A program made the translations under genes and the position numbers. Of a stretch of 64,000 nucleotides of DNA, positions 1 through 64,000 are shown one piece after another. The notes below the pieces were generated by a model. The model had not been told where the DNA came from. It saw only the letters and a program-made list of their open reading frames with translations, and ran no database searches. The DNA comes from Bradyrhizobium erythrophlei (GTDB lineage Bacteria; Pseudomonadota; Alphaproteobacteria; Rhizobiales; Xanthobacteraceae). Every line of letters begins with the position of its first letter. Positions within the stretch are counted from its first letter, which is position 1. The stretch spans positions 5,968,501 to 6,032,500 of the forward strand of contig NZ_LT670849.1 of the NCBI RefSeq assembly GCF_900142985.1. The letters run 5' to 3'.

Positions 1-704
1 CCGCTCCTCGCGGCTCACCGGAATCAGCGAGACGCCTGTTTGCGATGTCGAAGCCCATTCACGGCACGATCGCTGAGGCCTATCTTCGAACGCGCGGCAT
101 TTTGGCATTGCACGAGACCACAAGTCTTCGCTTCCATCCGCGCTGCTACTACACACCGGGCCAGCATTTGCCGACAGAGACCTGGCCGGCCCTCATCGCC
201 GCGGTCACAACCCTCGATGGCATTATCTCCGGCGTTCATCGAACCTGGCTTGATCCGTCCGGTAGTGGCAAGGCGCCAATTGACACGCCACGTCGCGCGA
301 TGGGCTTTTTGCTGGGCAACGCCGTTCGCTTTGGAGAGGTCGACGACGTGCTTGCCGCCGGCGAAGGTATTGAGACGATGCTATCTCTCCGCTGTGCGCT
401 ACCGACCTTGGCGACGGCTGCTGCCCTTTCCGCCAATCATCTCGCAGCCATGTTGCTGCCATCAGGCCTCCGCAGGCTCTATATCGCTCGCGACCTCGAC
501 GACGCCGGAGAGGCGGCGCAGACGGTTCTGGCCCGACGCGCAGCAGCCGCAGGCATCGAAGCGATCGCGTTGTCGCCACGCCTGGGTGACTTCAACGAAG
601 ATCTGCACGTCTTCGGCCTCGATGCCCTTCGGGCAGCATTACGAATTCAGCTGGCACCCGAGGACGTCTCCCGCTTTCTGCTCTTGCCGGCCACTGTCGT
701 ATAG
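1..704 (+). CDS. Toprim domain protein, 5' end outside window
   Basis: The reading frame is open from base 3 to the stop at 702-704. The first in-window ATG (45) lies inside the conserved stretch: the codons before it read A-P-R-G-S-P-E-S-A-R-R-L-F-A and lead straight into M-S-K-P-I, a join typical of this family (residues before a G-T-x-A-E-x-Y-L-R-x-R-G-I motif). I therefore treat the gene as starting upstream. The second half has the Toprim signature: G-E-G-I-E-T (about base 361) and a D-x-D-pair region (R-D-L-D-D-A, about base 490), which in known Toprim folds bind the metal used in nucleotidyl or primase chemistry. Such plasmid/ICE Toprim proteins sit beside conjugation genes and may assist replication of transferred DNA; that role is inferred. 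Confidence 0.8.
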   Translation, partial: APRGSPESARRLFAMSKPIHGTIAEAYLRTRGILALHETTSLRFHPRCYYTPGQHLPTETWPALIAAVTTLDGIISGVHRTWLDPSGSGKAPIDTPRRAMGFLLGNAVRFGEVDDVLAAGEGIETMLSLRCALPTLATAAALSANHLAAMLLPSGLRRLYIARDLDDAGEAAQTVLARRAAAAGIEAIALSPRLGDFNEDLHVFGLDALRAALRIQLAPEDVSRFLLLPATVV

Positions 705-824
705 GCGCAGTTGGCGTCATCAACGTCGACAGCCCGGTCGCGGCGGCCCGATGCCGGAGAGGCGCGACCACGGCCTTCTAGAGGGCGATCGGACGGCCGG
801 CGGGTGCGGGCCGGCAATGGCTGC

Positions 825-920
825 GGTGGCGGCTATTTTCCGCCGCGCGCCGTCGACGAGATGACGGCTGTCGACGGGTCAAATGCGCGCTTTGCATCGC
901 GAAGCAAAATAGCCGCCACC
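825..920. repeat. Nested inverted repeat between Toprim and DUF2493 genes
   Basis: Two perfect 15-base arms face each other: GGTGGCGGCTATTTT at 825-839 and its reverse complement at 906-920. Inside them lies a second perfect 8-base pair, CCGTCGAC at 850-857 and GTCGACGG at 870-877. The folded RNA or single-stranded DNA would be a long hairpin with an inner stem. It lies 126 bases before the DUF2493 start and has no T-tract, so it is not an ordinary terminator. It could be a structured leader or a single-strand replication signal of the element; both are guesses. Confidence 0.6.
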
Positions 921-1046
921 TCTGCCATCCTCCGCTGGCGCTTCGGCCCTCCGCTATCGCTCCGGGTGCTGGCCCGTCCCGCCCACCGTCTGAGTGATCG
1001 CCACGAAGGCCGCGATGGGCGCGGCCGAACCGGCAAAGGACCTCCA

Positions 1047-1970
1047 ATGACCGATCATGACGACATCGAACTGCCGCACGCGTCATCTGCCACCGACCTC
1101 GTCCTCAGCGAATTGCAGCTTTTTGGCTACCGTCCATTCGATGACCAGCCCGATCCGAGACCGCTCCCCGAAGGTAAGATGATCGCTGGCGCGATCGCCG
1201 ACATCTTCGACGCCCTGGTTGCGACCTTGAGCGACACACGGCTCGAACCGGACCTTCCGGACCTGCTCTGGTCGACAGTCAATCTCTTCCACCGCGCTAT
1301 AGACCGAATTAGCCGTCAGCTCGATGACAATGAGCAGGCCCAACGGAAAAGCCAGCGCGAGCAGAACGGCTCGGAAGTGCAGTCGGTCGAGCTCGAGCGC
1401 CTAACGGCAGAAGGCATCTCATTGATCGAACGCCGCAACTGCCTCGAGGTCTTCCGGGATCAGGCCATCGAACGCTTTGAGCTCCACACGGGTTCATCCT
1501 GGCGCCCTCGATCAGGATCGCTGGTCAATCACCGCGCGTTCACCGCAGCAATGATCGACTCCCGAGACTTCATCGCCGCCAAGCGTCGCGCCGAGACCGA
1601 GGTCATGTTGCCAGCAGGGCCGAAGATCGCACTCACGGGCGGTCTCGATTTCAACGACCATCATCTGATCTGGGATCGCCTCGACAGGGTTCATGCCAAG
1701 CATCCCGACATGGTCCTGATCCATGGTGGCTCGCCAAAGGGCGCCGAGCTAATCGCTTCAAAATGGGCGACCACCCGCAAGGTCCCACAGGTTGCCTTCA
1801 GGCCAGACTGGACGAAGCACGCCAAGGCAGCACCCTTCAAGCGCAACGACGCCATGATCGAACTGCTGCCCATAGGCGTCATGCATTTCCCGGGCACGGG
1901 AATCCAGGACAATCTCGCCGACAAGGCGAAGCGGCTGGGCATCGCCGTCTGGAAATTTGACGGCAAATAG
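1047..1970 (+). CDS. DUF2493 domain protein
   Basis: A protein of 307 residues. The frame is open further upstream, but the ATG at 1047 follows AAAGGA at 1034-1039 and begins the conserved part (M-T-D-H-D-D-I), so I chose it. The C-terminal third carries the DUF2493 signature of the SLOG-like superfamily: I-A-L-T-G-G-L-D-F (about residue 197) and V-L-I-H-G-G-S-P-K-G-A (about residue 221), a Rossmann-type nucleotide-binding arrangement. The middle is helical and charged. The family is a near constant neighbour of Toprim and DUF736 genes in alphaproteobacterial ICEs. Its biochemical role is not known; nucleotide binding is inferred from the fold. Confidence 0.8.
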   Translation: MTDHDDIELPHASSATDLVLSELQLFGYRPFDDQPDPRPLPEGKMIAGAIADIFDALVATLSDTRLEPDLPDLLWSTVNLFHRAIDRISRQLDDNEQAQRKSQREQNGSEVQSVELERLTAEGISLIERRNCLEVFRDQAIERFELHTGSSWRPRSGSLVNHRAFTAAMIDSRDFIAAKRRAETEVMLPAGPKIALTGGLDFNDHHLIWDRLDRVHAKHPDMVLIHGGSPKGAELIASKWATTRKVPQVAFRPDWTKHAKAAPFKRNDAMIELLPIGVMHFPGTGIQDNLADKAKRLGIAVWKFDGK

Positions 1971-2105
1971 CCGCCGTCTTGCTTCCACACCACCGGCGGA
2001 GTTGTATCGCCGCAACTCCGCCTCGTTTCGCTTCCATATCCAAACCTGCGCCGCGGTGGTGGTGGAAGGCGCGACCATTACACCTTTGTACATGGAGCCA
2101 CCACC

Positions 2106-2588
2106 ATGCTCGCGCTTGGCCTTCTCCTCAACACACTTGGCATCGGTCTGTTCTGCTGGCTGATCTTCACGCTGGCGGTTTACGCCTTGCCGTTTTTCGT
2201 GGCGATAAATGCCGGCATTTGGGCCTACCACAGCGGCGCAGGCCTGATCGGCGCGCCGCTCATTGCCATCGTCGGCGGTGGCATGGCGTTGGCGATCGCG
2301 CAAATCGCATTCGCAACGACCCGATCTCCGATCCTGCGTGCCATCATTGCGGCGCTGTTCGCTTTGCCGGCCACATTTGCTGGCTATCATGTCACTCTCG
2401 CGATGGCGCAAATCGGAGTGCCTTCGCTTGTTTGGCAAGAGGTCATTGCTTGCATTGGCGCGGCTTTTATTGGCGGCGCGGCATGGACACGCTTGGCCGT
2501 CTTCAGGGAGACCCGACCGGTCGAGTCGGGCAGGGCGATCGTCGGCAGCTCTCAACCAGTTCTCACGGCCGCCGCACGCGAGGGATGA
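2106..2588 (+). CDS. Small multi-pass membrane protein of the ICE
   Basis: A protein of 160 residues with about four hydrophobic segments (approximately residues 3-38, 46-69, 76-100 and 108-126) and a polar C-terminal tail. A GGAG Shine-Dalgarno at about 2095 precedes the ATG. I recognise no named domain. It lies between DUF2493 and DUF736, a position where related elements carry an uncharacterised membrane protein. Role unknown; a surface or exclusion function could be imagined but nothing in the sequence shows it. Confidence 0.6.
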   Translation: MLALGLLLNTLGIGLFCWLIFTLAVYALPFFVAINAGIWAYHSGAGLIGAPLIAIVGGGMALAIAQIAFATTRSPILRAIIAALFALPATFAGYHVTLAMAQIGVPSLVWQEVIACIGAAFIGGAAWTRLAVFRETRPVESGRAIVGSSQPVLTAAAREG

Positions 2589-3127
2589 TCTGTTCACGCT
2601 CGTCATCGAACAGGTTTGCTTAGACCTGTGCGAGAACTGTCGCCGGCATGAGTGAGGATAGTCGCGACCTTCCCCGAAGCACTACCACGGCCGCATGCGC
2701 TGATATCAGTCCGGCCGCAGATACGTGCGGAGACATTGCTATCGGAGCGCATTTCTGGCGACGAGGCCGTCTTTTCCCGCACCGCGTTTCTTTCTCTTCG
2801 CCGAAACGTTCCAACCTCTTGTACGGCAGAACCGAGATTAGCCACCTTTCTCCCGAGATTGCGTTTCAGCACGCGACGCACCGGGCCTCTGTGATGGCTC
2901 GATCTGGCCGAAGACCGGCTGCGCCTCGATCGTCTGAGCCGCAACGCTGTTGAAGCGACTTTCTTCCCCTTGGCTTCGCCAATTCCTCGCGCGAGCCAAG
3001 AAACTCGCTTCAACAGCATCCTTCGCTGCGCTGCGGCCCTTCGGGTGCGTCGCCGATCGTCCTCGGCCTGCAGATCGCCATCGAGGCCGCGGTGGTCGCG
3101 GGCTCGAAACACAACAGGAGACGAGAC
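2589..3127 (+). other. 538-base stretch without a supported gene
   Basis: No open frame here looks like a protein: the long minus-strand frame that covers it is rich in Arg/Ser and is the shadow of GC-rich plus-strand sequence. The last 30 bases hold the ribosome-binding site of the DUF736 gene (ACAGGAGACGAGAC). The stretch may include the promoter or leader of that gene. I see no repeat or RNA gene in it. Confidence 0.4.
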
Positions 3128-3448
3128 ATGGCTACCATCGGTTCGTTCAAGAAGGTCGGCAACGATTACCAGGGCGAAATCATCGCCCTCAGCCTGCAGG
3201 CCAAAGGTGTCCGCATCGTCGCTGAGACAAATCCCTCCAACGACAAAGCTCCTAGCCACCGCGTCTTTGTTGGCCGGGCCGAGATCGGTGCAGCCTGGTC
3301 GAAGCGCTCCGAGGAAGGCCGCGATTACCTCTCGCTCAAGCTGGACGACCCCTCCTTCAACGCGCCGATCTACGCGAACCTGTTCGACGACGAGGGCGGC
3401 GAAGGCTACACCCTGCTGTGGTCGCGGCCGCGCAAGAACGGCGAGTAA
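3128..3448 (+). CDS. DUF736 family protein
   Basis: A protein of 106 residues. The ATG at 3128 follows AGGAG (3116-3120) and starts with M-A-T-I-G-S-F, the usual beginning of this family. Family hallmarks are visible: G-E-I-I-A-L near residue 15, S-H-R-V-F-V-G near 45, an A-W-S-K-R-S motif near 58, and the D-D-P-S-F-N-A-P-I-Y-A-N-L segment near 75. DUF736 proteins are small, soluble and almost confined to conjugative elements and plasmids of Alphaproteobacteria. Function unknown. The gene ends 13 bases before a strong terminator, so it closes its transcription unit. Confidence 0.88.
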   Translation: MATIGSFKKVGNDYQGEIIALSLQAKGVRIVAETNPSNDKAPSHRVFVGRAEIGAAWSKRSEEGRDYLSLKLDDPSFNAPIYANLFDDEGGEGYTLLWSRPRKNGE

Positions 3449-3461
3449 GATCGGCGCCGCC

Positions 3462-3494
3462 AAGCCCCGCCCGACGAGGTCGGGCGGGGCTTTT
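3462..3494 (+). terminator. Rho-independent terminator after DUF736
   Basis: A perfect 13-base stem (AAGCCCCGCCCGA at 3462-3474 with its complement at 3480-3492), a five-base loop and a short T-run. It starts 13 bases after the DUF736 stop and separates that unit from the minus-strand qseC-like gene that ends at 3530; it may act on both. Confidence 0.85.
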
Positions 3495-3529
3495 CGCTAT
3501 CCTAATTCCGAGCTTGTCTTCGCGCCGAG

Positions 3530-3781
3530 CTATTTGCGCTTGCCACTCTTCGCCCGCTCGCTGCGTGCCGCGTCGTCGGGCATAACGAGATCGACGTGGC
3601 TTACACCGAGCGTGCTAGCAAGCTGAAACAACGTCACCACGGTCGGATTGCGCCGACCTGTTTCGAGACCGCTGATATACTGCTGGGTGAAGCCAGAAGC
3701 TTCGGCAAAGCTTTCCTGAGTAAAGCCTTTTGCTCTTCTAAATTTTGCAAAATTGCGGCCGACCAGCTTGCGCATATCCAT
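3530..3781 (-). CDS. XRE-family helix-turn-helix regulator, QseC-like
   Basis: A protein of 83 residues, almost entirely one helix-turn-helix domain: R-N-F-A-K-F-R-R-A-K-G near residue 9, then F-T-Q-E-S-F-A-E-A-S-G and Q-Q-Y-I-S-G-L-E-T-G-R-R-N-P, the recognition-helix motif of the Cro/C1 type. The tail is short and basic. The gene is divergent from a QseM-like DUF2285 gene. In ICEMlSymR7A a small XRE protein, QseC, has this same divergent position and controls qseM through operators between them. I infer that this is the equivalent; size, fold and position support it, not an alignment. An imperfect inverted repeat lies 19-52 bases upstream of its start. Confidence 0.82.
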   Translation of the reverse strand: MDMRKLVGRNFAKFRRAKGFTQESFAEASGFTQQYISGLETGRRNPTVVTLFQLASTLGVSHVDLVMPDDAARSERAKSGKRK

Positions 3782-3799
3782 GCGCGCAAGTTGCGTCTT

Positions 3800-3833
3800 T
3801 ACATACTATGAGGTTTATCCTCTATAATATGTA
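3800..3833. promoter_or_regulatory. Inverted repeat / candidate operator between qseC-like and qseM-like genes
   Basis: Arms TACATACTATGAGG (3800-3813) and CCTCTATAATATGTA (3819-3833) pair around TTTAT with one unpaired base. The right arm contains TATAAT (3823-3828), a good -10 box for rightward transcription toward the qseM-like gene, with TTTACA at 3798-3803 as a poorly spaced -35. Small XRE repressors bind such dyads; binding by the adjacent XRE protein is inferred. Confidence 0.55.
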
Positions 3834-4079
3834 TTCGGTTGAAGCTTCAGCTTCGATTAGACTGGCAGCGACATGTAGCCGGCCCGGCGCGCGGGTGCTT
3901 CGACAGCGTTCCATCATAGGATGCAGTTCACAGTCGTGTGGTTCGGAACTTCGGTGTCGAAGTATTAATTTTTGCAGAGCACAAACCTGTGGACCAGTCA
4001 GGCTGTCCAAGAGAAAATAGCTTTCGTGCAGCCGGATTTTCGCTACGTCGAAGGTTCTAAGCGCGCAGGAGTTTCTGTA

Positions 4080-4361
4080 ATGCCGCAGCTCAATGTCAAA
4101 GTTGCAGATACGGCGCCGGACGAACCCGCCCTGACGGCCTACGACCAGGAGCACGCTGTCACCTATGCGCGCCTTCTCGACGCCGAGGCTGACAACGCCG
4201 ACTGGCGTGAGGTAGCACACATCGTTCTTCATATTGATCCGACGACCGAACCGGAACGTGCTCAGCGTGCTTTTGAGAGCCATCTTGCTCGCGCGAAGTG
4301 GATGGCGCGGCATGGCTATCGTCATTTGCTTCGCGAGGGACGGCCAGGAAGCAAAACTTGA
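4080..4361 (+). CDS. DUF2285 single-domain protein, QseM-like antiactivator
   Basis: A protein of 93 residues. The ATG at 4080 has AGGAG at 4067-4071, eight bases before it, so the upstream extension of the frame is not used. The sequence shows the compact DUF2285 pattern: Y-A-R-L-L-D-A-E-A, D-W-R-E-V-A-H-I-V-L-H-I-D, then A-x-R-A-F-E-S-H-L-A-R-A-K-W-M and G-Y-R-H-L-L at the end. In ICEMlSymR7A the protein QseM of this family binds TraR and FseA and so blocks quorum-sensing activation and excision. Position next to a divergent XRE gene and upstream of a split DUF6499/DUF2285 gene matches that system. The antiactivator role is inferred from family and context. No recognisable tra-box lies upstream. 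Confidence 0.82.
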   Translation: MPQLNVKVADTAPDEPALTAYDQEHAVTYARLLDAEADNADWREVAHIVLHIDPTTEPERAQRAFESHLARAKWMARHGYRHLLREGRPGSKT

Positions 4362-4514
4362 TCGTATTGTGAAACGAACATGACGTTTTGCTTATTCCCG
4401 CAGCCGCGGAAATGAAGCCATTCGGTGAGCGCATTGGGCGCAACCAGAAATAGACACATTCGTCCTGCTGCAATTGCGCTCTCTTTTGTGGTCATGCGTA
4501 ATGGGAATAGATTC

Positions 4515-4709
4515 ATGTCAGGTGTGGATTGGAGATCCGAGGAAGCTTACGCAAACTTCAAGAATGCTGAATCGATGGACATTGCTTGGGAGTGGCTCCG
4601 TCGTGACACCGAATACCAGAATGGCTATCAGAACATTGACCAGTCGCAGCGATTGAGCGTCGCGACAGAGGCCTTTCGCCAGAAGTGGGGGCTTTCTTTT
4701 CGCGGCTGA
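4515..4709 (+). CDS. DUF6499 protein, first half of FseA-like activator (frame 0)
   Basis: A frame of 64 codons. The ATG at 4515 starts M-S-G-V-D-W-R-S, followed by Y-A-N-F and D-I-A-W-E-W-L-R-R-D-T-E-Y, the DUF6499 (transcriptional-regulator-like) pattern. It stops at UGA 4707-4709, two codons after W-G-L-S-F. Directly after, in the +1 frame, the expected continuation A-A-D-P and a full DUF2285 domain follow. In ICEMlSymR7A the equivalent pair msi172-msi171 is fused by programmed +1 frameshifting to give FseA, activator of rdfS. The short product may also exist by itself. I am sure of the split reading frame; that the ribosome joins it here is an inference from the precedent and the lack of a start in the second half. 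Confidence 0.8.
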   Translation: MSGVDWRSEEAYANFKNAESMDIAWEWLRRDTEYQNGYQNIDQSQRLSVATEAFRQKWGLSFRG

Positions 4710-5292
4710 TCCACAAACGCCATTCAATCAACAACCGATCTTCTGGGCTCCTGAGGCCCTGCCGACCGTTCTGTCGCTCCGGGAAGTATCCTCTCCCGCT
4801 GAGGCTGGGCCATATTACTTCGACCTGGCCAGGGCGCCCGGCGGGGAATTTCGCCGCGCCCCAGATGGATGGCATGCCATTGTGCCGCTGGGTGGCGCCA
4901 CCCATCGCGTTTGGCTGCCTACTATTCCAGCCAGCGGCTCACCGTTAGCCGTCGAACTATGTCTCGACGCCAGTTTTGACATTCGCTTGCAAGCAGCGCG
5001 TCGCTTTTGGCTGGCAAGCGAAGGCCGCCGTCTCGGTAGTCCACCCATCGTGCTTCCAAACCAGCGACGCCAGAGGTTCATTTTGACTATCCGAGCCCTC
5101 GACGCATGGCTGCTGGGGAACAGTTATCGCGAGATTGCGGTAGGAATATTTGGCAAGGAGAGCATCTCCGATCGTTCCTGGAAAGCGCATGATCTGCGTA
5201 GCCGGATTATTCGCCTGATCGAGAGCGGGCGAGCCCTGATGCGAGGCGGCTATCGCGCGCTTTTGCGCCCGCCATCCCGGAAGAAACGATAG
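4657..5292 (+). CDS. DUF2285 protein, second half of FseA-like activator (+1 frame)
   Basis: This frame opens after a stop at 4654-4656 and has no ATG, GTG or TTG until GTG 4882, which is already about 60 codons into conserved sequence (F-W-A-P-E-A-L-P-T-V, then Y-Y-F-D-L, D-G-W-H-A-I-V-P-L-G). The C-terminal part is a DUF2285 helix-turn-helix: L-R-A-L-D-A-W-L-L-G near base 5095, Y-R-E-I-A-V-G-I-F-G, W-K-A-H-D-L-R-S-R-I-I-R-L-I, and G-Y-R-A-L-L at the end. Thus full-length translation requires entry from the upstream DUF6499 frame; the joined product would be about 258 residues (4515-4700 plus 4702-5289). A DNA error or simple frameshift mutation would look the same. Confidence 0.78.
   Translation, partial: ASRQRPFARSGGFLFAADPQTPFNQQPIFWAPEALPTVLSLREVSSPAEAGPYYFDLARAPGGEFRRAPDGWHAIVPLGGATHRVWLPTIPASGSPLAVELCLDASFDIRLQAARRFWLASEGRRLGSPPIVLPNQRRQRFILTIRALDAWLLGNSYREIAVGIFGKESISDRSWKAHDLRSRIIRLIESGRALMRGGYRALLRPPSRKKR
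4698..4709 (+). promoter_or_regulatory. Candidate +1 ribosomal frameshift site UUU-C
   Basis: Codons run CUU UCU UUU CGC GGC UGA. A tRNA-Phe on UUU (4698-4700) can move one base to UUC (4699-4701), its better codon, after which GCG GCU GAU CCA is read and the DUF2285 frame is entered. Only 53 bases (4657-4709) are open in both frames, so any shift must occur here. This is the best slippery position I can find in that window. Confidence 0.55.
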
Positions 5293-5302
5293 TCGCTGTC
5301 CT

Positions 5303-5343
5303 GGGGGTGCCGAAACTGCACCCCCTTATGTTCGGCATCCCCC
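5303..5343 (+). promoter_or_regulatory. Alternative hairpins upstream of rdfS-like gene
   Basis: GGGGGTGC (5303-5310) pairs perfectly with GCACCCCC (5318-5325). The same left arm extended to 5314 can instead pair with TTCGGCATCCCCC (5331-5343) with one bulged base. The two folds exclude each other. The element lies 11 bases after the FseA-like stop and about 82 bases before the excisionase start. As DNA it is a dyad that could bind the activator; as RNA it could be a switch or weak terminator. No T-tract follows. Confidence 0.5.
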
Positions 5344-5424
5344 TTCGAGGCCTTTGTCCGTCATTGTCGCCGCCACCGCGCCAGCGACCTCGCTGGCGCT
5401 CCACACGGCAACGGAGCTTGTCAG

Positions 5425-5703
5425 ATGCCCGACGCTAGCCTCGCCATCTCGCCTCGATACCTGCGGACTGCCGAAGCAGCCCGGTATCTCAGCCTTTCAC
5501 CCCGCACTCTCGAAAAACACCGAACCTATGGCACCGGTCCCGCTTACCGGAAAATCGGCGGCCGCGTCGTGTACGCGGTGGCCGATCTGAGCGCATGGGC
5601 GGACATCGGCACCAGAACGTCAACCAGTGATCCCGGCAACGGCACTGTACTGCCGGCAAAGCGGCACGCTCCTATCCCGTATGCAGGAAAAGAGCGGCGC
5701 TGA
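5425..5703 (+). CDS. AlpA/MerR-type helix-turn-helix protein, RdfS-like excisionase
   Basis: A protein of 92 residues with GGAG (5413-5416) eight bases before the ATG. Residues 11-60 form the HTH_17/AlpA fold: Y-L-R-T-A-E-A-A-R-Y-L-S-L-S-P-R-T-L-E-K-H-R, then G-P-A-Y-R-K-I-G-G-R-V-V-Y and the closing D-L-S-A-W; the tail is basic. Proteins of this type act as recombination directionality factors, bending att DNA so that the integrase excises the element. In ICEMlSymR7A, rdfS heads the run rdfS-DUF2840-traF-rlxS and is switched on by FseA; the same order follows here. The integrase itself is not in the window. Function is assigned by fold and context. Confidence 0.85.
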   Translation: MPDASLAISPRYLRTAEAARYLSLSPRTLEKHRTYGTGPAYRKIGGRVVYAVADLSAWADIGTRTSTSDPGNGTVLPAKRHAPIPYAGKERR

Positions 5704-5706
5704 TCC

Positions 5707-6222
5707 ATGAAGAGACACGCTCACACCCCCGAAAAATACCCGACCAAAGAAATCACCGTGAACGACCTCACGACAGTCGAACTCTTGTGGCTCGAAAAGC
5801 GCATTGAGAACCGCATTCGGTTTGGTCGCGCCGTGTCGGAAAGCATCCTGGACCGCAATCGACGCACCCTGTCTTTCGTTCCAGGGAGCATCTTCGCGTT
5901 TGTCCGTTGGACGTCCAACGACTTTGGGACGGTTCTATCCCGCATCGATATCCTGCGCGCGGCGATACCTGGGCAGAGCTATTCGACAGTGCCGTGGATC
6001 AGGCCCGGCGGTGAAAGCCTGTTGCGATTGTCAGGCTGGCCAAAGGTCGAACGGGTTCTGCAATTGATCGATGCCGTCGAGGCGCTCGACATTGATCCTG
6101 CCGACGCAGCACCCGACTACTGGCACCACGTTCATAACCGTGTGTCGGTCAACGAAACACCTCGACCATATACCCGATCCCGTCACCAAGCGTGGCTCCA
6201 TCGGCGGAGGGTATCGTCATGA
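5707..6222 (+). CDS. DUF2840 domain protein
   Basis: A protein of 171 residues beginning three bases after the rdfS-like stop. Landmarks of DUF2840: V-E-L-L-W-L-E-K-R-I-E-N-R-I-R-F-G near residue 22, the R-R-T-L-S-F-V-P-G-S-I-F-A-F-V-R-W segment near 50, and the W-P-K-V-E-R-V-L-Q-L-I-D-A-V-E-A-L near 117, ending with H-H-V-H-N-R. The family is found next to traF and the DUF3363 relaxase in many alphaproteobacterial ICEs; what it does is unknown. Its stop overlaps the traF start (ATGA), so the two are translationally coupled. Confidence 0.85.
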   Translation: MKRHAHTPEKYPTKEITVNDLTTVELLWLEKRIENRIRFGRAVSESILDRNRRTLSFVPGSIFAFVRWTSNDFGTVLSRIDILRAAIPGQSYSTVPWIRPGGESLLRLSGWPKVERVLQLIDAVEALDIDPADAAPDYWHHVHNRVSVNETPRPYTRSRHQAWLHRRRVSS

Positions 6223-6728
6223 CCACCCGGTGCGCGACAATTTTCACGACATTTGCTGCAACCGTTCTTCTCCTCTCCACAGTTGAGGGAAGGACGCCGC
6301 ATTACATATGGAACGCATCAAATAGCGTTCCGATCGGCCTTTATCGGCTTCTGCCCGCGACAAACTTGACCCTGACTGAACTTGTTGCCGTACAGCCGCC
6401 TGATCTTCTCGCCGCATTCCTTGATCTCAATGATTATCTGCCGATCGGCGTCCCCATGCTCAAGCGCGTGCTGGCGCTGCCTGGGCAAACGGTCTGCAGA
6501 AATGGCCTATCGATCATGGTCGATGACATCGATATGGGGCAGGCGCAAGAACGCGACCGAAGAGGCCGTCCACTTCCGGCCTGGCACGGATGCCGTGTCA
6601 TCGCCGATGGCGATGTCTTCGTCATGAACTGGCAGTCGACCGACTCGCTCGATGGTCGATACTTTGGACCACTACCAGCATCCGCAGTCATCGGCAAAGC
6701 GGTTCCGATCTGGACTGACGAGGAATGA
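6219..6728 (+). CDS. traF: TraF-type S26 signal peptidase
   Basis: A protein of 169 residues. I start it at ATG 6219, which overlaps the DUF2840 stop and has GGAGG at 6207-6211; an earlier in-frame start lacks this. An N-terminal hydrophobic segment (about residues 7-20) anchors it. The catalytic Ser lies in N-S-V-P-I-G-L-Y (about residue 35) and the Lys in M-L-K-R-V-L-A-L-P-G (about residue 86), followed by the D-G-D-V-F-V-M-N and S-x-D-S-L-D-G-R-Y-F-G-P boxes. In RP4, TraF matures and cyclises the TrbC pilin; trbC is present at 16.2 kb. Acts at the inner membrane, outer face. Confidence 0.9.
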   Translation: MTTRCATIFTTFAATVLLLSTVEGRTPHYIWNASNSVPIGLYRLLPATNLTLTELVAVQPPDLLAAFLDLNDYLPIGVPMLKRVLALPGQTVCRNGLSIMVDDIDMGQAQERDRRGRPLPAWHGCRVIADGDVFVMNWQSTDSLDGRYFGPLPASAVIGKAVPIWTDEE

Positions 6729-7115
6729 TGATGCGCTCCACTCGCTGCGTATCATCCGATCGTTGCTCCTATCATTGGTCGTCGATCATTCCCTCCCGGC
6801 CGGAGCTCACAACCGTAATCGCGTCGCACTTGGCGGTTGGCGTGCAGTCCGTTGGCGGCAGTCTCCGCCGTTTACCGGTCGCGTTGACGCACGCGAATGA
6901 CTATCGGTGCGTATCCATGATGCTGCAATATCGCAATTCATTGCTCAGTTCACGGCGGGTTTTCCACGCCGAAACGGTCGCAGCCGAGCTGTCTCTCCTT
7001 CCATCAAATAAGGATCAACCGCAATGACTTCATTTGCATTCTCTCGCCAGTGGCTGCGAATCCTTAGGAGGTTGAGGCTTGGAGGATGGGCGCTGGGAAC
7101 GAGCGACCGAGGAGG
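6729..7115 (+). other. Non-coding gap where related ICEs carry a lytic transglycosylase
   Basis: In elements of this layout a lytic transglycosylase gene lies between traF and the relaxase. Here only about 540 bases separate traF from the relaxase, and no frame shows the transglycosylase motifs (the catalytic E-S-x-x-x-P or G-L-M-Q-I). Short open frames start directly after the traF stop but give no recognisable protein. I read it as a lost or heavily degraded gene plus the oriT region that follows. Confidence 0.5.
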
Positions 7116-7140
7116 GCAGGATAAAAGCCGCAAGGTGCGG
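7116..7140 (-). other. Candidate oriT: nic-like motif with adjacent inverted repeat
   Basis: On the minus strand the order is CCGCA-CCT-TGCGG (7140-7128), CTTT, then TATCCTG-C (7123-7116). TATCCTG|C fits the nick consensus YATCCTG|Y of IncP- and VirD2-type (MOBP) origins, and an inverted repeat just 5' of the nic site is the usual arrangement. It lies about 130 bases upstream of the relaxase gene. A further perfect hairpin (TTGCGAG 7190-7196 and CTCGCAA 7202-7208) stands between it and that gene. The nick would fall between 7117 and 7116. Confidence 0.55.
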
Positions 7141-7268
7141 ACGGTCGGTTGGGTGAGGAACAGCGCCAAATTCAGGCTTGTCCGAAACATTGCGAGGGTC
7201 TCTCGCAACTTGCGTTTTTCGGCAACGCATTATCGGCCCACGGCTTTTTACACTCTGCGGAGCAAACG

Positions 7269-8996
7269 ATGAGCAGGAACGACGATTTTCGCGTTCGTCC
7301 AGGCAAAATCCTTTCGACACGCGGGCCGCAAACAAAGTCATTTCTGGCGCAGGCGCTCCAAGCCGCGCAGAAGGCCGGCGGTCTTTCACGCGGCTCTGGC
7401 AGCCGCGGCAGCAGGTTCGGACGTGGACGCGCCGCGAGCCTTGCCGCGTCGCGAATGCCGCAAGCCCGCGCCCGTGGCGCCATGGTCAAGGCGCGCGTCG
7501 TCCGCCAGATGCGCTCGCCTGGGGCGCTACGAGCCCACATCGGGTATCTCAAGCGCGATGGCGTCACCCGCGACGGATCGCCAGGAAAATTGTTCGATGC
7601 CGCCGGAGATGACGCGGACAGCCGAGCCTTTACTGAGCGCTGCGAAGGGGACCGGCATCATTTCCGGTTCATCGTCTCGCCAGACGATGCCGGAGTGCTA
7701 TCGAGTTTGCGCGGCTTTACTCGGGAGCTGATGGACCAGGCCTCGCGCGATCTTGGTACGCGGCTCGACTGGGTCGCCGTCGACCACTGGAACACCGAGC
7801 ATCCACATATTCATATCCTTGTGCGCGGTCGAGCGGACGATGGTTCCGACCTCGTCATCAGCCGGGACTATATCGGCTCGGGATTGCGCGCGCGAGCGGG
7901 CGACCTCGTCACGCGCGAGCTCGGTCCGCGATCCGAGCTGGAGGTTCGACGCGGGCTTGAAGCGGAGGTCACGGCAGAACGCTGGACACGACTCGATCGG
8001 TCGCTTGCCCGGGAAGCGGGAAGGGCGGAGGGTTTGGTCGATCTCCGTCCTGAACGCGATGCCGGAGGCGATCCCTTGCGGGAGGTCCGGATCGGACGGA
8101 TGCGGGCGCTTGAGCGGATGGGGCTCGCCGAGCCCGCCGGTCCCGCGCGCTGGATTTTGGCCCCTGATGCGGAACAGCGCTTACGCTCGCTTGGAGAGCG
8201 CGGCGACATCATCAAGCGACTGCATAAGACACTTACAAAAGACGGAGTCTCTCGCGCGCCATCATCCTGGGCGCTTGAAGGCGAGTCCCACGGCGAACCG
8301 ATCGTTGGCCGTCTCATTAGCCGTGGCATGGATGACGAATTGCGGGGAACGGCGTTCGCGATTGTAGACGGAGTCGATGGGCGCGTGCACCACCTCAAGC
8401 TTCCCGACATCGATATGGCCGGCGACGGTCCGATCGGTGGCATTGTGGAATTACGTCGTTTTGAGGATGCGAAGGGACGGCAGCGGATCGCGCTCGCGGT
8501 GCGCTCGGATCTCAGCCTTGACCAGCAGGTGACAGCCGAAGGGGCGACCTGGCTCGATCGGCGACTGGTCGCCCGGGAACCTGCCGAGCTTTCCCGCGCC
8601 GGTTTCGGCGCCGAGGTCCGCGCGGCGCTCGATCGTCGGATCGATGCCTTGGCAGAGCAGGGACTGGCACGACGTGACGGAGACAAGGTCACAATCGGAC
8701 GCAACCTGATTGGTACGCTGCGCGACCGGGAGGTCGATGCGGTCGGGCGGCGCCTCGTCTCGGAAACAGGATTGGGACATTTGCCTGCTGACGCAGGAGA
8801 GCACGTCACGGGGATTTACCGCCGGCGGCTGTCGCTCGCTTCCGGCCGCTTTGCGATGATCGACAACGGCTTGGGCTTCCAGCTCGTACCTTGGATACCG
8901 TCTCTTGAACGCGAACTCGGCAAACAGGTGAACGGCATTGCCGGTCCTGGTGGAGTCGAATGGAGCTTTGGACGCAAGCGCGACCTCTCGCTCTGA
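7269..8996 (+). CDS. Relaxase with DUF3363 domain, RlxS-type
   Basis: A protein of 575 residues. The ATG at 7269 (M-S-R-N-D-D-F-R-V-R-P-G) is the usual start of the family. After a basic, Gly/Arg-rich stretch (about 15-75) comes the relaxase domain: a Tyr/His-bearing H-I-G-Y-L-K-R-D-G segment near 97, H-H-F-R-F-I-V-S-P-D-D near 134, and the metal-binding D-H-W-x-x-x-H-P-H-I-H at 172-182. The C-terminal half is DUF3363. Relaxases of this MOBP-like group nick oriT, stay bound to the 5' end and pilot the strand to the coupling protein. Context (traF before, traG after) agrees. The stop is 91 bases before traG. Confidence 0.92.
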   Translation: MSRNDDFRVRPGKILSTRGPQTKSFLAQALQAAQKAGGLSRGSGSRGSRFGRGRAASLAASRMPQARARGAMVKARVVRQMRSPGALRAHIGYLKRDGVTRDGSPGKLFDAAGDDADSRAFTERCEGDRHHFRFIVSPDDAGVLSSLRGFTRELMDQASRDLGTRLDWVAVDHWNTEHPHIHILVRGRADDGSDLVISRDYIGSGLRARAGDLVTRELGPRSELEVRRGLEAEVTAERWTRLDRSLAREAGRAEGLVDLRPERDAGGDPLREVRIGRMRALERMGLAEPAGPARWILAPDAEQRLRSLGERGDIIKRLHKTLTKDGVSRAPSSWALEGESHGEPIVGRLISRGMDDELRGTAFAIVDGVDGRVHHLKLPDIDMAGDGPIGGIVELRRFEDAKGRQRIALAVRSDLSLDQQVTAEGATWLDRRLVAREPAELSRAGFGAEVRAALDRRIDALAEQGLARRDGDKVTIGRNLIGTLRDREVDAVGRRLVSETGLGHLPADAGEHVTGIYRRRLSLASGRFAMIDNGLGFQLVPWIPSLERELGKQVNGIAGPGGVEWSFGRKRDLSL

Positions 8997-9086
8997 TCCG
9001 CCGATCTCTACGCCGTCGTGCGCGTTACTACGACGGCGAGCGGATTGCGATTGAATGTTGGCTTGGGATGCGCATCACCTCTGGGC

Positions 9087-11063
9087 ATGTCTGCAACCAA
9101 AATCCTCTGGGGCCAACTTCTCTTGGTTTCGGTGGTCGTGCTCGCCTTCCTTTGGGTGGCAACCGAGTGGACTGCCTGGTGCCTGGCTTTCCAGCCACAA
9201 CTTGGACCGCCCTGGTTCATGATCGGTCGCTGGCCGATCTATCAGCCGCTCGCCTTCTTCAACTGGTGGTTCAAATTCGACGCCTACGCTCCGAGGATTT
9301 TCGTCGAAGGTGGTTGCATCGCCGCAAGCGGCGGGATTGCGGCCATTGGCGTTGCGATCATGCTGTCGGTCTGGCGGGCGAAAGAAGCTCATCATGTTAC
9401 GACGTACGGCTCGGCCCGATGGGCCGATGTGCGAGAGGTTCGGCGGGCAGGACTTCTCGGGCCGGACGGCGTGGTTCTCGGACGCCTCGGTGGCAGCTAT
9501 CTCCGGCACGACGGTCCCGAACACGTCCTGTGCTTTGCGCCGACCAGGTCGGGAAAGGGTGTCGGCCTCGTCATCCCGACCCTCCTGACATGGCCCTCTT
9601 CCATGATCGTCCACGATATCAAAGGTGAAAACTTCCAATTGACCTCGGGCTGGCGGGCTCGGTTTGGATCGGTACTTCTATTTGATCCGACCAATCCAGC
9701 GAGCGCTGCCTATAATCCGCTGCTCGAGATCCGCAAAGGAGACAACGAAGTACGTGATGCGCAGAATATTGCCGACATCCTGGTTGATCCCGAAGGCGCG
9801 CTCGAGCGACGGAATCACTGGGAGAAAACCAGCCATTCTTTGCTCGTCGGTGCAATCCTGCATGTCCTTTATGCAGAAACCGACAAGACGCTCGCCGGTG
9901 TCGCGAACTTTCTCTCGGATCCCTCGCGGCCGATCGAAGCGACGTTGAACGCGATGTTGGCAACCCCGCACCTTGGCGAACGTCCTCATCCGGTGGTGGC
10001 CTCGGCAGCGCGCGAACTGCTGAACAAGAGTGAGAATGAACGCTCGGGCGTATTGTCGACGACAATGAGTTTTCTGGGGCTCTACCGAGACCCCGTGGTT
10101 GCCAAGGTGACGGGACGGAGCGACTGGCGCATTCGTGATCTGGTTGATGGCGCCCAACCAATATCTCTGTACCTGGTAGTACCGCCCTCCGACATCGCTC
10201 GCACCAAGCCATTGATGCGCCTCGTGCTCAATCAGATCGGACGGCGGCTGACCGAGAGCCTGGATACCGATCGACGGCGGCAGAAACTCCTGCTGATGCT
10301 CGATGAGTTCGCGGCCCTCGGACGCCTCGACTTCTTCGAGAGCCAGCTTGCATTTATGGCGGGCTACGGCATCCGCAGCTTCCTAATCACACAAAGCCTG
10401 AATCAGCTCGAACGAGCCTACGGGCCAAATCACGCCATCCTCGACAATTGCCATATCCGGATTGCGTTTTCGACGAATGACGAGCGCACCGCCAAGAGGG
10501 TGTCGGATGCACTTGGGACTGCGACTGAGATGCGTGCCATGAAGAACTATGCTGGACACCGTCTCTCACCATGGCTTGGTCATCTCATGGTGAGCCGCCA
10601 GGAAACATCGCGTCCACTGTTGACACCGGGTGAAGTCATGCAGCTCTCGCCTAGCGACGCGATTGTCATGGTCTCCGGCGTGCATCCGGTACGCGCCAGC
10701 AAAGTCCGGTACTACGAGGACTCGCAGTTCCAGCGCCGGATATTAAGCCCGTCGCGTGCTGTACCGATCGACTTGGTTATGCGACCAGACGAATGGTCGA
10801 GGCATCCGCCCATCCCTCCTTCGGTCACACTGCTTGCTGCGCTCACAAAAAAGAGACGCGATCAGAATGGCGGCATTCGTCGCGAGCCGGAATTGCCGCA
10901 ACAAGAGGAAGTCGTCCTAACGACGCCGCTCGCCGAATACGAATATGACGCTCCGCCAGACGGGGGCGATGCCTATGCCGTGCAAGCGGCAAGCTTGAAC
11001 CGATCGATGCAGGGCCTCGCACGCGCCGTCAGCCTCGACCCCGACGACAAGATGGGCCTATGA
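9087..11063 (+). CDS. traG: TraG/VirD4-type conjugative coupling ATPase
   Basis: A protein of 658 residues. I start it at ATG 9087 (M-S-A-T-K-I-L-W-G-Q), the family's usual beginning, rather than 9018. Two or three membrane segments fill residues 8-105. Walker A is A-P-T-R-S-G-K-G at about 151-158 and Walker B L-M-L-D-E-F at about 403-408; the Q-S-L-N-Q and N-x-D-E-R-T-A segments of the T4CP superfamily follow. The hexameric ATPase takes the relaxosome to the Trb channel at the inner membrane. The C-terminal tail, rich in acidic residues, is probably the substrate-contact region. A CopG gene begins nine bases after its stop. Confidence 0.95.
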   Translation: MSATKILWGQLLLVSVVVLAFLWVATEWTAWCLAFQPQLGPPWFMIGRWPIYQPLAFFNWWFKFDAYAPRIFVEGGCIAASGGIAAIGVAIMLSVWRAKEAHHVTTYGSARWADVREVRRAGLLGPDGVVLGRLGGSYLRHDGPEHVLCFAPTRSGKGVGLVIPTLLTWPSSMIVHDIKGENFQLTSGWRARFGSVLLFDPTNPASAAYNPLLEIRKGDNEVRDAQNIADILVDPEGALERRNHWEKTSHSLLVGAILHVLYAETDKTLAGVANFLSDPSRPIEATLNAMLATPHLGERPHPVVASAARELLNKSENERSGVLSTTMSFLGLYRDPVVAKVTGRSDWRIRDLVDGAQPISLYLVVPPSDIARTKPLMRLVLNQIGRRLTESLDTDRRRQKLLLMLDEFAALGRLDFFESQLAFMAGYGIRSFLITQSLNQLERAYGPNHAILDNCHIRIAFSTNDERTAKRVSDALGTATEMRAMKNYAGHRLSPWLGHLMVSRQETSRPLLTPGEVMQLSPSDAIVMVSGVHPVRASKVRYYEDSQFQRRILSPSRAVPIDLVMRPDEWSRHPPIPPSVTLLAALTKKRRDQNGGIRREPELPQQEEVVLTTPLAEYEYDAPPDGGDAYAVQAASLNRSMQGLARAVSLDPDDKMGL

Positions 11064-11072
11064 GCGGGCGAG

Positions 11073-11507
11073 ATGAAAAAAGTCCAGCTCAGCATCTACC
11101 TCGATCCAGAGGTATTCGCCGGCCTGGAGGCCTATGCTCAGCGTCAGGGCAAGCCCAAGTCGCTGGTTGCCGAGGCCGCGATTGGGTCGTTTCTTTCTCC
11201 TGACGATTCCGATCGCCGCGAGGCTGCGATCGCCAAGCGGCTCGACCGCATCGTGCGAATACTCGAGCGGCTTGAGCGCAACGACGGAATTACGCTTGAG
11301 ACCGTAGCCCTGTTCATCCGCTTCTGGCTGACGTCGACGCCGGCACTCCCCGAGCAATCGAGTCCTGCCGCGCGAGCGAAGGGAGCCGAGCGCTACGATC
11401 GTTTTGTCGACGCGCTCGGTCGGCGGCTCTCCAGTGGATCGACCGTTCTTAAGGAAGTCAGTATCGAATCGTCTGAAATCGCAAACGCCGCGCAAGTCAA
11501 AGGCTAG
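11073..11507 (+). CDS. CopG-family ribbon-helix-helix protein
   Basis: A protein of 144 residues, nine bases after traG and co-transcribed with it. Residues 3-32 read V-Q-L-S-I-Y-L-D-P-E-V-F-A-G-L then K-S-L-V-A-E-A-A-I, the ribbon-helix-helix pattern. A helical middle with L-D-R-I-V-R-I-L-E-R-L-E-R and the motif F-I-R-F-W-L-T-S-T-P-A-L-P are typical of the version that sits between traG and trbB in ICEs; it may regulate the transfer operon or act in the relaxosome. A diverged copy of it forms the N-terminus of the next gene. Confidence 0.85.
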   Translation: MKKVQLSIYLDPEVFAGLEAYAQRQGKPKSLVAEAAIGSFLSPDDSDRREAAIAKRLDRIVRILERLERNDGITLETVALFIRFWLTSTPALPEQSSPAARAKGAERYDRFVDALGRRLSSGSTVLKEVSIESSEIANAAQVKG

Positions 11508-11856
11508 GCTGGTTCTCGGTGAGGATAGCGCCGTTTCATCTTGTGAGGAAGGCACCCCATAAAGCCCACTCGCGAAGGCGAATACTCACCCATTGTAAGA
11601 ACCGATCTTTCTTCGGGCTTTGTTTTTTTGCGGGCAGTCCGCCAAACAGACGTTCCCCTCGCTGATGTCTATTTCGCACGTCAGCCCGATTCCGCATCTC
11701 CTTTCTTTTTCTACGCCAGAGCATGGTCGAGCGTTCTGCTCTGTTGAAGCCAAGCTCGCCCTGTCCTTTCTGTGACTCTCATCAGATTGGGGCACCTCAT
11801 CAATTGTGTCGCGAAGCGGCGGACTCAATCGTGGGGCATTGGGGGACATCAGAGAT

Positions 11857-13908
11857 ATGCAACAGCTCGCCGAACTGGATGCGCAAATCGATCGCGTTGA
11901 CGTTCGACCGTCACGCAACCGCAGAGCCGCTGTGCGTCGCAAAGTGACGGTTCGTCTGAGTGAAGGTGTCTACAGTCGGCTTGACGTCGCAACCGACCGA
12001 CCGGGCGTCGGCAAGAGCATGCTTGTTGAGGCTGCTCTTGAGCATTTTCTGAACCCCGCCCCATCGGTCGAAGCTCTGCTGCGCGAGCATCTCGACGGTT
12101 TGCATGCCAAGTTTGACCACCTCGACCGCGATATGCGGATGATCGCTGAGGCCGTCGCGCTGCACGCGCGTTATCATCTGACCGTTGTCCCACCGCTTCC
12201 GGAATCGCAGCAACGCGAGGCGATTCTTCTCGGCGATGAGCGCTTTAAGGTCCTGGCCGAGCAAGTTGATCGACGTGTTCGCCAAGCTCGGCCTCTCATG
12301 CAGGAGACGATCGACCGTGTAAACTCCGTAAAACAAGAGGAGTCCGAGCCTGCGACAGGCGAGGAGCATAGTTCGGAGCCAGCTCCTGAGGGTTCGCATG
12401 CTGACGCTGAGGGCGTTGGTTTCGAGCAGGCACCGCCCGCATCAGCCAAGACAGATATCGGCGATCCAAGCTTTGCCCGACATCTGAAGACTCCTGCCGG
12501 CCGTATCAGATCCGTCTCTGATGGAGGGCCAAACCCGCCCGCTGAAGAGAATTCCGGTCCAGAATCATCAAGAGGAAAGCTAGGGGAGTCGCCCGTGAAG
12601 TCGCTGTCAAAGTGGCGACTCATCCTCTCCGTTTTCCTGCCCTTTGCTGCGGGCTACTATCTCTCTTTCCTCTTTCGAACGATCAACGCGTCGATTTCGC
12701 CGATACTAGTGTCCGATTTTGGAATCGGAGCAGCCGAGACGGGGTTACTCGCGTCGGTCTATTTCCTGGTCTTTGCCGCTGCCCAGATCCCGATCGGCGT
12801 CCTCCTGGATCGTTACGGTCCGCGGCGGGTCCAGAGCGTATTGCTGGTCATTGCCGTCGGCGGTGCGACACTGTTCGGCAATGCCAACAGCTTTGCTGAG
12901 CTTCTCGTCGGCCGTGCCATGATTGGGCTAGGTGTTGCCGCTTCATTGATGGCCGGGCTCAAGGCGATTGTTGTCTGGTTTCCAAGAGACCAGGTAGCAT
13001 TCGTCAATGGTGGCATGATCATGCTCGGCTCGCTTGGGGCTGTCACGGCAACGGCGCCGACAGATTGGCTGCTAGATTGGATTGGCTGGCGGAGCCTGTT
13101 CGAAGTCTTGACGATCGCGACGCTGGCGACCGCCGGGCTCATTTATTTTGCCGTGCCCAAATCGGACGGAAGTTCCAAGCGCTCCGTCGCTTCGGGCAAA
13201 CCGCTCACGTTGCGCTCCATCTTTTTGGATCCGCGCTTTCTGAGAATTGCGCCTCTGTCCGCAACATGCATCGGATCGTCCTGGGCAATGCATTCATTGT
13301 GGGCTGCATCCTGGCTCGCCGACGTCGAAGGTTTCGATCGGCAAGGTGTAATCAGTCAGCTCTTCACGATGGCCATTGGAATCAGCCTGGGCGCATTGCT
13401 GCTAGGGACACTCGCGCATCGTCTGCGCAAACGTGGCGTAGCGACCGAAGTTTTATTGGCAGGGTTTGGCGCGCTGTTCATGTTGGCCGAACTTGTTCTA
13501 ATTCTGCGCGTACCACTCCCCTCAATTCTGCCGTGGTGCGTCATATCAGTTGTAGGGGGAGCTACCGTGCTGAGCTATGCGATCATAGCAGATTACTTTC
13601 CCATCGAAATTGCCGCGCGTGCCAATGGCGCCTTGAACCTGCTCCATTTCGGCTGGGCGTTCACAGTCCAGTATGGGATCGGACTAATCGTCAACCAGTG
13701 GGCGTCCCAAGATGGGCATTATCCTATGATGGCCTACCAGGCCGCGTTCGGTTTAAACCTCACAATTCAAGCCGCTGCATTGATCTGGTTCGCACTGCCT
13801 TGGCTCAGAAGTATTATCCCGATTGCGGCGCCCGATGTCCAAGTTAACTTTGCGCCTGCGACGGCTGAAGGATCTATGCTTGAGCCCTCTCAAGTAATGG
13901 ACTGGTGA
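11857..13908 (+). CDS. Ribbon-helix-helix / MFS transporter fusion protein
   Basis: One uninterrupted frame of 683 codons from ATG 11857 (an earlier GTG at 11806 is possible). Residues 1-150 resemble the adjacent CopG protein: V-T-V-R-L-S-E-G-V-Y-S-R-L-D, K-S-M-L-V-E-A-A-L-E-H-F-L, and L-H-A-R-Y-H-L-T-V-V-P-P-L-P. Residues 150-245 are a polar, acidic linker. From about residue 250 onward is a 12-segment MFS permease with motif A G-V-L-L-D-R-Y-G-P-R-R. A GTG at 12595 preceded by GGGGAG (12583-12588) could start the permease separately. So either a true two-domain protein or a transporter with an internal start. Substrate unknown. It interrupts the usual copG-trbB junction. Confidence 0.8.
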   Translation: MQQLAELDAQIDRVDVRPSRNRRAAVRRKVTVRLSEGVYSRLDVATDRPGVGKSMLVEAALEHFLNPAPSVEALLREHLDGLHAKFDHLDRDMRMIAEAVALHARYHLTVVPPLPESQQREAILLGDERFKVLAEQVDRRVRQARPLMQETIDRVNSVKQEESEPATGEEHSSEPAPEGSHADAEGVGFEQAPPASAKTDIGDPSFARHLKTPAGRIRSVSDGGPNPPAEENSGPESSRGKLGESPVKSLSKWRLILSVFLPFAAGYYLSFLFRTINASISPILVSDFGIGAAETGLLASVYFLVFAAAQIPIGVLLDRYGPRRVQSVLLVIAVGGATLFGNANSFAELLVGRAMIGLGVAASLMAGLKAIVVWFPRDQVAFVNGGMIMLGSLGAVTATAPTDWLLDWIGWRSLFEVLTIATLATAGLIYFAVPKSDGSSKRSVASGKPLTLRSIFLDPRFLRIAPLSATCIGSSWAMHSLWAASWLADVEGFDRQGVISQLFTMAIGISLGALLLGTLAHRLRKRGVATEVLLAGFGALFMLAELVLILRVPLPSILPWCVISVVGGATVLSYAIIADYFPIEIAARANGALNLLHFGWAFTVQYGIGLIVNQWASQDGHYPMMAYQAAFGLNLTIQAAALIWFALPWLRSIIPIAAPDVQVNFAPATAEGSMLEPSQVMDW

Positions 13909-14143
13909 GGCAGCTGGGCGGTAAGTTGGCGGGCGTCGACATCACTATTCGCATAATTGATCGGTCAGGTGCTGTGATATAGGCGGCGGCAAAGCTTCGC
14001 CCCGCCGCGCATACTCTGGCCAAGAGCCACGCGGCGCTCTCAGCGGCGCGGCTCGCCAATGTGTTGGATGCGGCTTTGAAGTAAACATCAGCGTCATGAG
14101 GGCCGGCGATGCATGCATGCCGGCCGCGCCGGTCTGCTACGTC

Positions 14144-15010
14144 CTATCGCTTCGCGGTCATCGATGCCCGCGCCTTCTTGACCCCGTCGGCAATCGCAAT
14201 CTGGAGCGCCCAAGCGACGCGGCCGGTAACCCAATCGCTGCCGTGAAGCCGATCGTTGTCGAAAGGATCGACCATGCGATCGAGCGGAATACCCTCGACA
14301 TCGATCAGGCTCTTCATGAAGGCAAAGCGGCGAAACACATTGACCTCGGCCTCACGAGCCAATCGGCTGATCGCATCCACCATGGCCAGTGCGCTTTCCT
14401 TTTTGGCCGGGGTCAGGACGGCCGGGACATACTGTAGGTCCATCAAGATGATGTCCGCTTCGGTTTTCGCTTGAAGCGTGATCAGCCCCTCGCGAATGGC
14501 GCTTGTGGTCTCGTCGAAAGATGGAGGTGGAGGGTTTGAGTCCCTTCGCTGCCAGATAGCGTTCGTTCCCACCTGCCAGATCACGAGATTGGGCTTGGCC
14601 GGTATGACATCGGTTGCAAACCGATCGCGCTCGGCCGGCGCTTCCTGGCTGCCAATGCCTTTGTTGACCATGGAAATGATGGCCGCCGGATAGTCGGTTT
14701 GGAGAAACTGCAGCAATCGTCCCGGGTAAGGAACAATGTTGCCTTCCCCCGCGGTTGTCGATGAGCCGATCGCAACGACCTTCGACTGCCCATCGGTCAG
14801 GCTCTGCGCGAAGTGCATTAGGCCGTGCTCGAAGGGGATCGGTTGAACCGGAATTTCTAAGGGATCGCTGTCCATTGAACACCCTGGTTTACCACGCGGT
14901 ACCTCGCTTCGCGGCAATGTGACGTTCGCTGTTGAAGCATTAAGGCCTTTGACGAAGCGCCGTGGTTGGTGACGCCCTGCGCCAAGCCGCTTGGCCGTCG
15001 CTTCAACCAT
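14144..15010 (-). CDS. SGNH/GDSL-type hydrolase
   Basis: A protein of 288 residues from ATG 15010; an internal ATG at 14875 would give 243 residues and still contain all motifs. Block I is V-A-I-G-S-S-T-T-A-G-E-G-N (Ser about 83), block III V-I-W-Q-V-G-T-N-A-I (about 143-152), and block V D-x-L-H (D-R-L-H-G-S-D-W near residue 253), which supplies the catalytic Asp and His. The family removes acyl or acetyl groups from lipids, sugars or peptides. No clear signal peptide is seen. It is transcribed against the transfer genes on both sides, so it is a cargo gene lying inside the tra/trb run. Confidence 0.82.
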   Translation of the reverse strand: MVEATAKRLGAGRHQPRRFVKGLNASTANVTLPRSEVPRGKPGCSMDSDPLEIPVQPIPFEHGLMHFAQSLTDGQSKVVAIGSSTTAGEGNIVPYPGRLLQFLQTDYPAAIISMVNKGIGSQEAPAERDRFATDVIPAKPNLVIWQVGTNAIWQRRDSNPPPPSFDETTSAIREGLITLQAKTEADIILMDLQYVPAVLTPAKKESALAMVDAISRLAREAEVNVFRRFAFMKSLIDVEGIPLDRMVDPFDNDRLHGSDWVTGRVAWALQIAIADGVKKARASMTAKR

Positions 15011-15251
15011 AACCTACTTTCTAGTACTTAGTGACTCTCCTGATCCTTGCCCAAGACGTCGCTGAATACACGCGCTTCGTCCCTCGGCTGTAATGCCGTC
15101 AGCGTTAGCGTTCCACTCGACCTCAATCTTTCTTATCGTACTCCATGGCACGAACGGCGTCAGCCACTTGTTGCGCCTAGCTAGTTTCTGCCTTTTCTAA
15201 TCATCCCAACCCGAGGCCGCCTTAAGCGACCACGGCAAGTTGGGGGCAGCG

Positions 15252-16220
15252 GTGTCAATCCATCCCTTTCAGTCGGAAGCACTCTCCCGCGGTGCGCGCA
15301 TGCTGCGCACTGCATTCGGTCCTGCGATTGCTCGCTATCTAGAAGATCCGGCGATCATCGAGGTGATGCTCAATCCCGATGGACGGTTGTGGGTTGATAG
15401 GCTGTCGGGAGGTTTGACGGAGACAACCGAACGCCTGTCCGCTCCTGACGGCGAACGCATCGTTCGATTAGTCGCCCATCACGTAGGCGCAGAGGTCCAT
15501 GCAGGCAGCCCGCGTGTCTCAGCCGAGTTGCCTGAGACGGGCGAGCGTTTCGAGGGCCTGTTGCCGCCAGTGGTCGCGGCCCCGGCTTTTGCGATCAGAA
15601 AGCCGGCGGTCGCCGTGTTTACGCTGGACGACTATGTCGCCGCGGGAACCATGACCTCGGGCCACGCCAGTGCTTTGAAAGGCGCGGTCCAAGCGCACAA
15701 GAACATTCTTGTCGCCGGCGGCACTTCGAGCGGCAAGACGACGCTGACCAACGCGCTGTTAGCCGAAGTCGCCAAGACCTCGGATCGGGTTGTTCTCATC
15801 GAAGATACCCGAGAACTTCAGTGCAAGGCCCCGAATCTCGTAGCGTTACGTACCAAGGACGGCGTGATCTCGCTATCAGATTTGGTCCGTTCGTCGCTGC
15901 GTCTGCGGCCCGATCGCATTCCGATCGGGGAGGTCCGCGGTGCAGAAGCTCTCGATTTGCTCAAGGCCTGGGGCACGGGTCACCCCGGCGGCGTCGGCAC
16001 CATCCACGCCGGTACCGCGCTCGGAGCGTTGCGCCGACTGGAGCAGTTGATCCAGGAAGCCGTCGTCACGGTCCCCCGCGCCCTGATCGCGGAGACCATC
16101 AACGTTATTGCCGTTCTTTCAGGTCGCGGTGCCGATCGCCGCGTTGCCGAACTCGCTAGCGTCACCGGGCTCGGACCATCCGGTGATTACAGCCTTACAG
16201 CATTGGGGGACCAATCATGA
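15252..16220 (+). CDS. trbB: TrbB, conjugative transfer ATPase (VirB11-like)
   Basis: A protein of 322 residues from GTG 15252, which has GGGGG at 15242-15246; a TTG twelve bases earlier is less likely. It begins [10 protein letters not shown], as TrbB proteins do. Walker A is G-G-T-S-S-G-K-T-T around K162, followed by I-E-D-T-R-E-L-Q, the [10 protein letters not shown] box and the [12 protein letters not shown] motif. VirB11-type hexameric ATPases power pilus assembly and DNA export from the cytoplasmic face. It heads the trb operon and overlaps trbC by four bases; its promoter must lie after the SGNH gene, within 15011-15251. Confidence 0.95.
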
Positions 16221-16543
16221 GTGTTACATCTTCGCTGGAACGATTCGTCATTTCGACGACCGTGTTCGCGACGGCCTCACTGACCGTCGGCCCAGCCTTC
16301 GCGGCTGGCTCTAACATGCCGTGGGAGCAGCCGCTCAATCAGATCCTGCAATCGGTCGAAGGCCCGGTCGCGAAGATCATCGCCGTCATCATCATCATCG
16401 TCACAGGGCTTTCGCTGGCGTTCGGCGATACCTCGGGCGGATTCCGCAGACTCATCCAGATCGTGTTCGGCCTATCGATCGCGTTCGCAGCATCGAGCTT
16501 CTTTCTATCGTTCTTCTCGTTCGGCGGGGGAGTGGTGATCTGA
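16217..16543 (+). CDS. trbC: TrbC, pilin precursor
   Basis: A protein of 108 residues overlapping trbB by ATGA. A signal peptide covers about residues 1-30 (ending A-F-A-A-G), then M-P-W-E-Q-P-L, then two long hydrophobic segments (about 50-68 and 80-102) with the small polar turn F-G-D-T-S-G-G-F-R-R between them. This is the VirB2/TrbC pilin layout. In RP4, TrbC is trimmed and cyclised by TraF, which is encoded at 6.2 kb. Located in the inner membrane before pilus assembly. Confidence 0.92.
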   Translation: MSVTSSLERFVISTTVFATASLTVGPAFAAGSNMPWEQPLNQILQSVEGPVAKIIAVIIIIVTGLSLAFGDTSGGFRRLIQIVFGLSIAFAASSFFLSFFSFGGGVVI

Positions 16544-16806
16544 TGGATGCAGAAATCCCAGGCTTCGTCACGCCCGTGCATCGCGCGCTGACCGAACCGA
16601 TCCTGATGGGCGGTGCGCCACGCTCGATCGCGATTCTCAACGGAACGCTCGCCGCAGCGCTCGGCATCGGTCTGCGCCTCTGGGTCGCAGGCCTCCTTCT
16701 CTGGTTTGTTGGGCACATGGCGGCCGTCTGGGCCGCCAAGCGCGATCCTGACTTCGTTGAGGTCGTGCGTCGACATCTCCGCATCCCCGGTCATCTCAAC
16801 TCGTGA
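16543..16806 (+). CDS. trbD: TrbD, VirB3-like membrane protein
   Basis: A protein of 87 residues. The ATG at 16543 shares its A with the trbC stop (TGATG). P-G-F-x-T-P-V-H-R-A-L-T-E-P-I-L-M-G-G-A-P at the N-terminus is the VirB3/TrbD hallmark, followed by two hydrophobic segments (about 27-45 and 47-65) and a short charged tail. VirB3-type proteins sit in the inner membrane and work with the VirB4-type ATPase, here TrbE, encoded next. Confidence 0.92.
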   Translation: MDAEIPGFVTPVHRALTEPILMGGAPRSIAILNGTLAAALGIGLRLWVAGLLLWFVGHMAAVWAAKRDPDFVEVVRRHLRIPGHLNS

Positions 16807-16814
16807 GTTCTTTC

Positions 16815-19256
16815 ATGATGAACCTCGCCGAATATCGCCGGTCGAATACGCGTCTCGCTGACTTTTTGCCGTGGGCTGCCCTCGTCGATGAGGGCATTGT
16901 CCTCAACAAGGACGGGTCGTTTCAACGGACCGCAAAATTCCGGGGGCCTGATCTCGATAGCGCCGTGCCAGCTGAGCTCGTCGCCATTGCCGGCCGTCTG
17001 AACAACGCCTTGCGTCGGCTCGAATCCGGTTGGGCGATTTTTGTCGAAGCGCAGCGCCATTCCGCAGGCAGCTATCCACCCAACACATTTCCGGACACGG
17101 CGTCCGCCCTGGTCGATGCTGAGCGGAGGGCACAGTTCGAAGAAGCCGGCGCCCACTACGAGTCGAGCTATTTCCTGACGTTTCTCTATCTCCCACCGGC
17201 GGAAGGTACCGCGAAAGCGGAACGACTACTTTATGAGGGCAGCAACCGCACCGTTGACGCGGATGCGCGCGAGGTCCTCCGTGGATTTGTCGATCGGACC
17301 AACCGCGTGCTGCAGCTCGTCGAAGGCTTCATGCCGGAATGCGCCTGGCTGGACGACCAGGAAACCCTGACTTACCTGCATTCGACGGTCTCGACCAAGC
17401 GGCATCGGGTCAGGGTGCCCGAGATCCCGATGTATCTTGACGCGCTGCTCGCCGATCAACCGCTGACCGGTGGGCTCGAGCCAATGCTTGGTTCATCGCA
17501 CCTGCGAGTACTGACGGTGGTGGGGTTTCCGACGGCGACGACACCTGGGATTCTCGACGACCTAAACCGTCTCGCATTTTCCTATCGCTGGTCGACCCGC
17601 GCGATCATGCTGGACAAGACCGATGCCACAAAACTCCTGACAAGGATCCGGCGGCAATGGTTCGCCAAGCGCAAGTCGGTGTCCGCGATCCTGAAGGAGG
17701 TGATGACCAACGAGGCGTCCGCCCTTCTTGATACCGATGCCCATAACAAGGCCATGGATGCCGACGCGGCGCTTCAGGAGCTGGGCTCGGATCAGATCGG
17801 CGAAGCCTTTGTGACGGCGACGGTCACGGTCTGGGACAGCGACCCCGCTACCGCTGATGAAAAACTCCGTCTCGTCGAAAAGGTGATCCAGGGTCGGGAT
17901 TTCACCTGCATGATCGAGACAGTGAACGCGATCGAGGCTTGGCTCGGCAGCCTGCCGGGACATGTTTACGCCAATGTGCGGCAGCCGCCGATCTCGACTT
18001 TGAACCTGGCGCACTTGATCCCACTGTCGGCGGTATGGGCCGGGGAGGCTAGGGACCATCATTTCAAGGCGCCGCCTTTGTTCTTGGCCAGAACAGAGGG
18101 TTCGACACCGTTTCGCTTTTCGCTCCACGTCGGTGATGTCGGACATACGCTGGTGGTCGGACCGACCGGCGCCGGCAAATCGGTGCTGCTGGCGCTGATG
18201 GCGCTTCAGTTCCGCCGGTACCCCGAATCTCAGATCTTTGCCTTTGATTTCGGTGGTTCGATCCGGGCGGCCGCGATTGCCATGAGCGGCGATTGGCATG
18301 ATCTCGGTGGCGCGCTTGCCGGAGAGACCTCCGAGTTCGTTTCCCTTCAGCCGCTCGCCAGGATCGATGATGTTGCCGAAAGGGGATGGGCGGCCGAATG
18401 GATCAGTTCAATTTTGAGCCGCGAGCGGATCGAGGTCACGCCGGAAGCCAAGGAGCACATTTGGTCGGCGTTGAGTTCCTTAGCCTCCGCTCCAGTAGGG
18501 GAGCGCACTCTCACGGGCCTTTCCGTGCTGCTTCAATCCAACGTGCTGAAGCGAGCCCTACAACCCTATTGCCTCGGGGGTCCGTACGACCGGTTGCTGG
18601 ATGCCGAAAGCGAGCGCCTCGGAGAGTCATCGGTCCAGGTCTTCGAGACCGACGGACTTATCGGAACCGCGGTCGCGCCAGCCGTTCTTGCGTATCTGTT
18701 TCACCGCATAGAGGGCCGCTTCGATGGTCGGCCGACCCTGCTCATCATCGACGAGGGTTGGCTCGCGCTAGATGATGAAGACTTCGCAGGACGACTGCGT
18801 GAGTGGCTGAAGACGCTGCGCAAGAAGAATGCCTCGGTCATTTTCGCAACCCAGTCGCTCGCGGATATCGACGGCTCGGCAATCGCGCCGGCGATCATCG
18901 AGAGTTGTCCAACGCGCGTTATGTTGCCAAACGACCGCGCCATCGAGCCACAGATCATGGCAATCTACCGGCGCTTTGGATTGAACGACCGCCAGATCGA
19001 AATCCTCGCCCGCGCGACGCCGAAGCGTGACTATTACTGCCAGTCGCGCCGCGGCAATCGCTTGTTCGAACTCGGCCTTGGCGAGGTCGCGCTCGCCTTC
19101 AGCGCCGCTTCCTCCAAGACCGACCAGACGCTGATCGAGCAAGTCCTTGCCGAAAACGGCCGCGACAACTTTGTGCCCGGATGGCTGAAGGCGCGCGATG
19201 TCGCCTGGGCGACCGATCTCATCCCGCATCTCGCAGAATTGGAGGCGTCAAAATGA
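16815..19256 (+). CDS. trbE: TrbE, conjugative transfer ATPase (VirB4-like)
   Basis: A protein of 813 residues from ATG 16815 (M-M-N-L-A-E-Y-R-R, the usual family start); GTG 16803, overlapping the trbD stop, is an alternative. The N-terminal CagE/VirB4 domain includes F-L-P-W-A-A-L-V and N-K-D-G-S-F-Q-R-T. Walker A is G-P-T-G-A-G-K-S around K455, Walker B L-L-I-I-D-E-G-W near residue 645, and A-T-Q-S-L-A-D near 680. VirB4 ATPases drive substrate transfer and pilus subunit extraction at the inner membrane. Full length; overlaps trbJ by ATGA. Confidence 0.95.
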   Translation: MMNLAEYRRSNTRLADFLPWAALVDEGIVLNKDGSFQRTAKFRGPDLDSAVPAELVAIAGRLNNALRRLESGWAIFVEAQRHSAGSYPPNTFPDTASALVDAERRAQFEEAGAHYESSYFLTFLYLPPAEGTAKAERLLYEGSNRTVDADAREVLRGFVDRTNRVLQLVEGFMPECAWLDDQETLTYLHSTVSTKRHRVRVPEIPMYLDALLADQPLTGGLEPMLGSSHLRVLTVVGFPTATTPGILDDLNRLAFSYRWSTRAIMLDKTDATKLLTRIRRQWFAKRKSVSAILKEVMTNEASALLDTDAHNKAMDADAALQELGSDQIGEAFVTATVTVWDSDPATADEKLRLVEKVIQGRDFTCMIETVNAIEAWLGSLPGHVYANVRQPPISTLNLAHLIPLSAVWAGEARDHHFKAPPLFLARTEGSTPFRFSLHVGDVGHTLVVGPTGAGKSVLLALMALQFRRYPESQIFAFDFGGSIRAAAIAMSGDWHDLGGALAGETSEFVSLQPLARIDDVAERGWAAEWISSILSRERIEVTPEAKEHIWSALSSLASAPVGERTLTGLSVLLQSNVLKRALQPYCLGGPYDRLLDAESERLGESSVQVFETDGLIGTAVAPAVLAYLFHRIEGRFDGRPTLLIIDEGWLALDDEDFAGRLREWLKTLRKKNASVIFATQSLADIDGSAIAPAIIESCPTRVMLPNDRAIEPQIMAIYRRFGLNDRQIEILARATPKRDYYCQSRRGNRLFELGLGEVALAFSAASSKTDQTLIEQVLAENGRDNFVPGWLKARDVAWATDLIPHLAELEASK

Positions 19257-19987
19257 ACCACGTTCGTCGTCTCGCTGTCGCTGGCGTTATCGCGCTTGCC
19301 GTCTTCGTCGGTCCCCACCGGACCTCCGCGCAGTTGGTTGTGTTTGATCCTAACAACTATGCGCAAAACGTGTTGACCGCTGCTCGATCTCTGCAGCAGA
19401 TCAACAACCAGATCGTGTCTCTGCAGAATCAAGCGCAGATGCTGATCAACCAGGCGAGAAATTTAGCGACCTTGCCGTTCTCGTCGTTGTTGCAACTGGA
19501 ACAGTCGATCCTGCGTACCCAGCAACTACTCGCCCAGGCCCAGCGTATCGCCTACGACATCCAGCAGATCGATCGTGCATTCTCGACGACCTATGCGTCA
19601 GCGTCGTCCAGTCTCTCGAACCAAGTGTTGATCGCGAACGCGCAAACGCGTTGGCAGAATGCGATGGCCGGCATGCAGGACGCCATGCGGACGCAGGCGA
19701 CGGTCGTCGGCAATCTCAACACTAACCATACGCAGATGTCGGCCCTCGTCACCGCGAGCCAGGGGGCATCCGGTGCGTTGCAGGCGAGCCAGGCCGGCAA
19801 TCAGCTCTTGGCGCTGGCGTCACAGCAACTTGCCGATCTCACGGCCGTCGTTGCAGCCCATGGGCGCGCACAAAACCTCGAGTCCGCGCAGCGCGCGGCC
19901 GCCCAGGACCAGGGCAGGGAGCAACTGCGTCGCTTCCTGACGCAAGGCGCCGGCTATCAAACCACAACCGTGCAGATGTTTCACTGA
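19253..19987 (+). CDS. trbJ: TrbJ, VirB5-like secreted protein
   Basis: A protein of 244 residues. ATG 19253 overlaps the trbE stop; GGAGG lies at 19241-19245. A signal peptide spans about 1-24 (cut after R-T-S-A-Q), then V-F-D-P-N-N-Y-A-Q-N, the TrbJ/VirB5 motif, and a long Gln/Ala-rich coiled-coil region (about 35-190) with many Q-Q and N-Q pairs. VirB5-type proteins form the pilus tip or a periplasmic adhesin. The stop is shared with the trbK-like start (TGATG). Confidence 0.92.
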   Translation: MNHVRRLAVAGVIALAVFVGPHRTSAQLVVFDPNNYAQNVLTAARSLQQINNQIVSLQNQAQMLINQARNLATLPFSSLLQLEQSILRTQQLLAQAQRIAYDIQQIDRAFSTTYASASSSLSNQVLIANAQTRWQNAMAGMQDAMRTQATVVGNLNTNHTQMSALVTASQGASGALQASQAGNQLLALASQQLADLTAVVAAHGRAQNLESAQRAAAQDQGREQLRRFLTQGAGYQTTTVQMFH

Positions 19988-20367
19988 TGAACATGAAAAA
20001 ACTTGAACGTCTCCCCACTGCGACAGCCATGGTGCTCGTCGTTCTGGTGGTTGCAGCCTGCGCAATACAGCTACGTGACGACGAAAGCCAAACCCTGTCC
20101 GCTGCATCGGCTGATCAGGCATCCGACGTGCTGACGGCAAAGCTCGCGGAGTGTCGCTCCGTCACCTACGAGCAGAAAGATGCTCTGTCCGAGTGCCGCA
20201 AGGCGTGGGCCGAGAAGCGCCGTCAATTCCTTAGACAGGATAAGGCTCCATCAGCATCGTCCGACAACGGGGCTGCCAAGGAGGGCTCCTCGTTGTTTGT
20301 GCCGCCCAAGGACGGGAGCCGCCAATCACCTGGTTACTCTCCGATTCATCAGTCAGGAAAGGAGTGA
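19987..20367 (+). CDS. TrbK-alt, putative entry-exclusion lipoprotein
   Basis: A protein of 126 residues with an N-terminal hydrophobic segment ending in a lipobox, V-V-A-A-C (Cys at about 25), so it should be lipidated and membrane-bound. The rest is short and polar with paired Cys (A-E-C-R-S-V-T and S-E-C-R-K-A-W), the pattern of the TrbK-alt family that always sits between trbJ and trbL. TrbK of RP4 stops a donor-type cell from receiving the same plasmid; the same role is inferred. The tail is Ser/Pro-rich. Confidence 0.85.
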   Translation: MNMKKLERLPTATAMVLVVLVVAACAIQLRDDESQTLSAASADQASDVLTAKLAECRSVTYEQKDALSECRKAWAEKRRQFLRQDKAPSASSDNGAAKEGSSLFVPPKDGSRQSPGYSPIHQSGKE

Positions 20368-20370
20368 CCG

Positions 20371-21576
20371 ATGGGCGGCACCGGCATTATCGATCAGTTC
20401 CTTGAGACGTTCACTCGATACATCGATTCCGGGTTCGGGCTACTCGGAGGCGAAGTCGGATATCTCGCCACCACGCTTGCGGCGATCGACGTCACGCTGG
20501 CGGGTCTGTTCTGGGCAGGGGGAGCCGACGACGACATCTTAATTCGTCTCGTCAAGAAGACTTTGTTTGTCGGCGTCTTCGCATTTCTGATCGGCAACTG
20601 GAACAGCTTGGCCCGCATAATCTTCGAAAGCTTTGCAGGTTTGGGTCTCAAAGCCTCCGGCACCGGTCTTTCCTCAGCCGACTTCTTGAGGCCGGGAAAG
20701 ATCGCCCAGGTGGGACTTGATGCTGGACGACCTATTCTTGATTCGATCTCGGGTTTGATGGGCTATGTCAGCTTCTTCGAGAATTTCATCCAGATTACGG
20801 TTTTGTTGTTCGCCTGGATTGTGGTGCTGCTCGCCTTCTTTATTCTGGCAATCCAGCTCTTTATCACGCTGATCGAGTTCAAGCTGACGACCCTTGCCGG
20901 GTTTGTGCTGATCCCATTCGGCCTCTTTGGTAAGACCGCGTTTGCCGCCGAGCGTGTCCTCGGCAACGTTATTTCGTCGGGCGTCAAAGTTCTGGTGTTG
21001 GCCGTCATTGTCGGCATCGGCTCAACGCTGTTTGCGCAGTTCACGGCAGGCTTCGGCGGCAATCAGCCGACCATCGACAACGCTATGGCACTTGTACTCG
21101 GGGCGCTCTCCCTTCTCGGCCTCGGTATCTTCGGGCCTGGTATTGCCAACGGCATCGTATCAGGTGGACCACAACTCGGTGCTGGCGCTGCGGTCGGCAC
21201 CGGCTTGGCTGCTGGTGGTGCGATCGTCGCTGGTGCCGGTCTCGCGGCCGGTGGTGCGGGACTGGCAGGTGGCGCACTCGCGGGAGGCGCCCGTGGCGCC
21301 ACCGCGATAGCAGGCGGAACAGCGAGCGCTTACCGCGCCGGAGGATTGAGTAGCGTCGCGAAAGCAGGTGGCTCGGCGATAACAAGCCCGCTGCGCCGTA
21401 CGGCTGCCGCGCTCGGTGGTGGTTCATCAACGACGGACGCGCCACCGGCGTGGGCGCGCCGTATGAAGCGCGCGCAGACTGTGAACCAGGGCGTGTCCGC
21501 TGCCACCCATGCGGTTCGCAGCGGTGATAGTGCCGGCGGCGGATCCTCGGTTGATCTGTCCGAGGGAGGGCACTGA
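20371..21576 (+). CDS. trbL: TrbL, VirB6-like polytopic membrane protein
   Basis: A protein of 401 residues starting three bases after trbK-alt with AGGAG just before. It begins M-G-G-T-G-I-I-D-Q-F-L-E-T-F and has six or so hydrophobic segments up to about residue 290. From about 260 it becomes a Gly/Ala-rich region (G-A-G-A-A-V-G-T-G-L-A-A-G-G), then a Ser-rich polar tail with W-A-R-R-M-K-R, as in TrbL. VirB6-type proteins form part of the inner-membrane pore for the DNA. Overlaps trbF by one base (TGATG). Confidence 0.93.
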   Translation: MGGTGIIDQFLETFTRYIDSGFGLLGGEVGYLATTLAAIDVTLAGLFWAGGADDDILIRLVKKTLFVGVFAFLIGNWNSLARIIFESFAGLGLKASGTGLSSADFLRPGKIAQVGLDAGRPILDSISGLMGYVSFFENFIQITVLLFAWIVVLLAFFILAIQLFITLIEFKLTTLAGFVLIPFGLFGKTAFAAERVLGNVISSGVKVLVLAVIVGIGSTLFAQFTAGFGGNQPTIDNAMALVLGALSLLGLGIFGPGIANGIVSGGPQLGAGAAVGTGLAAGGAIVAGAGLAAGGAGLAGGALAGGARGATAIAGGTASAYRAGGLSSVAKAGGSAITSPLRRTAAALGGGSSTTDAPPAWARRMKRAQTVNQGVSAATHAVRSGDSAGGGSSVDLSEGGH

Positions 21577-22256
21577 TGTTCAGGCGACCATCCGTGCATT
21601 ACGGCCGTACGCCGGAACCAGTGACGCCCTACCAGAAAGCTGCGCAGGTCTGGGACGAGCGCATCGGCTCGGCGCGCGTCCAGGCCGGAAACTGGCGGTT
21701 GATGGCATTCGGATGCCTATTCCTGTCGGGGGGACTCGCCGCAAGTCTCGTCTGGCAGTCGACCCAGGGCACGATCACCCCGTGGGTGGTTGAAGTCGAT
21801 CGTCTCGGTCAGGCACAGGCGGTCGCGCCAGCGAGCCCCTTCGATCAGCCGACGGATCCACAAATCGCGTTTCACCTCGCGCGCTTCATTGAAGATGTGA
21901 GAGGCCTGCCGACCGATGCCATCGTGCTGCGGCAGGACTGGCTTCGCGCCTACGACTTCACGACCGATCGTGGAGCAGTGGCGCTGAACGATTACGCGCG
22001 AACCAACGATCCCTTCGCCAAGCTGGGGAACACCCAGATCGCGGTCGAGATCTCCAGCGTCATTCGCGCCTCGCCGCAAAGCTTTCGGGTGGCGTGGACC
22101 GAACGCCGCTACGACAGCGGCCAACTCGCCGCGACCGAGCGGTGGACCGCAATCCTTTCCGTCGTCATCGAAACCCCACGTGATGCCGACCGCCTGCGCA
22201 AGAATCCGCTCGGCGTCTATGTCCATTCCATCAACTGGTCGAAGGAGCTCGGCTAG
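21576..22256 (+). CDS. trbF: TrbF, VirB8-like protein
   Basis: A protein of 226 residues: a cytoplasmic N-terminus with T-P-Y-Q-K-A-A-Q-V-W-D-E-R-I-G, one membrane segment (about 41-60), and a periplasmic NTF2-like domain with T-P-W-V-V-E-V-D, F-I-E-D-V-R-G-L, Y-D-F-T, and W-T-E-R-R-Y near 169. This is the VirB8/TrbF layout; such proteins nucleate channel assembly. The stop overlaps the GTG start of trbG. Confidence 0.93.
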   Translation: MFRRPSVHYGRTPEPVTPYQKAAQVWDERIGSARVQAGNWRLMAFGCLFLSGGLAASLVWQSTQGTITPWVVEVDRLGQAQAVAPASPFDQPTDPQIAFHLARFIEDVRGLPTDAIVLRQDWLRAYDFTTDRGAVALNDYARTNDPFAKLGNTQIAVEISSVIRASPQSFRVAWTERRYDSGQLAATERWTAILSVVIETPRDADRLRKNPLGVYVHSINWSKELG

Positions 22257-23239
22257 TGAGAAATCCTGTACCGAGGTCGATTGGTCCAAACTGCAATGGG
22301 ACGCCTGCAAGTCTGGCCCTGCTTTTTGTTCTCGCGCTCTCCGGCTGCACGACCTTCAAGCCGCCGCAGATCAGTTATGATGACGACGTGCCGCCGTCTC
22401 CCGATCTTCCGATGCCGGCAGACGACCATGCGCGTCCATTGCATGTCCCCCCATCCTGGACGCCGACCCGCGGCGGCAAGAAGGGTGATCAAGAAGCCAA
22501 CGAGCCCACAGACCGGATTGGGACGGCCAACGACGCCGCCCGAGTCGAGCCGCGGCGGGCAGGATATTTCAACGCGGTCCAGGTCTTTCCCTATAGTCCC
22601 GGCGCGCTCTACCAGATCTACGCCTCACCAGGGCAAATCACCGATATTGCGCTTGAGCCGGGCGAACAGCTAACCGGATCGGGACCGCTCGCCGCCGGCG
22701 ATACCGTGCGCTGGATCGTCGGCGATACGGAAAGCGGCAACGGCGATAGCAGGCGTGTCCACATCATGGTGAAGCCGACAAGGGCCGCCATCGAGACGAA
22801 CCTTGTCGTCAACACCGATCGACGAACCTACCTGATCGAGCTGCGCTCCCGCGAAAAACCATACATGCCGTCGGTCGCGTGGTTCTATTCTGAAGACCGA
22901 GCCAACCGCTCAAGGGTCATGCCACCAACCCCAGTCATCCCGGAAGTGGATCAACGTCGCTACCGCTACGCCATCGAAGGCGATAGCCCGCCATGGCGCC
23001 CGTTAAATGCCTACGATGATGGCCGCAAGGTCTATATCGAGTTCTCGCCCGGCATCGCCCAAGGCGAAATGCCGCCGCTGTTCGTCATCGGCCAGGATGG
23101 CAAGCCCGAGCTCGTCAACTATCGTGCTTTCAAAAATGTACTGATTGTCGACCGACTGTTTGCCGCGGCCGAGCTTCGGCTCGGGGGGGAGAAGCAGCAG
23201 AAGGTTCGTATCGTCAGAAACGACGGGAGACGATCTTGA
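22256..23239 (+). CDS. trbG: TrbG, VirB9-like lipoprotein
   Basis: A protein of 327 residues from GTG 22256, which overlaps the trbF stop (TAGTGAG region). A lipobox L-S-G-C at about 28-31 follows a hydrophobic signal. A polar linker leads to the VirB9/CagX domain: V-F-P-Y-S-P-G-A-L-Y-Q-I-Y-A near 107, D-I-A-L-E-P-G-E near 130, W-I-V-G-D near 155, and the C-terminal Y-R-Y-A-I-E-G-D, P-P-L-F-V-I-G. VirB9-type proteins build the periplasmic and outer-membrane core ring with TrbI. Confidence 0.93.
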   Translation: MRNPVPRSIGPNCNGTPASLALLFVLALSGCTTFKPPQISYDDDVPPSPDLPMPADDHARPLHVPPSWTPTRGGKKGDQEANEPTDRIGTANDAARVEPRRAGYFNAVQVFPYSPGALYQIYASPGQITDIALEPGEQLTGSGPLAAGDTVRWIVGDTESGNGDSRRVHIMVKPTRAAIETNLVVNTDRRTYLIELRSREKPYMPSVAWFYSEDRANRSRVMPPTPVIPEVDQRRYRYAIEGDSPPWRPLNAYDDGRKVYIEFSPGIAQGEMPPLFVIGQDGKPELVNYRAFKNVLIVDRLFAAAELRLGGEKQQKVRIVRNDGRRS

Positions 23240-24432
23240 TAGGCAACGGACCAAACGAGAGCCTCGGCCCTGTCCCAGAACCGCCACCAGCACCCGATGC
23301 TAGCGCGCAGGCATTGCGTCTGCGTGCAGAACGTCCAAGGATCACAAGGCTCTCTCGCAAAGTACTTGCGGGTGGCAGCGCATTGGCTTTGCTGCTCATC
23401 GCTGGCGCGGTACTGTGGGCACTGAGGAGCAACCGCCCACATAGTCCGGCGCCGGACGAGCTTTACAGCACGGATCATCACAACGTTGCAGATGGCCTGA
23501 CAACGTTGCCGCGGGATTACGCCGGGATACCTCGCGACGTGCCTCGCCTTGGGCCGCCGCTGCCGGGTGACCTGGCGCGTCCTGTCGTTACGGCCGAAGG
23601 CCAATCAGCATCGTTCGGCCTTGATGCTGAACAACAACGTGCAAACCAGGAAACTGAAGCGGCTCGGACGAGCAAGGTATTTGCGTCGACCACCGCGCCC
23701 GTTGCGCCATCCCATGCCGCATCCCAGGAAACGGCCACCAAGACTGCGTCATCTTCTGATGAAACGTTCACTCAGAACGGGCAGGATAGCAAACTCCTCT
23801 TCGTCAATGCCCCGGTTGACCGGCGGACTACAGCGCCCGATCGGCTCTCACGCCCGGCCTCACCTTTTGTCGTGCAGGCGGGCACGATCATTCCAGCAGC
23901 TCTCATTACGGGTGTCCGCTCAGATCTTCCTGGGCAGATCACGGCGCAAGTAACGGAAAATATCTTCGATAGTCCGACAGGCCGAGCTAGGCTAATTCCG
24001 CAGGGAGCGAAGTTGATCGGCGTTTATGATAGCCAAATCGCGTTCGGACAATCGCGGGTGCTGTTGGTGTGGACCCGGCTCATCATGCCGAACGGACGTT
24101 CGATTGTCCTGGACCGGCAACAGGGGGCGGACGCAGGCGGCTACTCCGGTCTTGAGGATGATGTCGACAATCACTGGGCGGAGTTGTTCAAAGCCGCACT
24201 GCTGTCGACCATCCTTGGCGTGGGAGCGGAACTCGGCTCTGGCGCAGATAGCGGCAGCAATACCGATATTATTCAGGCGCTCCGACTGAGCGCGGCAAAC
24301 TCATTGAACCAGACGGGGCAACAAGTCGTTCGACGAAACCTCAACATTCAACCGACTCTAACGATCAGGCCTGGATTTCCGGTGAGGGTGATCGTCAACC
24401 GCGACTTATTGCTGGAGCCTTACAGGGGATAG
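23236..24432 (+). CDS. trbI: TrbI, VirB10-like protein
   Basis: A protein of 398 residues from TTG 23236, which overlaps the trbG stop (TTGA). One membrane segment lies near 43-62; a Pro/Thr-rich periplasmic linker (about 63-200) leads to the TrbI/VirB10 beta-barrel domain with P-F-V-V-Q-A-G-T-I-I-P-A-A-L-I-T-G near 212, P-Q-G-A-K-L-I-G-V-Y-D near 255, and F-P-V-R-V-I-V-N-R-D at the end. TrbI spans the envelope and signals ATP use to the outer core. Last classical trb gene; DUF2274 follows after 12 bases. Confidence 0.93.
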   Translation: MIGNGPNESLGPVPEPPPAPDASAQALRLRAERPRITRLSRKVLAGGSALALLLIAGAVLWALRSNRPHSPAPDELYSTDHHNVADGLTTLPRDYAGIPRDVPRLGPPLPGDLARPVVTAEGQSASFGLDAEQQRANQETEAARTSKVFASTTAPVAPSHAASQETATKTASSSDETFTQNGQDSKLLFVNAPVDRRTTAPDRLSRPASPFVVQAGTIIPAALITGVRSDLPGQITAQVTENIFDSPTGRARLIPQGAKLIGVYDSQIAFGQSRVLLVWTRLIMPNGRSIVLDRQQGADAGGYSGLEDDVDNHWAELFKAALLSTILGVGAELGSGADSGSNTDIIQALRLSAANSLNQTGQQVVRRNLNIQPTLTIRPGFPVRVIVNRDLLLEPYRG

Positions 24433-24444
24433 GGGAGCAAGAAC

Positions 24445-24681
24445 ATGATAAAGCTTAAGATCGGGTCTATTCCTGACGACAAACCAGTGAAGTTGGCGGT
24501 CGAACTTCCAGCAAACGTGCATCGCGATCTCCTCGCGTATGCGGAGGTGCTTGCGCGTGATACCGGGCAGGCAGTTACAGATCCATCGAAACTTGTCGCA
24601 CCGATGCTGGCTCGGTTCATGGCCACGGACCGGGCTTTTACAAAAACTCGCCGAAAAACTCATATCGAAGGCGAGGGGTAG
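24445..24681 (+). CDS. DUF2274 family protein
   Basis: A protein of 78 residues, twelve bases after trbI with AGGGGAG upstream. It reads M-I-K-L-K-I-G, D-D-K-P-V-K-L-A-V-E-L-P-A, then A-Y-A-E-V-L-A-R-D-T-G and L-V-A-P-M-L-A-R-F-M-A-T-D-R-A-F, the DUF2274 consensus. The family caps trb operons in alphaproteobacterial ICEs; a ribbon-helix-helix-like fold has been suggested by its pattern, but function is unknown. Its last bases overlap, tail to tail, a minus-strand LysR remnant. Confidence 0.88.
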   Translation: MIKLKIGSIPDDKPVKLAVELPANVHRDLLAYAEVLARDTGQAVTDPSKLVAPMLARFMATDRAFTKTRRKTHIEGEG

Positions 24682-24893
24682 CGTTCCCTCAAAAGTGTGA
24701 GGAAACTCGCTAACGCTGGATTTTCATTATCGGCTTTCCAATAAGCAGAATAACCGATCCGGCTCGGGCCCGTGCCGTCGCGCAGTTCTCGGTAGATCAA
24801 GCCAGAGAAACTCGCACCGATGTCGGACTCCATTACCAGGCTAATGCTAAAACCGAGCCGTGCGGGGCCAAAGTTACGACCCCGACATCGTCT
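24660..24893 (-). pseudogene. LysR-family regulator, C-terminal remnant
   Basis: About 77 codons on the minus strand, stop at 24660-24662, in-frame stop upstream at 24894-24896, no start. They read A-R-L-G-F-S-I-S-L-V-M-E-S-D-I-G-A, then G-L-I-Y-R-E-L-R-D-G-T-G-P-S-R and N-P-A-L-A-S-F-L-T-L-L-R-E-R-Y-P, which is the closing part of a LysR substrate-binding domain. A LysR gene facing trbI/DUF2274 is common in this ICE family, so this is probably what is left of it. It marks a break near 24.89 kb. Confidence 0.65.
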
Positions 24894-25247
24894 TTAAACG
24901 AACAACCGTAGGAATTCGAATGACACTTCAGATCGAACCGAAAACGACAACCCGCCGTGACTTGTCGATGATTGCGGGGGATTGAAATAGGTAGCGATTG
25001 GAGAGACGTTCTCACGAAACTAACGGCTCTGCATGCGACTCTGGAATCGCTCCGAGATCAGTCCGACATGCCGGCTACTACTTCAGCCGATGTCACCAAA
25101 GCGCTAAAGCGAAAAACGTGAAAAAGAGCCGCCATAACACTGGTGTATAATTGTTTGACGCCCCATCCCATGGGAACATTGTCTTTCCCGGTTTGACCAA
25201 TCGGCCTTGAGGCTAGCGTGATTCAAATGCGGGCAAAGGATGATTGC
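24894..25247. other. Intergenic sequence between LysR remnant and regulator remnant
   Basis: No supported gene. A 21-codon frame at 24920-24985 starts like a Tat-type leader (T-T-T-R-R-D-L-S-M-I-A-G) and stops at once; it may be the stump of an exported protein. From about 25130 to 25247 the sequence resembles the promoter region of the intact response regulator at 58.0 kb (for example TTTGACGCCCCATC versus TTTCGACGCCTCATC, and TTGACCAATC in both). Confidence 0.45.
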
Positions 25248-25582
25248 GTGTAGGGAGAGGTCATAATTTCGGCCATTGATGATGACGAATCATTCCGGAT
25301 CGCGCTCGTCGGATTGCTTCGTTGGCTGGGATATGATGCTCAGGGGTTTGCGTCTGCTGTAGAATTTACGAATGTGGGTGGGGAGGGATCGTGCGACTGC
25401 ATCATCACCGGCGGTGACAAGGTGGACGCATATCCGCCGGGCAGCGTGGTCGTTCTGCCTCGCGACACGTCTACTTTCATTGGGCCAGATCAGGAGAGTA
25501 CGTCACGCAGGTGACGGTTATCGGGCCGCTTGGCCTCGAATATATGGATGCGTATGACGATCCTCGAAGCAAGATCTCCTAG
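25248..25582 (+). pseudogene. Chimeric remnant: response-regulator N-terminus joined to cupin C-terminus
   Basis: Codons 25254-25407 match the first 50 or so residues of the intact regulator at 58039 (D-D-D-E-S-F-R-I-A-L-V-G-L-L-R, C-D-C-I-I-T), but its ATG is GTG and the second codon is TAG. From about 25410 the frame changes abruptly into cupin sequence: G-G-D-K-V-D-A-Y-P-P-G-S-V-V-V-L-P, then after a frameshift near 25479 H-W-A-R-S-G-E-Y-V-T-Q-V-T and G-P-L-G-L-E-Y-M-D, ending at TAG 25580. Two unrelated genes were therefore fused by a deletion and then decayed. Confidence 0.7.
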
Positions 25583-25661
25583 CAGGCGCCCCCGCAAATT
25601 GAAACTTTTGCAATCTGTCACGCGAGGCATCAGATGAAGCTCAACCCAGAGAGCGCGAAAA

Positions 25662-27458
25662 ATGAAACAAGCTTACGAAATCATCGAGCACAACTATGAT
25701 GTCGTGATCGTCGGTGCTGGCGGCGCGGGATTGCGAGCCGCGCTGGGAATGGCTGCGTCGGGATTGAAGACGGCCTGCGTCACCAAGGTTTTCCCGACAC
25801 GCAGTCACACCGTGGCCGCGCAGGGCGGCATGGCAGCATCACTCGGCAATATGCACGACGGAGACAACTGGCGTTTCCACATGTACGACACGGTCAAAGG
25901 CTCGGACTGGCTCGGCGATCAGGACGCGATCGAGTATATGTGCCGTGAGGCCGTGCCTGCGGTGTTAGAGCTTGAACATTACGGTGTTCCATTCTCACGC
26001 ACCGAAGAAGGCACCGTCTATCAACGCCCCTTTGGTGGTCAAACAATTGGTTACGGCAAGGAGATGGCGCAGCGTACCTGCGCAGCTGCCGACCGCACGG
26101 GTCATGCCATCCTGCACACGCTCTATCAGCAGTGCCTGAAACACGGCACCGAGTTCTTTGTCGAGTACTTGGCGCTGGATCTATTGATGGACGAGGACGG
26201 CGCCTGTCGCGGCGTGTTGGTCTGGAACATGGAAGACGGCACGCTGCATCGATTTCGCGCCCACCGTACGGTCCTTGCCACCGGTGGTTACGGCCGTGTC
26301 TATTTTTCCTGTACCGCTGCCCATACCTGCACCGGCGACGGCAATGCGATGGTGTTACGTGCCGGGCTGCCACTCGAGGATATGGAATTTACCCAATTCC
26401 ACCCAACTGGCATCTACGGATCCGGTTGCTTAGTTACGGAAGGCGCTCGCGGCGAGGGCGGCTATCTTACCAATTCGGAAGGCGAGCGCTTCATGGAGCG
26501 CTATGCGCCGAGCGCGAAGGACCTGGCTGGGCGGGACGTAGTCTGCCGCTCGATGACGCTCGAGATCAACGAGGGCAGGGGCTGCGGCCCGCATAAGGAT
26601 CATATCCTCCTCCATCTGGAGCACCTCGGCGCCGAGCTACTGCATCAGCGGCTGCCGGGCATCAGCGAGACCGCCAAGATATTTGCCGGCGTTGATGTGA
26701 CGCGTGAACCGATCCCGGTGCTGCCGACCGTCCACTACAATATGGGAGGCGTGCCGACCAACCTGCATGGCGAAGTCGTCACCGTGCGTGGCGGCGATCC
26801 CGAGGCGATCGTTCCGGGTTTGATGGCGATCGGCGAATCCGCTTGCGTCTCGGTGCACGGCGCCAACAGGCTCGGGTCCAACTCGCTGCTAGATATCATC
26901 GTGTTTGGCCGCGCTGCGGCGTTGCGGGCAGTGGAATCGATCCGACCTGGTGAAAGTCACGCCAATCTTCCCGAAGAGGCGACCGATCGCGCCATAGCCC
27001 GGCTTGATCGGCTCAGGCGGTCAGAGGGTAAGACCGGTGCGGGGGCGATCCGGCTGGCAATGCAACGGACGATGCAGCAGCACTGTGCGGTCTTCCGAGA
27101 CGGCCCGTTGCTCGATGAGGGGCGGCGCAAACTCGATAGCGTTATCGCAATGATGCGCGACGACCTCGGCGTTGCGGACCGTTCGATGATCTTCAGCTCG
27201 GATCTCGCCGAAACTCTTGAACTGGACAATATGCTTGCACAGGCAAGCGTCAGCCTTCATTCAGCGATCGGCCGGACAGAAAGCCGCGGTGCACATGCGC
27301 GCGAGGACTTTTCGAAAAGGGATGACCAAAACTGGCTCAAGCATACTCTTAGTTGGCTCAATGATGACGGCAGCGTGCGGCTCGACTACAGGCCGGTTCA
27401 TATGCAGCCACTCTCGAACGACGTGGCGACGATACCTCCGAAGGAGCGCGTGTATTGA
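25662..27458 (+). CDS. sdhA: Succinate dehydrogenase flavoprotein-type subunit, orphan copy
   Basis: A protein of 598 residues, full length for SdhA. The FAD motif V-G-A-G-G-A-G-L-R is at 17-25 and the flavin-linking His is in S-H-T-V-A-A-Q-G-G (H49). Active-site stretches are intact: F-H-P-T-G near 247, [20 protein letters not shown] near 358 and N-R-L-G-S-N-S-L near 400. The enzyme oxidises succinate to fumarate and passes electrons to SdhB; no sdhB, sdhC or sdhD is nearby, so this copy would need partners encoded elsewhere or act on another substrate. Its neighbours are remnants and unrelated enzymes. Confidence 0.92.
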
Positions 27459-27539
27459 TTGGCAAACGCGGGAGACGCACTCCTTTCGTTTGAAATCGGA
27501 CGGCGCCTTGGAAAAAATCGCTGTGCGTCCAATGCCGCT

Positions 27540-28490
27540 TTAGCGGGCTGGGACGAGAAAGTTGCGGATCAATATGGCGATCTCGTTCGCGGCCGTATCC
27601 AAGGCGAAGTGGCCTGCGTCAAGAACGTAGATTTGGGCCTCCGGTACATCCCGGCGATAGGCTTCCGGTTCAGAGATATCGAAAGAGGGGTCATGTTTTC
27701 CCCAGATCACCAGGAGGCGCGGTTGCTTGCGACGCATCCAATCCTGCCATTTGGGGTAGGCGTCGACATTGGTGCGATAGTCGTAGAACATGTCGCTTTG
27801 AATGTTGGCTTGGACAGGTTGACTGAGAAAAGCAAATTCATCGCTCCACAGATCCGGGTCATAGCGATCCACGTTGGGATCACTTCCGATATGACGCGTC
27901 CGCGCCGCTTGCAGTGAGAGAAGGTTGGCGCGAAGGGTCGCCTCATGGGCTGCCCGATCCGCCCAGAAGGCTCGCCGCGCTTTCCACAATGGACCCAGAC
28001 CCTCATTATGCGCCACCGCGTTCTGAACGATGAGCGCCTCGACCCGATCCGGATCGGCCAGCGCCATCCGAAAACCCACGGGGCCGCCATAATCCTGCAT
28101 GTAAAGCGTATAGCGCGAGAGCCTGAGCGCTTCGGTGAAGTGCTTCATGATTTCGGCGCAGTGGTCGAACGTGTAGGCAAATCTTTTTGGGTCAGGCCAG
28201 TCACTGTGTCCGAAGCCAGGATAATCAGGCGCAACAAGATGATAACGATCGGAAAGCCGCGCGAATAGAGGCTCGAACATTCGCGACGAGGAGGGTAGAC
28301 CGTGCAGAAGCAAAAGTGTCGGAGCGTCCTTCGGCCCAGCTTCTCTGTAGAAAATGGAGAGGCCGTCTACCTTTATCGAGCGGTAGAAAGTCGGATGGTC
28401 CATCGGACGTTCCCCCGTGGATTGGGCCGGCAACAGGGATGACATGAACAGCGCAAAGGCGACGAACGATCTACCAAAATATTGGAGCAT
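27540..28490 (-). CDS. Exported alpha/beta hydrolase, haloalkane-dehalogenase/epoxide-hydrolase type
   Basis: A protein of 316 residues from ATG 28490, preceded by GGGA; a GTG at 28529 would add 13 residues and hide the signal peptide. Residues 1-24 are a signal sequence ending L-P-A-Q-S. Oxyanion motif H-G-L-P-S-S-S near 63; the nucleophile elbow is M-Q-D-Y-G-G-P-V-G, so the nucleophile is Asp as in haloalkane dehalogenases and epoxide hydrolases; W-G-K-H-D-P-S-F and the final A-G-H-F-A-L-D supply the acid and His. Substrate unknown. It stands alone on the minus strand. Confidence 0.85.
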   Translation of the reverse strand: MLQYFGRSFVAFALFMSSLLPAQSTGERPMDHPTFYRSIKVDGLSIFYREAGPKDAPTLLLLHGLPSSSRMFEPLFARLSDRYHLVAPDYPGFGHSDWPDPKRFAYTFDHCAEIMKHFTEALRLSRYTLYMQDYGGPVGFRMALADPDRVEALIVQNAVAHNEGLGPLWKARRAFWADRAAHEATLRANLLSLQAARTRHIGSDPNVDRYDPDLWSDEFAFLSQPVQANIQSDMFYDYRTNVDAYPKWQDWMRRKQPRLLVIWGKHDPSFDISEPEAYRRDVPEAQIYVLDAGHFALDTAANEIAILIRNFLVPAR

Positions 28491-28736
28491 GAGATTATCC
28501 CGTATTGCCGACGGCGGGTCTTTGGACACGATCGCGGGATCCGCCGTCCAGCCTTCGGATACCGTGGGTCATATCGGGGCGCCGGTGCCGCAATGTCAGA
28601 TTTGCCAGGCGCGTTGTACCACTTGGGTCGGCGCGTTCTCTAACACCAAGGTATGGGATAGGTGAAACAAGCGTTGAACGGGAGAAGCCGCGTTTACGCG
28701 TACCGAGAGAACTCATTCACAAAAAAAGGGCCAATT

Positions 28737-29115
28737 ATGCCGCTTGTACGTTTGATCTTGTCGAGGGCCGTGCTGAATCGGAAAACAGGAAGCGATGTGA
28801 CCCACGAGGTCCTGCTCGAGACCCTGAGGGTGCCGAAGCATGATCGCCACTAGGTCGTACACGGCACAAGCGGTCTCGCATAATCGTGGAAGACACCGGT
28901 TTGGGATTTGTCCGGTCGGAGAACGTGCTGTTGCTTCAAGTCACCAGCCGCTCACGAAACCGCGAGAGGAAGGAGAATTTCAATCGCTTGTTGATTGAGA
29001 AACTTGGCGCGCATTGCGGAATTGCGCCCGACGATATCATCGTGAGTTTTGTAACGAAAGCCGATGAGGATTGGTCGTTCGGCGCCGGCGGGGTTTCTGA
29101 CCGGAGAGCTGTTGA
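28737..29115 (+). pseudogene. Tautomerase-family gene, broken by stop and frameshift
   Basis: ATG 28737 starts M-P-L-V-R-L-I-L-S with the N-terminal Pro that is the catalytic base of 4-oxalocrotonate tautomerase proteins, then E-V-L-L-E-T-L-R-V-P-K-H-D-R-H and a TAG (28851-28853) where a Q codon is expected. The rest of the domain continues in another frame: G-F-V-R-S-E-N-V-L-L-L-Q-V-T-S, then G-I-A-P-D-D-I-I-V-S-F-V and D-W-S-F-G-A-G near 29095. That second frame stays open to 29377 and could be listed as a separate gene, but it lacks the catalytic Pro. Confidence 0.65.
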
Positions 29116-29367
29116 CGGGCTCGCAAACCACAGCCCATATTCAATCACCAGCGTCAACATGAACGCTTGTATTTCGATACTTGCGGTCAACGCGATCACC
29201 GAGCTGCTCGGTGCTCGATCCGCGACGCTAGGTGAACAATTTGTAGAATATAGCTCCGGCGCCAGAGCCTTGGTTCCACACTGCCAAGACATAGCTCAGC
29301 GTGCCCTGCGAGCCTCGATTTTATGGGCCCCGGACACGTCGGCGTCCGGGGCTCCGGCGAGAAGGCA

Positions 29368-30267
29368 TCAGTCGTAGAATGCGGGCAGTAGTTTCAGCAT
29401 GTCCTCTTGCGCCTTGTCATGATTGATGAAGAGCTTGGCGTGGTAGGTACCGATCATTCGCCTGACCTTGTCCATGGAGGCGATTGACGCGGCCTTATCC
29501 GTATTCAGGGACGGCACTATGTTTTTCTCAAAATTTTTTTCAAGATGGACGACATCGCCGGACAGAATGATGAAGCCGGAATTCTTCAGATGGATCATCA
29601 GAGATTGGCTGCCCGGAGTGTGTCCCGGTGTCGAAACCAGCGTCAGGCTACCATCGCCAAACAGGTCCGTGTCACCGTCGACCAGTTGAAGGTATTTTGG
29701 TTTCCCCATAAGCGTCCGTGCGAGGGCCTTCAATTGATTCACATTATCGTTTGTCCCGTCTGGGGAGTAGATCCAGCTATGCTCGACTCGCTGCATCACA
29801 ATTTTTGAATCCGGAAACAAACCAACGTTGCCTATGTGATCGCCATGTGTATGGGACAGCACGACATAGGTGATATCGTTTATCTTAAGTCCGATGTCCG
29901 CGAGTTGGCCCGTTATCGTCTTGTCCAAGTGGTAAACGATCAATTTGGGCAGGGTCGACCAGCCTTTGGGGTCATTTACCGCGGCTTGAGGAACGCCTGT
30001 GTCCCAAAGCACCCATTCGCTTCCCCGCTTTATCAGCCAGCAGGTAGACGAGAATTCGATACTCTTTCCGACGTTTTCCCCCGGAGTCCAAACCGACTCG
30101 TCGTTGGCGAGAGCGTGGCCGCAATCCAGCCGATAAAGCTTTTCTGAAAAACCAGCCGTCGCTGGGTCCGGCAGTTTCGAGTCGGCGATCGTGGCCGACG
30201 TGCCGGCTATCGAGAACGAGGACGCGATCAGAATTGATATGATTGCTGTTCTTGTATGTTTGATCAT
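29368..30267 (-). CDS. Exported metallo-beta-lactamase-fold hydrolase, N-acyl homoserine lactonase-like
   Basis: A protein of 299 residues with a signal peptide (about 1-29). The dinuclear zinc motif H-T-H-G-D-H is at 139-144, with further ligands in E-H-S-W near 162, the S-T-P-G-H-T-P-G-S-Q-S near 212 and S-G-D-V-V-H near 235. This arrangement, and L-D-C-G-H near 47, is that of the AHL lactonase branch (AttM/AiiA-like), which opens the lactone of quorum-sensing signals; most of those are cytoplasmic, this one is probably periplasmic. A related lactone or ester substrate is possible. Monocistronic. Confidence 0.82.
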   Translation of the reverse strand: MIKHTRTAIISILIASSFSIAGTSATIADSKLPDPATAGFSEKLYRLDCGHALANDESVWTPGENVGKSIEFSSTCWLIKRGSEWVLWDTGVPQAAVNDPKGWSTLPKLIVYHLDKTITGQLADIGLKINDITYVVLSHTHGDHIGNVGLFPDSKIVMQRVEHSWIYSPDGTNDNVNQLKALARTLMGKPKYLQLVDGDTDLFGDGSLTLVSTPGHTPGSQSLMIHLKNSGFIILSGDVVHLEKNFEKNIVPSLNTDKAASIASMDKVRRMIGTYHAKLFINHDKAQEDMLKLLPAFYD

Positions 30268-30748
30268 GACTCATCCTCTGTTCAGAAGCTCGTACGATTT
30301 ACAGCGCAACCGTAACATTGCGCTAACGTGGTTGCGGGACGCTAACAAAGGAAAGCGGAAAAGATATCAGACCAAAGGGTCTGTCCTCTAAACCTCTGGA
30401 TTACTGTGCTGGAATGGAGAGGCTTGGCAAGCCGAACCAGCATGCGCTGTCGCCGCTCATACGTAGACATAACACCCCCCCCCAAGATCGCAGGCAGTGC
30501 AGTAAGCTGGCAGGTTCGTTGAGTCACATCGCCCGCATAACGACTGCAATGTCAGCGGCAAGCCGTTTAAGGCGTCGGCCCACTACGTTGCTGAAAAAGA
30601 CAAGCCGTTAGCGTCACCTGCTCCTGCCCCTTGACATTCACCAACTCGCAGAAGCCGGTGTCAGCATTTTGAATGGCCAGACGGTTGGCACGCGATCGCG
30701 CTGTCAAAATGGCAAAGTCCAACCCAAACCAAAAGTCGAGCGCGGCTC
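30268..30748. other. Gene-free stretch with a C-homopolymer
   Basis: I see no supported gene. The first 60 bases should hold the promoter of the lactonase-like gene. A run of about ten C near 30474-30483 is the only striking feature and might vary between isolates. Confidence 0.4.
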
Positions 30749-31209
30749 TACAATCCGATCTCACTCAGGCCCGGATGGCTATGCGGCCGGCGACCAAGAT
30801 CCCAACGAACTTTGCGGTCGACTTCGGTGGCAGGGTGCTCGTTGATACACGCGATACGACGTTCCATCAGCCAGTCCGTAGCGAACTGCCAATTCTCGTT
30901 GCCGTCGGCACGAAACCGGTGGCCGCTGTCGTCATGATATTCATAGGCGAATCACACCGCGATGTGTGACCCGCGTGCGTCCATATTTCATTGGTAAGGC
31001 GATAATCGAGTTCTCTTGACGATTTGGGTTCAAGGAATGACACAATCGCATCTCGACCGTCGATGAACTCTGCCCGATTTCGCCACCGGCTGTCGTATGT
31101 ATAGGCGAGCGCCACTCGAGCCGGATCGTGGCTGTTTCAGGGGCCTCTCTGCCAGCCTGGCTTTCTATGTAGCGGTATGCTCGTTGAAACGGAGAAAGGG
31201 GCGGCTCAT
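30749..31209 (-). pseudogene. DUF1348 (NTF2-like) gene with stops and frameshifts
   Basis: The 461-base span equals the normal gene length (about 153 codons). From ATG 31209 it reads M-S-R-P-F-L, N-E-H-T-A-T, then TAG where Q is expected, K-A-R-L-A-E; a frameshift leads to [20 protein letters not shown] and E-L-D-Y-R-L; another frameshift and a TGA in place of Arg precede [15 protein letters not shown] and H-P-G-L-S-E-I-G-L, ending at 30749. Both stops fit C-to-T changes. The promoter-side AGAGGA is still present. Confidence 0.75.
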
Positions 31210-31439
31210 CTCGATCCTCTGCCGCTTTAAGTACGATCGAAGACAGCGGGCGCGACCAGGGAACAATAGTTGTCGACCGTCCCACGGGGAGAACCACCGC
31301 AGTCAAACGCTTACTCCCTACAAGAATGTCAGCGCGAGGCTGCAGGCTTAAAACGACCGGAAAAATATTGAGTTTTCGTCGGCACGGTTGGTCGGAAACA
31401 GCTCACATTGCACGCCTTGAGAAGCGCCGAGGAAGCAAC

Positions 31440-31475
31440 AAAAAAGGGGGGCGGTAGCATTTGCCACCGACCCCC
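31440..31475 (-). terminator. Rho-independent terminator for the minus-strand GlcG/enoyl-CoA hydratase unit
   Basis: Read on the minus strand, GGGGGTCGGTGGC (31475-31463) pairs with GCTACCGCCCCCC (31458-31446) with two mismatches around a four-base loop and is followed by six T (31445-31440). It lies about 57 bases past the stop of the GlcG-like gene. A second hairpin (AAGCCGGCC 31479-31487 with 31502-31510) lies between. Confidence 0.75.
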
Positions 31476-31531
31476 ACAAAGCCGGCCGTTGGGAGGGGGA
31501 GGGCCGGCTTATAAGCCTCACCGCTGCCCGT

Positions 31532-31927
31532 TCAGGCATCTCGCAGCGCCGATTCAAGGATGGCGACGTCCTGATCAACGGTGCCGCCACTCACGCCGAC
31601 GCCCGCGACGAGCTGACCGTCGTTGTTGAGCGGTGCTCCGCCGCCCATCGAGCAATACCTTCCCTCGGATAGCCCCATCAAAGGGAAGAGCGCTTGGCCG
31701 GGCTGTACAAGCGGAGACAGCTCAGCGGTGCGAAGTCCGACCAGCGCAGACGTGTAGGCTTTTCGCTCCGATATATCGATCGAGAAGGCCGGCGCGCCGC
31801 TCATGCGGTGCTTCAGAATGACGTTGCCGTGAACATCCATGACACAAACAGCAACAGGTACCTTGGCGCGAGCCGACTGCGCTTCAACACGTTCTGCGAT
31901 ATTCTTCGCGAGGGCGAGTAGATCCAT
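31532..31927 (-). CDS. GlcG/HbpS-like heme-binding family protein
   Basis: A protein of 131 residues from ATG 31927, which has AAGGA just upstream; an earlier start would add ten residues. The family pattern is clear: A-K-V-P-V-A-V-C-V-M-D-V-H-G-N near 20, K-A-Y-T-S-A-L-V-G near 56, G-G-G-A-P-L-N-N-D-G near 93, and V-A-G-V-G-V-S-G-G-T-V-D-Q-D at the end. Proteins of this fold bind heme or small ligands; many are subunits or partners of catabolic operons. It lies 69 bases downstream of the enoyl-CoA hydratase homologue and probably shares its transcript. Confidence 0.85.
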   Translation of the reverse strand: MDLLALAKNIAERVEAQSARAKVPVAVCVMDVHGNVILKHRMSGAPAFSIDISERKAYTSALVGLRTAELSPLVQPGQALFPLMGLSEGRYCSMGGGAPLNNDGQLVAGVGVSGGTVDQDVAILESALRDA

Positions 31928-31996
31928 GATTAGTGTCCTTTTTGACGAGCACGGCATGGAAAAATTTGAACCTCCCGTGCGCTGAGCGTGGCAACC

Positions 31997-32857
31997 TCAG
32001 CGACCAAGTCGTCCCACATAGGCGCCCAGGCGATTTTCTGCGTCTCCGGGCCGATGAAAACCCTGCTCAAGCAACGCCTTGATTTTGGCTTGCGCGGCTG
32101 GCCGGGCGATCGAGGTCATGCAGGCCTCCCAGCCGGCAGCGATCTCGACATCCGGCGGCAGGCTGGCGGCGTTCACGAGGCGCTTGGTATTCGCGATCGC
32201 CCATTTGTCGAACGACGCGATGCGCGTCGCCAGTGCATCAACGAAGCTGTCGAGCTCACCGTCCGGCAGCGATCTGTTCACATAACCATAGGCTTCAGCC
32301 AGGTCTCCTCCGATGTCATCGGAGCTCAGGAGCACCTCCAGCGCCCTCTGCCTGCCCATTAGGCCTGGCAGACGCGCCATCGGGCCTCCACCAGCAACAA
32401 GACCTACTCCCACTTCCCACTGCGATAAAAGCGCTTTTTCGCGACTAGCGAACGTCATGTCGCAGGCGAGGGCGATCTCGCTTCCGTTGCCTGTCGCACG
32501 CCCGCGGATCAAGGCTATCGCCACGACCGGCGCGCGCGTTATACGGACGAGCACGTCCGGCCACGCTTCCAAGCCGGTCGGGCCTTGAGGCATGCTGGTC
32601 AGCTCCTTCATGTCGGCGAGGAAATCGCTGTGATTGAGGAAAAATCCTTCGACGGCGCTATCGAAGACCACGACCTTGACGTCCCTGTCAGTCTCAATGG
32701 CCGTGACGATCTCGCCAAACTCGCGAACGAATTGCGGACCCATTACATTGAGCGGAGGATTGTCGAAGGTGATCCGCCAATAGGCGGCCGACGAACGAGT
32801 GAGTCGAATCTGTGCTTTACCCGTCGTCATCTTCGTCGTTCCCTTCGTTGCATCCAT
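31997..32857 (-). CDS. Enoyl-CoA hydratase/isomerase family protein
   Basis: A protein of 286 residues; GGGGG precedes the ATG at 32857. Crotonase-fold landmarks: A-Y-W-R-I-T-F-D-N-P-P-L-N near 25, V-V-F-D-S-A-V-E-G-F-F near 62, the oxyanion-hole stretch A-T-G-N-G-S-E-I-A-L-A-C-D near 121, and G-V-G-L-V-A-G-G-G-P near 150. The G-N-G-S-E in place of the usual G-x-G-x-E still has Glu, but the second catalytic Glu is not obvious, so the exact reaction (hydration, isomerisation or other CoA chemistry) cannot be said. First gene of a two-gene minus-strand unit. Confidence 0.88.
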   Translation of the reverse strand: MDATKGTTKMTTGKAQIRLTRSSAAYWRITFDNPPLNVMGPQFVREFGEIVTAIETDRDVKVVVFDSAVEGFFLNHSDFLADMKELTSMPQGPTGLEAWPDVLVRITRAPVVAIALIRGRATGNGSEIALACDMTFASREKALLSQWEVGVGLVAGGGPMARLPGLMGRQRALEVLLSSDDIGGDLAEAYGYVNRSLPDGELDSFVDALATRIASFDKWAIANTKRLVNAASLPPDVEIAAGWEACMTSIARPAAQAKIKALLEQGFHRPGDAENRLGAYVGRLGR

Positions 32858-33343
32858 CAGAACCCCCTACATTAGTTACCATCCAATGACAGCTTTCGCA
32901 GCCCAACGCAGCTAGACATACGTTTGATGCAACCCACTCATTGGTATGAGTCGATTGTCCGGAAAGTGCTTCTGATAAACTGCCGGAAGTCCGGCACTCA
33001 CCGCGGTCTCGGGCTAAGTCTCCTTGCCCGTCGCCATCGATGTCAAGCCGGCGTACCGCCGGCGCGTCTTGGACTGATGCTTTCCGCGGCAGGCCCACTT
33101 TGACCGAAGACTAGCCATGGCTTGTTCCGCTCCGTCGGCTACTGCCAGCAGTGCCGCCAGGAGAGGCAATCCATCGAAATCGCCTCTCCAGCGGAGACCT
33201 GCCATCGCACAGGAAATCTGCGACCGCGCGATTGATCTTCGATCAACGAAGCTCGCGGCGGCAACCCATTAGGCCGTTTGCTCCACCGCCCGCCAGCCTC
33301 GTGGACTAACACCAACGTATCGGAGAGGCGAGACTAGCGTTGA
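32858..33343. other. Gene-free stretch upstream of tautomerase remnant
   Basis: No frame on either strand resembles a known family, although a minus-strand frame at 33014-33205 has protein-like composition. The last 50 bases (TAACACCAACGTAT and GCGTTGAA) resemble the segment before the tautomerase remnant at 28.6 kb, so this is probably the flank of a duplicated unit. Confidence 0.4.
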
Positions 33344-33592
33344 ATGGAAATGGCGAGGGTATTGAGTGCTAAGAGTGGTGATCATGGAAAGCCAACTCTG
33401 CCGCTCTTGCGTTTTTACCTCATTGAGAGCCCCACTGAATCCGAAAACAAGAGGATAGCCGATGCGACCCGTGAGGCCCTGCTCAAAACCATCGCTGCGC
33501 GGCAGTTCTGGAAGGTAGCGAGTGCCATGCAACGCCGTCGAGGGGCTCTCAGCCGCACCGGGTACTCCAAGAATACCGAGAGACTTCTATGA
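33344..33592 (+). pseudogene. Second tautomerase remnant, start codon lost
   Basis: At 33398 a CTG replaces the ATG of a tautomerase gene; it is followed by P-L-L-R-F-Y-L-I-E-S, T-E-S-E-N-K-R-I-A-D-A-T-R-E-A-L-L-K-T-I-A, after which the sequence diverges. The frame reads through to a TGA at 33590 that overlaps the ATG of the catalase-like gene. The homology covers only the first third of the family. Probably non-functional, though the overlap could couple translation to the next gene. Confidence 0.55.
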
Positions 33593-34716
33593 ACCTTCCA
33601 TCAAACATCAAGAATATTCGCCTCGAAGCTCCTGTCCGATTTAGTCCATCGGTCGAACGGATAGATGCGGACGAGACTGAAACCACTCAAGCTCTGATCG
33701 CGACCATGCGGTACATCAACGAAAGAACCTTCGCTGATGGCGGTCATGCGATCAGAAGCGTGCACGCCAAGACGCATGGAATTTTGCAGGGTCACCTGGA
33801 AGTAGATGGAGAACTCCCGGACGAGCTTGCACAGGGGTTGTTCGCGAAGCCCGGTCGTTATCCAGTTGTGATGCGGTTTTCTACGATTCCAGGAGACATC
33901 TTGGACGATAGTGTATCGACCCCTCGGGGGCTGGCGATAAAGGTCATCGGCGTGGAAGGCGAACGGCTCGAGGGATCCGAAGGGGATGTCACACAGGACT
34001 TTTTGCTGATCAATGGCCCCGCCTTCGGCGCGCCCGATCCAAAAACATTCCTTTCAGTTGTAAGGGTCTTAGCGCCAACCACCAACAGGGCCCAACGATT
34101 GAAGAAAATTCTATCCGCGGTGATGCGTCAGGTGCAGAAGGCAATCGTTGTGGTTAGCGGACATCCGAACACGATGGTGGCAACCCTTGGTGGACAGCCT
34201 GAAACCCATATCCTAGGTGAAGCATTTTATAGTCAGGCCCCCCTGCGTTTTGGTGATTTCATCGCGAAAATTGCGGTAGCACCCAAGTCTCCTGAATTGA
34301 AGGCTCTCGCGCAAGCACCACTGAACGTCAACGGCGTTCCAGATGGACTCCGAGAAGCGGTTTTGGAGTTTTTCGGGAAAAATGGCGGCCTATGGGAAGT
34401 TCGAGCGCAGCTCTGCACGGATACTGAACATATGCCGATCGAGAACGCTGCGGTCGTCTGGTCGGAGGCGATCAGTCCTTATCGGCGGATCGCGCGCATT
34501 ACGGTCAAGCCACAATTAGCATGGAGCGAGGCCCGATCATCGGCCGTTGACGACGGTATGTCTTTCACTCCCTGGCACGGACTTGCCGCACACCGTCCCC
34601 TCGGCGGAATCATGCGCGTTCGAAAGGCGGTCTATGAAGAGGCGAAGAAATTCCGAGCCCAAGGAAATGGTCGAGTAATTCAGGAGCCACACGAAATGGT
34701 GCTTTTTGGGGATTGA
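33589..34716 (+). CDS. Catalase-like heme protein
   Basis: A protein of 375 residues, shorter than a classical catalase (about 480). It has H-A-I-R-S-V-H-A-K-T-H-G-I-L near 53-66, holding the distal His, R-Y-P-V-V-M-R-F-S-T near 88, and D-F-L-L-I-N-G-P near 136; the N-terminal arm and the C-terminal flavodoxin part of large catalases are missing. Minimal catalase-related proteins of this group often act as organic peroxidases. The Tyr heme ligand region (about 310-340) is hard to place by eye. The ATG overlaps the stop of the tautomerase remnant. Confidence 0.85.
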   Translation: MNLPSNIKNIRLEAPVRFSPSVERIDADETETTQALIATMRYINERTFADGGHAIRSVHAKTHGILQGHLEVDGELPDELAQGLFAKPGRYPVVMRFSTIPGDILDDSVSTPRGLAIKVIGVEGERLEGSEGDVTQDFLLINGPAFGAPDPKTFLSVVRVLAPTTNRAQRLKKILSAVMRQVQKAIVVVSGHPNTMVATLGGQPETHILGEAFYSQAPLRFGDFIAKIAVAPKSPELKALAQAPLNVNGVPDGLREAVLEFFGKNGGLWEVRAQLCTDTEHMPIENAAVVWSEAISPYRRIARITVKPQLAWSEARSSAVDDGMSFTPWHGLAAHRPLGGIMRVRKAVYEEAKKFRAQGNGRVIQEPHEMVLFGD

Positions 34717-34841
34717 GGTAGCTACCTTCTCGCGTGCCACGCATCAACTTGGACACGTGGGCGAAATCACCGATACGCCGGGCCTTTCGTCTGCGCTTGA
34801 GCCAAAAACGTTCTCTTCGAAGGTAGTAACACAGGCTCCTT

Positions 34842-35792
34842 ATGATCTCCGTCCTCACACTGGCGCTCGCGCCTACCTTCTTTGTGATGCTGCTCAGTTA
34901 CACGGCCGGCCGCGTGGGGATTGTCAACAATATGCATGTTGCCGAGTTGAACACCGTTGTGATGGGCTACGCTTTGCCGGCTTCATTGTTGGTTGCCACA
35001 GCCTCTACACCACTCATCGCGCAGTGGCCCGTCCTCGTGCCGCTGGCCGCGGTCATGATGGGGACCTATGTACTCTGGTACGGCTACCAGCGAAGCATGC
35101 GGAAGCAAGATCCGAGCGAATCAGCGTTGCAAGCGTTGGCCGTCGCGCAGCCAAACGTTGCTGCCGCAGGCCTACCCGTTATCACTGCACTGTTCGGCGC
35201 CGATCAAGCGGCGACCGTTGCCGTTGGCATCGCGGCTGGCTCATTGTTGCCCTCGCCGCTGACGCTCGCAATTCTCGAATTATCCCAAGCTAAAGCGGGA
35301 ACGAGTTCTTCGCGAGGTCCTGCGGCGCGCATTGCGCTTGCCTCGGCTCATGCAGTGTCGAAGCCGATCGTATTGGCACCTGTTATTGGGACTTTGATAT
35401 CGCTCATCGGGTGGCCCCTGCCAGTTGTTGCATTAGCAGCCCTACGGGAAATGGGACACGCAGCGGGCGGCTTGGCGCTTTTTGTAACGGGCCTAGTGCT
35501 TTCGGAACGGCCTTTCGGCCTGAGCCGCAACACTCTGTTTGGCGCAGGCATCGCCAACATCGCGCAACCCCTGATCACGTTCGCAATTTGTCGCGAACTC
35601 GACGCTTCGGTCCTTACAACGAAACTATCCGTAGTGATGGCAGCATTGCCGTCCGGCTTTTTTGGCATACTGTTCGGCACCAGCTATCGCCGGATTTCGG
35701 ACGAGGCCAATTCCACAATCATAGCCAGTACGATTGTTTCCGCTCTCACGTTAGCCGTGACGATCGGATGGACCTATTCCTACAATGGATGA
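34842..35792 (+). CDS. AEC (auxin efflux carrier) family transporter
   Basis: A protein of 316 residues with about ten membrane segments in two halves, separated by a polar loop around residues 148-165. Family marks include N-T-V-V-M-G-Y-A-L-P-A-S-L near 39, A-Q-P-N-V-A-A-A-G-L-P near 102 and V-S-K-P-I-V-L-A-P-V-I-G near 176 and A-x-P-S-G-F-F near 266. Relatives such as MdcF carry malonate or other organic acids; the true substrate here cannot be inferred. It precedes a DUF1330 gene by 42 bases. Confidence 0.88.
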   Translation: MISVLTLALAPTFFVMLLSYTAGRVGIVNNMHVAELNTVVMGYALPASLLVATASTPLIAQWPVLVPLAAVMMGTYVLWYGYQRSMRKQDPSESALQALAVAQPNVAAAGLPVITALFGADQAATVAVGIAAGSLLPSPLTLAILELSQAKAGTSSSRGPAARIALASAHAVSKPIVLAPVIGTLISLIGWPLPVVALAALREMGHAAGGLALFVTGLVLSERPFGLSRNTLFGAGIANIAQPLITFAICRELDASVLTTKLSVVMAALPSGFFGILFGTSYRRISDEANSTIIASTIVSALTLAVTIGWTYSYNG

Positions 35793-35834
35793 TCAGCTCG
35801 AAGTAAATCCTATCAACCTCGGAGGAGCACTAAA

Positions 35835-36128
35835 ATGGCAAAAGGATATTGGATCACCTTCTATCGATCAATTTCCGACCCGGGGGCGCTTGCTGCATAC
35901 GCGAAGTTGGCCGGGCCGGCCATCATATCCAATGGTGGCCGCTTCCTTGCACGGGGCGAAGCAATGAAGTCCTACGAACAAGGTATTGCTCAGCGCGTCA
36001 CAGTGACGGAGTTTGATAGCGTCGAACAGGCTATCGCCGCCCACGATGGTCCCGGCTATCAGGAGGCTCTGAAGGCGCTCGGCAATGCGTGCGAACGTGA
36101 TGTTCGTATTGTCAAAGGAGTGGACTGA
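35835..36128 (+). CDS. DUF1330 family protein
   Basis: A protein of 97 residues with GGAGGAG before the ATG. It begins M-A-K-G-Y-W-I-T, has Y-A-K-L-A-G-P-A-I near 22, G-G-R-F-L-A-R-G near 34 and F-D-S-V-E-Q-A-I-A near 60, the usual DUF1330 ferredoxin-like dimer pattern. Function unknown. It may share a transcript with the AEC transporter. Confidence 0.88.
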   Translation: MAKGYWITFYRSISDPGALAAYAKLAGPAIISNGGRFLARGEAMKSYEQGIAQRVTVTEFDSVEQAIAAHDGPGYQEALKALGNACERDVRIVKGVD

Positions 36129-36215
36129 CGCGGTATCGGTTGAGTTTCCGAGGGTTTGATCTGGGTGTACCCTCATCCGAAGCCAGTGCGATTTGAGTTA
36201 TGAGAGAGAGTGACG

Positions 36216-36965
36216 ATGAACCGTATTCGTTCTCCTGGGCCATCCCGGCGCCTATTGCTGACCTCCGCTGCGGCATTTGTTTTGGTCGGAACGGGTCTGG
36301 CACGCGCTCGTACCCTGACTGGCGCATTGCCGTGGGACCCGGGAACGGCGACGCCTCCGATTGTGGTTCGTCCCGGTCCCTGGCTGTTTTTCACCGCCGA
36401 CGAGGCGGCGACCGTCGAAGCCGCAGTCGATCGCCTGATTCCCCCTGACAATCGTGGACCCGGCGGCAAAGACGCGGGCTGCGCCGTGTTCATCGACCGG
36501 CAACTCGCAGGCCCCTACGGCCGTTCTGAAGGCCTTTATACCAGACCCCCCTTCATGCCCGGCGCAGCCACGCAAGGCTATCAAATGCCCGATGCGCCCG
36601 CCGCGCGCTATCGCACGGGCTTGAGAGCGCTGGCGGATTACATTAAGAGCAGTTTCGCCGGAAAATCATTTAAGGATCTCGCGCCGAACGATCAGGACAC
36701 TGTGCTCAAGGGACTCGAGTCAGGATCGATCGCCTTGAAGGATGTCAAGAGCGCGGAATTCTTCGCATTGCTGCTGACTAACACGCAGGAAGGCTTTTTT
36801 GCCGATCCGATCTACGGTGGCAACCGCGATATGGCGAGCTGGCGGCTGATCGGCTTTCCGGGAGCGCGTTACGATTACCGCGATTGGGTTGAGCGGCACA
36901 ACGAGCCGTATCCGTTGCCTCCCGTCAGCATTATGGGTCGCTCCGACTGGACAGTGAGGGAATAG
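36216..36965 (+). CDS. Gluconate 2-dehydrogenase subunit 3 family protein
   Basis: A protein of 249 residues from ATG 36216 (a GTG six bases earlier is possible) with GAGAGAG upstream. The N-terminus S-R-R-L-L-L-T-S-A-A-A-F-V is a Tat-like signal. The mature part has F-F-T-A-D-E-A-A-T-V-E-A-A-V-D-R-L-I-P near 62 and G-C-A-V-F-I-D-R-Q-L near 90, as in the small subunit of membrane gluconate/sorbitol dehydrogenases. This subunit carries the folded flavoprotein through the Tat pathway. It lies two bases before the flavoprotein gene. Confidence 0.88.
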   Translation: MNRIRSPGPSRRLLLTSAAAFVLVGTGLARARTLTGALPWDPGTATPPIVVRPGPWLFFTADEAATVEAAVDRLIPPDNRGPGGKDAGCAVFIDRQLAGPYGRSEGLYTRPPFMPGAATQGYQMPDAPAARYRTGLRALADYIKSSFAGKSFKDLAPNDQDTVLKGLESGSIALKDVKSAEFFALLLTNTQEGFFADPIYGGNRDMASWRLIGFPGARYDYRDWVERHNEPYPLPPVSIMGRSDWTVRE

Positions 36966-36967
36966 CG

Positions 36968-38731
36968 ATGGCCCGCAAACTCCCCGCCAAAGACGTCGTG
37001 ATCATCGGACTCGGGTGGACTGGCTCCATCCTCGCCTATGAACTCGCAAAAACCGGCCTCAACGTTGTTGCGATCGAACGTGGCCCCTGGCGCGACACGG
37101 CGACGGATTTTCCGCCCGCCTATGCGCAGGACGAGCTTCGCTATGCGGTTCGTCTCGATCTGTTTCTGCGTCCCGAACAGCAAACGATGACATTTCGCAA
37201 CAATGCAAGCCAGACGGCGATGCCGATCCGCAGCTTTTCAGGTTTCCTTCCGGGCAACGGCGTCGGCGGTGCGGGTATCCATTGGAACGGGCAGACCTGG
37301 CGCTTTCTGCCGACCGACTTCCAGTTGCGTAGCCATCTCGAGCAGCGCTACGGCAAGGACGCCCTGCCGGCCGACATGACCATCCAGGATTGGCCCGTCA
37401 GCTATGACGAGCTAGAACCTTATTACGACCAGTTTGAAAAGCTCTGCGGCACTTCCGGCAAGGCCGGCAATATTCGTGGGCAAAAGCAGGACGGTGGCAA
37501 CCCGTTCGAAGGTTGGCGCTCGTCGGAATACCCGACGCCGCCATTGAAGCAGGGGCTAGGCGCTACGCTGTTTGCCGAAGCCGCGCGCAAGACCGGGCAT
37601 TCCCCGTTTCCGCAGCCTGCCTCCAATCTTAGCGAGGCCTATGTCAATCCACTCGGCGTGAAACTTGGACAGTGCACTTATTGCGGTTTCTGCGAACGGT
37701 TCGGTTGCGGCAATTATGCCAAAGCGAGCCCGCAGACCTGCGTGCTGCCGGCGCTGCTGCGATTTCCCAATTTCAGCGTACAAACCGAATCCGAGGTCAC
37801 AAAAATCAACCTGGACTCGACCGGCAAGCGCGCCACGGGCGTGACCTATGTCGACACTTCGGGTGAAGAGTGGGAGCAACCCGCCGATATCGTGCTGATG
37901 TGTGCCTTTTCGTTCTTCAATGTTCAACTGATGTTGCTGTCGGGGATTGGAAAGCCCTACGACCCGCAAACAGGGCAGGGCGTTGTCGGCCGCAACTACG
38001 CCTATCAAACCACCTCCAGCGTAAGCCTGATCCTCAAGGACAAGATCCTTAATCCGTTCATTGCCACCGGCGCGCACGGTATGATCATTGATGACTATAA
38101 TGGCGACAATTTCGATCACACCGGATTAGGTTTTTTCGGCGGCGGCTACATGGGCGCCGGACAGACCGGTGCGCGACCGATCCAGACCCGGCCGGTACCG
38201 AAGGGTACGCCGAAATGGGGCGCGGAATGGAAGAAGGCGACCGCGGAAACCTATCAACGCGCGTTCAGCCTATCGACCCACGGCAGTTCGTACAGCTACA
38301 AGGATTGCTATCTCGACCTTGATCCGACTTACAAAGACCGGTTCGGCCGTCCGCTAATGCGGATGACGTTCGATTTTCACGACAACGAATTGAAGATGTC
38401 GGCCTTCCTGACCGATCGTCTCGCGGAGATTGCCAAGGCCATGGACCCCGTCGAGATGACGCCGAGTCCACGCAAGGGGCCTTACGACAGCACGATCTAT
38501 CAGACCACCCACAATACTGGCGGCACGGTAATGGGCGCCGACCCCGCAACCAGCGTCGTCAATCGTTATTGTCAGAGCTGGGACCTACACAACGTCTTTG
38601 TGCCTGGTGGCGCGTCAGTGTTCCCGCAAAATCACGGCTACAACCCGACCGACACGGTGGGCGCGCTCGCTTATTGGGCTGCCGACGCCATACGTAATCG
38701 CTATCTGAAAAACCCGGGTCCATTGGTTTAG
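36968..38731 (+). CDS. GMC-type flavoprotein dehydrogenase, large subunit of gluconate-dehydrogenase-like complex
   Basis: A protein of 587 residues without its own signal peptide. The FAD fold starts at V-V-I-I-G-L-G-W-T-G-S near 10; G-N-G-V-G-G-A-G-I-H-W-N-G near 96 is the flavin-binding loop. C-T-Y-C-G-F-C-E-R-F-G-C-G near 235 is the Cys-rich loop that in FAD-dependent glucose and related dehydrogenases binds a 3Fe-4S cluster. The end carries H-N-T-G-G-T near 517 and N-P-T-D-T-V near 560, where the catalytic His/Asn region lies. It oxidises a sugar or polyol in the periplasm and gives electrons to the cytochrome subunit encoded next. Confidence 0.9.
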   Translation: MARKLPAKDVVIIGLGWTGSILAYELAKTGLNVVAIERGPWRDTATDFPPAYAQDELRYAVRLDLFLRPEQQTMTFRNNASQTAMPIRSFSGFLPGNGVGGAGIHWNGQTWRFLPTDFQLRSHLEQRYGKDALPADMTIQDWPVSYDELEPYYDQFEKLCGTSGKAGNIRGQKQDGGNPFEGWRSSEYPTPPLKQGLGATLFAEAARKTGHSPFPQPASNLSEAYVNPLGVKLGQCTYCGFCERFGCGNYAKASPQTCVLPALLRFPNFSVQTESEVTKINLDSTGKRATGVTYVDTSGEEWEQPADIVLMCAFSFFNVQLMLLSGIGKPYDPQTGQGVVGRNYAYQTTSSVSLILKDKILNPFIATGAHGMIIDDYNGDNFDHTGLGFFGGGYMGAGQTGARPIQTRPVPKGTPKWGAEWKKATAETYQRAFSLSTHGSSYSYKDCYLDLDPTYKDRFGRPLMRMTFDFHDNELKMSAFLTDRLAEIAKAMDPVEMTPSPRKGPYDSTIYQTTHNTGGTVMGADPATSVVNRYCQSWDLHNVFVPGGASVFPQNHGYNPTDTVGALAYWAADAIRNRYLKNPGPLV

Positions 38732-38741
38732 GGAGGAAGCG

Positions 38742-39971
38742 ATGCGACGCCCTCTCACTGCCGCAATTCTGTTTGTCAGCCTGACCGGCACAGTAGCTGC
38801 CCAAGACTTCCAGAGCTTCGACCTCATCGAGCGCGGACGCTATCTCGCCATCCTTGGTGATTGTGCTGGCTGTCACACTGCGGCGAACGGCGCGCCATTT
38901 GCGGGTGGCGTCGCACTTCTGACTCCATTCGGCACGCTGGTCGCGCCGAATATCACGTCTGATCCAGACACCGGGATCGGCAATATGACCAACGACGAAT
39001 TCCTCGCGGCGCTGCGCGAGGGCCGCGGTCGCAATGGCAAGCGGCTTTATCCGGCGATGCCATATCCGGCCTATACCAAAATGGCCGATGACGATGTGAG
39101 GGCGCTGCGTGCGTATTTTGCGACGATCGCGCCGGTCAAAAACCGGGTCGAGTCCAACCAGCTGCCGTTCCCGCTGAACATTCGGCTCGCGATGGTGTTC
39201 TGGAACGGGCTCAATTTCACGCCCGGCCGCTATCAGCCCAACCCGCAAAAATCCGCCGCGTGGAATCGCGGTGCCTATATCGTCGAGGGGCCTGCGCATT
39301 GCGGTACCTGCCATACGCCGAAGACGCTTCTCGGCGGTGACAAGAATAGCGCCGCTTTGACTGGAGCTACGCTTCAGGGCTGGTTTGCGCCCGATATCAC
39401 CAACGATCAGCGCAAAGGTATTGGTGGATGGTCCCAGGATGACCTCGTCCAGTACCTCAAAACCGGCGCCAACAAATGGACGCTGGCCTCTGGGCCAATG
39501 GCTGAAGCTGTGTCTCATTCCACATCGCGGATGAACGACGAAGATATCCTGGCCATCGCGACATATCTGAAGGACAACGGCCAGCTCGGCGCTAGCGCGA
39601 GGCCCGAGCCAGTCGCTGCCGGCAATGGCGCGATGCGCGCGGGTGCGGCGATCTACAAGGACAGTTGTGCCGCCTGCCACAAGGATTCAGGGGAAGGCGA
39701 GATCAATTTGTTTCCACGATTGGCCGGCAGCGCGCTAGTGCAGTCGGACGATCCGACCACATTGGCGCGGGTCGTTCTGCACGGGACACGCGCAGTTTCC
39801 ACATCTGGTGCGCCGACGGCCCCGGCGATGCCCGCCTTCGATTGGCGGCTTGAGGACGTGCAGGTGGCGGCTGTTCTGACTTACATCCGCAACACTTGGG
39901 GAAATGCGGCAGGGTCTGTGCCGGCAAGTGCAGTGGCAGGCCAGCGCGCCTCGCTGGCCAAGTCGCCCTGA
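38742..39971 (+). CDS. Tri-heme cytochrome c subunit of the dehydrogenase
   Basis: A protein of 409 residues with a signal peptide (about 1-20, ending V-A-A-Q-D). Three heme c motifs are present: C-A-G-C-H near 45, C-G-T-C-H near 188 and C-A-A-C-H near 311, the normal number for the cytochrome subunit of gluconate, sorbitol and alcohol dehydrogenases. It passes electrons to ubiquinone in the inner membrane. GGGAGGAAG precedes the ATG, ten bases after the flavoprotein stop; the three genes form one operon. Confidence 0.92.
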   Translation: MRRPLTAAILFVSLTGTVAAQDFQSFDLIERGRYLAILGDCAGCHTAANGAPFAGGVALLTPFGTLVAPNITSDPDTGIGNMTNDEFLAALREGRGRNGKRLYPAMPYPAYTKMADDDVRALRAYFATIAPVKNRVESNQLPFPLNIRLAMVFWNGLNFTPGRYQPNPQKSAAWNRGAYIVEGPAHCGTCHTPKTLLGGDKNSAALTGATLQGWFAPDITNDQRKGIGGWSQDDLVQYLKTGANKWTLASGPMAEAVSHSTSRMNDEDILAIATYLKDNGQLGASARPEPVAAGNGAMRAGAAIYKDSCAACHKDSGEGEINLFPRLAGSALVQSDDPTTLARVVLHGTRAVSTSGAPTAPAMPAFDWRLEDVQVAAVLTYIRNTWGNAAGSVPASAVAGQRASLAKSP

Positions 39972-40065
39972 GATAAAAAACATGGCCCGATGATCATCAA
40001 CGAAACGCTGGCTTCGTTGCTAACGAAATGAAAAACCTAGCAAGCCTTCATCCTGTATGGCGACG

Positions 40066-40584
40066 TCTTGCCGCTTCACGCGCCCGAACTGGTGCGGCAC
40101 ATCCTCCTCGCAGGCACCGGCCCGTCGAGGCGGCGAAGGCATGCAGGAATTTACGCGCGAGGTTATGGAAATCGTCAATCGTCCGAACAGCACCGAGCAG
40201 GAACGCACGCTAGATCTGTTCTTTTCGAAGAGCCCGACGAGTTACGCGGCGGGCAAGACCTGGCTCAAGCGGATCGCCACGCGAGAGCTAGACCGCGAAC
40301 CGGAAGCGAAGCCCCAGGTCGGCGAGGCCCAACTCGTCGCTCTTGCTAAATGGGGTGCGATCCCCGCGAACTACCGCTACCGCGATTTGAAGAAGATCTA
40401 GCAGCGCACGCTCGTCGTCAACGGCAAGAACGACATCATGGTGCCGACCATCAATTCCTGCACCCTTCAGCAGCAACTACCGGATGCCCGGCTGATCCTC
40501 TACCAGGATTTCCGGCACGGCTCGCACTTCCAATTTTTTGAAGAGTTCGCCGAAGAGGCTGCACGTTTCTTCGCTGCAGCTTGA
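40066..40584 (+). pseudogene. Alpha/beta hydrolase, truncated and interrupted
   Basis: The frames read L-V-R-H-I-L-L-A-G-T-G-P near 40090, then G-G-E-G-M-Q-E-F, E-V-M-E-I-V-N-R, T-W-L-K-R-I-A-T-R, W-G-A-I-P near 40352, a TAG at 40399, and onward T-L-V-V-N-G-K-N-D-I-M-V-P-T, H-G-S-H-F-Q-F and a stop at 40582. The part with the nucleophile elbow is missing at the left. It resembles hydrolases that follow such regions elsewhere; only the last two thirds are left. Confidence 0.65.
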
Positions 40585-40754
40585 ACCCAAGGCGGCGGCC
40601 GTCAGCGCGGCCGCCGTATCCGCCGTGTATTCGGCAAACACCTGATTAGGTCCCGATCAGGACGGATCTCGATTTCCCCGCTTGAATCGGGCGTGCGTTG
40701 TCGAGATAGACATGGAGTGGAAAAATTAGGAGGTCGGACAGGACTGCTTGCGCT
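40585..40754. other. Spacer with a perfect GC hairpin
   Basis: CGGCGGCC at 40593-40600 pairs with GGCCGCCG at 40609-40616, nine bases after the hydrolase remnant. There is no T-tract, so termination is uncertain. Nothing else is seen. Confidence 0.4.
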
Positions 40755-41027
40755 CTAAGCGAGAAGCCTCACGGATAAATAAGCGCACGCCGCTATTAGG
40801 CTAAAGATCGTGGCCTCACCCCACTCGGACGGGCCGCTCAAAGGACGTTGCCGAAGAAACGCGACGCCGAAATGCCAAGACGAAACCAATAAGAAAATCA
40901 CCGAAGTAAATCGGAGTCCCTGTACGAGGCCTGCATTTGTGGACATCGCAAGCATTATTGCAAAGAGGAACGCAGCAGCCAGTTTGCAAAGAAGCTGTTC
41001 CGCGAACGATCCAGTAGGGGGTCCCAT
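40755..41027 (-). CDS. Possible small membrane protein
   Basis: A frame of 90 codons on the minus strand with three hydrophobic segments (about 12-28, 37-55, 70-88) split by short polar loops (R-Q-R-P-L-S-G-P-S-E near 60). The composition looks like a real small membrane protein, but I recognise no family and the start has only a weak ribosome-binding site. It may be a remnant. About 190 bases after it, to 41217, hold nothing I can name. Confidence 0.35.
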   Translation of the reverse strand: MGPPTGSFAEQLLCKLAAAFLFAIMLAMSTNAGLVQGLRFTSVIFLLVSSWHFGVAFLRQRPLSGPSEWGEATIFSLIAACAYLSVRLLA

Positions 41028-41229
41028 GTTTGGCGCCCGTCATTAGCCGTCATTGCCTGCAGTTGGCGTCGGACAACACTATTAGCTTTTGTGATCGGCT
41101 TTGAATGAGGATCGTCATTCAGTGATAGTTTTCCAAGATGGAAAACTTCGCAGAAATATAAGTGCACTATAGGAAGCGCCCGCAGAACTTCGCTGCGCGT
41201 GCACCTCATATCTCGTAAGCATGGGCCCA

Positions 41230-41600
41230 GCTTACAAACCGGCGGTCTCGGTTACGAGACGGCTTTGGAGCTGACCAAGGCCGGAGCAGGGGGCATTCTG
41301 ACCGGACGCGACGATCGGAAGGGGCAGCCCGCTATCGAGAAAATCCATCGCGCGGTGTCCGGCGTCCGGATAAGCTACGAGCCTCTCGATCTGTCCAACC
41401 TCGCGTCGATCGCCGATTGCTCGCAGCGGATGCATTCCCGAGAGTCGCTGGATATTCTGATAAGCAATGCAGGAGTGATGGCACTGCCGCGCCGACAATC
41501 CACGGCGGACGGCTTTGAGATGCAATTTGGAACAAGCTATCCGGACGGCTACTGGATCGAGTTGTCCCGGCGGGCATCGATCGTGGGCAGTCTGTCTTGA
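41230..41600 (+). pseudogene. Short-chain dehydrogenase, N-terminal remnant
   Basis: Residues read G-G-L-G-Y-E-T-A-L-E-L-T-K-A-G-A, I-L-T-G-R-D-D-R-K-G, L-D-L-S-N-L-A-S-I and D-I-L-I-S-N-A-G-V-M-A, the Rossmann half of an SDR with the N-A-G motif. The V-T-G-A part before the Gly loop is damaged, and homology stops after F-E-M-Q-F-G-T (about 41533), before the catalytic Tyr-Lys. The remaining frame to 41600 is unrelated. Confidence 0.6.
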
Positions 41601-41739
41601 ATGGGCATCCTGTCTGGAACTGATGTCGCGTGTCGAAATCGTCCGCTTCCCCGCGCTTCGACGATCGCGCCCGCGCGCTGCTTAAGGGGCTGATACTCGG
41701 GTAGCTGGTGCGATTTGTGTGGCCGAAGTGAGCGACCAA

Positions 41740-41829
41740 ATGGACAAGCCGACAGCGATTGTCGTGGGCGTCGGGGCTGAGCAGGGCGTCGTCGGCACCG
41801 TCTGCCGCAGGTTTGCCTCCGAAGGATAG
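41740..41829 (+). pseudogene. Second SDR remnant (Rossmann start only)
   Basis: A 29-codon frame, M-D-K-P-T-A-I-V-V-G-V-G-A-E-Q-G followed by V-C-R-R-F-A-S-E-G and TAG, is the first beta-alpha-beta unit of a short-chain dehydrogenase. Nothing downstream continues it. The stretch from here to 42055 holds no other recognisable coding sequence. Confidence 0.5.
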
Positions 41830-42055
41830 TCTCTCGCGACGCGCAATGTCGCTCGTTGGCACCAAGCTCCCGAACCGGAATCTCTGCTCCACTGGCGTGG
41901 TCCCGGCCATCCCGTTCCGCCGACGACATGAACGGCCGCTTCTGGCGCGAAGAGATCATTGGCCGAGAACTTGACGTCAGCTGTCCGTTGGTCGACGATC
42001 CGTCGTACCGGACAGCACAATCGAGCCGACGGTTTCTTATCCGAAAGGCGTATCC

Positions 42056-42460
42056 ATGGAAGACCAGTCCCAATTAGCTGAAAGGATTATGGATCAAGTC
42101 GCCGATGCGATCATCTATGCAGACCGCATGGGCGTTATCATTCGCTGGAATCGCGCTTCTACCGCTTTGTTCGGCTTCTCCGCGGAGGATGCACTCGGTC
42201 AAAGTCTCGATCTGATTATTCCCGAACATCTGCGGGCCCCCCATTGGCTCGGCTTCGAAGCCGCGATCGCAAAGGCCACAATGAAGCTCCAAGGCCGTCC
42301 TACGCTAACCCGCGCGCTGCACAAGAGTGGACGCAAACTATACGTCGAGATGACCTTCGCGATCGTCAAAGGCGAGGGCGAAGTGCTTGGCTCGGTCGCA
42401 ATGGCGCGAGACGTAACGGACCGCGTGGAACGAGAGCGCGCTGCAACACGGGCAGCTTGA
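42056..42460 (+). CDS. Single PAS-domain protein
   Basis: A protein of 134 residues that is just one PAS domain: A-D-A-I-I-Y-A-D-R-M-G-V-I-I-R-W-N near 16, A-L-F-G-F-S-A-E-D-A-L-G-Q-S-L near 37, I-I-P-E-H-L-R, and the closing V-A-M-A-R-D-V-T-D-R. It has no kinase, cyclase or DNA-binding part. Such lone PAS proteins bind heme, flavin or a small ligand and pass the signal through contact with a partner. Neighbours are remnants to the left and a convergent LysR gene to the right, so the partner is not apparent. Confidence 0.82.
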   Translation: MEDQSQLAERIMDQVADAIIYADRMGVIIRWNRASTALFGFSAEDALGQSLDLIIPEHLRAPHWLGFEAAIAKATMKLQGRPTLTRALHKSGRKLYVEMTFAIVKGEGEVLGSVAMARDVTDRVERERAATRAA

Positions 42461-42751
42461 GACGCTCGAGGTGTTGGTTCGCGTCAACCAGCGGGGCCAT
42501 CATTTTGTCTCACGTGGCGAACTCCCTGCGATTTCGGGCTTTGTGGTCGGCGGTCAGTCGCGAATCTCCTCTCGCGCTGTGTTCCCTTGTGCAGCCCCTC
42601 TCACGCGATAAGAGGCCGGGGTGTGACGCAGCCGTGCCAGGAAATAGCCGTGACGCTCTTTGTTATTTCGTATCTGGCCGGCGTGCTCACGGTCGGGAGT
42701 TCCCTGCATTCTTCCGATGCTGCCAATTGTTCAGGCCGGACAAGCCTTTCG

Positions 42752-43672
42752 TCAAGGGGACACGCCGAACGACGCAAGCCGATTGCGCATATTGGCCAGC
42801 AGGCGACCTGCCGCCGGAGACAGCGGTCGGGCGCGGCGTGTAACGAGCCTAAGCTTTGCCTTTGCGCAAATTGCATGATCGATATCCAGCAAGACAACCT
42901 CACCGCGCGCCACTTCGGGGGCGGCGGCGACGCCGGCGCCAATGATCGAGACGCCATGTGTTGCTCTCACATATCGCCGCAAAGCGGCGACTGAACTGCT
43001 CATGAATGCCGGCCGGAATTTCACGTGCTCTGAATATTCGAGCGCCTCAACCAACTGGGTCACGCCGTAACCCCGCGGCATCGACGCAAACGGGAATTCT
43101 GCCAATTGGCTCACGGTAATCGCACGCCGATGCCGGGTCAGAGGGTGGTCGACGCGGACCAATAGCCGAGCCGGAGCGGGTGCACTTGCGACGAATTGGA
43201 TCCGAGGGTCCGCCTGCGGATTATAGGCCAACCCGATATGGGCGGCGTCTTCTCCAACCTGATTCATGATGTCGGAGACAGGCAATGCATCGATCGCAAC
43301 CGACAATTTTGGATGCTGCGCGCAGAACGGACCTACGACATGCTCGATCAGATGATCGACATAGCCTTCGCTGAGCACTATCCTGACATAACCCTCATCC
43401 AGCCGCTCGACAGCCTTCAGCCGCTCTGTAAGCTGCTGACGATGAGCTTGGCAACTGCGCCAATACTCCAAGACGTGCGCCGCAACGTCGTTCAACTTCA
43501 TCCCGCGCGCCTGCCTCTCGAATAGTTTCAAGCCCAGTTCCTTCTCGAGCAGCACGACTTGTCGAGTGATGACCGACGGCGCCGTATTCAAACTGTCGGC
43601 GGCGCCGCGGATTGAACCGTACCGGCAGACGGCCTCGAAGTATTTCAAGCGACTATGACTTAGTTCTCGCAT
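42752..43672 (-). CDS. LysR-family transcriptional regulator
   Basis: A protein of 306 residues. I start it at ATG 43672 (M-R-E-L-S-H-S-R-L-K-Y-F-E-A-V), which has GGGGTGG upstream; the frame is open 31 codons further without a suitable start. Helix-turn-helix: G-S-I-R-G-A-A-D-S-L-N-T-A-P-S-V-I-T-R-Q near 18-37, then L-E-K-E-L-G-L-K-L-F-E-R. The remainder is the substrate-binding domain. It is divergent from the M81 peptidase/ABC transporter operon and most likely controls it. A 17-base dyad lies 13 bases upstream of its start. The first codons and promoter recur at 58.6 kb. Confidence 0.9.
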   Translation of the reverse strand: MRELSHSRLKYFEAVCRYGSIRGAADSLNTAPSVITRQVVLLEKELGLKLFERQARGMKLNDVAAHVLEYWRSCQAHRQQLTERLKAVERLDEGYVRIVLSEGYVDHLIEHVVGPFCAQHPKLSVAIDALPVSDIMNQVGEDAAHIGLAYNPQADPRIQFVASAPAPARLLVRVDHPLTRHRRAITVSQLAEFPFASMPRGYGVTQLVEALEYSEHVKFRPAFMSSSVAALRRYVRATHGVSIIGAGVAAAPEVARGEVVLLDIDHAICAKAKLRLVTRRARPLSPAAGRLLANMRNRLASFGVSP

Positions 43673-43684
43673 AGACCACCCCGT

Positions 43685-43701
43685 GTTGCTATTTGGGCAA
43701 C
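43685..43701. promoter_or_regulatory. LysR operator candidate GTTGC-N7-GCAAC
   Basis: A perfect five-base dyad in a 17-base frame (GTTGC at 43685-43689, GCAAC at 43697-43701), just upstream of the LysR start and about 210 bases before the M81 peptidase start. The same dyad with the same spacing is kept at 58667-58683 beside a second, truncated copy of the LysR start. T-N11-A type sites of this size are usual for LysR proteins. Confidence 0.5.
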
Positions 43702-43910
43702 GAAGTACAGCATAGATTGCTGTTGCTCGAACGCACGTCAAGCCTATTCTACCGCCGGTGTCCATCCGGTGCGGACCCGAACCGGCGGCAGAGTAGGTCG
43801 GAAGGCCGGCTGTCTATCGAAATTGCGAACCAGAGCATTCGGAACCGCCCGCCGCTGCGTGCGGCACGCAGATCACCTGCCTGTGCAGTCAACCACCCGA
43901 GGGAATTCCG

Positions 43911-45431
43911 TTGAAAATACTTGTCGCAGGCTTTCAGCATGAGACCAACACGTTTGCGCCGTCGAAGGCCACGTACGAAAGCTTCGTCCGCGGGGAGGAC
44001 TTTCCCAGTCTCGTGAGAGGCGGCGATGTCTTCAGTTTGCTGGAAGTAAACATTCCAATCGGCGGTTTCATCAAGCACGTCCAGGCGTACGGCCATGAAG
44101 TGTTGCCTGTCATCTGGGCGGGGGCTGGCGCGTCGGCTCACACCACAAAGGATGCCTACGAGCGCATCGCTGGCGAGATCGTAGAAGCGGTGAAGCGCCA
44201 GAACTACGATGCGATCTACCTCGACTTGCACGGTGCACAGGTGACCGAGCATCTCGACGACGGCGAGGGCGAACTGCTCTCCCGGATCCGCACGATTGTG
44301 GGGCAGGGCATGAGGATCGCTGTGTCACTCGATCTGCACGCCAATGTCACGGATCGGATGCTCGACCTCGCCGATGTGGTGGTCGCCTATCGTACCTATC
44401 CTCATGTCGACATGGCCGAAACGGGCGCGCGGGCGGCAGAATTGCTCCTTCATCTTGTTTCGTCGCGCGAGGAGATTCATCGTACGGCACGCCGCATACC
44501 GTTCTTGATCCCGGTCAACGCTATGTCGACCATGCTGCAGCCGGCGCGCGGTGTGTATGACTTATTGGAGGAGGAGGAAGGGGCCGTTCTTTCGCTGTCG
44601 TTCGCACCTGGCTTCTCCGCAGCGGATTTCCCCGAATGTGGCGCGACCGTCTGGGGATATGGCAATGATCGTCAAGCCATCGAGCGTGCCGTGACACGAA
44701 TCTACCAGCACATCGTCGATGGCGAGTCCGAGTGGAAGGTGGAATTCGAAGACGCCGACGATGCCGTCGCAAGGGCCATTGATATCGCATCCACAGCCGA
44801 ACGCCCGGTCATCTTGGCCGATACGCAGGATAATCCGGGCGTCGGCGGAAACTCCAACACCACGGGACTGCTGAAGGCCCTGATCCGCCATCAGGCAAAA
44901 AATGCTGCGATCGGTTTGATCTGCGATTCGAAGGCCGCGGCTGCTGCGCACGCCGCTGGGCTTGGTGCCCAAATCTCGATCAACCTTGGAGGGTGCGCTG
45001 AGGTCCCTGGAGACAGTCCCCTGAGCGCGCGATTCCATGTCGAGGCTCTCTCAGACGGAAAGCTCGTCTATGGCGGCCCCATGATGAATGGCAAGCAAGC
45101 CGATCTGGGCCCGACCGCATGCCTGAGGATAGAAGACATCCGTATTGTTGTGACATCCGCAAAAGCTCAACTGCTTGATCGAAACATGTATCGGACCGTT
45201 GGTATCGATCCGGAAAGGATGAGCATCCTGGTCAACAAGAGCTCCGTCCATTTCCGCGCTGACTTCGCGGCCATCGCCGAGGAGATCATAGTTGTGAAAT
45301 CCCCTGGACCTTTCCTGGCGGACCCGATCGCGCTGCCTTGGAAGAACCTCCGGGACGGTATTCGACTTGGACCCAACGGGCCATCGTTTAAAGCCTCGAC
45401 TCACACCGCGGATGCCAACGTTTCGGCCTAA
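43911..45431 (+). CDS. M81 family metallopeptidase (MlrC-like)
   Basis: A protein of 506 residues from TTG 43911 with GAGGGA upstream. It begins M-K-I-L-V-A-G-F-Q-H-E-T-N-T-F-A-P, the family signature; metal ligands lie in Y-L-D-L-H-G-A near 104 and S-L-D-L-H-A-N-V-T near 142. D-N-P-G-V-G-G-N-S-N near 309 and the C-terminal DUF1485 half complete it. MlrC is known from microcystin degradation, but most members sit with peptide transporters and probably cleave small cyclic or modified peptides in the cytoplasm. It is followed by RidA and a five-part ABC system. Confidence 0.9.
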   Translation: MKILVAGFQHETNTFAPSKATYESFVRGEDFPSLVRGGDVFSLLEVNIPIGGFIKHVQAYGHEVLPVIWAGAGASAHTTKDAYERIAGEIVEAVKRQNYDAIYLDLHGAQVTEHLDDGEGELLSRIRTIVGQGMRIAVSLDLHANVTDRMLDLADVVVAYRTYPHVDMAETGARAAELLLHLVSSREEIHRTARRIPFLIPVNAMSTMLQPARGVYDLLEEEEGAVLSLSFAPGFSAADFPECGATVWGYGNDRQAIERAVTRIYQHIVDGESEWKVEFEDADDAVARAIDIASTAERPVILADTQDNPGVGGNSNTTGLLKALIRHQAKNAAIGLICDSKAAAAAHAAGLGAQISINLGGCAEVPGDSPLSARFHVEALSDGKLVYGGPMMNGKQADLGPTACLRIEDIRIVVTSAKAQLLDRNMYRTVGIDPERMSILVNKSSVHFRADFAAIAEEIIVVKSPGPFLADPIALPWKNLRDGIRLGPNGPSFKASTHTADANVSA

Positions 45432-45494
45432 CTGGATTCTTCCCGCTGACCTTCGTTGTGCGACGGAAGAATGCCCCGATGTAGAAGGACAAAC

Positions 45495-45965
45495 ATGAGC
45501 GCCCATCAACGTCTTCAGGCCCTGAATATCGTTTTGCCGCCGATCACGGCGCCTGCGGCGGCATATGCGCCGTACGTGCGCGCTGGTCAGACTTTATACC
45601 TCTCCGGTCATCTCGCGCGGCGCGATGGAAAGGTATGGGCGGGTCGGCTGGGAGAGGACATCACGCTCGAAGAAGGACGATTGGCTGCTCGCAGCGCGGC
45701 GATCGACCTTCTTGCGACGCTACAACACGCGACCGGCAACCTGGATGCTATCGCGCGAATTTCGAAGCTCACCGCGATGGTTGCGTCGACGCCGCAGTTT
45801 TTTCAGCAGCATTTGGTCGCCAACGGTGCAAGCGAGCTCTTCGCCGAAATATTTCCGGATATGGGGCCTCATGCTCGAAGCGCGTTTGGAGTTGTTCAAC
45901 TTCCGCTACAAGCGTGCGTCGAAGTAGAGCTCGTCGCTGAACTTGCTCCGCCAAGGGCGGTTTAG
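45495..45965 (+). CDS. RidA/YjgF-type protein
   Basis: A protein of 156 residues from ATG 45495 with AGAAGGA upstream. G-Q-T-L-Y-L-S-G-H-L near 36 and the R-x-A-A-x-x-A-I-D-L-L-A-T-L region near 72 are typical; the ending includes H-A-R-S-A-F-G-V-V-Q-L-P, where the Arg is the conserved substrate-binding residue of RidA. RidA deaminates reactive 2-aminoacrylate-type imines; in catabolic operons it may act on imines released from the imported compound. Second gene of the M81 operon. Confidence 0.88.
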   Translation: MSAHQRLQALNIVLPPITAPAAAYAPYVRAGQTLYLSGHLARRDGKVWAGRLGEDITLEEGRLAARSAAIDLLATLQHATGNLDAIARISKLTAMVASTPQFFQQHLVANGASELFAEIFPDMGPHARSAFGVVQLPLQACVEVELVAELAPPRAV

Positions 45966-46008
45966 GCGACACCCGCAGGACGTCCAGTAAAGCAATAGGG
46001 AGGTTCAG

Positions 46009-47592
46009 ATGACGGATAGGCGATCGTTCCTGTCAATGGCCGGCGGCCTTATGCTCGCTGCCGCGGCGCCGCGAACCGGGCTTGGTGCGGATCCGAAGAT
46101 CCTGCGTGTCGTTCCGCAGTCCGATCTCAAGATACTCGATCCCATCTGGACGACCGCAATCATTACGCGAAACCATGGCTACGCCATCTACGACACGCTT
46201 TTTGGTGTGGACGCGGAAGGGCATGTAAAGCCGCAAATGGTCTCCGACTACAACCAGAGCGACGATGGAAAGGCATGGACTTTCAAGCTTCGCAAAGGCC
46301 TCAAATTTCACGACGGAGCGCCGGTCACGTCAGCCGACGTTATCCAGTCGCTCAAGCGCTGGGGCCAACGCGACAATCTCGGGCAAAAGCTGCTCGCGGC
46401 GACTGCCTCTCTGGAGGCCAAGAGCGATGACACATTCGTTCTGACGCTTAAGCAGCGGTTCGGTCTCGTGCTAGAGGCGCTGTCGAAGCCGGCGTCTGTA
46501 CCTCCGTTCATCATGCCCAAACGGGTCGCAGAAACGCCTGCGGACCAGCAAATCACCAGCACGATAGGTTCGGGTCCGTTCATATTCAAAGCAGATGAAT
46601 ATCGACCGGGCGAGCGCGTCGTCTATGCCAAGAACACCGACTATGTGCCGCGCGACGAGCCGGCTTCTGGAACCGCCGGCGGCAAGGTTGTCAACGTCGA
46701 TCGAATGGAATGGGTGATCCTCACCGATGGCCAGACGCAGACAAACGCCATCATCAATGGGGAAGTAGATCTGATTGAATGGGTGCCCGCCGATCAATAC
46801 ACGGCCTTGAAGGCCAGCCCCAGGATCTCATTCGCAAATCTCGCTCCGAAGGGGTCGTTCGCGCTCCATCTCAACCATCTGTTCCCGCCGTTTAACAACG
46901 TCAAGGCTGCACAGGCCGCGTACATGGCTATTAGCCAGGACGCGCTTATGAAAGCGCAGATGGTCCACGCGGAGCTTTATAACGCCAATCCTTCCGTCTA
47001 TCCGACAGGTACACCCTATCATTCGGACAAGACCTCCTATTTCACAGGTAAGCCGCAATTCGCACGGGCGCGCGAACTGTTGAAGGAGGCGGGTTACAAC
47101 AACGAGCCAGTCGTCCTGCTCTATCCGTCGAGCTTTGCGATCCTAAACAAGTTTCCGCCCGTCATGGCCGCCTTGCTCAAGCAGGCGGGCTTCAAGGTCG
47201 ACTTGCAATCGATGGATTGGCCAACGCTCGTCGCGCGCCGTGCCTTGAAAACTCCTCCTGCGCAAGGCGGCTGGGGTGCCTTCATCACGGGCTGGAATAT
47301 TCCCGACAACATCAACCCGCTGTTCTACGCACCTCTCACTGGCACCGGTGAAAGCGGCTGGTTTGGCTGGCCGACAGACCAGCAGGTTGAAGCGCTCAAG
47401 GACGAGTTCTTGGTCGCAACGACCGAGGACCAGCGCAAAGCCCTGGCAGATAAGATTCAGGAGCGTGTGTTCGATGCCGCGATTGTTGCCCCTATCGGCG
47501 AATACAAGACAATCACCGCAGTCCGCAAGGACGTGATCCGGGGCGCGGTGACCTCACCGGTTTGCGTGTTTTGGGGTATCCAGAAGGATTGA
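46009..47592 (+). CDS. Periplasmic oligopeptide-type substrate-binding protein (SBP family 5)
   Basis: A protein of 527 residues with a Tat-like leader (D-R-R-S-F-L-S-M-A-G-G) to about 27. SBP_bac_5 marks: W-T-F-K-L-R-K-G-L-K-F-H-D-G-A-P-V near 85, then G-S-G-P-F-I-F near 186 and the Y-A-K-N-T-D-Y segment near 205. Such proteins bind peptides, opines or glutathione in the periplasm and deliver them to Dpp-type permeases, encoded next. GGGAGG precedes the start. Confidence 0.92.
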   Translation: MTDRRSFLSMAGGLMLAAAAPRTGLGADPKILRVVPQSDLKILDPIWTTAIITRNHGYAIYDTLFGVDAEGHVKPQMVSDYNQSDDGKAWTFKLRKGLKFHDGAPVTSADVIQSLKRWGQRDNLGQKLLAATASLEAKSDDTFVLTLKQRFGLVLEALSKPASVPPFIMPKRVAETPADQQITSTIGSGPFIFKADEYRPGERVVYAKNTDYVPRDEPASGTAGGKVVNVDRMEWVILTDGQTQTNAIINGEVDLIEWVPADQYTALKASPRISFANLAPKGSFALHLNHLFPPFNNVKAAQAAYMAISQDALMKAQMVHAELYNANPSVYPTGTPYHSDKTSYFTGKPQFARARELLKEAGYNNEPVVLLYPSSFAILNKFPPVMAALLKQAGFKVDLQSMDWPTLVARRALKTPPAQGGWGAFITGWNIPDNINPLFYAPLTGTGESGWFGWPTDQQVEALKDEFLVATTEDQRKALADKIQERVFDAAIVAPIGEYKTITAVRKDVIRGAVTSPVCVFWGIQKD

Positions 47593-47597
47593 CTCTA

Positions 47598-48539
47598 ATG
47601 CCAGCGTTCCTCGCCAGAAGGCTTCTTGCCACGATTCCGGTTCTCCTTATCGTAGCCGCGATCATCTTTCTCATGACCCGCCTTGCGCCGGGTGATCCCG
47701 CCGCGTCAATCGTAGGCAACGATGCGAGTGCCGCTGCGCTCGACGCCGTTCGCACGCAGCTAGGGCTGAAGGACCCACTGCCTTTGCAATTCACCCGTTG
47801 GCTGCTTGGCGTCTTGCATGGGGATCTCGGGCAATCATTTTTCATGAAACAGCCGGTGTCGAAGCTGATCGGACAGCGGATCGAGCCGACTGTCGCGCTA
47901 TCGACCCTTACAATCGTCATCACAATCCTGCTTGCGGTGCCTCTTGGGGTGCTCGCGGCATGGCGGCATGGAGGTTGGCTTGATCGGGGATTGATGACGT
48001 TCTCTGCGCTCGGCTTCTCCGTGCCGGTGTTCGTGACGGGATATGTCCTGATCTGGATATTTGCGCTGCGCCTGCAGCTGTTGCCTGTTCAGGGCTACCA
48101 TCGCCTTTCCGACGGCCTGCTTCCATGGTTACGCAACTTGATCCTGCCGGCGACGACCTTGTCCATTGTCTATTTGGCGCTGATTGCCAGGGTTACCCGG
48201 GCATCGGTTGCGGAAGCCTTGACCGAGGATTTCATACGAACGGCTCGGGCAAAGGGCATCTCGGAACTACGCGTCCTCATCCACCATGCCCTGAGAAATG
48301 CCGCCATTCCTATCGTGACCGTCATCGGCATCGGCATTGCGCTTCTGATCGGCGGCGTTGTCGTCACGGAGTCGGTCTTTGCAATTCCAGGATTGGGTTC
48401 GCTCACCGTCGATGCGGTGCTGTCGAGAGATTTTCCTTTGATCCAGGGCATCACGCTGCTGTTCGCAGCGGTGTATGTCGGAATCAATCTCCTGGTCGAT
48501 CTCAGCTATTTGCTGCTCGATCCCCGCATCCGCCAATAA
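47598..48539 (+). CDS. ABC transporter permease, DppB-type
   Basis: A protein of 313 residues from ATG 47598, five bases after the binding-protein stop. M-P-A-F-L-A-R-R-L-L-A-T-I-P-V-L is the usual N-terminus, followed by the T-R-L-A-P-G-D-P-A motif of DppB proteins near 34. Six membrane segments; the coupling-helix motif with E-A-L-T-E-D-F-I-R-T-A-R-A-K-G is near 212 and contacts the ATPase. Forms the channel with the next permease. Confidence 0.92.
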   Translation: MPAFLARRLLATIPVLLIVAAIIFLMTRLAPGDPAASIVGNDASAAALDAVRTQLGLKDPLPLQFTRWLLGVLHGDLGQSFFMKQPVSKLIGQRIEPTVALSTLTIVITILLAVPLGVLAAWRHGGWLDRGLMTFSALGFSVPVFVTGYVLIWIFALRLQLLPVQGYHRLSDGLLPWLRNLILPATTLSIVYLALIARVTRASVAEALTEDFIRTARAKGISELRVLIHHALRNAAIPIVTVIGIGIALLIGGVVVTESVFAIPGLGSLTVDAVLSRDFPLIQGITLLFAAVYVGINLLVDLSYLLLDPRIRQ

Positions 48540-48550
48540 GGGAGGTTCGC

Positions 48551-49489
48551 GTGACTGAGGCTGCACTTCAAACCCTCACTGCGACTTCGGCGACAGCCAA
48601 TGTTTTGCGTCGTCCGTCGATCTGGGCGCGCCTTCTCAGCAACTGGTCTGTACGCCTGTCGGGGATCGTGCTCGTGACGTTGATTCTGATGTCGATCCTG
48701 GCGCCTTGGTTGGGCACGATAGATCCGACCGACATCGATCCATCAATCAGCAATACGCTTCCAGGTACGCTTGCCGATTTCACCAATCTTGACGGCAACG
48801 TCATTTCCCATTGGTTTGTCATGGGAACCGACAGCCTCGGGCGCGACATCTGGAGCAGGGCACTCTATGGCGGCCGCGTTTCGATAGCCGTCGGGCTGTC
48901 AGTCGCGGCCTTCGCGGTCACTATTGGCGTGGCACTTGGCCTGACCGCCGGCTACTTCAGGTTCCTTGATCTTATCGTCATGCGCGTCATGGACGGCGTC
49001 ATGGCGATCCCAGGAATCCTGTTTGCTGTTACTTTGATCGCGCTGTTCGGCGGGACGCTGGCGAGCGTCGTCATCGCTATCGCTTTGCCGGAGGTGCCCC
49101 GCGTAGCCAGACTCGTGCGGTCACTTGTGCTGACCATTCGTGAAGAACCTTATGTCGAGGCCGCGGTCGCCCTGGCAACTCCCACCTGGAAAATCCTGCT
49201 CCGGCACATTCTTCCCAACTCCTTTGCACCGCTCATCATTCAGGCGACATATGTTTGCGCATCGTCGATCCTGGTGGAGGCCATCCTATCGTTCCTAGGC
49301 ATCGGCTTGCCAGCGGACCTCCCGAGTTGGGGAAATATCATGGCGGAAGGGCGCTCCCAGTTCAATCAATACCCGCACAACGTACTGTTCCCGGGAATCT
49401 TCCTCGCGCTCACCGTTCTCGCAGTCAACATGTTGGGCGACGGCTTGAGGGATACGCTGGATCCAAAGTTCAATAAGCGCGGAGGATGA
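48551..49489 (+). CDS. ABC transporter permease, DppC-type
   Basis: A protein of 312 residues from GTG 48551, which has GGAGG at 48541-48545; the frame extends upstream but only as a shadow of the previous gene. G-T-D-S-L-G-R-D-I-W-S-R near 94 is the DppC signature and the coupling motif with E-x-Y-V-E-A-A-V-A-L near 200 is present. Five or six membrane segments. Ends four bases before the ATPase gene. Confidence 0.92.
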   Translation: MTEAALQTLTATSATANVLRRPSIWARLLSNWSVRLSGIVLVTLILMSILAPWLGTIDPTDIDPSISNTLPGTLADFTNLDGNVISHWFVMGTDSLGRDIWSRALYGGRVSIAVGLSVAAFAVTIGVALGLTAGYFRFLDLIVMRVMDGVMAIPGILFAVTLIALFGGTLASVVIAIALPEVPRVARLVRSLVLTIREEPYVEAAVALATPTWKILLRHILPNSFAPLIIQATYVCASSILVEAILSFLGIGLPADLPSWGNIMAEGRSQFNQYPHNVLFPGIFLALTVLAVNMLGDGLRDTLDPKFNKRGG

Positions 49490-49492
49490 GAA

Positions 49493-51163
49493 ATGGCAGC
49501 GACGGCAATCGTGTCTGTTGACGGACCCGTACTTGCGGTCAGCGATCTGACCATTCCGCTACCCTCGAGAGCCGATCGCCGACACGCGGTCGAGAACGTC
49601 TCGTTTCAAGTTGATAAAGGCGAAACGGTCTGCCTTCTCGGCGAATCGGGCTCCGGCAAGTCGATGATTGCAAGTGCAATCATGGGACTGTTGCCATCTG
49701 GACTTCGCCCTTCCGTCGGATCGATCAAGCTCGAAGGACACGAACTAGTCGGCTTGTCACAGAATGCGCTACGACCGCTGCGCGGTCCGTCCATGGCAAT
49801 GGTTTTTCAGGAACCCATGACTGCCCTCAATCCGGTGGTGACATGCGGTGAACAGATTGACGAGATGCTGCGACAGCATGTGCGGATGAGTCCTAAGGCG
49901 CGCTATCGGACAATCACGGAGATGATGGCGCGCGTTCATCTCCCGGATCCAGACCGTCTCTATCGGTCATACCCACATCAACTTTCCGGAGGACAGCGCC
50001 AGCGAATTGTCATCGCTATTGCGCTTGTTCTCAAGCCTGTTCTACTGATTTGCGACGAGCCTACCACGGCGCTCGACGTGACGACACAAGCGGAGGTGCT
50101 CAAGCTCATCCGTGAACTCCAGGCTGAAAATGGCACGGCGGTCCTGTTCATCACACATGATATCGGTGTTGTAGCTGATATCGCCGACCGCGTCGTAGTG
50201 TTACGGCTGGGGCAAATGGTCGAGTCTGGCCGCAAGGACGACGTTCTCATGCGTCCGCACCATCCCTATACACGTTCGCTCATCGCCGCAGTTCCTCCGC
50301 TCATACCGAAGGTGCGACCGGGCAGACCGATTGCAGCTGCGTTGCTATCAGCCACGGAGATTTCCAAGAGCTTCGTCCGTGGACACTGGCCCGCGCGTAA
50401 GACGAGCATAGCCGCTGTCAAAGAGGTATCCCTTTCGGTTGGTGCGGGAGAGACGGTCGGAATCGTCGGCGAGTCCGGTTCGGGGAAATCGACATTTGCC
50501 CGTTGCGTCGCACGATTGGCTGAGCCTTCCGGCGGGACGATCATTGTCAATTCCCGCAACGTCACCCATCTTCAAAACCGCCAGCTCGTGCCGGCCCGCC
50601 GCGACGTGCAGCTCATCTTCCAGGATCCGTATCGCTCTCTTAACCCGCGCCAAACCGTCGGCGCGTCGATCGTGGAGGGGCCGCTGAACTTCGGTGTGTC
50701 CATCAGCGCTGCCTGGCAGCGGGCGGAAGAATTGATGAAGCTGGTGAGATTGCAACCGGATGCACTTCGCCGCTACCCCAACGAATTCTCCGGCGGGCAA
50801 CGGCAACGCATTGCGATCGCGCGCGCTCTTGCTTGTGAACCGCGCCTCATTGTCGCCGACGAGCCGGTCTCTGCACTCGACGTATCCGTTCAAGCTCAAA
50901 TCCTTGAGTTGCTTGAAGATATTCAGGCGCGAACTGGCGTCGGCATTCTGTTCATCACCCACGATCTGCGCGTTGCGAGCCAATTATGCGACCGCATCGT
51001 CGTCATGCGGCAAGGGCAAGTCGTCGAGCAGGGAGCGACGGCCGACGTCTTCGGAAGCCCGAAAGATGATTACACTCGCCAACTTATTCAAGCCGCTCCT
51101 GGCCAAGGGTTTGCGTTTCCTGGCCAAGGGTCTGGGTTCGGCGGAGAGACCTCGCCGAAATAA
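49493..51163 (+). CDS. Double ABC ATPase (DppD-DppF fusion)
   Basis: A protein of 556 residues with two complete nucleotide-binding domains in one chain. First: Walker A G-E-S-G-S-G-K-S near 50, signature L-S-G-G-Q-R-Q-R near 163, Walker B L-L-I-C-D-E-P near 183. Second: G-E-S-G-S-G-K-S near 328, S-G-G-Q-R-Q-R near 434, L-I-V-A-D-E-P near 453. Usual systems encode these as two genes; fused forms are common in Rhizobiales. The tail has a short repeated F-P-G-Q-G unit. It energises the two permeases above. Confidence 0.93.
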   Translation: MAATAIVSVDGPVLAVSDLTIPLPSRADRRHAVENVSFQVDKGETVCLLGESGSGKSMIASAIMGLLPSGLRPSVGSIKLEGHELVGLSQNALRPLRGPSMAMVFQEPMTALNPVVTCGEQIDEMLRQHVRMSPKARYRTITEMMARVHLPDPDRLYRSYPHQLSGGQRQRIVIAIALVLKPVLLICDEPTTALDVTTQAEVLKLIRELQAENGTAVLFITHDIGVVADIADRVVVLRLGQMVESGRKDDVLMRPHHPYTRSLIAAVPPLIPKVRPGRPIAAALLSATEISKSFVRGHWPARKTSIAAVKEVSLSVGAGETVGIVGESGSGKSTFARCVARLAEPSGGTIIVNSRNVTHLQNRQLVPARRDVQLIFQDPYRSLNPRQTVGASIVEGPLNFGVSISAAWQRAEELMKLVRLQPDALRRYPNEFSGGQRQRIAIARALACEPRLIVADEPVSALDVSVQAQILELLEDIQARTGVGILFITHDLRVASQLCDRIVVMRQGQVVEQGATADVFGSPKDDYTRQLIQAAPGQGFAFPGQGSGFGGETSPK

Positions 51164-51245
51164 GCCGCGGCCGTTCCGTAGGCCGCTGCAAGGATTTCGC
51201 TACATAAGCTTACAAAGTCGGCAGCACCGGAGACAGCCAAGATAC

Positions 51246-51455
51246 ATGTCAGAACGCATCACCAAGGGGGGCCGTTCCGAAGCTGTAGAGTACTTTTGGC
51301 TTTGGCTTAGCCAATTTTCAACGAAAGAAGGGCCGCGGACGCCTTTTGTCGCCGATCCCGGATTGGTGGCGGCGGTTGCTAAGACGGAGAAAGATGACCA
51401 GCCCCTCAAGGACATCAGCAGCGAGTTCCGGCGACAGTCGCGTTTTCTGCCGTGA
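51246..51455 (+). CDS. Possible small protein, unknown
   Basis: A 69-codon frame starting M-S-E-R-I-T-K-G-G-R and holding Y-F-W-L-W-L-S-Q-F near 19 and T-P-F-V-A-D-P-G-L near 34. The composition is protein-like and the ATG is preceded only by a weak purine stretch. No family recognised. It lies between the ABC operon and the histidine kinase; the rest of this 490-base interval holds the kinase promoter. Confidence 0.3.
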   Translation: MSERITKGGRSEAVEYFWLWLSQFSTKEGPRTPFVADPGLVAAVAKTEKDDQPLKDISSEFRRQSRFLP

Positions 51456-51539
51456 GGCGAGAATCTGGATACACGCATAGTTCCCTCGTCGCACAGTTGC
51501 GGCTGACACACTCTGGTGGTGACCTTCGCGATCCTGGCT

Positions 51540-51654
51540 GGGGGTCCAACTGAAGATTCTGCGCGCGATCATTTACGCCGCTTTACAACACTAAACTCGC
51601 CTCGGCGCGGATGCCGCGTACCCTCCTGCCGGGTGGGCATCCAGGGATGATACC
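51540..51654 (+). repeat. Promoter segment repeated at 63.78-63.92 kb
   Basis: This upstream region shares CAACTGAAGATT and the 19-base string TTTACAACACTAAACTCGC with the sequence before the partial gene at 63920; both are followed by ATGACCG-CACAAA-GAG at the gene start. The shared span is about 100 bases with small differences, so two genes in this window have duplicate promoters. Confidence 0.6.
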
Positions 51655-52818
51655 ATGACCGGGACAAACGAGTGGCGTGTGATCGCCGACGACCAGAAAC
51701 TCGCGGAGAACGCACTGCAACGCAGCGAGGCGTTTTTGGCGGAAGCGCAGAAGCTCAGCCTCACCGGCGGCATAGCTTGGGATCCCATTAGCGGCGACCA
51801 CTTCTGGTCGGACGAGACTTACCAGATCATGGGCTTCGATCGGAGCGTTAGGCCCTCGATGGATCTCATCATCCAACGCGTCCATCCTGATGACCGCGCG
51901 CATTTGCAACATGAAGTCTATCGCGCGATGCAGGGCGAGCAGAACCACGATTTCGAGCAGCGACTGCTGATGCCGGATGGGCAAATCAAGTTCCTTCACG
52001 TTCGCGCGCATCGCGTGAAGTACGCGTCCGGCAAGGAGGAAATTGTCGGCGCCTTGATGGACATTACCGAGAGCAGGAAGTCGCAAGCCGCACTGGACGC
52101 CGCACAAACCGCGCTGGCTCACGCCAGCCGGGTGGCGACGCTGGGAGAAATAAGCGCCTCGATCGCACATGAGGTAAACCAACCGCTCGCCGCGATCGTG
52201 GCCAACGGCCAAGCCTGCCTGCGCTTTCTTCGCCGCGAAACACCCGACCTGAATTACGTCCGCGGCGCCATCGAATGGATCGTCAAGGACGGCAACCGGG
52301 CTGGCCAAGTAATCCAGCGCGTCCGCGGACTTTTCAAAAAAGCGGATACTCAGAAGACCCTGCTTGATGTCAATGACATCGTCAGTGAGGTCGCCGCTCT
52401 TCTGCAGCGAGAACTGGCCGCACAGCATGTGACCCTACGGCTCGAGTTGGCGAGCGCTACGCCGCTGATTGTCGGAGACCGGATCCAGCTCCAGCAAGTA
52501 ATCATCAATCTCGTCGTAAACAGTGTCGACGCGATGCAGGCAGTGACGGACCGCCAGCATAAATTGCTGATCCGTTCGTATGAGGATGAAGCACATCGGA
52601 TCGTGGTTGCCGTGAAGGACGGCGGTGTTGGCATTTCGGCGGACGCGGCGGATCGTCTGTTTGATGCTTTCTTCAGCACCAAACCGAGCGGTCTGGGGAT
52701 AGGCCTATCGATCTGCCGTTCGATCATTGGGGATCATGGCGGACGACTGTGGGCAACGAACAATACAGGAGAGCCGGGCGCCACATTCCAGTTCGCCTTG
52801 CCCTCGCACCAGGAGTGA
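51655..52818 (+). CDS. PAS-domain sensor histidine kinase
   Basis: A protein of 387 residues, cytoplasmic (no membrane segment). A PAS/PAC domain covers about 22-140 (G-I-A-W-D-P-I-S-G-D near 38). HisKA follows with A-T-L-G-E-I-S-A-S-I-A-H-E-V-N-Q-P-L-A-A-I near 160-180, the phospho-His being in A-H-E-V-N-Q. HATPase: N-L-V-V-N-S-V-D-A-M near 284, D-G-G-V-G-I near 322, G-L-G-I-G-L-S-I near 346. It resembles FixL-type kinases lacking a visible heme motif. The FixJ-type regulator next to it is the likely partner, with five bases between the genes. Confidence 0.93.
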   Translation: MTGTNEWRVIADDQKLAENALQRSEAFLAEAQKLSLTGGIAWDPISGDHFWSDETYQIMGFDRSVRPSMDLIIQRVHPDDRAHLQHEVYRAMQGEQNHDFEQRLLMPDGQIKFLHVRAHRVKYASGKEEIVGALMDITESRKSQAALDAAQTALAHASRVATLGEISASIAHEVNQPLAAIVANGQACLRFLRRETPDLNYVRGAIEWIVKDGNRAGQVIQRVRGLFKKADTQKTLLDVNDIVSEVAALLQRELAAQHVTLRLELASATPLIVGDRIQLQQVIINLVVNSVDAMQAVTDRQHKLLIRSYEDEAHRIVVAVKDGGVGISADAADRLFDAFFSTKPSGLGIGLSICRSIIGDHGGRLWATNNTGEPGATFQFALPSHQE

Positions 52819-52823
52819 GCGCC

Positions 52824-53477
52824 ATGAGCCAGTACGCGAAAACTGCGTCATTGGAAGAGGATTCCGAACAAATCGTTTTCGTCGTTGACGATGACGAGTC
52901 TATGCAGGTGGCGATGACGCACTTGTTTCGATCGATGAATTTTCATGTCAAAGTATTCAGCACAGGCGCCGCTTTCCTTGGGAGCGAGTTTCCGGATATT
53001 CCGAGTTGTCTTGTACTCGACATTCGGCTACCGGACACGAACGGCCTGGAGTTTCAGGGCGTCCTGGCCAAGGCGGGGATTCACATTCCGATCGTCTTTA
53101 TGACCGGACATGGCGACATTCCAATGTCGGTGAAAGCAATGAAGGCTGGAGCCATCGACTTCCTGCCCAAGCCGTTTCGTGACCAGGACATGCTGGACGC
53201 CCTGACCCGAGCGCTCGACGAAGACCGCAGGCGGCGCAACGAAGGGAAGGTGCTGTCCCAACTTCGGCGCCTCTTTGAATCACTAACCCGGCGCGAACGG
53301 GAAGTTCTGTCCTTTGTCATTTCCGGCCTGATGAACAAGGAGATTGCCCACCGGTTGCAGGTGAGTGAAATTACTGTGAAAATCCACCGCGGACATATGA
53401 TGAAAAAGATGGAGGCCCGATCGGTCGCTGACCTCGTGAGAAAGGCTGAAATGCTTGGCGTCAAACGCACAAACTAG
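52824..53477 (+). CDS. FixJ/NarL-type response regulator
   Basis: A protein of 217 residues from ATG 52824. Receiver domain: V-V-D-D-D-E-S near 19, phospho-Asp in V-L-D-I-R-L-P near 64, T-G-H-G-D-I-P near 93, and the Lys in L-P-K-P-F near 115. LuxR-type helix-turn-helix: L-T-R-R-E-R-E-V-L near 154, G-L-M-N-K-E-I-A-H-R-L-Q-V-S-E-I-T-V-K-I-H-R near 168-189. Pairs with the upstream histidine kinase. After it, 53478-53765 contains no gene I can name. Confidence 0.93.
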   Translation: MSQYAKTASLEEDSEQIVFVVDDDESMQVAMTHLFRSMNFHVKVFSTGAAFLGSEFPDIPSCLVLDIRLPDTNGLEFQGVLAKAGIHIPIVFMTGHGDIPMSVKAMKAGAIDFLPKPFRDQDMLDALTRALDEDRRRRNEGKVLSQLRRLFESLTRREREVLSFVISGLMNKEIAHRLQVSEITVKIHRGHMMKKMEARSVADLVRKAEMLGVKRTN

Positions 53478-53765
53478 CGAAACACGCAAATCAAGGTATG
53501 ATATTTAGGTGAGGTATTACGGCTCAATGTCTTCGCCAGCTTTCGTGCGAGTGAGGGAACCGCGTTTGACCGTAACGCCCGTAATTTCGATCACCGACGA
53601 CGGTGCGCCTATTCGCGCCGGATAGAACATCTTGTCAGATCGTTGGCGTACTTCGTCTGCACAATTTGACCCTGTAACCTAACCCATAGCCACGCAGGGA
53701 TGTGCCTTTGCTGATCGTGGCGAGTTTGGCGAATGAACATGTGAAGTGAGGTGACGATTAAGTAC

Positions 53766-54518
53766 TCACGAGCCGGAGAACCAGTTGTAGCCCTGATCCT
53801 CCCAAAAACCACCTGGATACGTATTTGTCACCTCGATCGCCTGCAAATTCTTCGCGCTCTTGAAGCCGAGCTTGGTCGGAATACGCAATCGCACCGGTGC
53901 ACCCCATTCCGGCGTCAAAGGAGCGTCTTCGAAGTCGATGGCCAAGATGGTTTGCGGATGTAGTGCGCTTGCCATGTCCAGGCTCGTCGAGTATCCGTCA
54001 AAGCACCTGAACGCAACGTAGCGCGCTCGCGGATCCGCACCGATTCGGCGAAGAAAGACATGCAATGGCACCCCGCTCCATTGGCCAATCTGGCTCCATC
54101 CTTCGATGCAGATGTGCCGTGTGATCTGGCTTTCCTGCGGGAGCGCCAGGAGGTTTTCGAGGGTCCATGGAGCTTTGTCGGAAACCAGTCCGGACACATC
54201 GAGGTGCCACTGTGCGGGCACGATACGGACCTGCCATTCCGGATAATATGCATTGAAGCGGAAGGGTTTGGTAATCGCGCTCACCGGATAAGTCTCAGCC
54301 ATCCGATTGGGGTTAAACAGCGCCGCCTGTACCATGTCGTCAAATTCCAGCATCGTGGAAAGCGCAGCGTCGACGCCGGAATGACTCGAAAGATCGCAGC
54401 CTGTCAGAAGAGTCAGGGCTCCCAAGGAAAGTCCGCCTTTAAGAAAGCGCCGGCGGCCAATCCGCGCCAGTTCCGGGGCGATGTCGCTGGCACGCACAGC
54501 TGTTCGATTTCCCCTCAA
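53766..54518 (-). CDS. Molybdopterin-dependent oxidoreductase, sulfite-oxidase/MsrP fold
   Basis: A protein of 250 residues from TTG 54518, whose TTGA overlaps the stop of the cytochrome b gene; the frame is open far upstream but that part is a shadow. A Tat leader R-R-R-F-L-K-G-G-L-S-L-G-A ends in a lipobox-like L-T-G-C near 42. The Mo-binding Cys is in H-I-C-I-E-G-W-S near 140. W-G-A-P-V-R-L-R-I-P and the ending N-x-Y-P-G-G-F-W-E-D-Q-G-Y agree with the family. The substrate is unknown; MsrP repairs methionine sulfoxide with a heme-b membrane partner, and such a partner is encoded just before it. Confidence 0.88.
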   Translation of the reverse strand: MRGNRTAVRASDIAPELARIGRRRFLKGGLSLGALTLLTGCDLSSHSGVDAALSTMLEFDDMVQAALFNPNRMAETYPVSAITKPFRFNAYYPEWQVRIVPAQWHLDVSGLVSDKAPWTLENLLALPQESQITRHICIEGWSQIGQWSGVPLHVFLRRIGADPRARYVAFRCFDGYSTSLDMASALHPQTILAIDFEDAPLTPEWGAPVRLRIPTKLGFKSAKNLQAIEVTNTYPGGFWEDQGYNWFSGS

Positions 54519-55150
54519 CGCACGCTCCCTCGTGGCGCATTGTCGAGCTCGGACCGAACCGGAGCGAGCATCGAGACCAGCGTGCGCGGAAATAATATGA
54601 CGAGGGCCAAGTGTATAATGAGAAAGCCAACGATCAGGGCCATCATGATGAAGTGGATTACGCGCGCAGCGGGGTAACCGCCGAACAGGCCGGTCAACCA
54701 GCCGAGCTGAACGGGCTTCCAGATCGAGAGGCCGGTTGCGACCGCCAGGCAAATCATGATGATCACTCCCATGTAGAGCAAGCGCTGGACGCCATTGTAG
54801 GCGCCGAGCTGATGGGCAAGCCGAAACTGAAGCGCATCGTTCAGATCGCGGAGTATGATCTTTGGCCGAGGGGGTAGAATGTCACGACGAAAGTGGCCCG
54901 AGAGGAACCCGTAGGCGAGATAAGCGAGGCCATCGGCGAAAAGCACCCACATCGCGCTCAGGTGCCAGGCAATACCGCCGCCGAGCCAACCGCCAAGCGT
55001 CATCCACCCCGGAAAAGTGAACGGCAGGAGCGGCGAGGCGTTGTAGATCTGCAAGCCACTCAAAATCATGCAGATAACCGCGACAGCGCCGATCCAGTGC
55101 ATGATTCGAACCGGCAACGGATGAGCGAGGTAGTTGCGTCGAGGGGCCAT
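54515..55150 (-). CDS. Cytochrome b561-type membrane subunit
   Basis: A protein of 211 residues from ATG 55150. Four to five membrane segments. Heme-ligand His candidates lie in R-I-M-H-W near 17, in A-W-H-L-S-A near 67, and in A-R-V-I-H-F-I-M-M-A-L-I near 164 with F-L-I-I-H near 178. Family Ni/Fe-hydrogenase/b561. It most likely feeds electrons from the quinone pool to the molybdopterin enzyme translated next. Confidence 0.88.
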   Translation of the reverse strand: MAPRRNYLAHPLPVRIMHWIGAVAVICMILSGLQIYNASPLLPFTFPGWMTLGGWLGGGIAWHLSAMWVLFADGLAYLAYGFLSGHFRRDILPPRPKIILRDLNDALQFRLAHQLGAYNGVQRLLYMGVIIMICLAVATGLSIWKPVQLGWLTGLFGGYPAARVIHFIMMALIVGFLIIHLALVILFPRTLVSMLAPVRSELDNAPRGSVR

Positions 55151-55267
55151 CTCTGTTCTCCCATGTCCCCCCGTTCGGGAGCGTATCTGCAGAACTTGCT
55201 TCGCTGCGCTTCCGCGGGAATTCCAAGGGCACTCGCTCCAAATCGGAGGCGTAGCGCCCTTTGACAC

Positions 55268-55948
55268 CTATAAAAAGTTGAGACCTGCAAAAACCGCTGC
55301 GGCATTTAACTGACCGTCTTGCCGGATGGCGTTGATGAAGACCACTTGGCCCTCCGTCACATCGGACTTGCCGCCGGGCGTGACCGTTACGACGGGCGCT
55401 GTCGGTGGCACGAGGACGATCTGCTCTCCACCTTTGTAGGTCACCGTGAGCTGCTTTGCATCGCCGGAAGCACCGGCGCTTGAAACGGTGCCGTTCGTCA
55501 TGGTGCTCGTTACTTTTTTAGCACCGGCTGCCGGCGTCGCCGCCTTGACCGTACCGTTCGTCATCGCACTGGCCGTGGTGCCGCCAGCCGAGAGAGTCGT
55601 ATCCGGGATCGGGTCCCAGTCGAAGTGTCCTTCCAACGCGCCCTTCATCGCTGGAGGAAAAAGCAACACGCCAAGCGCCACAAGCTTGTCGCCAATCGAC
55701 TTCGTGGCGACCCCGATGTAGTCGCCCGAACCGGTATGATCGAGGTTTGATTTCGCTACCGTGAGGTAGCCCGTCTTGTCGGTCAGATAAACCTTCTCAT
55801 TCGTTCCACTCGCCGTGTGAACGATGAGCACGGCATCGCTGATCGATTTTACAGTGCCGCGTACATGCTCAAGCGGTGGCGCCGCGACGGCCGCCGTGGA
55901 AGTTATGAAGATGGTGGCAACAGTAACAAGTGCGAGAAGACGAGGCAT
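55268..55948 (-). CDS. Secreted OB-fold-like protein of unknown function (DUF5666-like)
   Basis: A protein of 226 residues with a signal peptide (about 1-22, V-A-A at the end). The mature start L-E-H-V-R-G-T-V-K-S-I-S-D-A-V-L-I-V-H-T and V-Y-L-T-D-K-T look like a small beta-barrel. The middle holds two copies of T-N-G-T-V (near 130 and 151) in an Ala/Thr-rich insert. The last part is another beta segment (V-T-Y-K-G-G-E-Q-I-V-L-V-P-P). Probably first gene of the minus-strand unit with the cytochrome b and molybdoenzyme; a role with them is only inferred. Confidence 0.75.
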   Translation of the reverse strand: MPRLLALVTVATIFITSTAAVAAPPLEHVRGTVKSISDAVLIVHTASGTNEKVYLTDKTGYLTVAKSNLDHTGSGDYIGVATKSIGDKLVALGVLLFPPAMKGALEGHFDWDPIPDTTLSAGGTTASAMTNGTVKAATPAAGAKKVTSTMTNGTVSSAGASGDAKQLTVTYKGGEQIVLVPPTAPVVTVTPGGKSDVTEGQVVFINAIRQDGQLNAAAVFAGLNFL

Positions 55949-56479
55949 GATCTGACTCCATTCGCTTTGAGCGATGATTGCACGGAAAATTCTCCACTTT
56001 CCGTCGGGCCGTCGCGGCTCTGGACAAGTGTATGCGCGCGAGTGAAGGCGGACCTATTCGGACGAAGGTGTCATCGAACCGATACCTTCAGATAGGTTTG
56101 GGAGGGATAGACGACGCGAGCTTAACCATAAAGCGCCCTGCGAGGCTCGATTGGGTCGTTGAAGCCGCGGATGTTCGCCGACGCGTTCGAGATCGGGAAT
56201 CGTTTCGGATGAAGCCGACTAACGAGAGGGACAGCAGCACCTTGCCCAATTGTTTGGTGAGGTTTTTCGAGGCGCGAAGGCAGTTGACCACGGAGCTGAT
56301 GACCGCGAAGTCGAGCCGGATGCTTACTTCATGTGTAAGATGTAAGCGTCGCCGAAGTTCGACGCTCTGACCGACCCAGAAGTATAGTATCGACCAAACC
56401 TTCGTGCGATGGATTTGCAATCACGCTTGGCATTTTCTTTTGGCGCAAATGATCTGGTGCGCAATCACGGAGAGAGAAA
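55949..56479. other. Gene-free stretch between divergent genes
   Basis: About 530 bases with no recognisable gene, RNA or repeat. A minus-strand frame at 56088-56420 is open but Arg/Ser-rich and unlike any family I know. It should contain the promoters of the secreted protein (minus) and the hydrolase (plus); GAGAGAGAAA before 56480 is the hydrolase ribosome-binding site. Confidence 0.4.
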
Positions 56480-57340
56480 ATGCCTGAAATATCGTCTGCG
56501 TCCACTCAGCGAGGTTTCGTCAAAGTCGGGCAGGAAAATTCGACCTCCATAGAGCTCTACTATGAGGATCACGGCTCGGGTTCTCCGGTCGTATTGATCC
56601 ACGGCTGGCCGTTGAATGGCGACGCGTGGGAAAAACAGACCGCCGCACTCTTGGCCGCCGGCCACCGCGTGATCACCTACGATCGCCGCGGTTTCGGCCG
56701 ATCCAGCAAGCCCGCGGTTGGGTACAACTACGACACCTTTGCAGCCGACCTCGACGCGCTGCTTCGCGCGCTCGACCTTACAGGCGTGTCTCTGGTCGGG
56801 CACTCGATGGGCACCGGCGAAATCACGCGCTACATCGGCACATTCGGCACCGAGCGGCTTCGCAAGGCCGTCCTCATCGGGACTCTTGGACCCTATCTAG
56901 TTAAGGCGCCCGAAAATCCCGAAGGTATCGACGCCAGCGTGTTCAGCGGGATCCAGGCCGGGATCCGGGCCGATCGCCCAGCTACATTGATGGCGTTCCT
57001 GAAGAACTTCTACAGCGTGGGTGGCGCCGATGGAAAGTTGGTCAGCGAGCTCGCCATTCAAGCCAACTGGAGCGTGGCAATCGGTGCGTCGGCCATCGGA
57101 ACGTTGGCCTGCGTCGACGCATGGATCGAGGATTTCCGCAACGACATCTCGCACAATGATTTGCCGACCCTGATGATTCACGGTGACGACGATCGCATCC
57201 TGCCCGCCGATGTCACATCCCGAAGGCAGGCGAAAATGATCAAGGGTGTGATGTACATCGAGATCAAGGGCGGCTCCCACGGCCTGCCGTGGACGCATGC
57301 CGAGGAGATCAACGCCGCGATCGTGGAGTTCCTCGCTTAA
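56480..57340 (+). CDS. Alpha/beta hydrolase, non-heme haloperoxidase type
   Basis: A protein of 286 residues. H-G-W-P-L-N-G near 41, Y-D-R-R-G-F-G-R-S near 69, nucleophile elbow L-V-G-H-S-M-G near 107 (Ser), H-G-D-D-D-R-I near 234 (Asp) and G-G-S-H-G-L near 264 (His). This is the triad and spacing of bacterial cofactor-free perhydrolases/haloperoxidases and related esterases. Cytoplasmic. An OsmC-type gene follows after 52 bases, a pairing that suggests a peroxide or organic-hydroperoxide link. Confidence 0.9.
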   Translation: MPEISSASTQRGFVKVGQENSTSIELYYEDHGSGSPVVLIHGWPLNGDAWEKQTAALLAAGHRVITYDRRGFGRSSKPAVGYNYDTFAADLDALLRALDLTGVSLVGHSMGTGEITRYIGTFGTERLRKAVLIGTLGPYLVKAPENPEGIDASVFSGIQAGIRADRPATLMAFLKNFYSVGGADGKLVSELAIQANWSVAIGASAIGTLACVDAWIEDFRNDISHNDLPTLMIHGDDDRILPADVTSRRQAKMIKGVMYIEIKGGSHGLPWTHAEEINAAIVEFLA

Positions 57341-57392
57341 GTCGCGACAAGTCGCATTGTCGGAAGACAGCAAACGAACGAGGAGACGTTCC

Positions 57393-57814
57393 ATGATCCG
57401 CAAGGCAAGAGCAATTTGGCGCGGCACCGGTCGCGCAGGCGGCGGTAAACTTTCCACCGAATCTGGGGTTCTTCAGGCGACTCCCTATTCTTTCAAGACG
57501 CGGTTCGAAAACGAGAATGGCACCAATCCCGAAGAACTCGTTGCTGCCGCTCACGCCGGTTGCTTCTCCATGACCGTCGCATTTGTGATGGAGAGTGCAG
57601 GCTTCACGCCGACAGAGATCGACGTCGAAGCCGCAGTCACCATTGAAGCGGAGGGTCAGGATTTCGCATCAGTCGTTCGGCTCTGACCCTGCGCGCCAAG
57701 ATACCGGGCCTGGACGAAGTTGCGTTTGTACGAATGGTCACCGATGCCGAGAAGAACTGCCCTGTTTCAAAGGTTCTCAACGCGGCGATCACTTTGGATG
57801 CCAAGTTGATTTGA
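57393..57814 (+). pseudogene. OsmC/Ohr-family gene with a one-base frameshift
   Basis: The first frame (97 codons) reads R-K-A-R-A-I-W-R-G-T-G, Y-S-F-K-T-R-F-E, N-P-E-E-L-V-A-A-A-H-A-G-C-F-S-M with the first catalytic Cys, and stops at 57684. From about 57659 a frame shifted by one base gives S-A-L-T-L-R-A-K-I-P-G-L, A-E-K-N-C-P-V-S-K-V-L-N-A with the second catalytic Cys, ending at 57812-57814. Restoring one G near 57659 rebuilds the whole OsmC domain. As it stands the second peroxidatic Cys is lost. A sequencing error would look the same. Confidence 0.8.
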
Positions 57815-58038
57815 GGTTTTGTCTACCGCCGTGGTTGTCGGCGCCATATGGCTCACTTGTATAATGGACGAAAGACTGGACAAATTTCAGATCGCAAAGC
57901 GGCCAAACCGAATGCGTGACAAAGGGTCGCTTTAAACTGGCGTACAGATTGTTTTCGACGCCTCATCTCATGCGGAACATCAGCGCTCTCGGCTTGACCA
58001 ATCAGCGGGCAAGGGGTTCGACCGGGAAAGGATCATGC

Positions 58039-58407
58039 ATGTCTGGAGAATTCATAATCTCGGTCCTTGACGACGACGAATCATTCCGGATTGCGATCGT
58101 CGGATTGCTTCGTTCGCTGGGATATGAAGCTCACGGCTATGCGTCCGCCGTAGAATTTATCGGTAGGGGTGGGGAAGGATCGTGCGACTGCATCATCACT
58201 GACTTTGAAATGCCCGGGATGAGCGGGCTTGATCTCATTCGGCTACTCAAGGCGGGTGGCTCGACAGTGCCGGTCATCGTGATCTCCGGGTGCGCAGAGC
58301 CGGGCCTGGAAGCGAGGGCAGCAGCCGATGGGGCTTTCTGCCTGCTAACGAAGCCGTTCGAAGCAGATGCTTTGATCGGCCTTCTCGAAGCAGCCCTGAA
58401 AATCTGA
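58039..58407 (+). CDS. Single-domain response regulator
   Basis: A protein of 122 residues from ATG 58039. Only a receiver domain: V-L-D-D-D-E-S near 9, phospho-Asp in C-I-I-T-D-F-E-M-P-G near 56, S-G-C near 83 and L-T-K-P-F near 106. No output domain, so it would act as a phosphate relay or by protein contact, like CheY or DivK types. The first third and the promoter region occur again in damaged form at 25.1-25.4 kb. Confidence 0.88.
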   Translation: MSGEFIISVLDDDESFRIAIVGLLRSLGYEAHGYASAVEFIGRGGEGSCDCIITDFEMPGMSGLDLIRLLKAGGSTVPVIVISGCAEPGLEARAAADGAFCLLTKPFEADALIGLLEAALKI

Positions 58408-58552
58408 TCGTTAACTCCGGCGGGCGCGTGATTGCGAGCCGCGTTGAGGATGGTGTCGTCAGGATTGAAGACTGTTCGCCCACGAATGGGGCGTCGTTAG
58501 CCAGCAGAGCGTGATGTGGAGCGATATTGTCGAGGACATCACCTCGCGATCC

Positions 58553-58652
58553 TGATCGGTGATTGCTGTCCGAGAGCGGACAGCGCGATCGGGCCTCTCG
58601 GCGACAAACAACTTCCAAAGTGTCTCAGGCGGTCCTGACTTAGTTCCCGCAT
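58553..58652 (-). pseudogene. LysR start remnant
   Basis: On the minus strand from ATG 58652 the sequence reads M-R-E-L-S-Q-D-R-L-R-H-F, nearly the same as the first 12 residues of the LysR protein at 43672, and then loses homology. Upstream (58653-58740) it also keeps the same promoter features as the 43.67 kb copy. Only this stub and the promoter remain. Confidence 0.55.
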
Positions 58653-58666
58653 GGTCCAACCAGCCC

Positions 58667-58683
58667 GTTGCTATTTAAGCAAC
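58667..58683. promoter_or_regulatory. Second copy of the GTTGC-N7-GCAAC dyad
   Basis: GTTGC at 58667-58671 and GCAAC at 58679-58683, 15 bases upstream of the LysR start remnant, the same place as at 43.69 kb. It is followed in both copies by CATAGATTGCTGTTGCTCG. If the LysR protein at 42.7 kb binds it, the hydrolase at 58816 would fall under its control. Confidence 0.45.
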
Positions 58684-58815
58684 GATGTGCGGCATAGATT
58701 GCTGTTGCTCGAACGCTCGCCAAGCATATTCTTTTGGTTCTGTTCAATGGTTTCGCCTCCAGGCTGTAGTGACGCGCGTGAGCGCTCCGGAGCGAAGGAA
58801 GCAAGGGAGAACGAC

Positions 58816-59865
58816 ATGTCCGATAACATCAATCGTCGCCGGCGGAATTTTCTCGGCGTCGCCGGAGCGACACTCGCAGCCGCTCGGTTCGGCGTATTAG
58901 GCGCGGCGAGCGCGCAAACCAAGACTGGGCCGGCGCTGCCCGTGATCAAGCCGGGAACCAATACCTCCTTCGCGCGGCTGAAGCAGATCGATGCCGGGCT
59001 GCTGAACGTCGGCTATGCCGAGGAGGGTCCGGCAGACGGTCCCGCCGTCATTCTACTGCACGGCTGGCCCTATGACATCTACAGCTTCGCCGATGTTACG
59101 CCACTGCTTGCGCAGGCCGGCTATCGCGTCATCGTGCCATATCTGCGCGGCTATGGCACGACCAGCTTCCTTTCGAACGAGACGTTCCGGAACGGCCAAC
59201 CCGCGGCGGTCGCCGCCGATATCGTCGCGCTGATGGATGCGCTGAAAATCGAAAAGGCAACGCTTGCCGGATTCGACTGGGGCGCACGGACCGCGAATAT
59301 CATCGCAGCCGCCTTTCCCGCGCGCTGCAAAGCCATGGTTTCGGTAAGCGGCTATCTGTTCTCGGGCCAGGAGTCTGGCAAGATGCCGCTGCCGCCGTCG
59401 GCCGAACTGCAATGGTGGTACCAATTCTATTTCGCGACCGAGCGGGGCAAGGAAGGCTACGAGAAATATCGCCACGACTTCTCGAAGCTGATCTGGCAGC
59501 TCGCTTCGCCGCAATGGAAGTTCGATGACGCAACCTTCGATCGTAGCGCGAAGTCATTCGAAAACCCCGACCATGTCGCGATCGTGATCCATAATTACCG
59601 GTGGCGGCTTGCGCTTGCCGAAGGTGAGGCGCGCTATGCCGATTTGGATAAGATCATCGCGGCGACCCCTGCCATCACGGTGCCGACGATCACGATGGAA
59701 GGCGATGCCAACGGCGCACCGCATCCGCCGGCGGCGGCCTATGCCAAGAAATTCTCCGGCAAATACGAGCACCGTGAGATCAAGGGCGGCATCGGTCACA
59801 ATCTGCCGCAGGAGGCCCCTCAGGACTTCGCGAAAGCGGTCATCGACGTCAACAGGCTGGTCTGA
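58816..59865 (+). CDS. Tat-exported alpha/beta hydrolase, epoxide-hydrolase type
   Basis: A protein of 349 residues from ATG 58816 with AGGGAGA upstream. Leader N-R-R-R-R-N-F-L-G-V-A-G-A-T is a Tat signal, cut after A-S-A-Q near 35. H-G-W-P-Y-D near 80 (oxyanion), the nucleophile elbow A-G-F-D-W-G-A-R near 151 with Asp as nucleophile, and G-I-G-H-N-L-P near 328 with the His. Asp-nucleophile members hydrolyse epoxides or haloalkanes. Periplasmic. The upstream LysR-type dyad may regulate it. Confidence 0.88.
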   Translation: MSDNINRRRRNFLGVAGATLAAARFGVLGAASAQTKTGPALPVIKPGTNTSFARLKQIDAGLLNVGYAEEGPADGPAVILLHGWPYDIYSFADVTPLLAQAGYRVIVPYLRGYGTTSFLSNETFRNGQPAAVAADIVALMDALKIEKATLAGFDWGARTANIIAAAFPARCKAMVSVSGYLFSGQESGKMPLPPSAELQWWYQFYFATERGKEGYEKYRHDFSKLIWQLASPQWKFDDATFDRSAKSFENPDHVAIVIHNYRWRLALAEGEARYADLDKIIAATPAITVPTITMEGDANGAPHPPAAAYAKKFSGKYEHREIKGGIGHNLPQEAPQDFAKAVIDVNRLV

Positions 59866-60194
59866 AGACAATTGCGATGCGCAGGATCATCGTAATCGGT
59901 GTGTCGTTTTGAGATCAAATTTCAAACGGTAGTCAAGTGGACCGAATCGACGCCATGAAACAGTTCCGCTTGTGCGCAGTGAGATCAATTAATTGTTTCG
60001 GATTTGGGAACACTAATTACCGAGTGACGTGCATTTTTCAGGAGGTGCAAAAGGTCTGAAATTTGGTACGAGCGCTTATTGCACGCGCGCACGGTGGCTC
60101 GGCCGAGTAGAGCAGTCGAGGATCCGCAAAGACTTGCGCTGTTGCTTCGGGTCCAGCCTTTCGCAACGGGTCGTCGAGGAGCGGGCACGGACGT
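59866..60194. other. Gene-free stretch before the large regulator
   Basis: About 330 bases in which I find no gene or clear signal. It is less GC-rich in its first part (59930-60060), as promoters often are. Confidence 0.4.
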
Positions 60195-63053
60195 ATGGGG
60201 GATAGTGATAACCTGAGAGCAAACGACGTCGTTTCATTTGGCCCATTTCGCCTGTTTTTGGCCGAAAGGCTGCTTGAGAAAGCGGGCGTTCCGCTAGAGC
60301 TGGGCAGCCGTGCGCTCGAAATCCTGATCGCTCTGGTCGAGCGGGCCGGGGAAGTGGTCACCCACAGGGAGCTGATCTCGCGAGTCTGGCCCGGTGTCGT
60401 TGTGGAGGAGGCCAACGTCCGCGTCCATGTTTCTGGCCTTCGCAAGGCGCTCGGAGACGGACGCGACGGCGCCCGTTACGTCACAAATGTCATTGGTCGG
60501 GGCTATTGCTTCGTCGCCCCGGTGACGCGACCGGCATCACAACGATCAGCCCCACAAACTCAGCCACTTGTCCGCGATCGGCTCCGTCAGCTGCCGGCGC
60601 TGTTGACGCGAATGGTTGGCCGCGACGAAACCGTCCGTGCGGTATCGGCCCTACTGATGACGCGTCGCTTCGTCAGCATCGTTGGGCCAGGCGGCATGGG
60701 CAAGACTACGGTCGCAGTCTCGATCGCCCATGCATTAATTGATCATTTCGAGGGAGCGGTTTTCTTCGTAGATCTGGGAGCACTGACAGATCCAGGCCTC
60801 GTGTCGACGGCTGTTGCATCGGCGCTCGGAATTATGCTGCAGGCCCAGGATCCCTTCCTCGGCTTGCTGGCCTTTCTTGGCGACCGGAGAGCCCTCCTTG
60901 TGCTCGACAATTGCGAACACGTGATCGACGCGACAGCGGCGCTGACCGAACCCGTCGTCAGTGAGGCGCCGCAAGTGCACATCCTCGCCACCAGCCGGGA
61001 AGCACTACGGGTCGAAGGTGAGCACGTTCACATGCTGTATCCGCTCGATGGTCCTCCGAACCATATCGGCTTGACAGCTGCCGAAGCGCTCGCGTTTCCG
61101 GCCGTGCAGCTATTCATGGAGCGCGCGGCAGCGAGTGGCAATCGCTCGGAGCTGAGCGATGCGGATGCGCCGATCGTCGCCGACATTTGCCGCCGGCTCG
61201 ATGGGATCGCGCTCGCCATCGAACTTGCAGCTAGTCGCGTCAGCTCACATGGAATTCGCGGAACGGCAGAACTGCTCGACAACCGGTTCAAACTGCTCTG
61301 GCAGGGCCGTCGTACTGCGCTGCCTCGACACCAGACCTTGAACGCGATGCTCGACTGGAGCTACAACCTGCTGCGAGAGGGCGACAAGCTGGTTTTGCGC
61401 AGGTTGTCGGTCTTCGTCGGGGCATTTTCGCTCAAGGCCGCCCTCTCTGTCGCCGGGACCGGGCCAAGCGACGCGGAGGTCACCGACGCGGTGACTAACC
61501 TCGTTGCGAAATCGCTGATATCGTCAACCACCATTGGCGAATCAACGTACTATCGGCTGCTCGACACCACGCAGGCCTATGCTGCGGGCAGACTTACCGA
61601 TCATGGCGAGGCGGACGACGCCGCTAGGCGGCATGCGCTTTACTATTCCAGCTATCTCAGACACGACGAGGCAATCCAATCGACCTTTGGCGCGCACGAT
61701 CTCTCCGGATATGCCCCGCATATCGGGAATGTGCGCGCGGCGCTCGAATGGGCGTTCTCGAACCATGGCGACATCGCCATCGGTGTCGAACTGGCCACCT
61801 GGGCGGCCCCCTTGTTCGTGGGATTGTCGCTGCTCGACGAATGCCGGAACTGGTGCGAGCAGGCGCTCGCTGGTCTCGACGACGCCGGCCGCGGGACCAA
61901 ACAGGAGATGATTCTCCAGGAGACTCTGGCGCTATCGTTGATGTTCACCAAAGGAAACGGTGACGAGGTTCGCGCCGCAATCGAGCGCGGACTTTCGCTT
62001 GCAGAGACGTTCGAGGATCGGGATCATCAGCTTCAACTTCTTGCCGGCCTGAACATTTTCCTTACCCGAACTAGCGATTTCCGCGACGCGTTGACCGTTG
62101 CAAAACGGGGGGGCGCGGTCGCCCGGGCGGCTAAAAATATGGCCGGCCTTGTCATGACGGATTGGATGCTCGGTGTTTCCCATCATTTGGTGGGAAATCA
62201 GGTTAAGGCACAATACCATTGCGAGGCCGGTATGGCCAAGGCCGTCGAGCTGGGTCAACTCAATACCAACTTCTTTGGGTACGATCATCGTATCCGTGCG
62301 CTAGTCGCCCTCGCTCGCGCCTTGTGGCTGCGCGGTTCTTCAGAGCGGGCGCTCAGAATAGCGCAGCAGGCCATCGACGAAGCCGAGCGTCATGATCATC
62401 CAGTTTCGATCTGCATCTCGCTGATCTATGCGGCACCGGTCTTTCTCTGGAGCGGTCAACTGGAACGAGCCGCCGACCTGATTGAGCGATTGATCGTTCA
62501 TGCCGGGCGATACTCATTGGCGCCGTATCGCGCCGTCGGAATAGCGCTAAGGGGTCAACTCGCGGTCCTACGCGACCAGGCGGAAGCCGGCCTCACTCTG
62601 TTGCGAGACGCGCTGGAAACGCTGCATGCTGAACAGCACAGCATTCTCACTACAGTTTTCACCAGCGCGTTGGCGGAAGGCCTCTGGCAGACTGGTCAGT
62701 CCGACGAAGCGCTGCTCACCATCAATGGAGCTGTCGCACGCGCGGCCATTTGTGGAGCGACGTTTGACATGGCGGAGCTGCTTCGGATTAAAGGACAAAT
62801 TCTCGCGGCAATGCCACGACCGGACTGGGCGTCAGCCGAAGACTGCCTGATGCAATCACTCGCCGTGGCGCGAGAGCAGTCGGCGCTGGCCTGGGAGTTG
62901 CGATCGGCCACGGCCATGGCTCGCTTGCTGTCCGAGAACGGACAGCGCGACCGGGCCCGCGACACCCTCGCTCCGGTCTATCACCGGTTTACAGAAGGCT
63001 TCGAAACGGCGGATCTTCGCATCGCGCGGCAGCTGATCCACGATTTGGTGTAG
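60195..63053 (+). CDS. Winged-helix STAND-type ATPase regulator
   Basis: A protein of 952 residues. Residues 13-108 are an OmpR-type winged helix (F-G-P-F-R-L, L-I-A-L-V-E-R-A-G-E-V-V-T-H-R-E-L, V-N-V-I-G-R-G-Y-C-F). An NB-ARC/AAA-like ATPase follows: Walker A G-P-G-G-M-G-K-T-T near 163, Walker B A-L-L-V-L-D-N-C-E near 234, A-T-S-R-E near 264. The C-terminal 450 residues are TPR-like helical repeats. Such SARP/AfsR- or MalT-like regulators bind DNA after sensing a ligand through the repeats. Its target is not evident; divergent genes are absent and the NTF2-like gene follows downstream. Confidence 0.9.
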   Translation: MGDSDNLRANDVVSFGPFRLFLAERLLEKAGVPLELGSRALEILIALVERAGEVVTHRELISRVWPGVVVEEANVRVHVSGLRKALGDGRDGARYVTNVIGRGYCFVAPVTRPASQRSAPQTQPLVRDRLRQLPALLTRMVGRDETVRAVSALLMTRRFVSIVGPGGMGKTTVAVSIAHALIDHFEGAVFFVDLGALTDPGLVSTAVASALGIMLQAQDPFLGLLAFLGDRRALLVLDNCEHVIDATAALTEPVVSEAPQVHILATSREALRVEGEHVHMLYPLDGPPNHIGLTAAEALAFPAVQLFMERAAASGNRSELSDADAPIVADICRRLDGIALAIELAASRVSSHGIRGTAELLDNRFKLLWQGRRTALPRHQTLNAMLDWSYNLLREGDKLVLRRLSVFVGAFSLKAALSVAGTGPSDAEVTDAVTNLVAKSLISSTTIGESTYYRLLDTTQAYAAGRLTDHGEADDAARRHALYYSSYLRHDEAIQSTFGAHDLSGYAPHIGNVRAALEWAFSNHGDIAIGVELATWAAPLFVGLSLLDECRNWCEQALAGLDDAGRGTKQEMILQETLALSLMFTKGNGDEVRAAIERGLSLAETFEDRDHQLQLLAGLNIFLTRTSDFRDALTVAKRGGAVARAAKNMAGLVMTDWMLGVSHHLVGNQVKAQYHCEAGMAKAVELGQLNTNFFGYDHRIRALVALARALWLRGSSERALRIAQQAIDEAERHDHPVSICISLIYAAPVFLWSGQLERAADLIERLIVHAGRYSLAPYRAVGIALRGQLAVLRDQAEAGLTLLRDALETLHAEQHSILTTVFTSALAEGLWQTGQSDEALLTINGAVARAAICGATFDMAELLRIKGQILAAMPRPDWASAEDCLMQSLAVAREQSALAWELRSATAMARLLSENGQRDRARDTLAPVYHRFTEGFETADLRIARQLIHDLV

Positions 63054-63324
63054 GTAGTCACTTTCTTTGGTGAAGCGGAGCGGCTGTAGCCGGGCCGTCG
63101 CCCAGCGTCGAGATGCCGCTAACCTTTAGAGAATGCTCGGTATTTCGTGGACAGACGCCACAACGGCTCGCCGCGGACCAAGCGCGACGCCCATCGCCTG
63201 AACCGACTGTCCGCTTTTCACGGCTTTACGAGACACTACAAAACACAATGTGCCAGGGCCCCGTCCTTCGGCCATCGTCGATGCAAAGCGGCCATCCGCA
63301 TTTGCACGACCTCACAGGCCCATC

Positions 63325-63708
63325 ATGTCCCCTTCGCGTCTTCCGCAAGTCTCGCCGCCCGCGCTTCCGCCACTCGTGGCGACCTATGTCAAAGCGACCA
63401 ACAGCTTCGATCTCGACGAGCTGCTGGCAACTTTCGCAGACGATGCACTCGTTAATGACCAACTGCGCGACTACTGGGGAAAGTCGGCCATCAGGGAATG
63501 GGCAGCGCGCGACATCATTGGAGAAAGACTAACGATACAGGTCGTCGAGGCAAGGGAGCATTACGGGCATTGCATACTGACGGCAAACATCGATGGCAAC
63601 TACGACAAACGAGGGCTGCCCGATCCGTTGGTGCTCACCTTCTATCTCTCAGCCCACGGCGATCAAATCGTTCAGCTCATCATTCTTCGCAATCAGTCCG
63701 ATTTTTGA
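63325..63708 (+). CDS. NTF2-like (SnoaL-type) protein
   Basis: A protein of 127 residues from ATG 63325. Y-V-K-A-T-N-S-F-D-L-D-E-L-L-A-T-F-A-D-D-A-L-V near 21 is the standard start of the NTF2/SnoaL fold; I-R-E-W-A near 56 and the beta segments that end L-V-L-T-F-Y-L-S and I-V-Q-L-I-I-L-R follow. Members are small isomerases, cyclases or ligand-binding proteins; the activity here cannot be told. About 270 bases after the STAND gene. Confidence 0.85.
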   Translation: MSPSRLPQVSPPALPPLVATYVKATNSFDLDELLATFADDALVNDQLRDYWGKSAIREWAARDIIGERLTIQVVEAREHYGHCILTANIDGNYDKRGLPDPLVLTFYLSAHGDQIVQLIILRNQSDF

Positions 63709-63779
63709 AAATCGCATCAGCGCTGCGATCCAGATCGATGGATTGCGGCTACGACTGTCCAAAGTTCCAGCCACTGGAC

Positions 63780-63919
63780 GGAGATTCAACTGAAGATTTC
63801 ACGCGCGAAGCTGAGCATTTACATCGCTTTACAACACTAAACTCGCTTCCTCGCGGATGTTTGCGCAACCTTCGTCAGCAAGGGAGTCATCAAAAGCCTT
63901 AGCTGGAAGCGAGGACATC
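63780..63919 (+). repeat. Second copy of histidine-kinase promoter segment
   Basis: Matches 51540-51654: CAACTGAAGATT, ATTTAC, and TTTACAACACTAAACTCGC occur in the same order. It ends at the ATG at 63920. It has diverged in the last 70 bases before the start. Confidence 0.6.
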
Positions 63920-64000
63920 ATGACCGACACAAATGAGCAGAGTGCGATTCCCGCCGCCAACGGGGGGATCGGCGTCATGGGGGCGACCGATCGGCCAGTA
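63920..64000 (+). CDS. Start of a gene cut by the window edge
   Basis: The ATG at 63920 has GGAAGCGAGGA upstream and reads M-T-D-T-N-E-Q-S-A-I-P-A-A-N, open to the window end (27 codons). The first codons parallel those of the histidine kinase at 51655 (M-T-G-T-N-E-W), and the promoter is shared, so a related sensory protein is possible; the visible residues are too few to name it. Confidence 0.55.
   Translation, partial: MTDTNEQSAIPAANGGIGVMGATDRPV

Follow-up and report, generated by a model that had tools for sequence, protein, structure and literature searches.

A two-frame fseA gene with a conserved candidate +1 frameshift site on a conjugative element of Bradyrhizobium

The window analysed here, a 64,000-nucleotide stretch of the 7.5 Mb genome of Bradyrhizobium erythrophlei (contig NZ_LT670849.1, positions 5,968,501 to 6,032,500; window numbering is used below), carries an fseA gene divided between two reading frames of the forward strand. 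The first, msi172-like frame (4515..4709), recognised from its ORF translation and Pfam profile, begins at ATG 4515 and runs for 64 codons to K-W-G-L-S-F-R-G, where TGA 4707..4709, read directly from the sequence, closes the unshifted product. It encodes a DUF6499 domain (PF20109, 67.8 bits, E 1.1e-18) in which the AWEFLRRN-like motif of the FseA family is present as AWEWLRRD, with two substitutions. The second, msi171-like frame (4657..5292) lies in +1 and stays open between 4657 and 5289; closed by a stop at 5290-5292, it encodes a middle region followed by a DUF2285 domain (PF10074, 104.3 bits, E 6.8e-30). The two frames overlap solely at 4657-4709, and the earliest ATG, GTG or TTG of the second is GTG 4882, 75 codons in. 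Both domains score above the curated Pfam cut-offs, in the separate frames and in the joined product of 258 residues. The original prediction had described this order of domains, with a complete DUF2285 domain in the +1 frame, and its coordinates, overlap and 75 start-free codons all proved correct on re-reading. The predicted model of the joined product is RovC-like in fold and 19% identical over the aligned part to RovC of Yersinia (6xz5), a protein that activates a type VI secretion system (PMC10359603).

Two candidate regulatory genes, to which the original prediction does not refer, lie directly before fseA. A QseC-like Cro/CI helix-turn-helix gene on the reverse strand (3530..3781; PF01381, E 1.1e-15), named by position and domain only, is divergent from a forward-strand gene for a QseM-like antiactivator of 93 residues (4080..4361), a lone DUF2285 domain (PF10074) whose start at ATG 4080, preceded by AGGAG at 4067-4071, was assigned by eye. 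With the longer frame 4008-4358 as query, phmmer matches the QseM structure 7uqt at E 6.6e-21; a QseM homologue, with an action predicted by homology, is thus present beside fseA. An imperfect inverted repeat TACATACTAT/ATAATATGTA at 3800-3833, just before the QseC-like gene, is a possible operator.

On the other side, an rdfS-like excisionase gene (5425..5703, forward; HTH_17, PF12728; E 2.3e-9 to the RdfS structure 8dgl) follows fseA, as had been predicted. A candidate FseA box, the inverted repeat GTGCCGAA-16 bp-TTCGGCAT (5307..5338, forward), lies 86 bp before its ATG. In the published box, two inverted hexamers are separated by 15-16 bp (PMC10359603), a description that the core GCCGAA-16-TTCGGC fits by architecture, not by the letters of R7A. 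Repeats at a distance of 83-88 bp in which 6 or more of 8 bases match were found in 81 of 192 rdfS upstream regions against 13.2 expected from base shuffles, a comparison between related sequences that carries no probability. Where fseA is split in this way in named records (75 cases), a lone DUF2285 frame occurs within 1.3 kb upstream in 72 and an rdfS-like gene within 1.5 kb downstream in 68.

Further genes follow on the forward strand: a DUF2840 gene (5707..6222; PF11000, E 7.5e-70), a traF-like S26 peptidase gene (6219..6728; PF10502; TIGR02771 at 88 bits, under the cut-off of 100), an rlxS-like relaxase gene (7185..8996; PF11843), a traG coupling protein gene (9054..11063; NF010450, 1170 bits) and trb-type mating-pair genes (15240..24432; trbB-, trbE-, trbJ-, trbL-, trbF-, trbG- and trbI-like). 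The last were named from Pfam matches, the trbJ-like gene only from a DUF4141 match below cut-off. The RlxS-like relaxase, at 595 bits against the NCBIfam cut-off of 850 (NF041267), is divergent or altered. The proposed FseA identity survived the tests of domains, relatives, neighbours and predicted fold. The gene is securely identified as the fseA of a conjugative element in Bradyrhizobium and is a further member of the published FseA family.

FseA and its +1 frameshift have already been described, as have the mechanism of QseM and the UGGGGG at W-G-L, together with 4709 homologues of which about 61% are split (PMC10359603). Within the literature examined, the frameshift event has been shown for R7A only. 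The window resembles ICEMlSymR7A of Mesorhizobium japonicum in layout, with DUF6499 followed by DUF2285 in +1 (msi172-msi171 in R7A), UGGGGG at W-G-L, a lone-DUF2285 antiactivator and an rdfS operon on the same element, and inverted hexamers before rdfS (PMC10359603). Unlike the arrangement traI2-msi172-msi171 then qseM-qseC reported for R7A (PMC5882170), the QseC- and QseM-like genes of the window directly precede fseA. A further difference is that no TraR-type gene lies near the window's fseA. A search for LuxR-type genes (PF03472) found none near the element; the only two matches in the genome, one at 2.18 Mb and one at 4.57 Mb, are about 1.4 Mb or further from the window, which lies at 5.97-6.03 Mb. 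The R7A input via TraR is therefore not on the window's element. Among those loci of the survey described below that were compared with the QseM of 7uqt, the best match is 76%, so that none of them is the R7A element itself.

The slip codon TTT-C stands at 4698..4701 on the forward strand, as claimed in the original prediction and as supported by sequence, codon bias and relatives. It ends the putative +1 frameshift signal TGG GGG CTT TCT TTT C (4686..4701, forward), which includes a Shine-Dalgarno-like G-run. Two sense codons separate TTT from TGA, and no stable RNA structure was detected 3' of the slip site (z 0.62). The identical form of the signal is present in seven other genomes of the genus. 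The window differs from the family favourites in having TCT, where most members have CGA, before TTT, and CTT instead of TTG after the G-run. Re-pairing in the P site is also possible on paper at a further in-frame TTT-C inside the overlap (4674-4677), which the original prediction had not listed, and at CTT-T (4692-4695). However, neither is at the conserved position; 4674-4677 is itself not conserved, reading TTC in 6/6 nearest relatives, and a shift there would lose the conserved W-G-L. A slip at either of these sites is hardly credible. Some DUF2285 proteins in databases (P0002, P0006 and similar entries) have their start before the slip codon, in the second frame, and their N-terminus is therefore out-of-phase DUF6499 sequence.

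Relatives were gathered by DUF6499 searches in overlapping genome sets at the level of the GTDB family (149 genomes, 49 positive), order (397, 86 positive), phylum (398, 43 positive) and genus (265, 196 positive). Loci were drawn from the best DUF6499 matches, not from every match: all those listed for the family, bar one at a contig end; 30 loci and 20 further regions out of 64 matches listed for the phylum; 30 loci and 60 regions for the order; and 30 loci among the matches listed for the genus. A later batch added 30 loci and 20 hand-chosen regions, some picked for their odd look. Loci from named records overlap other genomes, and duplicates were removed by the DNA around the site, so that the final tally dropped 59 duplicates and 2 short hits; relatives were counted singly except in clustering. 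An initial set contained 212 distinct places: 182 with DUF2285 in +1, 22 in a single frame, 7 in which no C domain was found and 1 with both domains in the same frame and an intervening stop. The final tally, over all loci including the named ones and among the matches listed, holds 288 distinct places split in +1, beside 23 in a single frame, 7 without a C domain in reach and 4 whose two domains share a frame but occupy different open stretches.

The slip position and the +1 direction are conserved among these split relatives, as had been claimed: TGG-NNN-NNN-NNN-TKT-Y is found at 281/288. The UUU-C overlap looked for in relatives recurs as TTT-C in 256 of the 288, with TTT-T in 13, TGT-C in 11 and TGT-T in 1; the motif as defined is missing in 7, some of which still have TTT-C in altered surroundings. 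The 75 distinct split sites of the named records comprise 59 TTT-C, 5 TTT-T, 9 TGT-C, 1 TGT-T and 1 without the motif (L309). Both frames are under purifying selection in the window's clade, with a dN/dS of about 0.2 per half (9/21 and 17/21 pairs computable, the others being saturated). On this comparative evidence, the 288 split relatives and the selection on both frames confirm that the two-frame layout is no chance effect.

Codon usage at 176 sites, compared with the codons of the same genes, further defines the signal. Phenylalanine at the slip site is TTT in 165/165 cases (background 26%); the site pattern admits TTT or TGT alone, and none of the six failing sites printed has TTC there. 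The glycine of W-G-L is GGG in 136/174 (background 12%), its leucine TTR in 112/160 (12%), and arginine before the slip codon CGA in 107/129 (10%). After clustering at 80% identity, TTT is retained in 121/124 clusters. Copies from Bradyrhizobium often have GGC or GGT for the glycine, and the G-run is therefore a tendency and no strict rule. The zero-frame stop is found anywhere from 2 to 236 codons past the slip, with a median of 31, which indicates that the signal does not include a stop codon; where TGA comes two codons past the slip, as in the window and many copies from Bradyrhizobium, it arises because the other frame codes A-D or H-D. The +1 frameshift of RF2 (prfB) uses a Shine-Dalgarno-like G-rich run a few bases before the shift and a stop codon directly after the slip codon. 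The fseA signal shares the G-rich run a few bases 5' of the shift but, in contrast to prfB, has no stop directly after its slip codon.

These data bear on the view that the window holds a decayed or mis-sequenced copy, in which an ordinary gene of one frame was broken in two by a single-base error or mutation. Single-frame relatives do exist, both at the 23 places of the survey and as 11 full-length proteins at 47-51% identity in alignment, and beyond the order many DUF6499 matches belong to uninterrupted frames some 260-330 codons long and so represent single-frame forms. Four copies (L040, L382, L383 and L384) have both domains in the same frame with a stop within; they look broken, and intact relatives exist. 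Nevertheless, the split, the +1 direction, TTT and the G-run are common to many relatives in many genomes, the exact signal of the window recurs in the seven genomes noted above, and both frames are under purifying selection, all of which makes decay or error very improbable. Two single-frame copies, L328, which keeps the slip site and by eye owes its single frame to a difference after it, and L377, which by eye owes it to a difference at the W codon, appear to be natural forms that bypass the slip and that seem to be new in the literature searched.

The two frames could instead encode two separate cooperating proteins, as proposed for rihF1a and rihF1b of Azorhizobium caulinodans (PMC9601964). 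In relatives, gene callers place a separate start in the second frame, and in the window GTG 4882 would open a 136-residue protein with the DUF2285 domain. However, the first 75 codons lack ATG, GTG and TTG, so that the middle region could not start there; moreover, natural fused proteins exist, and the model predicted for the joined product is that of a single RovC-like protein. Transfer falls about 1000-fold when rihF1 is deleted on ICEAc and is not restored by either half alone, and the authors state that a frameshift is absent (PMC9601964). The A. caulinodans gene itself (L026) is located close to the end of the symbiosis region and has the sequence TGG GGA CTT CGA TTT C with DUF2285 in +1; it thus has the same module, +1 layout and TTT-C site as the window, and this sequence disagrees with the published absence of frameshifting. 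Two independent proteins are accordingly a very improbable outcome for the window, at about the level of decay, and the comparison offers a correction for rihF1.

Judged from its sequence and relatives, a frameshift in the window copy is very likely. How the ribosome slips across the family is more open than the original reading of tRNA-Phe re-pairing at UUU-C assumed: the conservation of the site stands and the slippage itself is inferred, but re-pairing would not be the sole family mechanism if copies with TGT in place of TTT work. The 12 TGT sites comprise eleven of one lineage, which seems new in the literature searched and whose named members belong to Aquabacter, Xanthobacter, Ancylobacter and two unclassified genome bins, and the isolated L069, where, in addition, AGG stands in place of GGG and decay may be under way. 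Ten of the eleven were examined for selection and gave a dN/dS of about 0.25 in both halves. Ten named TGT loci, a set overlapping the former, keep the lone DUF2285 frame in 10/10 and the rdfS-like gene in 9/10, the tenth (L285) reaching a contig end just after fseA.

By reasoning, tRNA-Cys would be unable to re-pair on the +1 codon, and 3 of the 12 TGT sites (L069, L078 and L302) have no CCC as a possible next slip codon. The shift may be real yet proceed in an RF2 register behind the G-run, in which the codon preceding TTT occupies the P site and the first U of UUU or UGU is skipped, a route to which the selection on the TGT lineage and the preference for CGA before the slip codon also point. 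Against it, TTT occupies 269/288 sites, the window itself has TCT and not CGA before TTT, the RF2 geometry is general background and the TGT copies are known by sequence alone. This route is possible but rather unlikely. Its extension to the whole family, with a shift independent of tRNA-Phe passing from UUU to UUC and the U skipped in an RF2-like register that the G-run, and in many members also a CGA codon, would set, is put forward more tentatively and is unlikely. If true, the window's UUU would be simply the commonest form of a stop-free +1 device of which no description was found.

For the window, we hold with high confidence that a two-frame fseA joined by a +1 shift at TTT-C serves the FseA/QseM/rdfS circuit of the element. 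Most ribosomes would stop at TGA 4707 and release only the 64-residue DUF6499 piece. A minority would pause at TGG-GGG-CTT-TCT-TTT, where the G-run could pair with the anti-Shine-Dalgarno, and shift one base forward at TTT-C, entering the second frame through F-A-A-D-P. The 258-residue product would be an activator of the RovC/FseA type, as its sequence, conservation and predicted fold suggest. By analogy with R7A, an FseA dimer on the inverted repeat 5307-5338 would turn on rdfS-DUF2840-traF-rlxS, leading to excision and transfer of the element. The QseM-like protein (4080-4361) would capture the DUF6499 helix and keep FseA off in most cells, its level being set by the divergent QseC-like repressor. 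The original prediction suggested that excision would be limited to rare cells by the frameshift; in R7A the distinction between responding and silent cells has been attributed to QseM and a bistable switch (PMC10359603).

Control of the R7A type, in which a slip switches the system on, would thus extend to an element of another genus with no quorum-sensing genes beside it; for this reason the core of the device seems to consist of the frameshift and the antiactivator, with quorum sensing as an add-on. The survey defines the signal at codon level, in a form open to base-by-base testing, and the natural TGT series separates two slip mechanisms, while single-frame forms bypass the slip.

MFS and GDSL-lipase-like genes lie between traG and trbB (11800-15010). 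There, a 700-residue frame (11806-13908, forward) is chimeric, joining an MFS transporter to a ribbon-helix-helix-like region, recognised by eye, that is 31% identical over 124 residues (E 6e-14) to the neighbouring protein 11073-11507. Two Bradyrhizobium plasmids carry a replication initiator gene after rdfS and a lytic transglycosylase gene after traF; neither was recognised in the window annotation at the corresponding places (5703-5707 and 6728-7185). The nearest tyrosine integrase found is located upstream of the window, at a distance of about 38 kb. A Ku-like gene (L239:1133-1891) and a 5-hmdU DNA kinase-like gene (L239:8047-9138) are also present upstream of the window.
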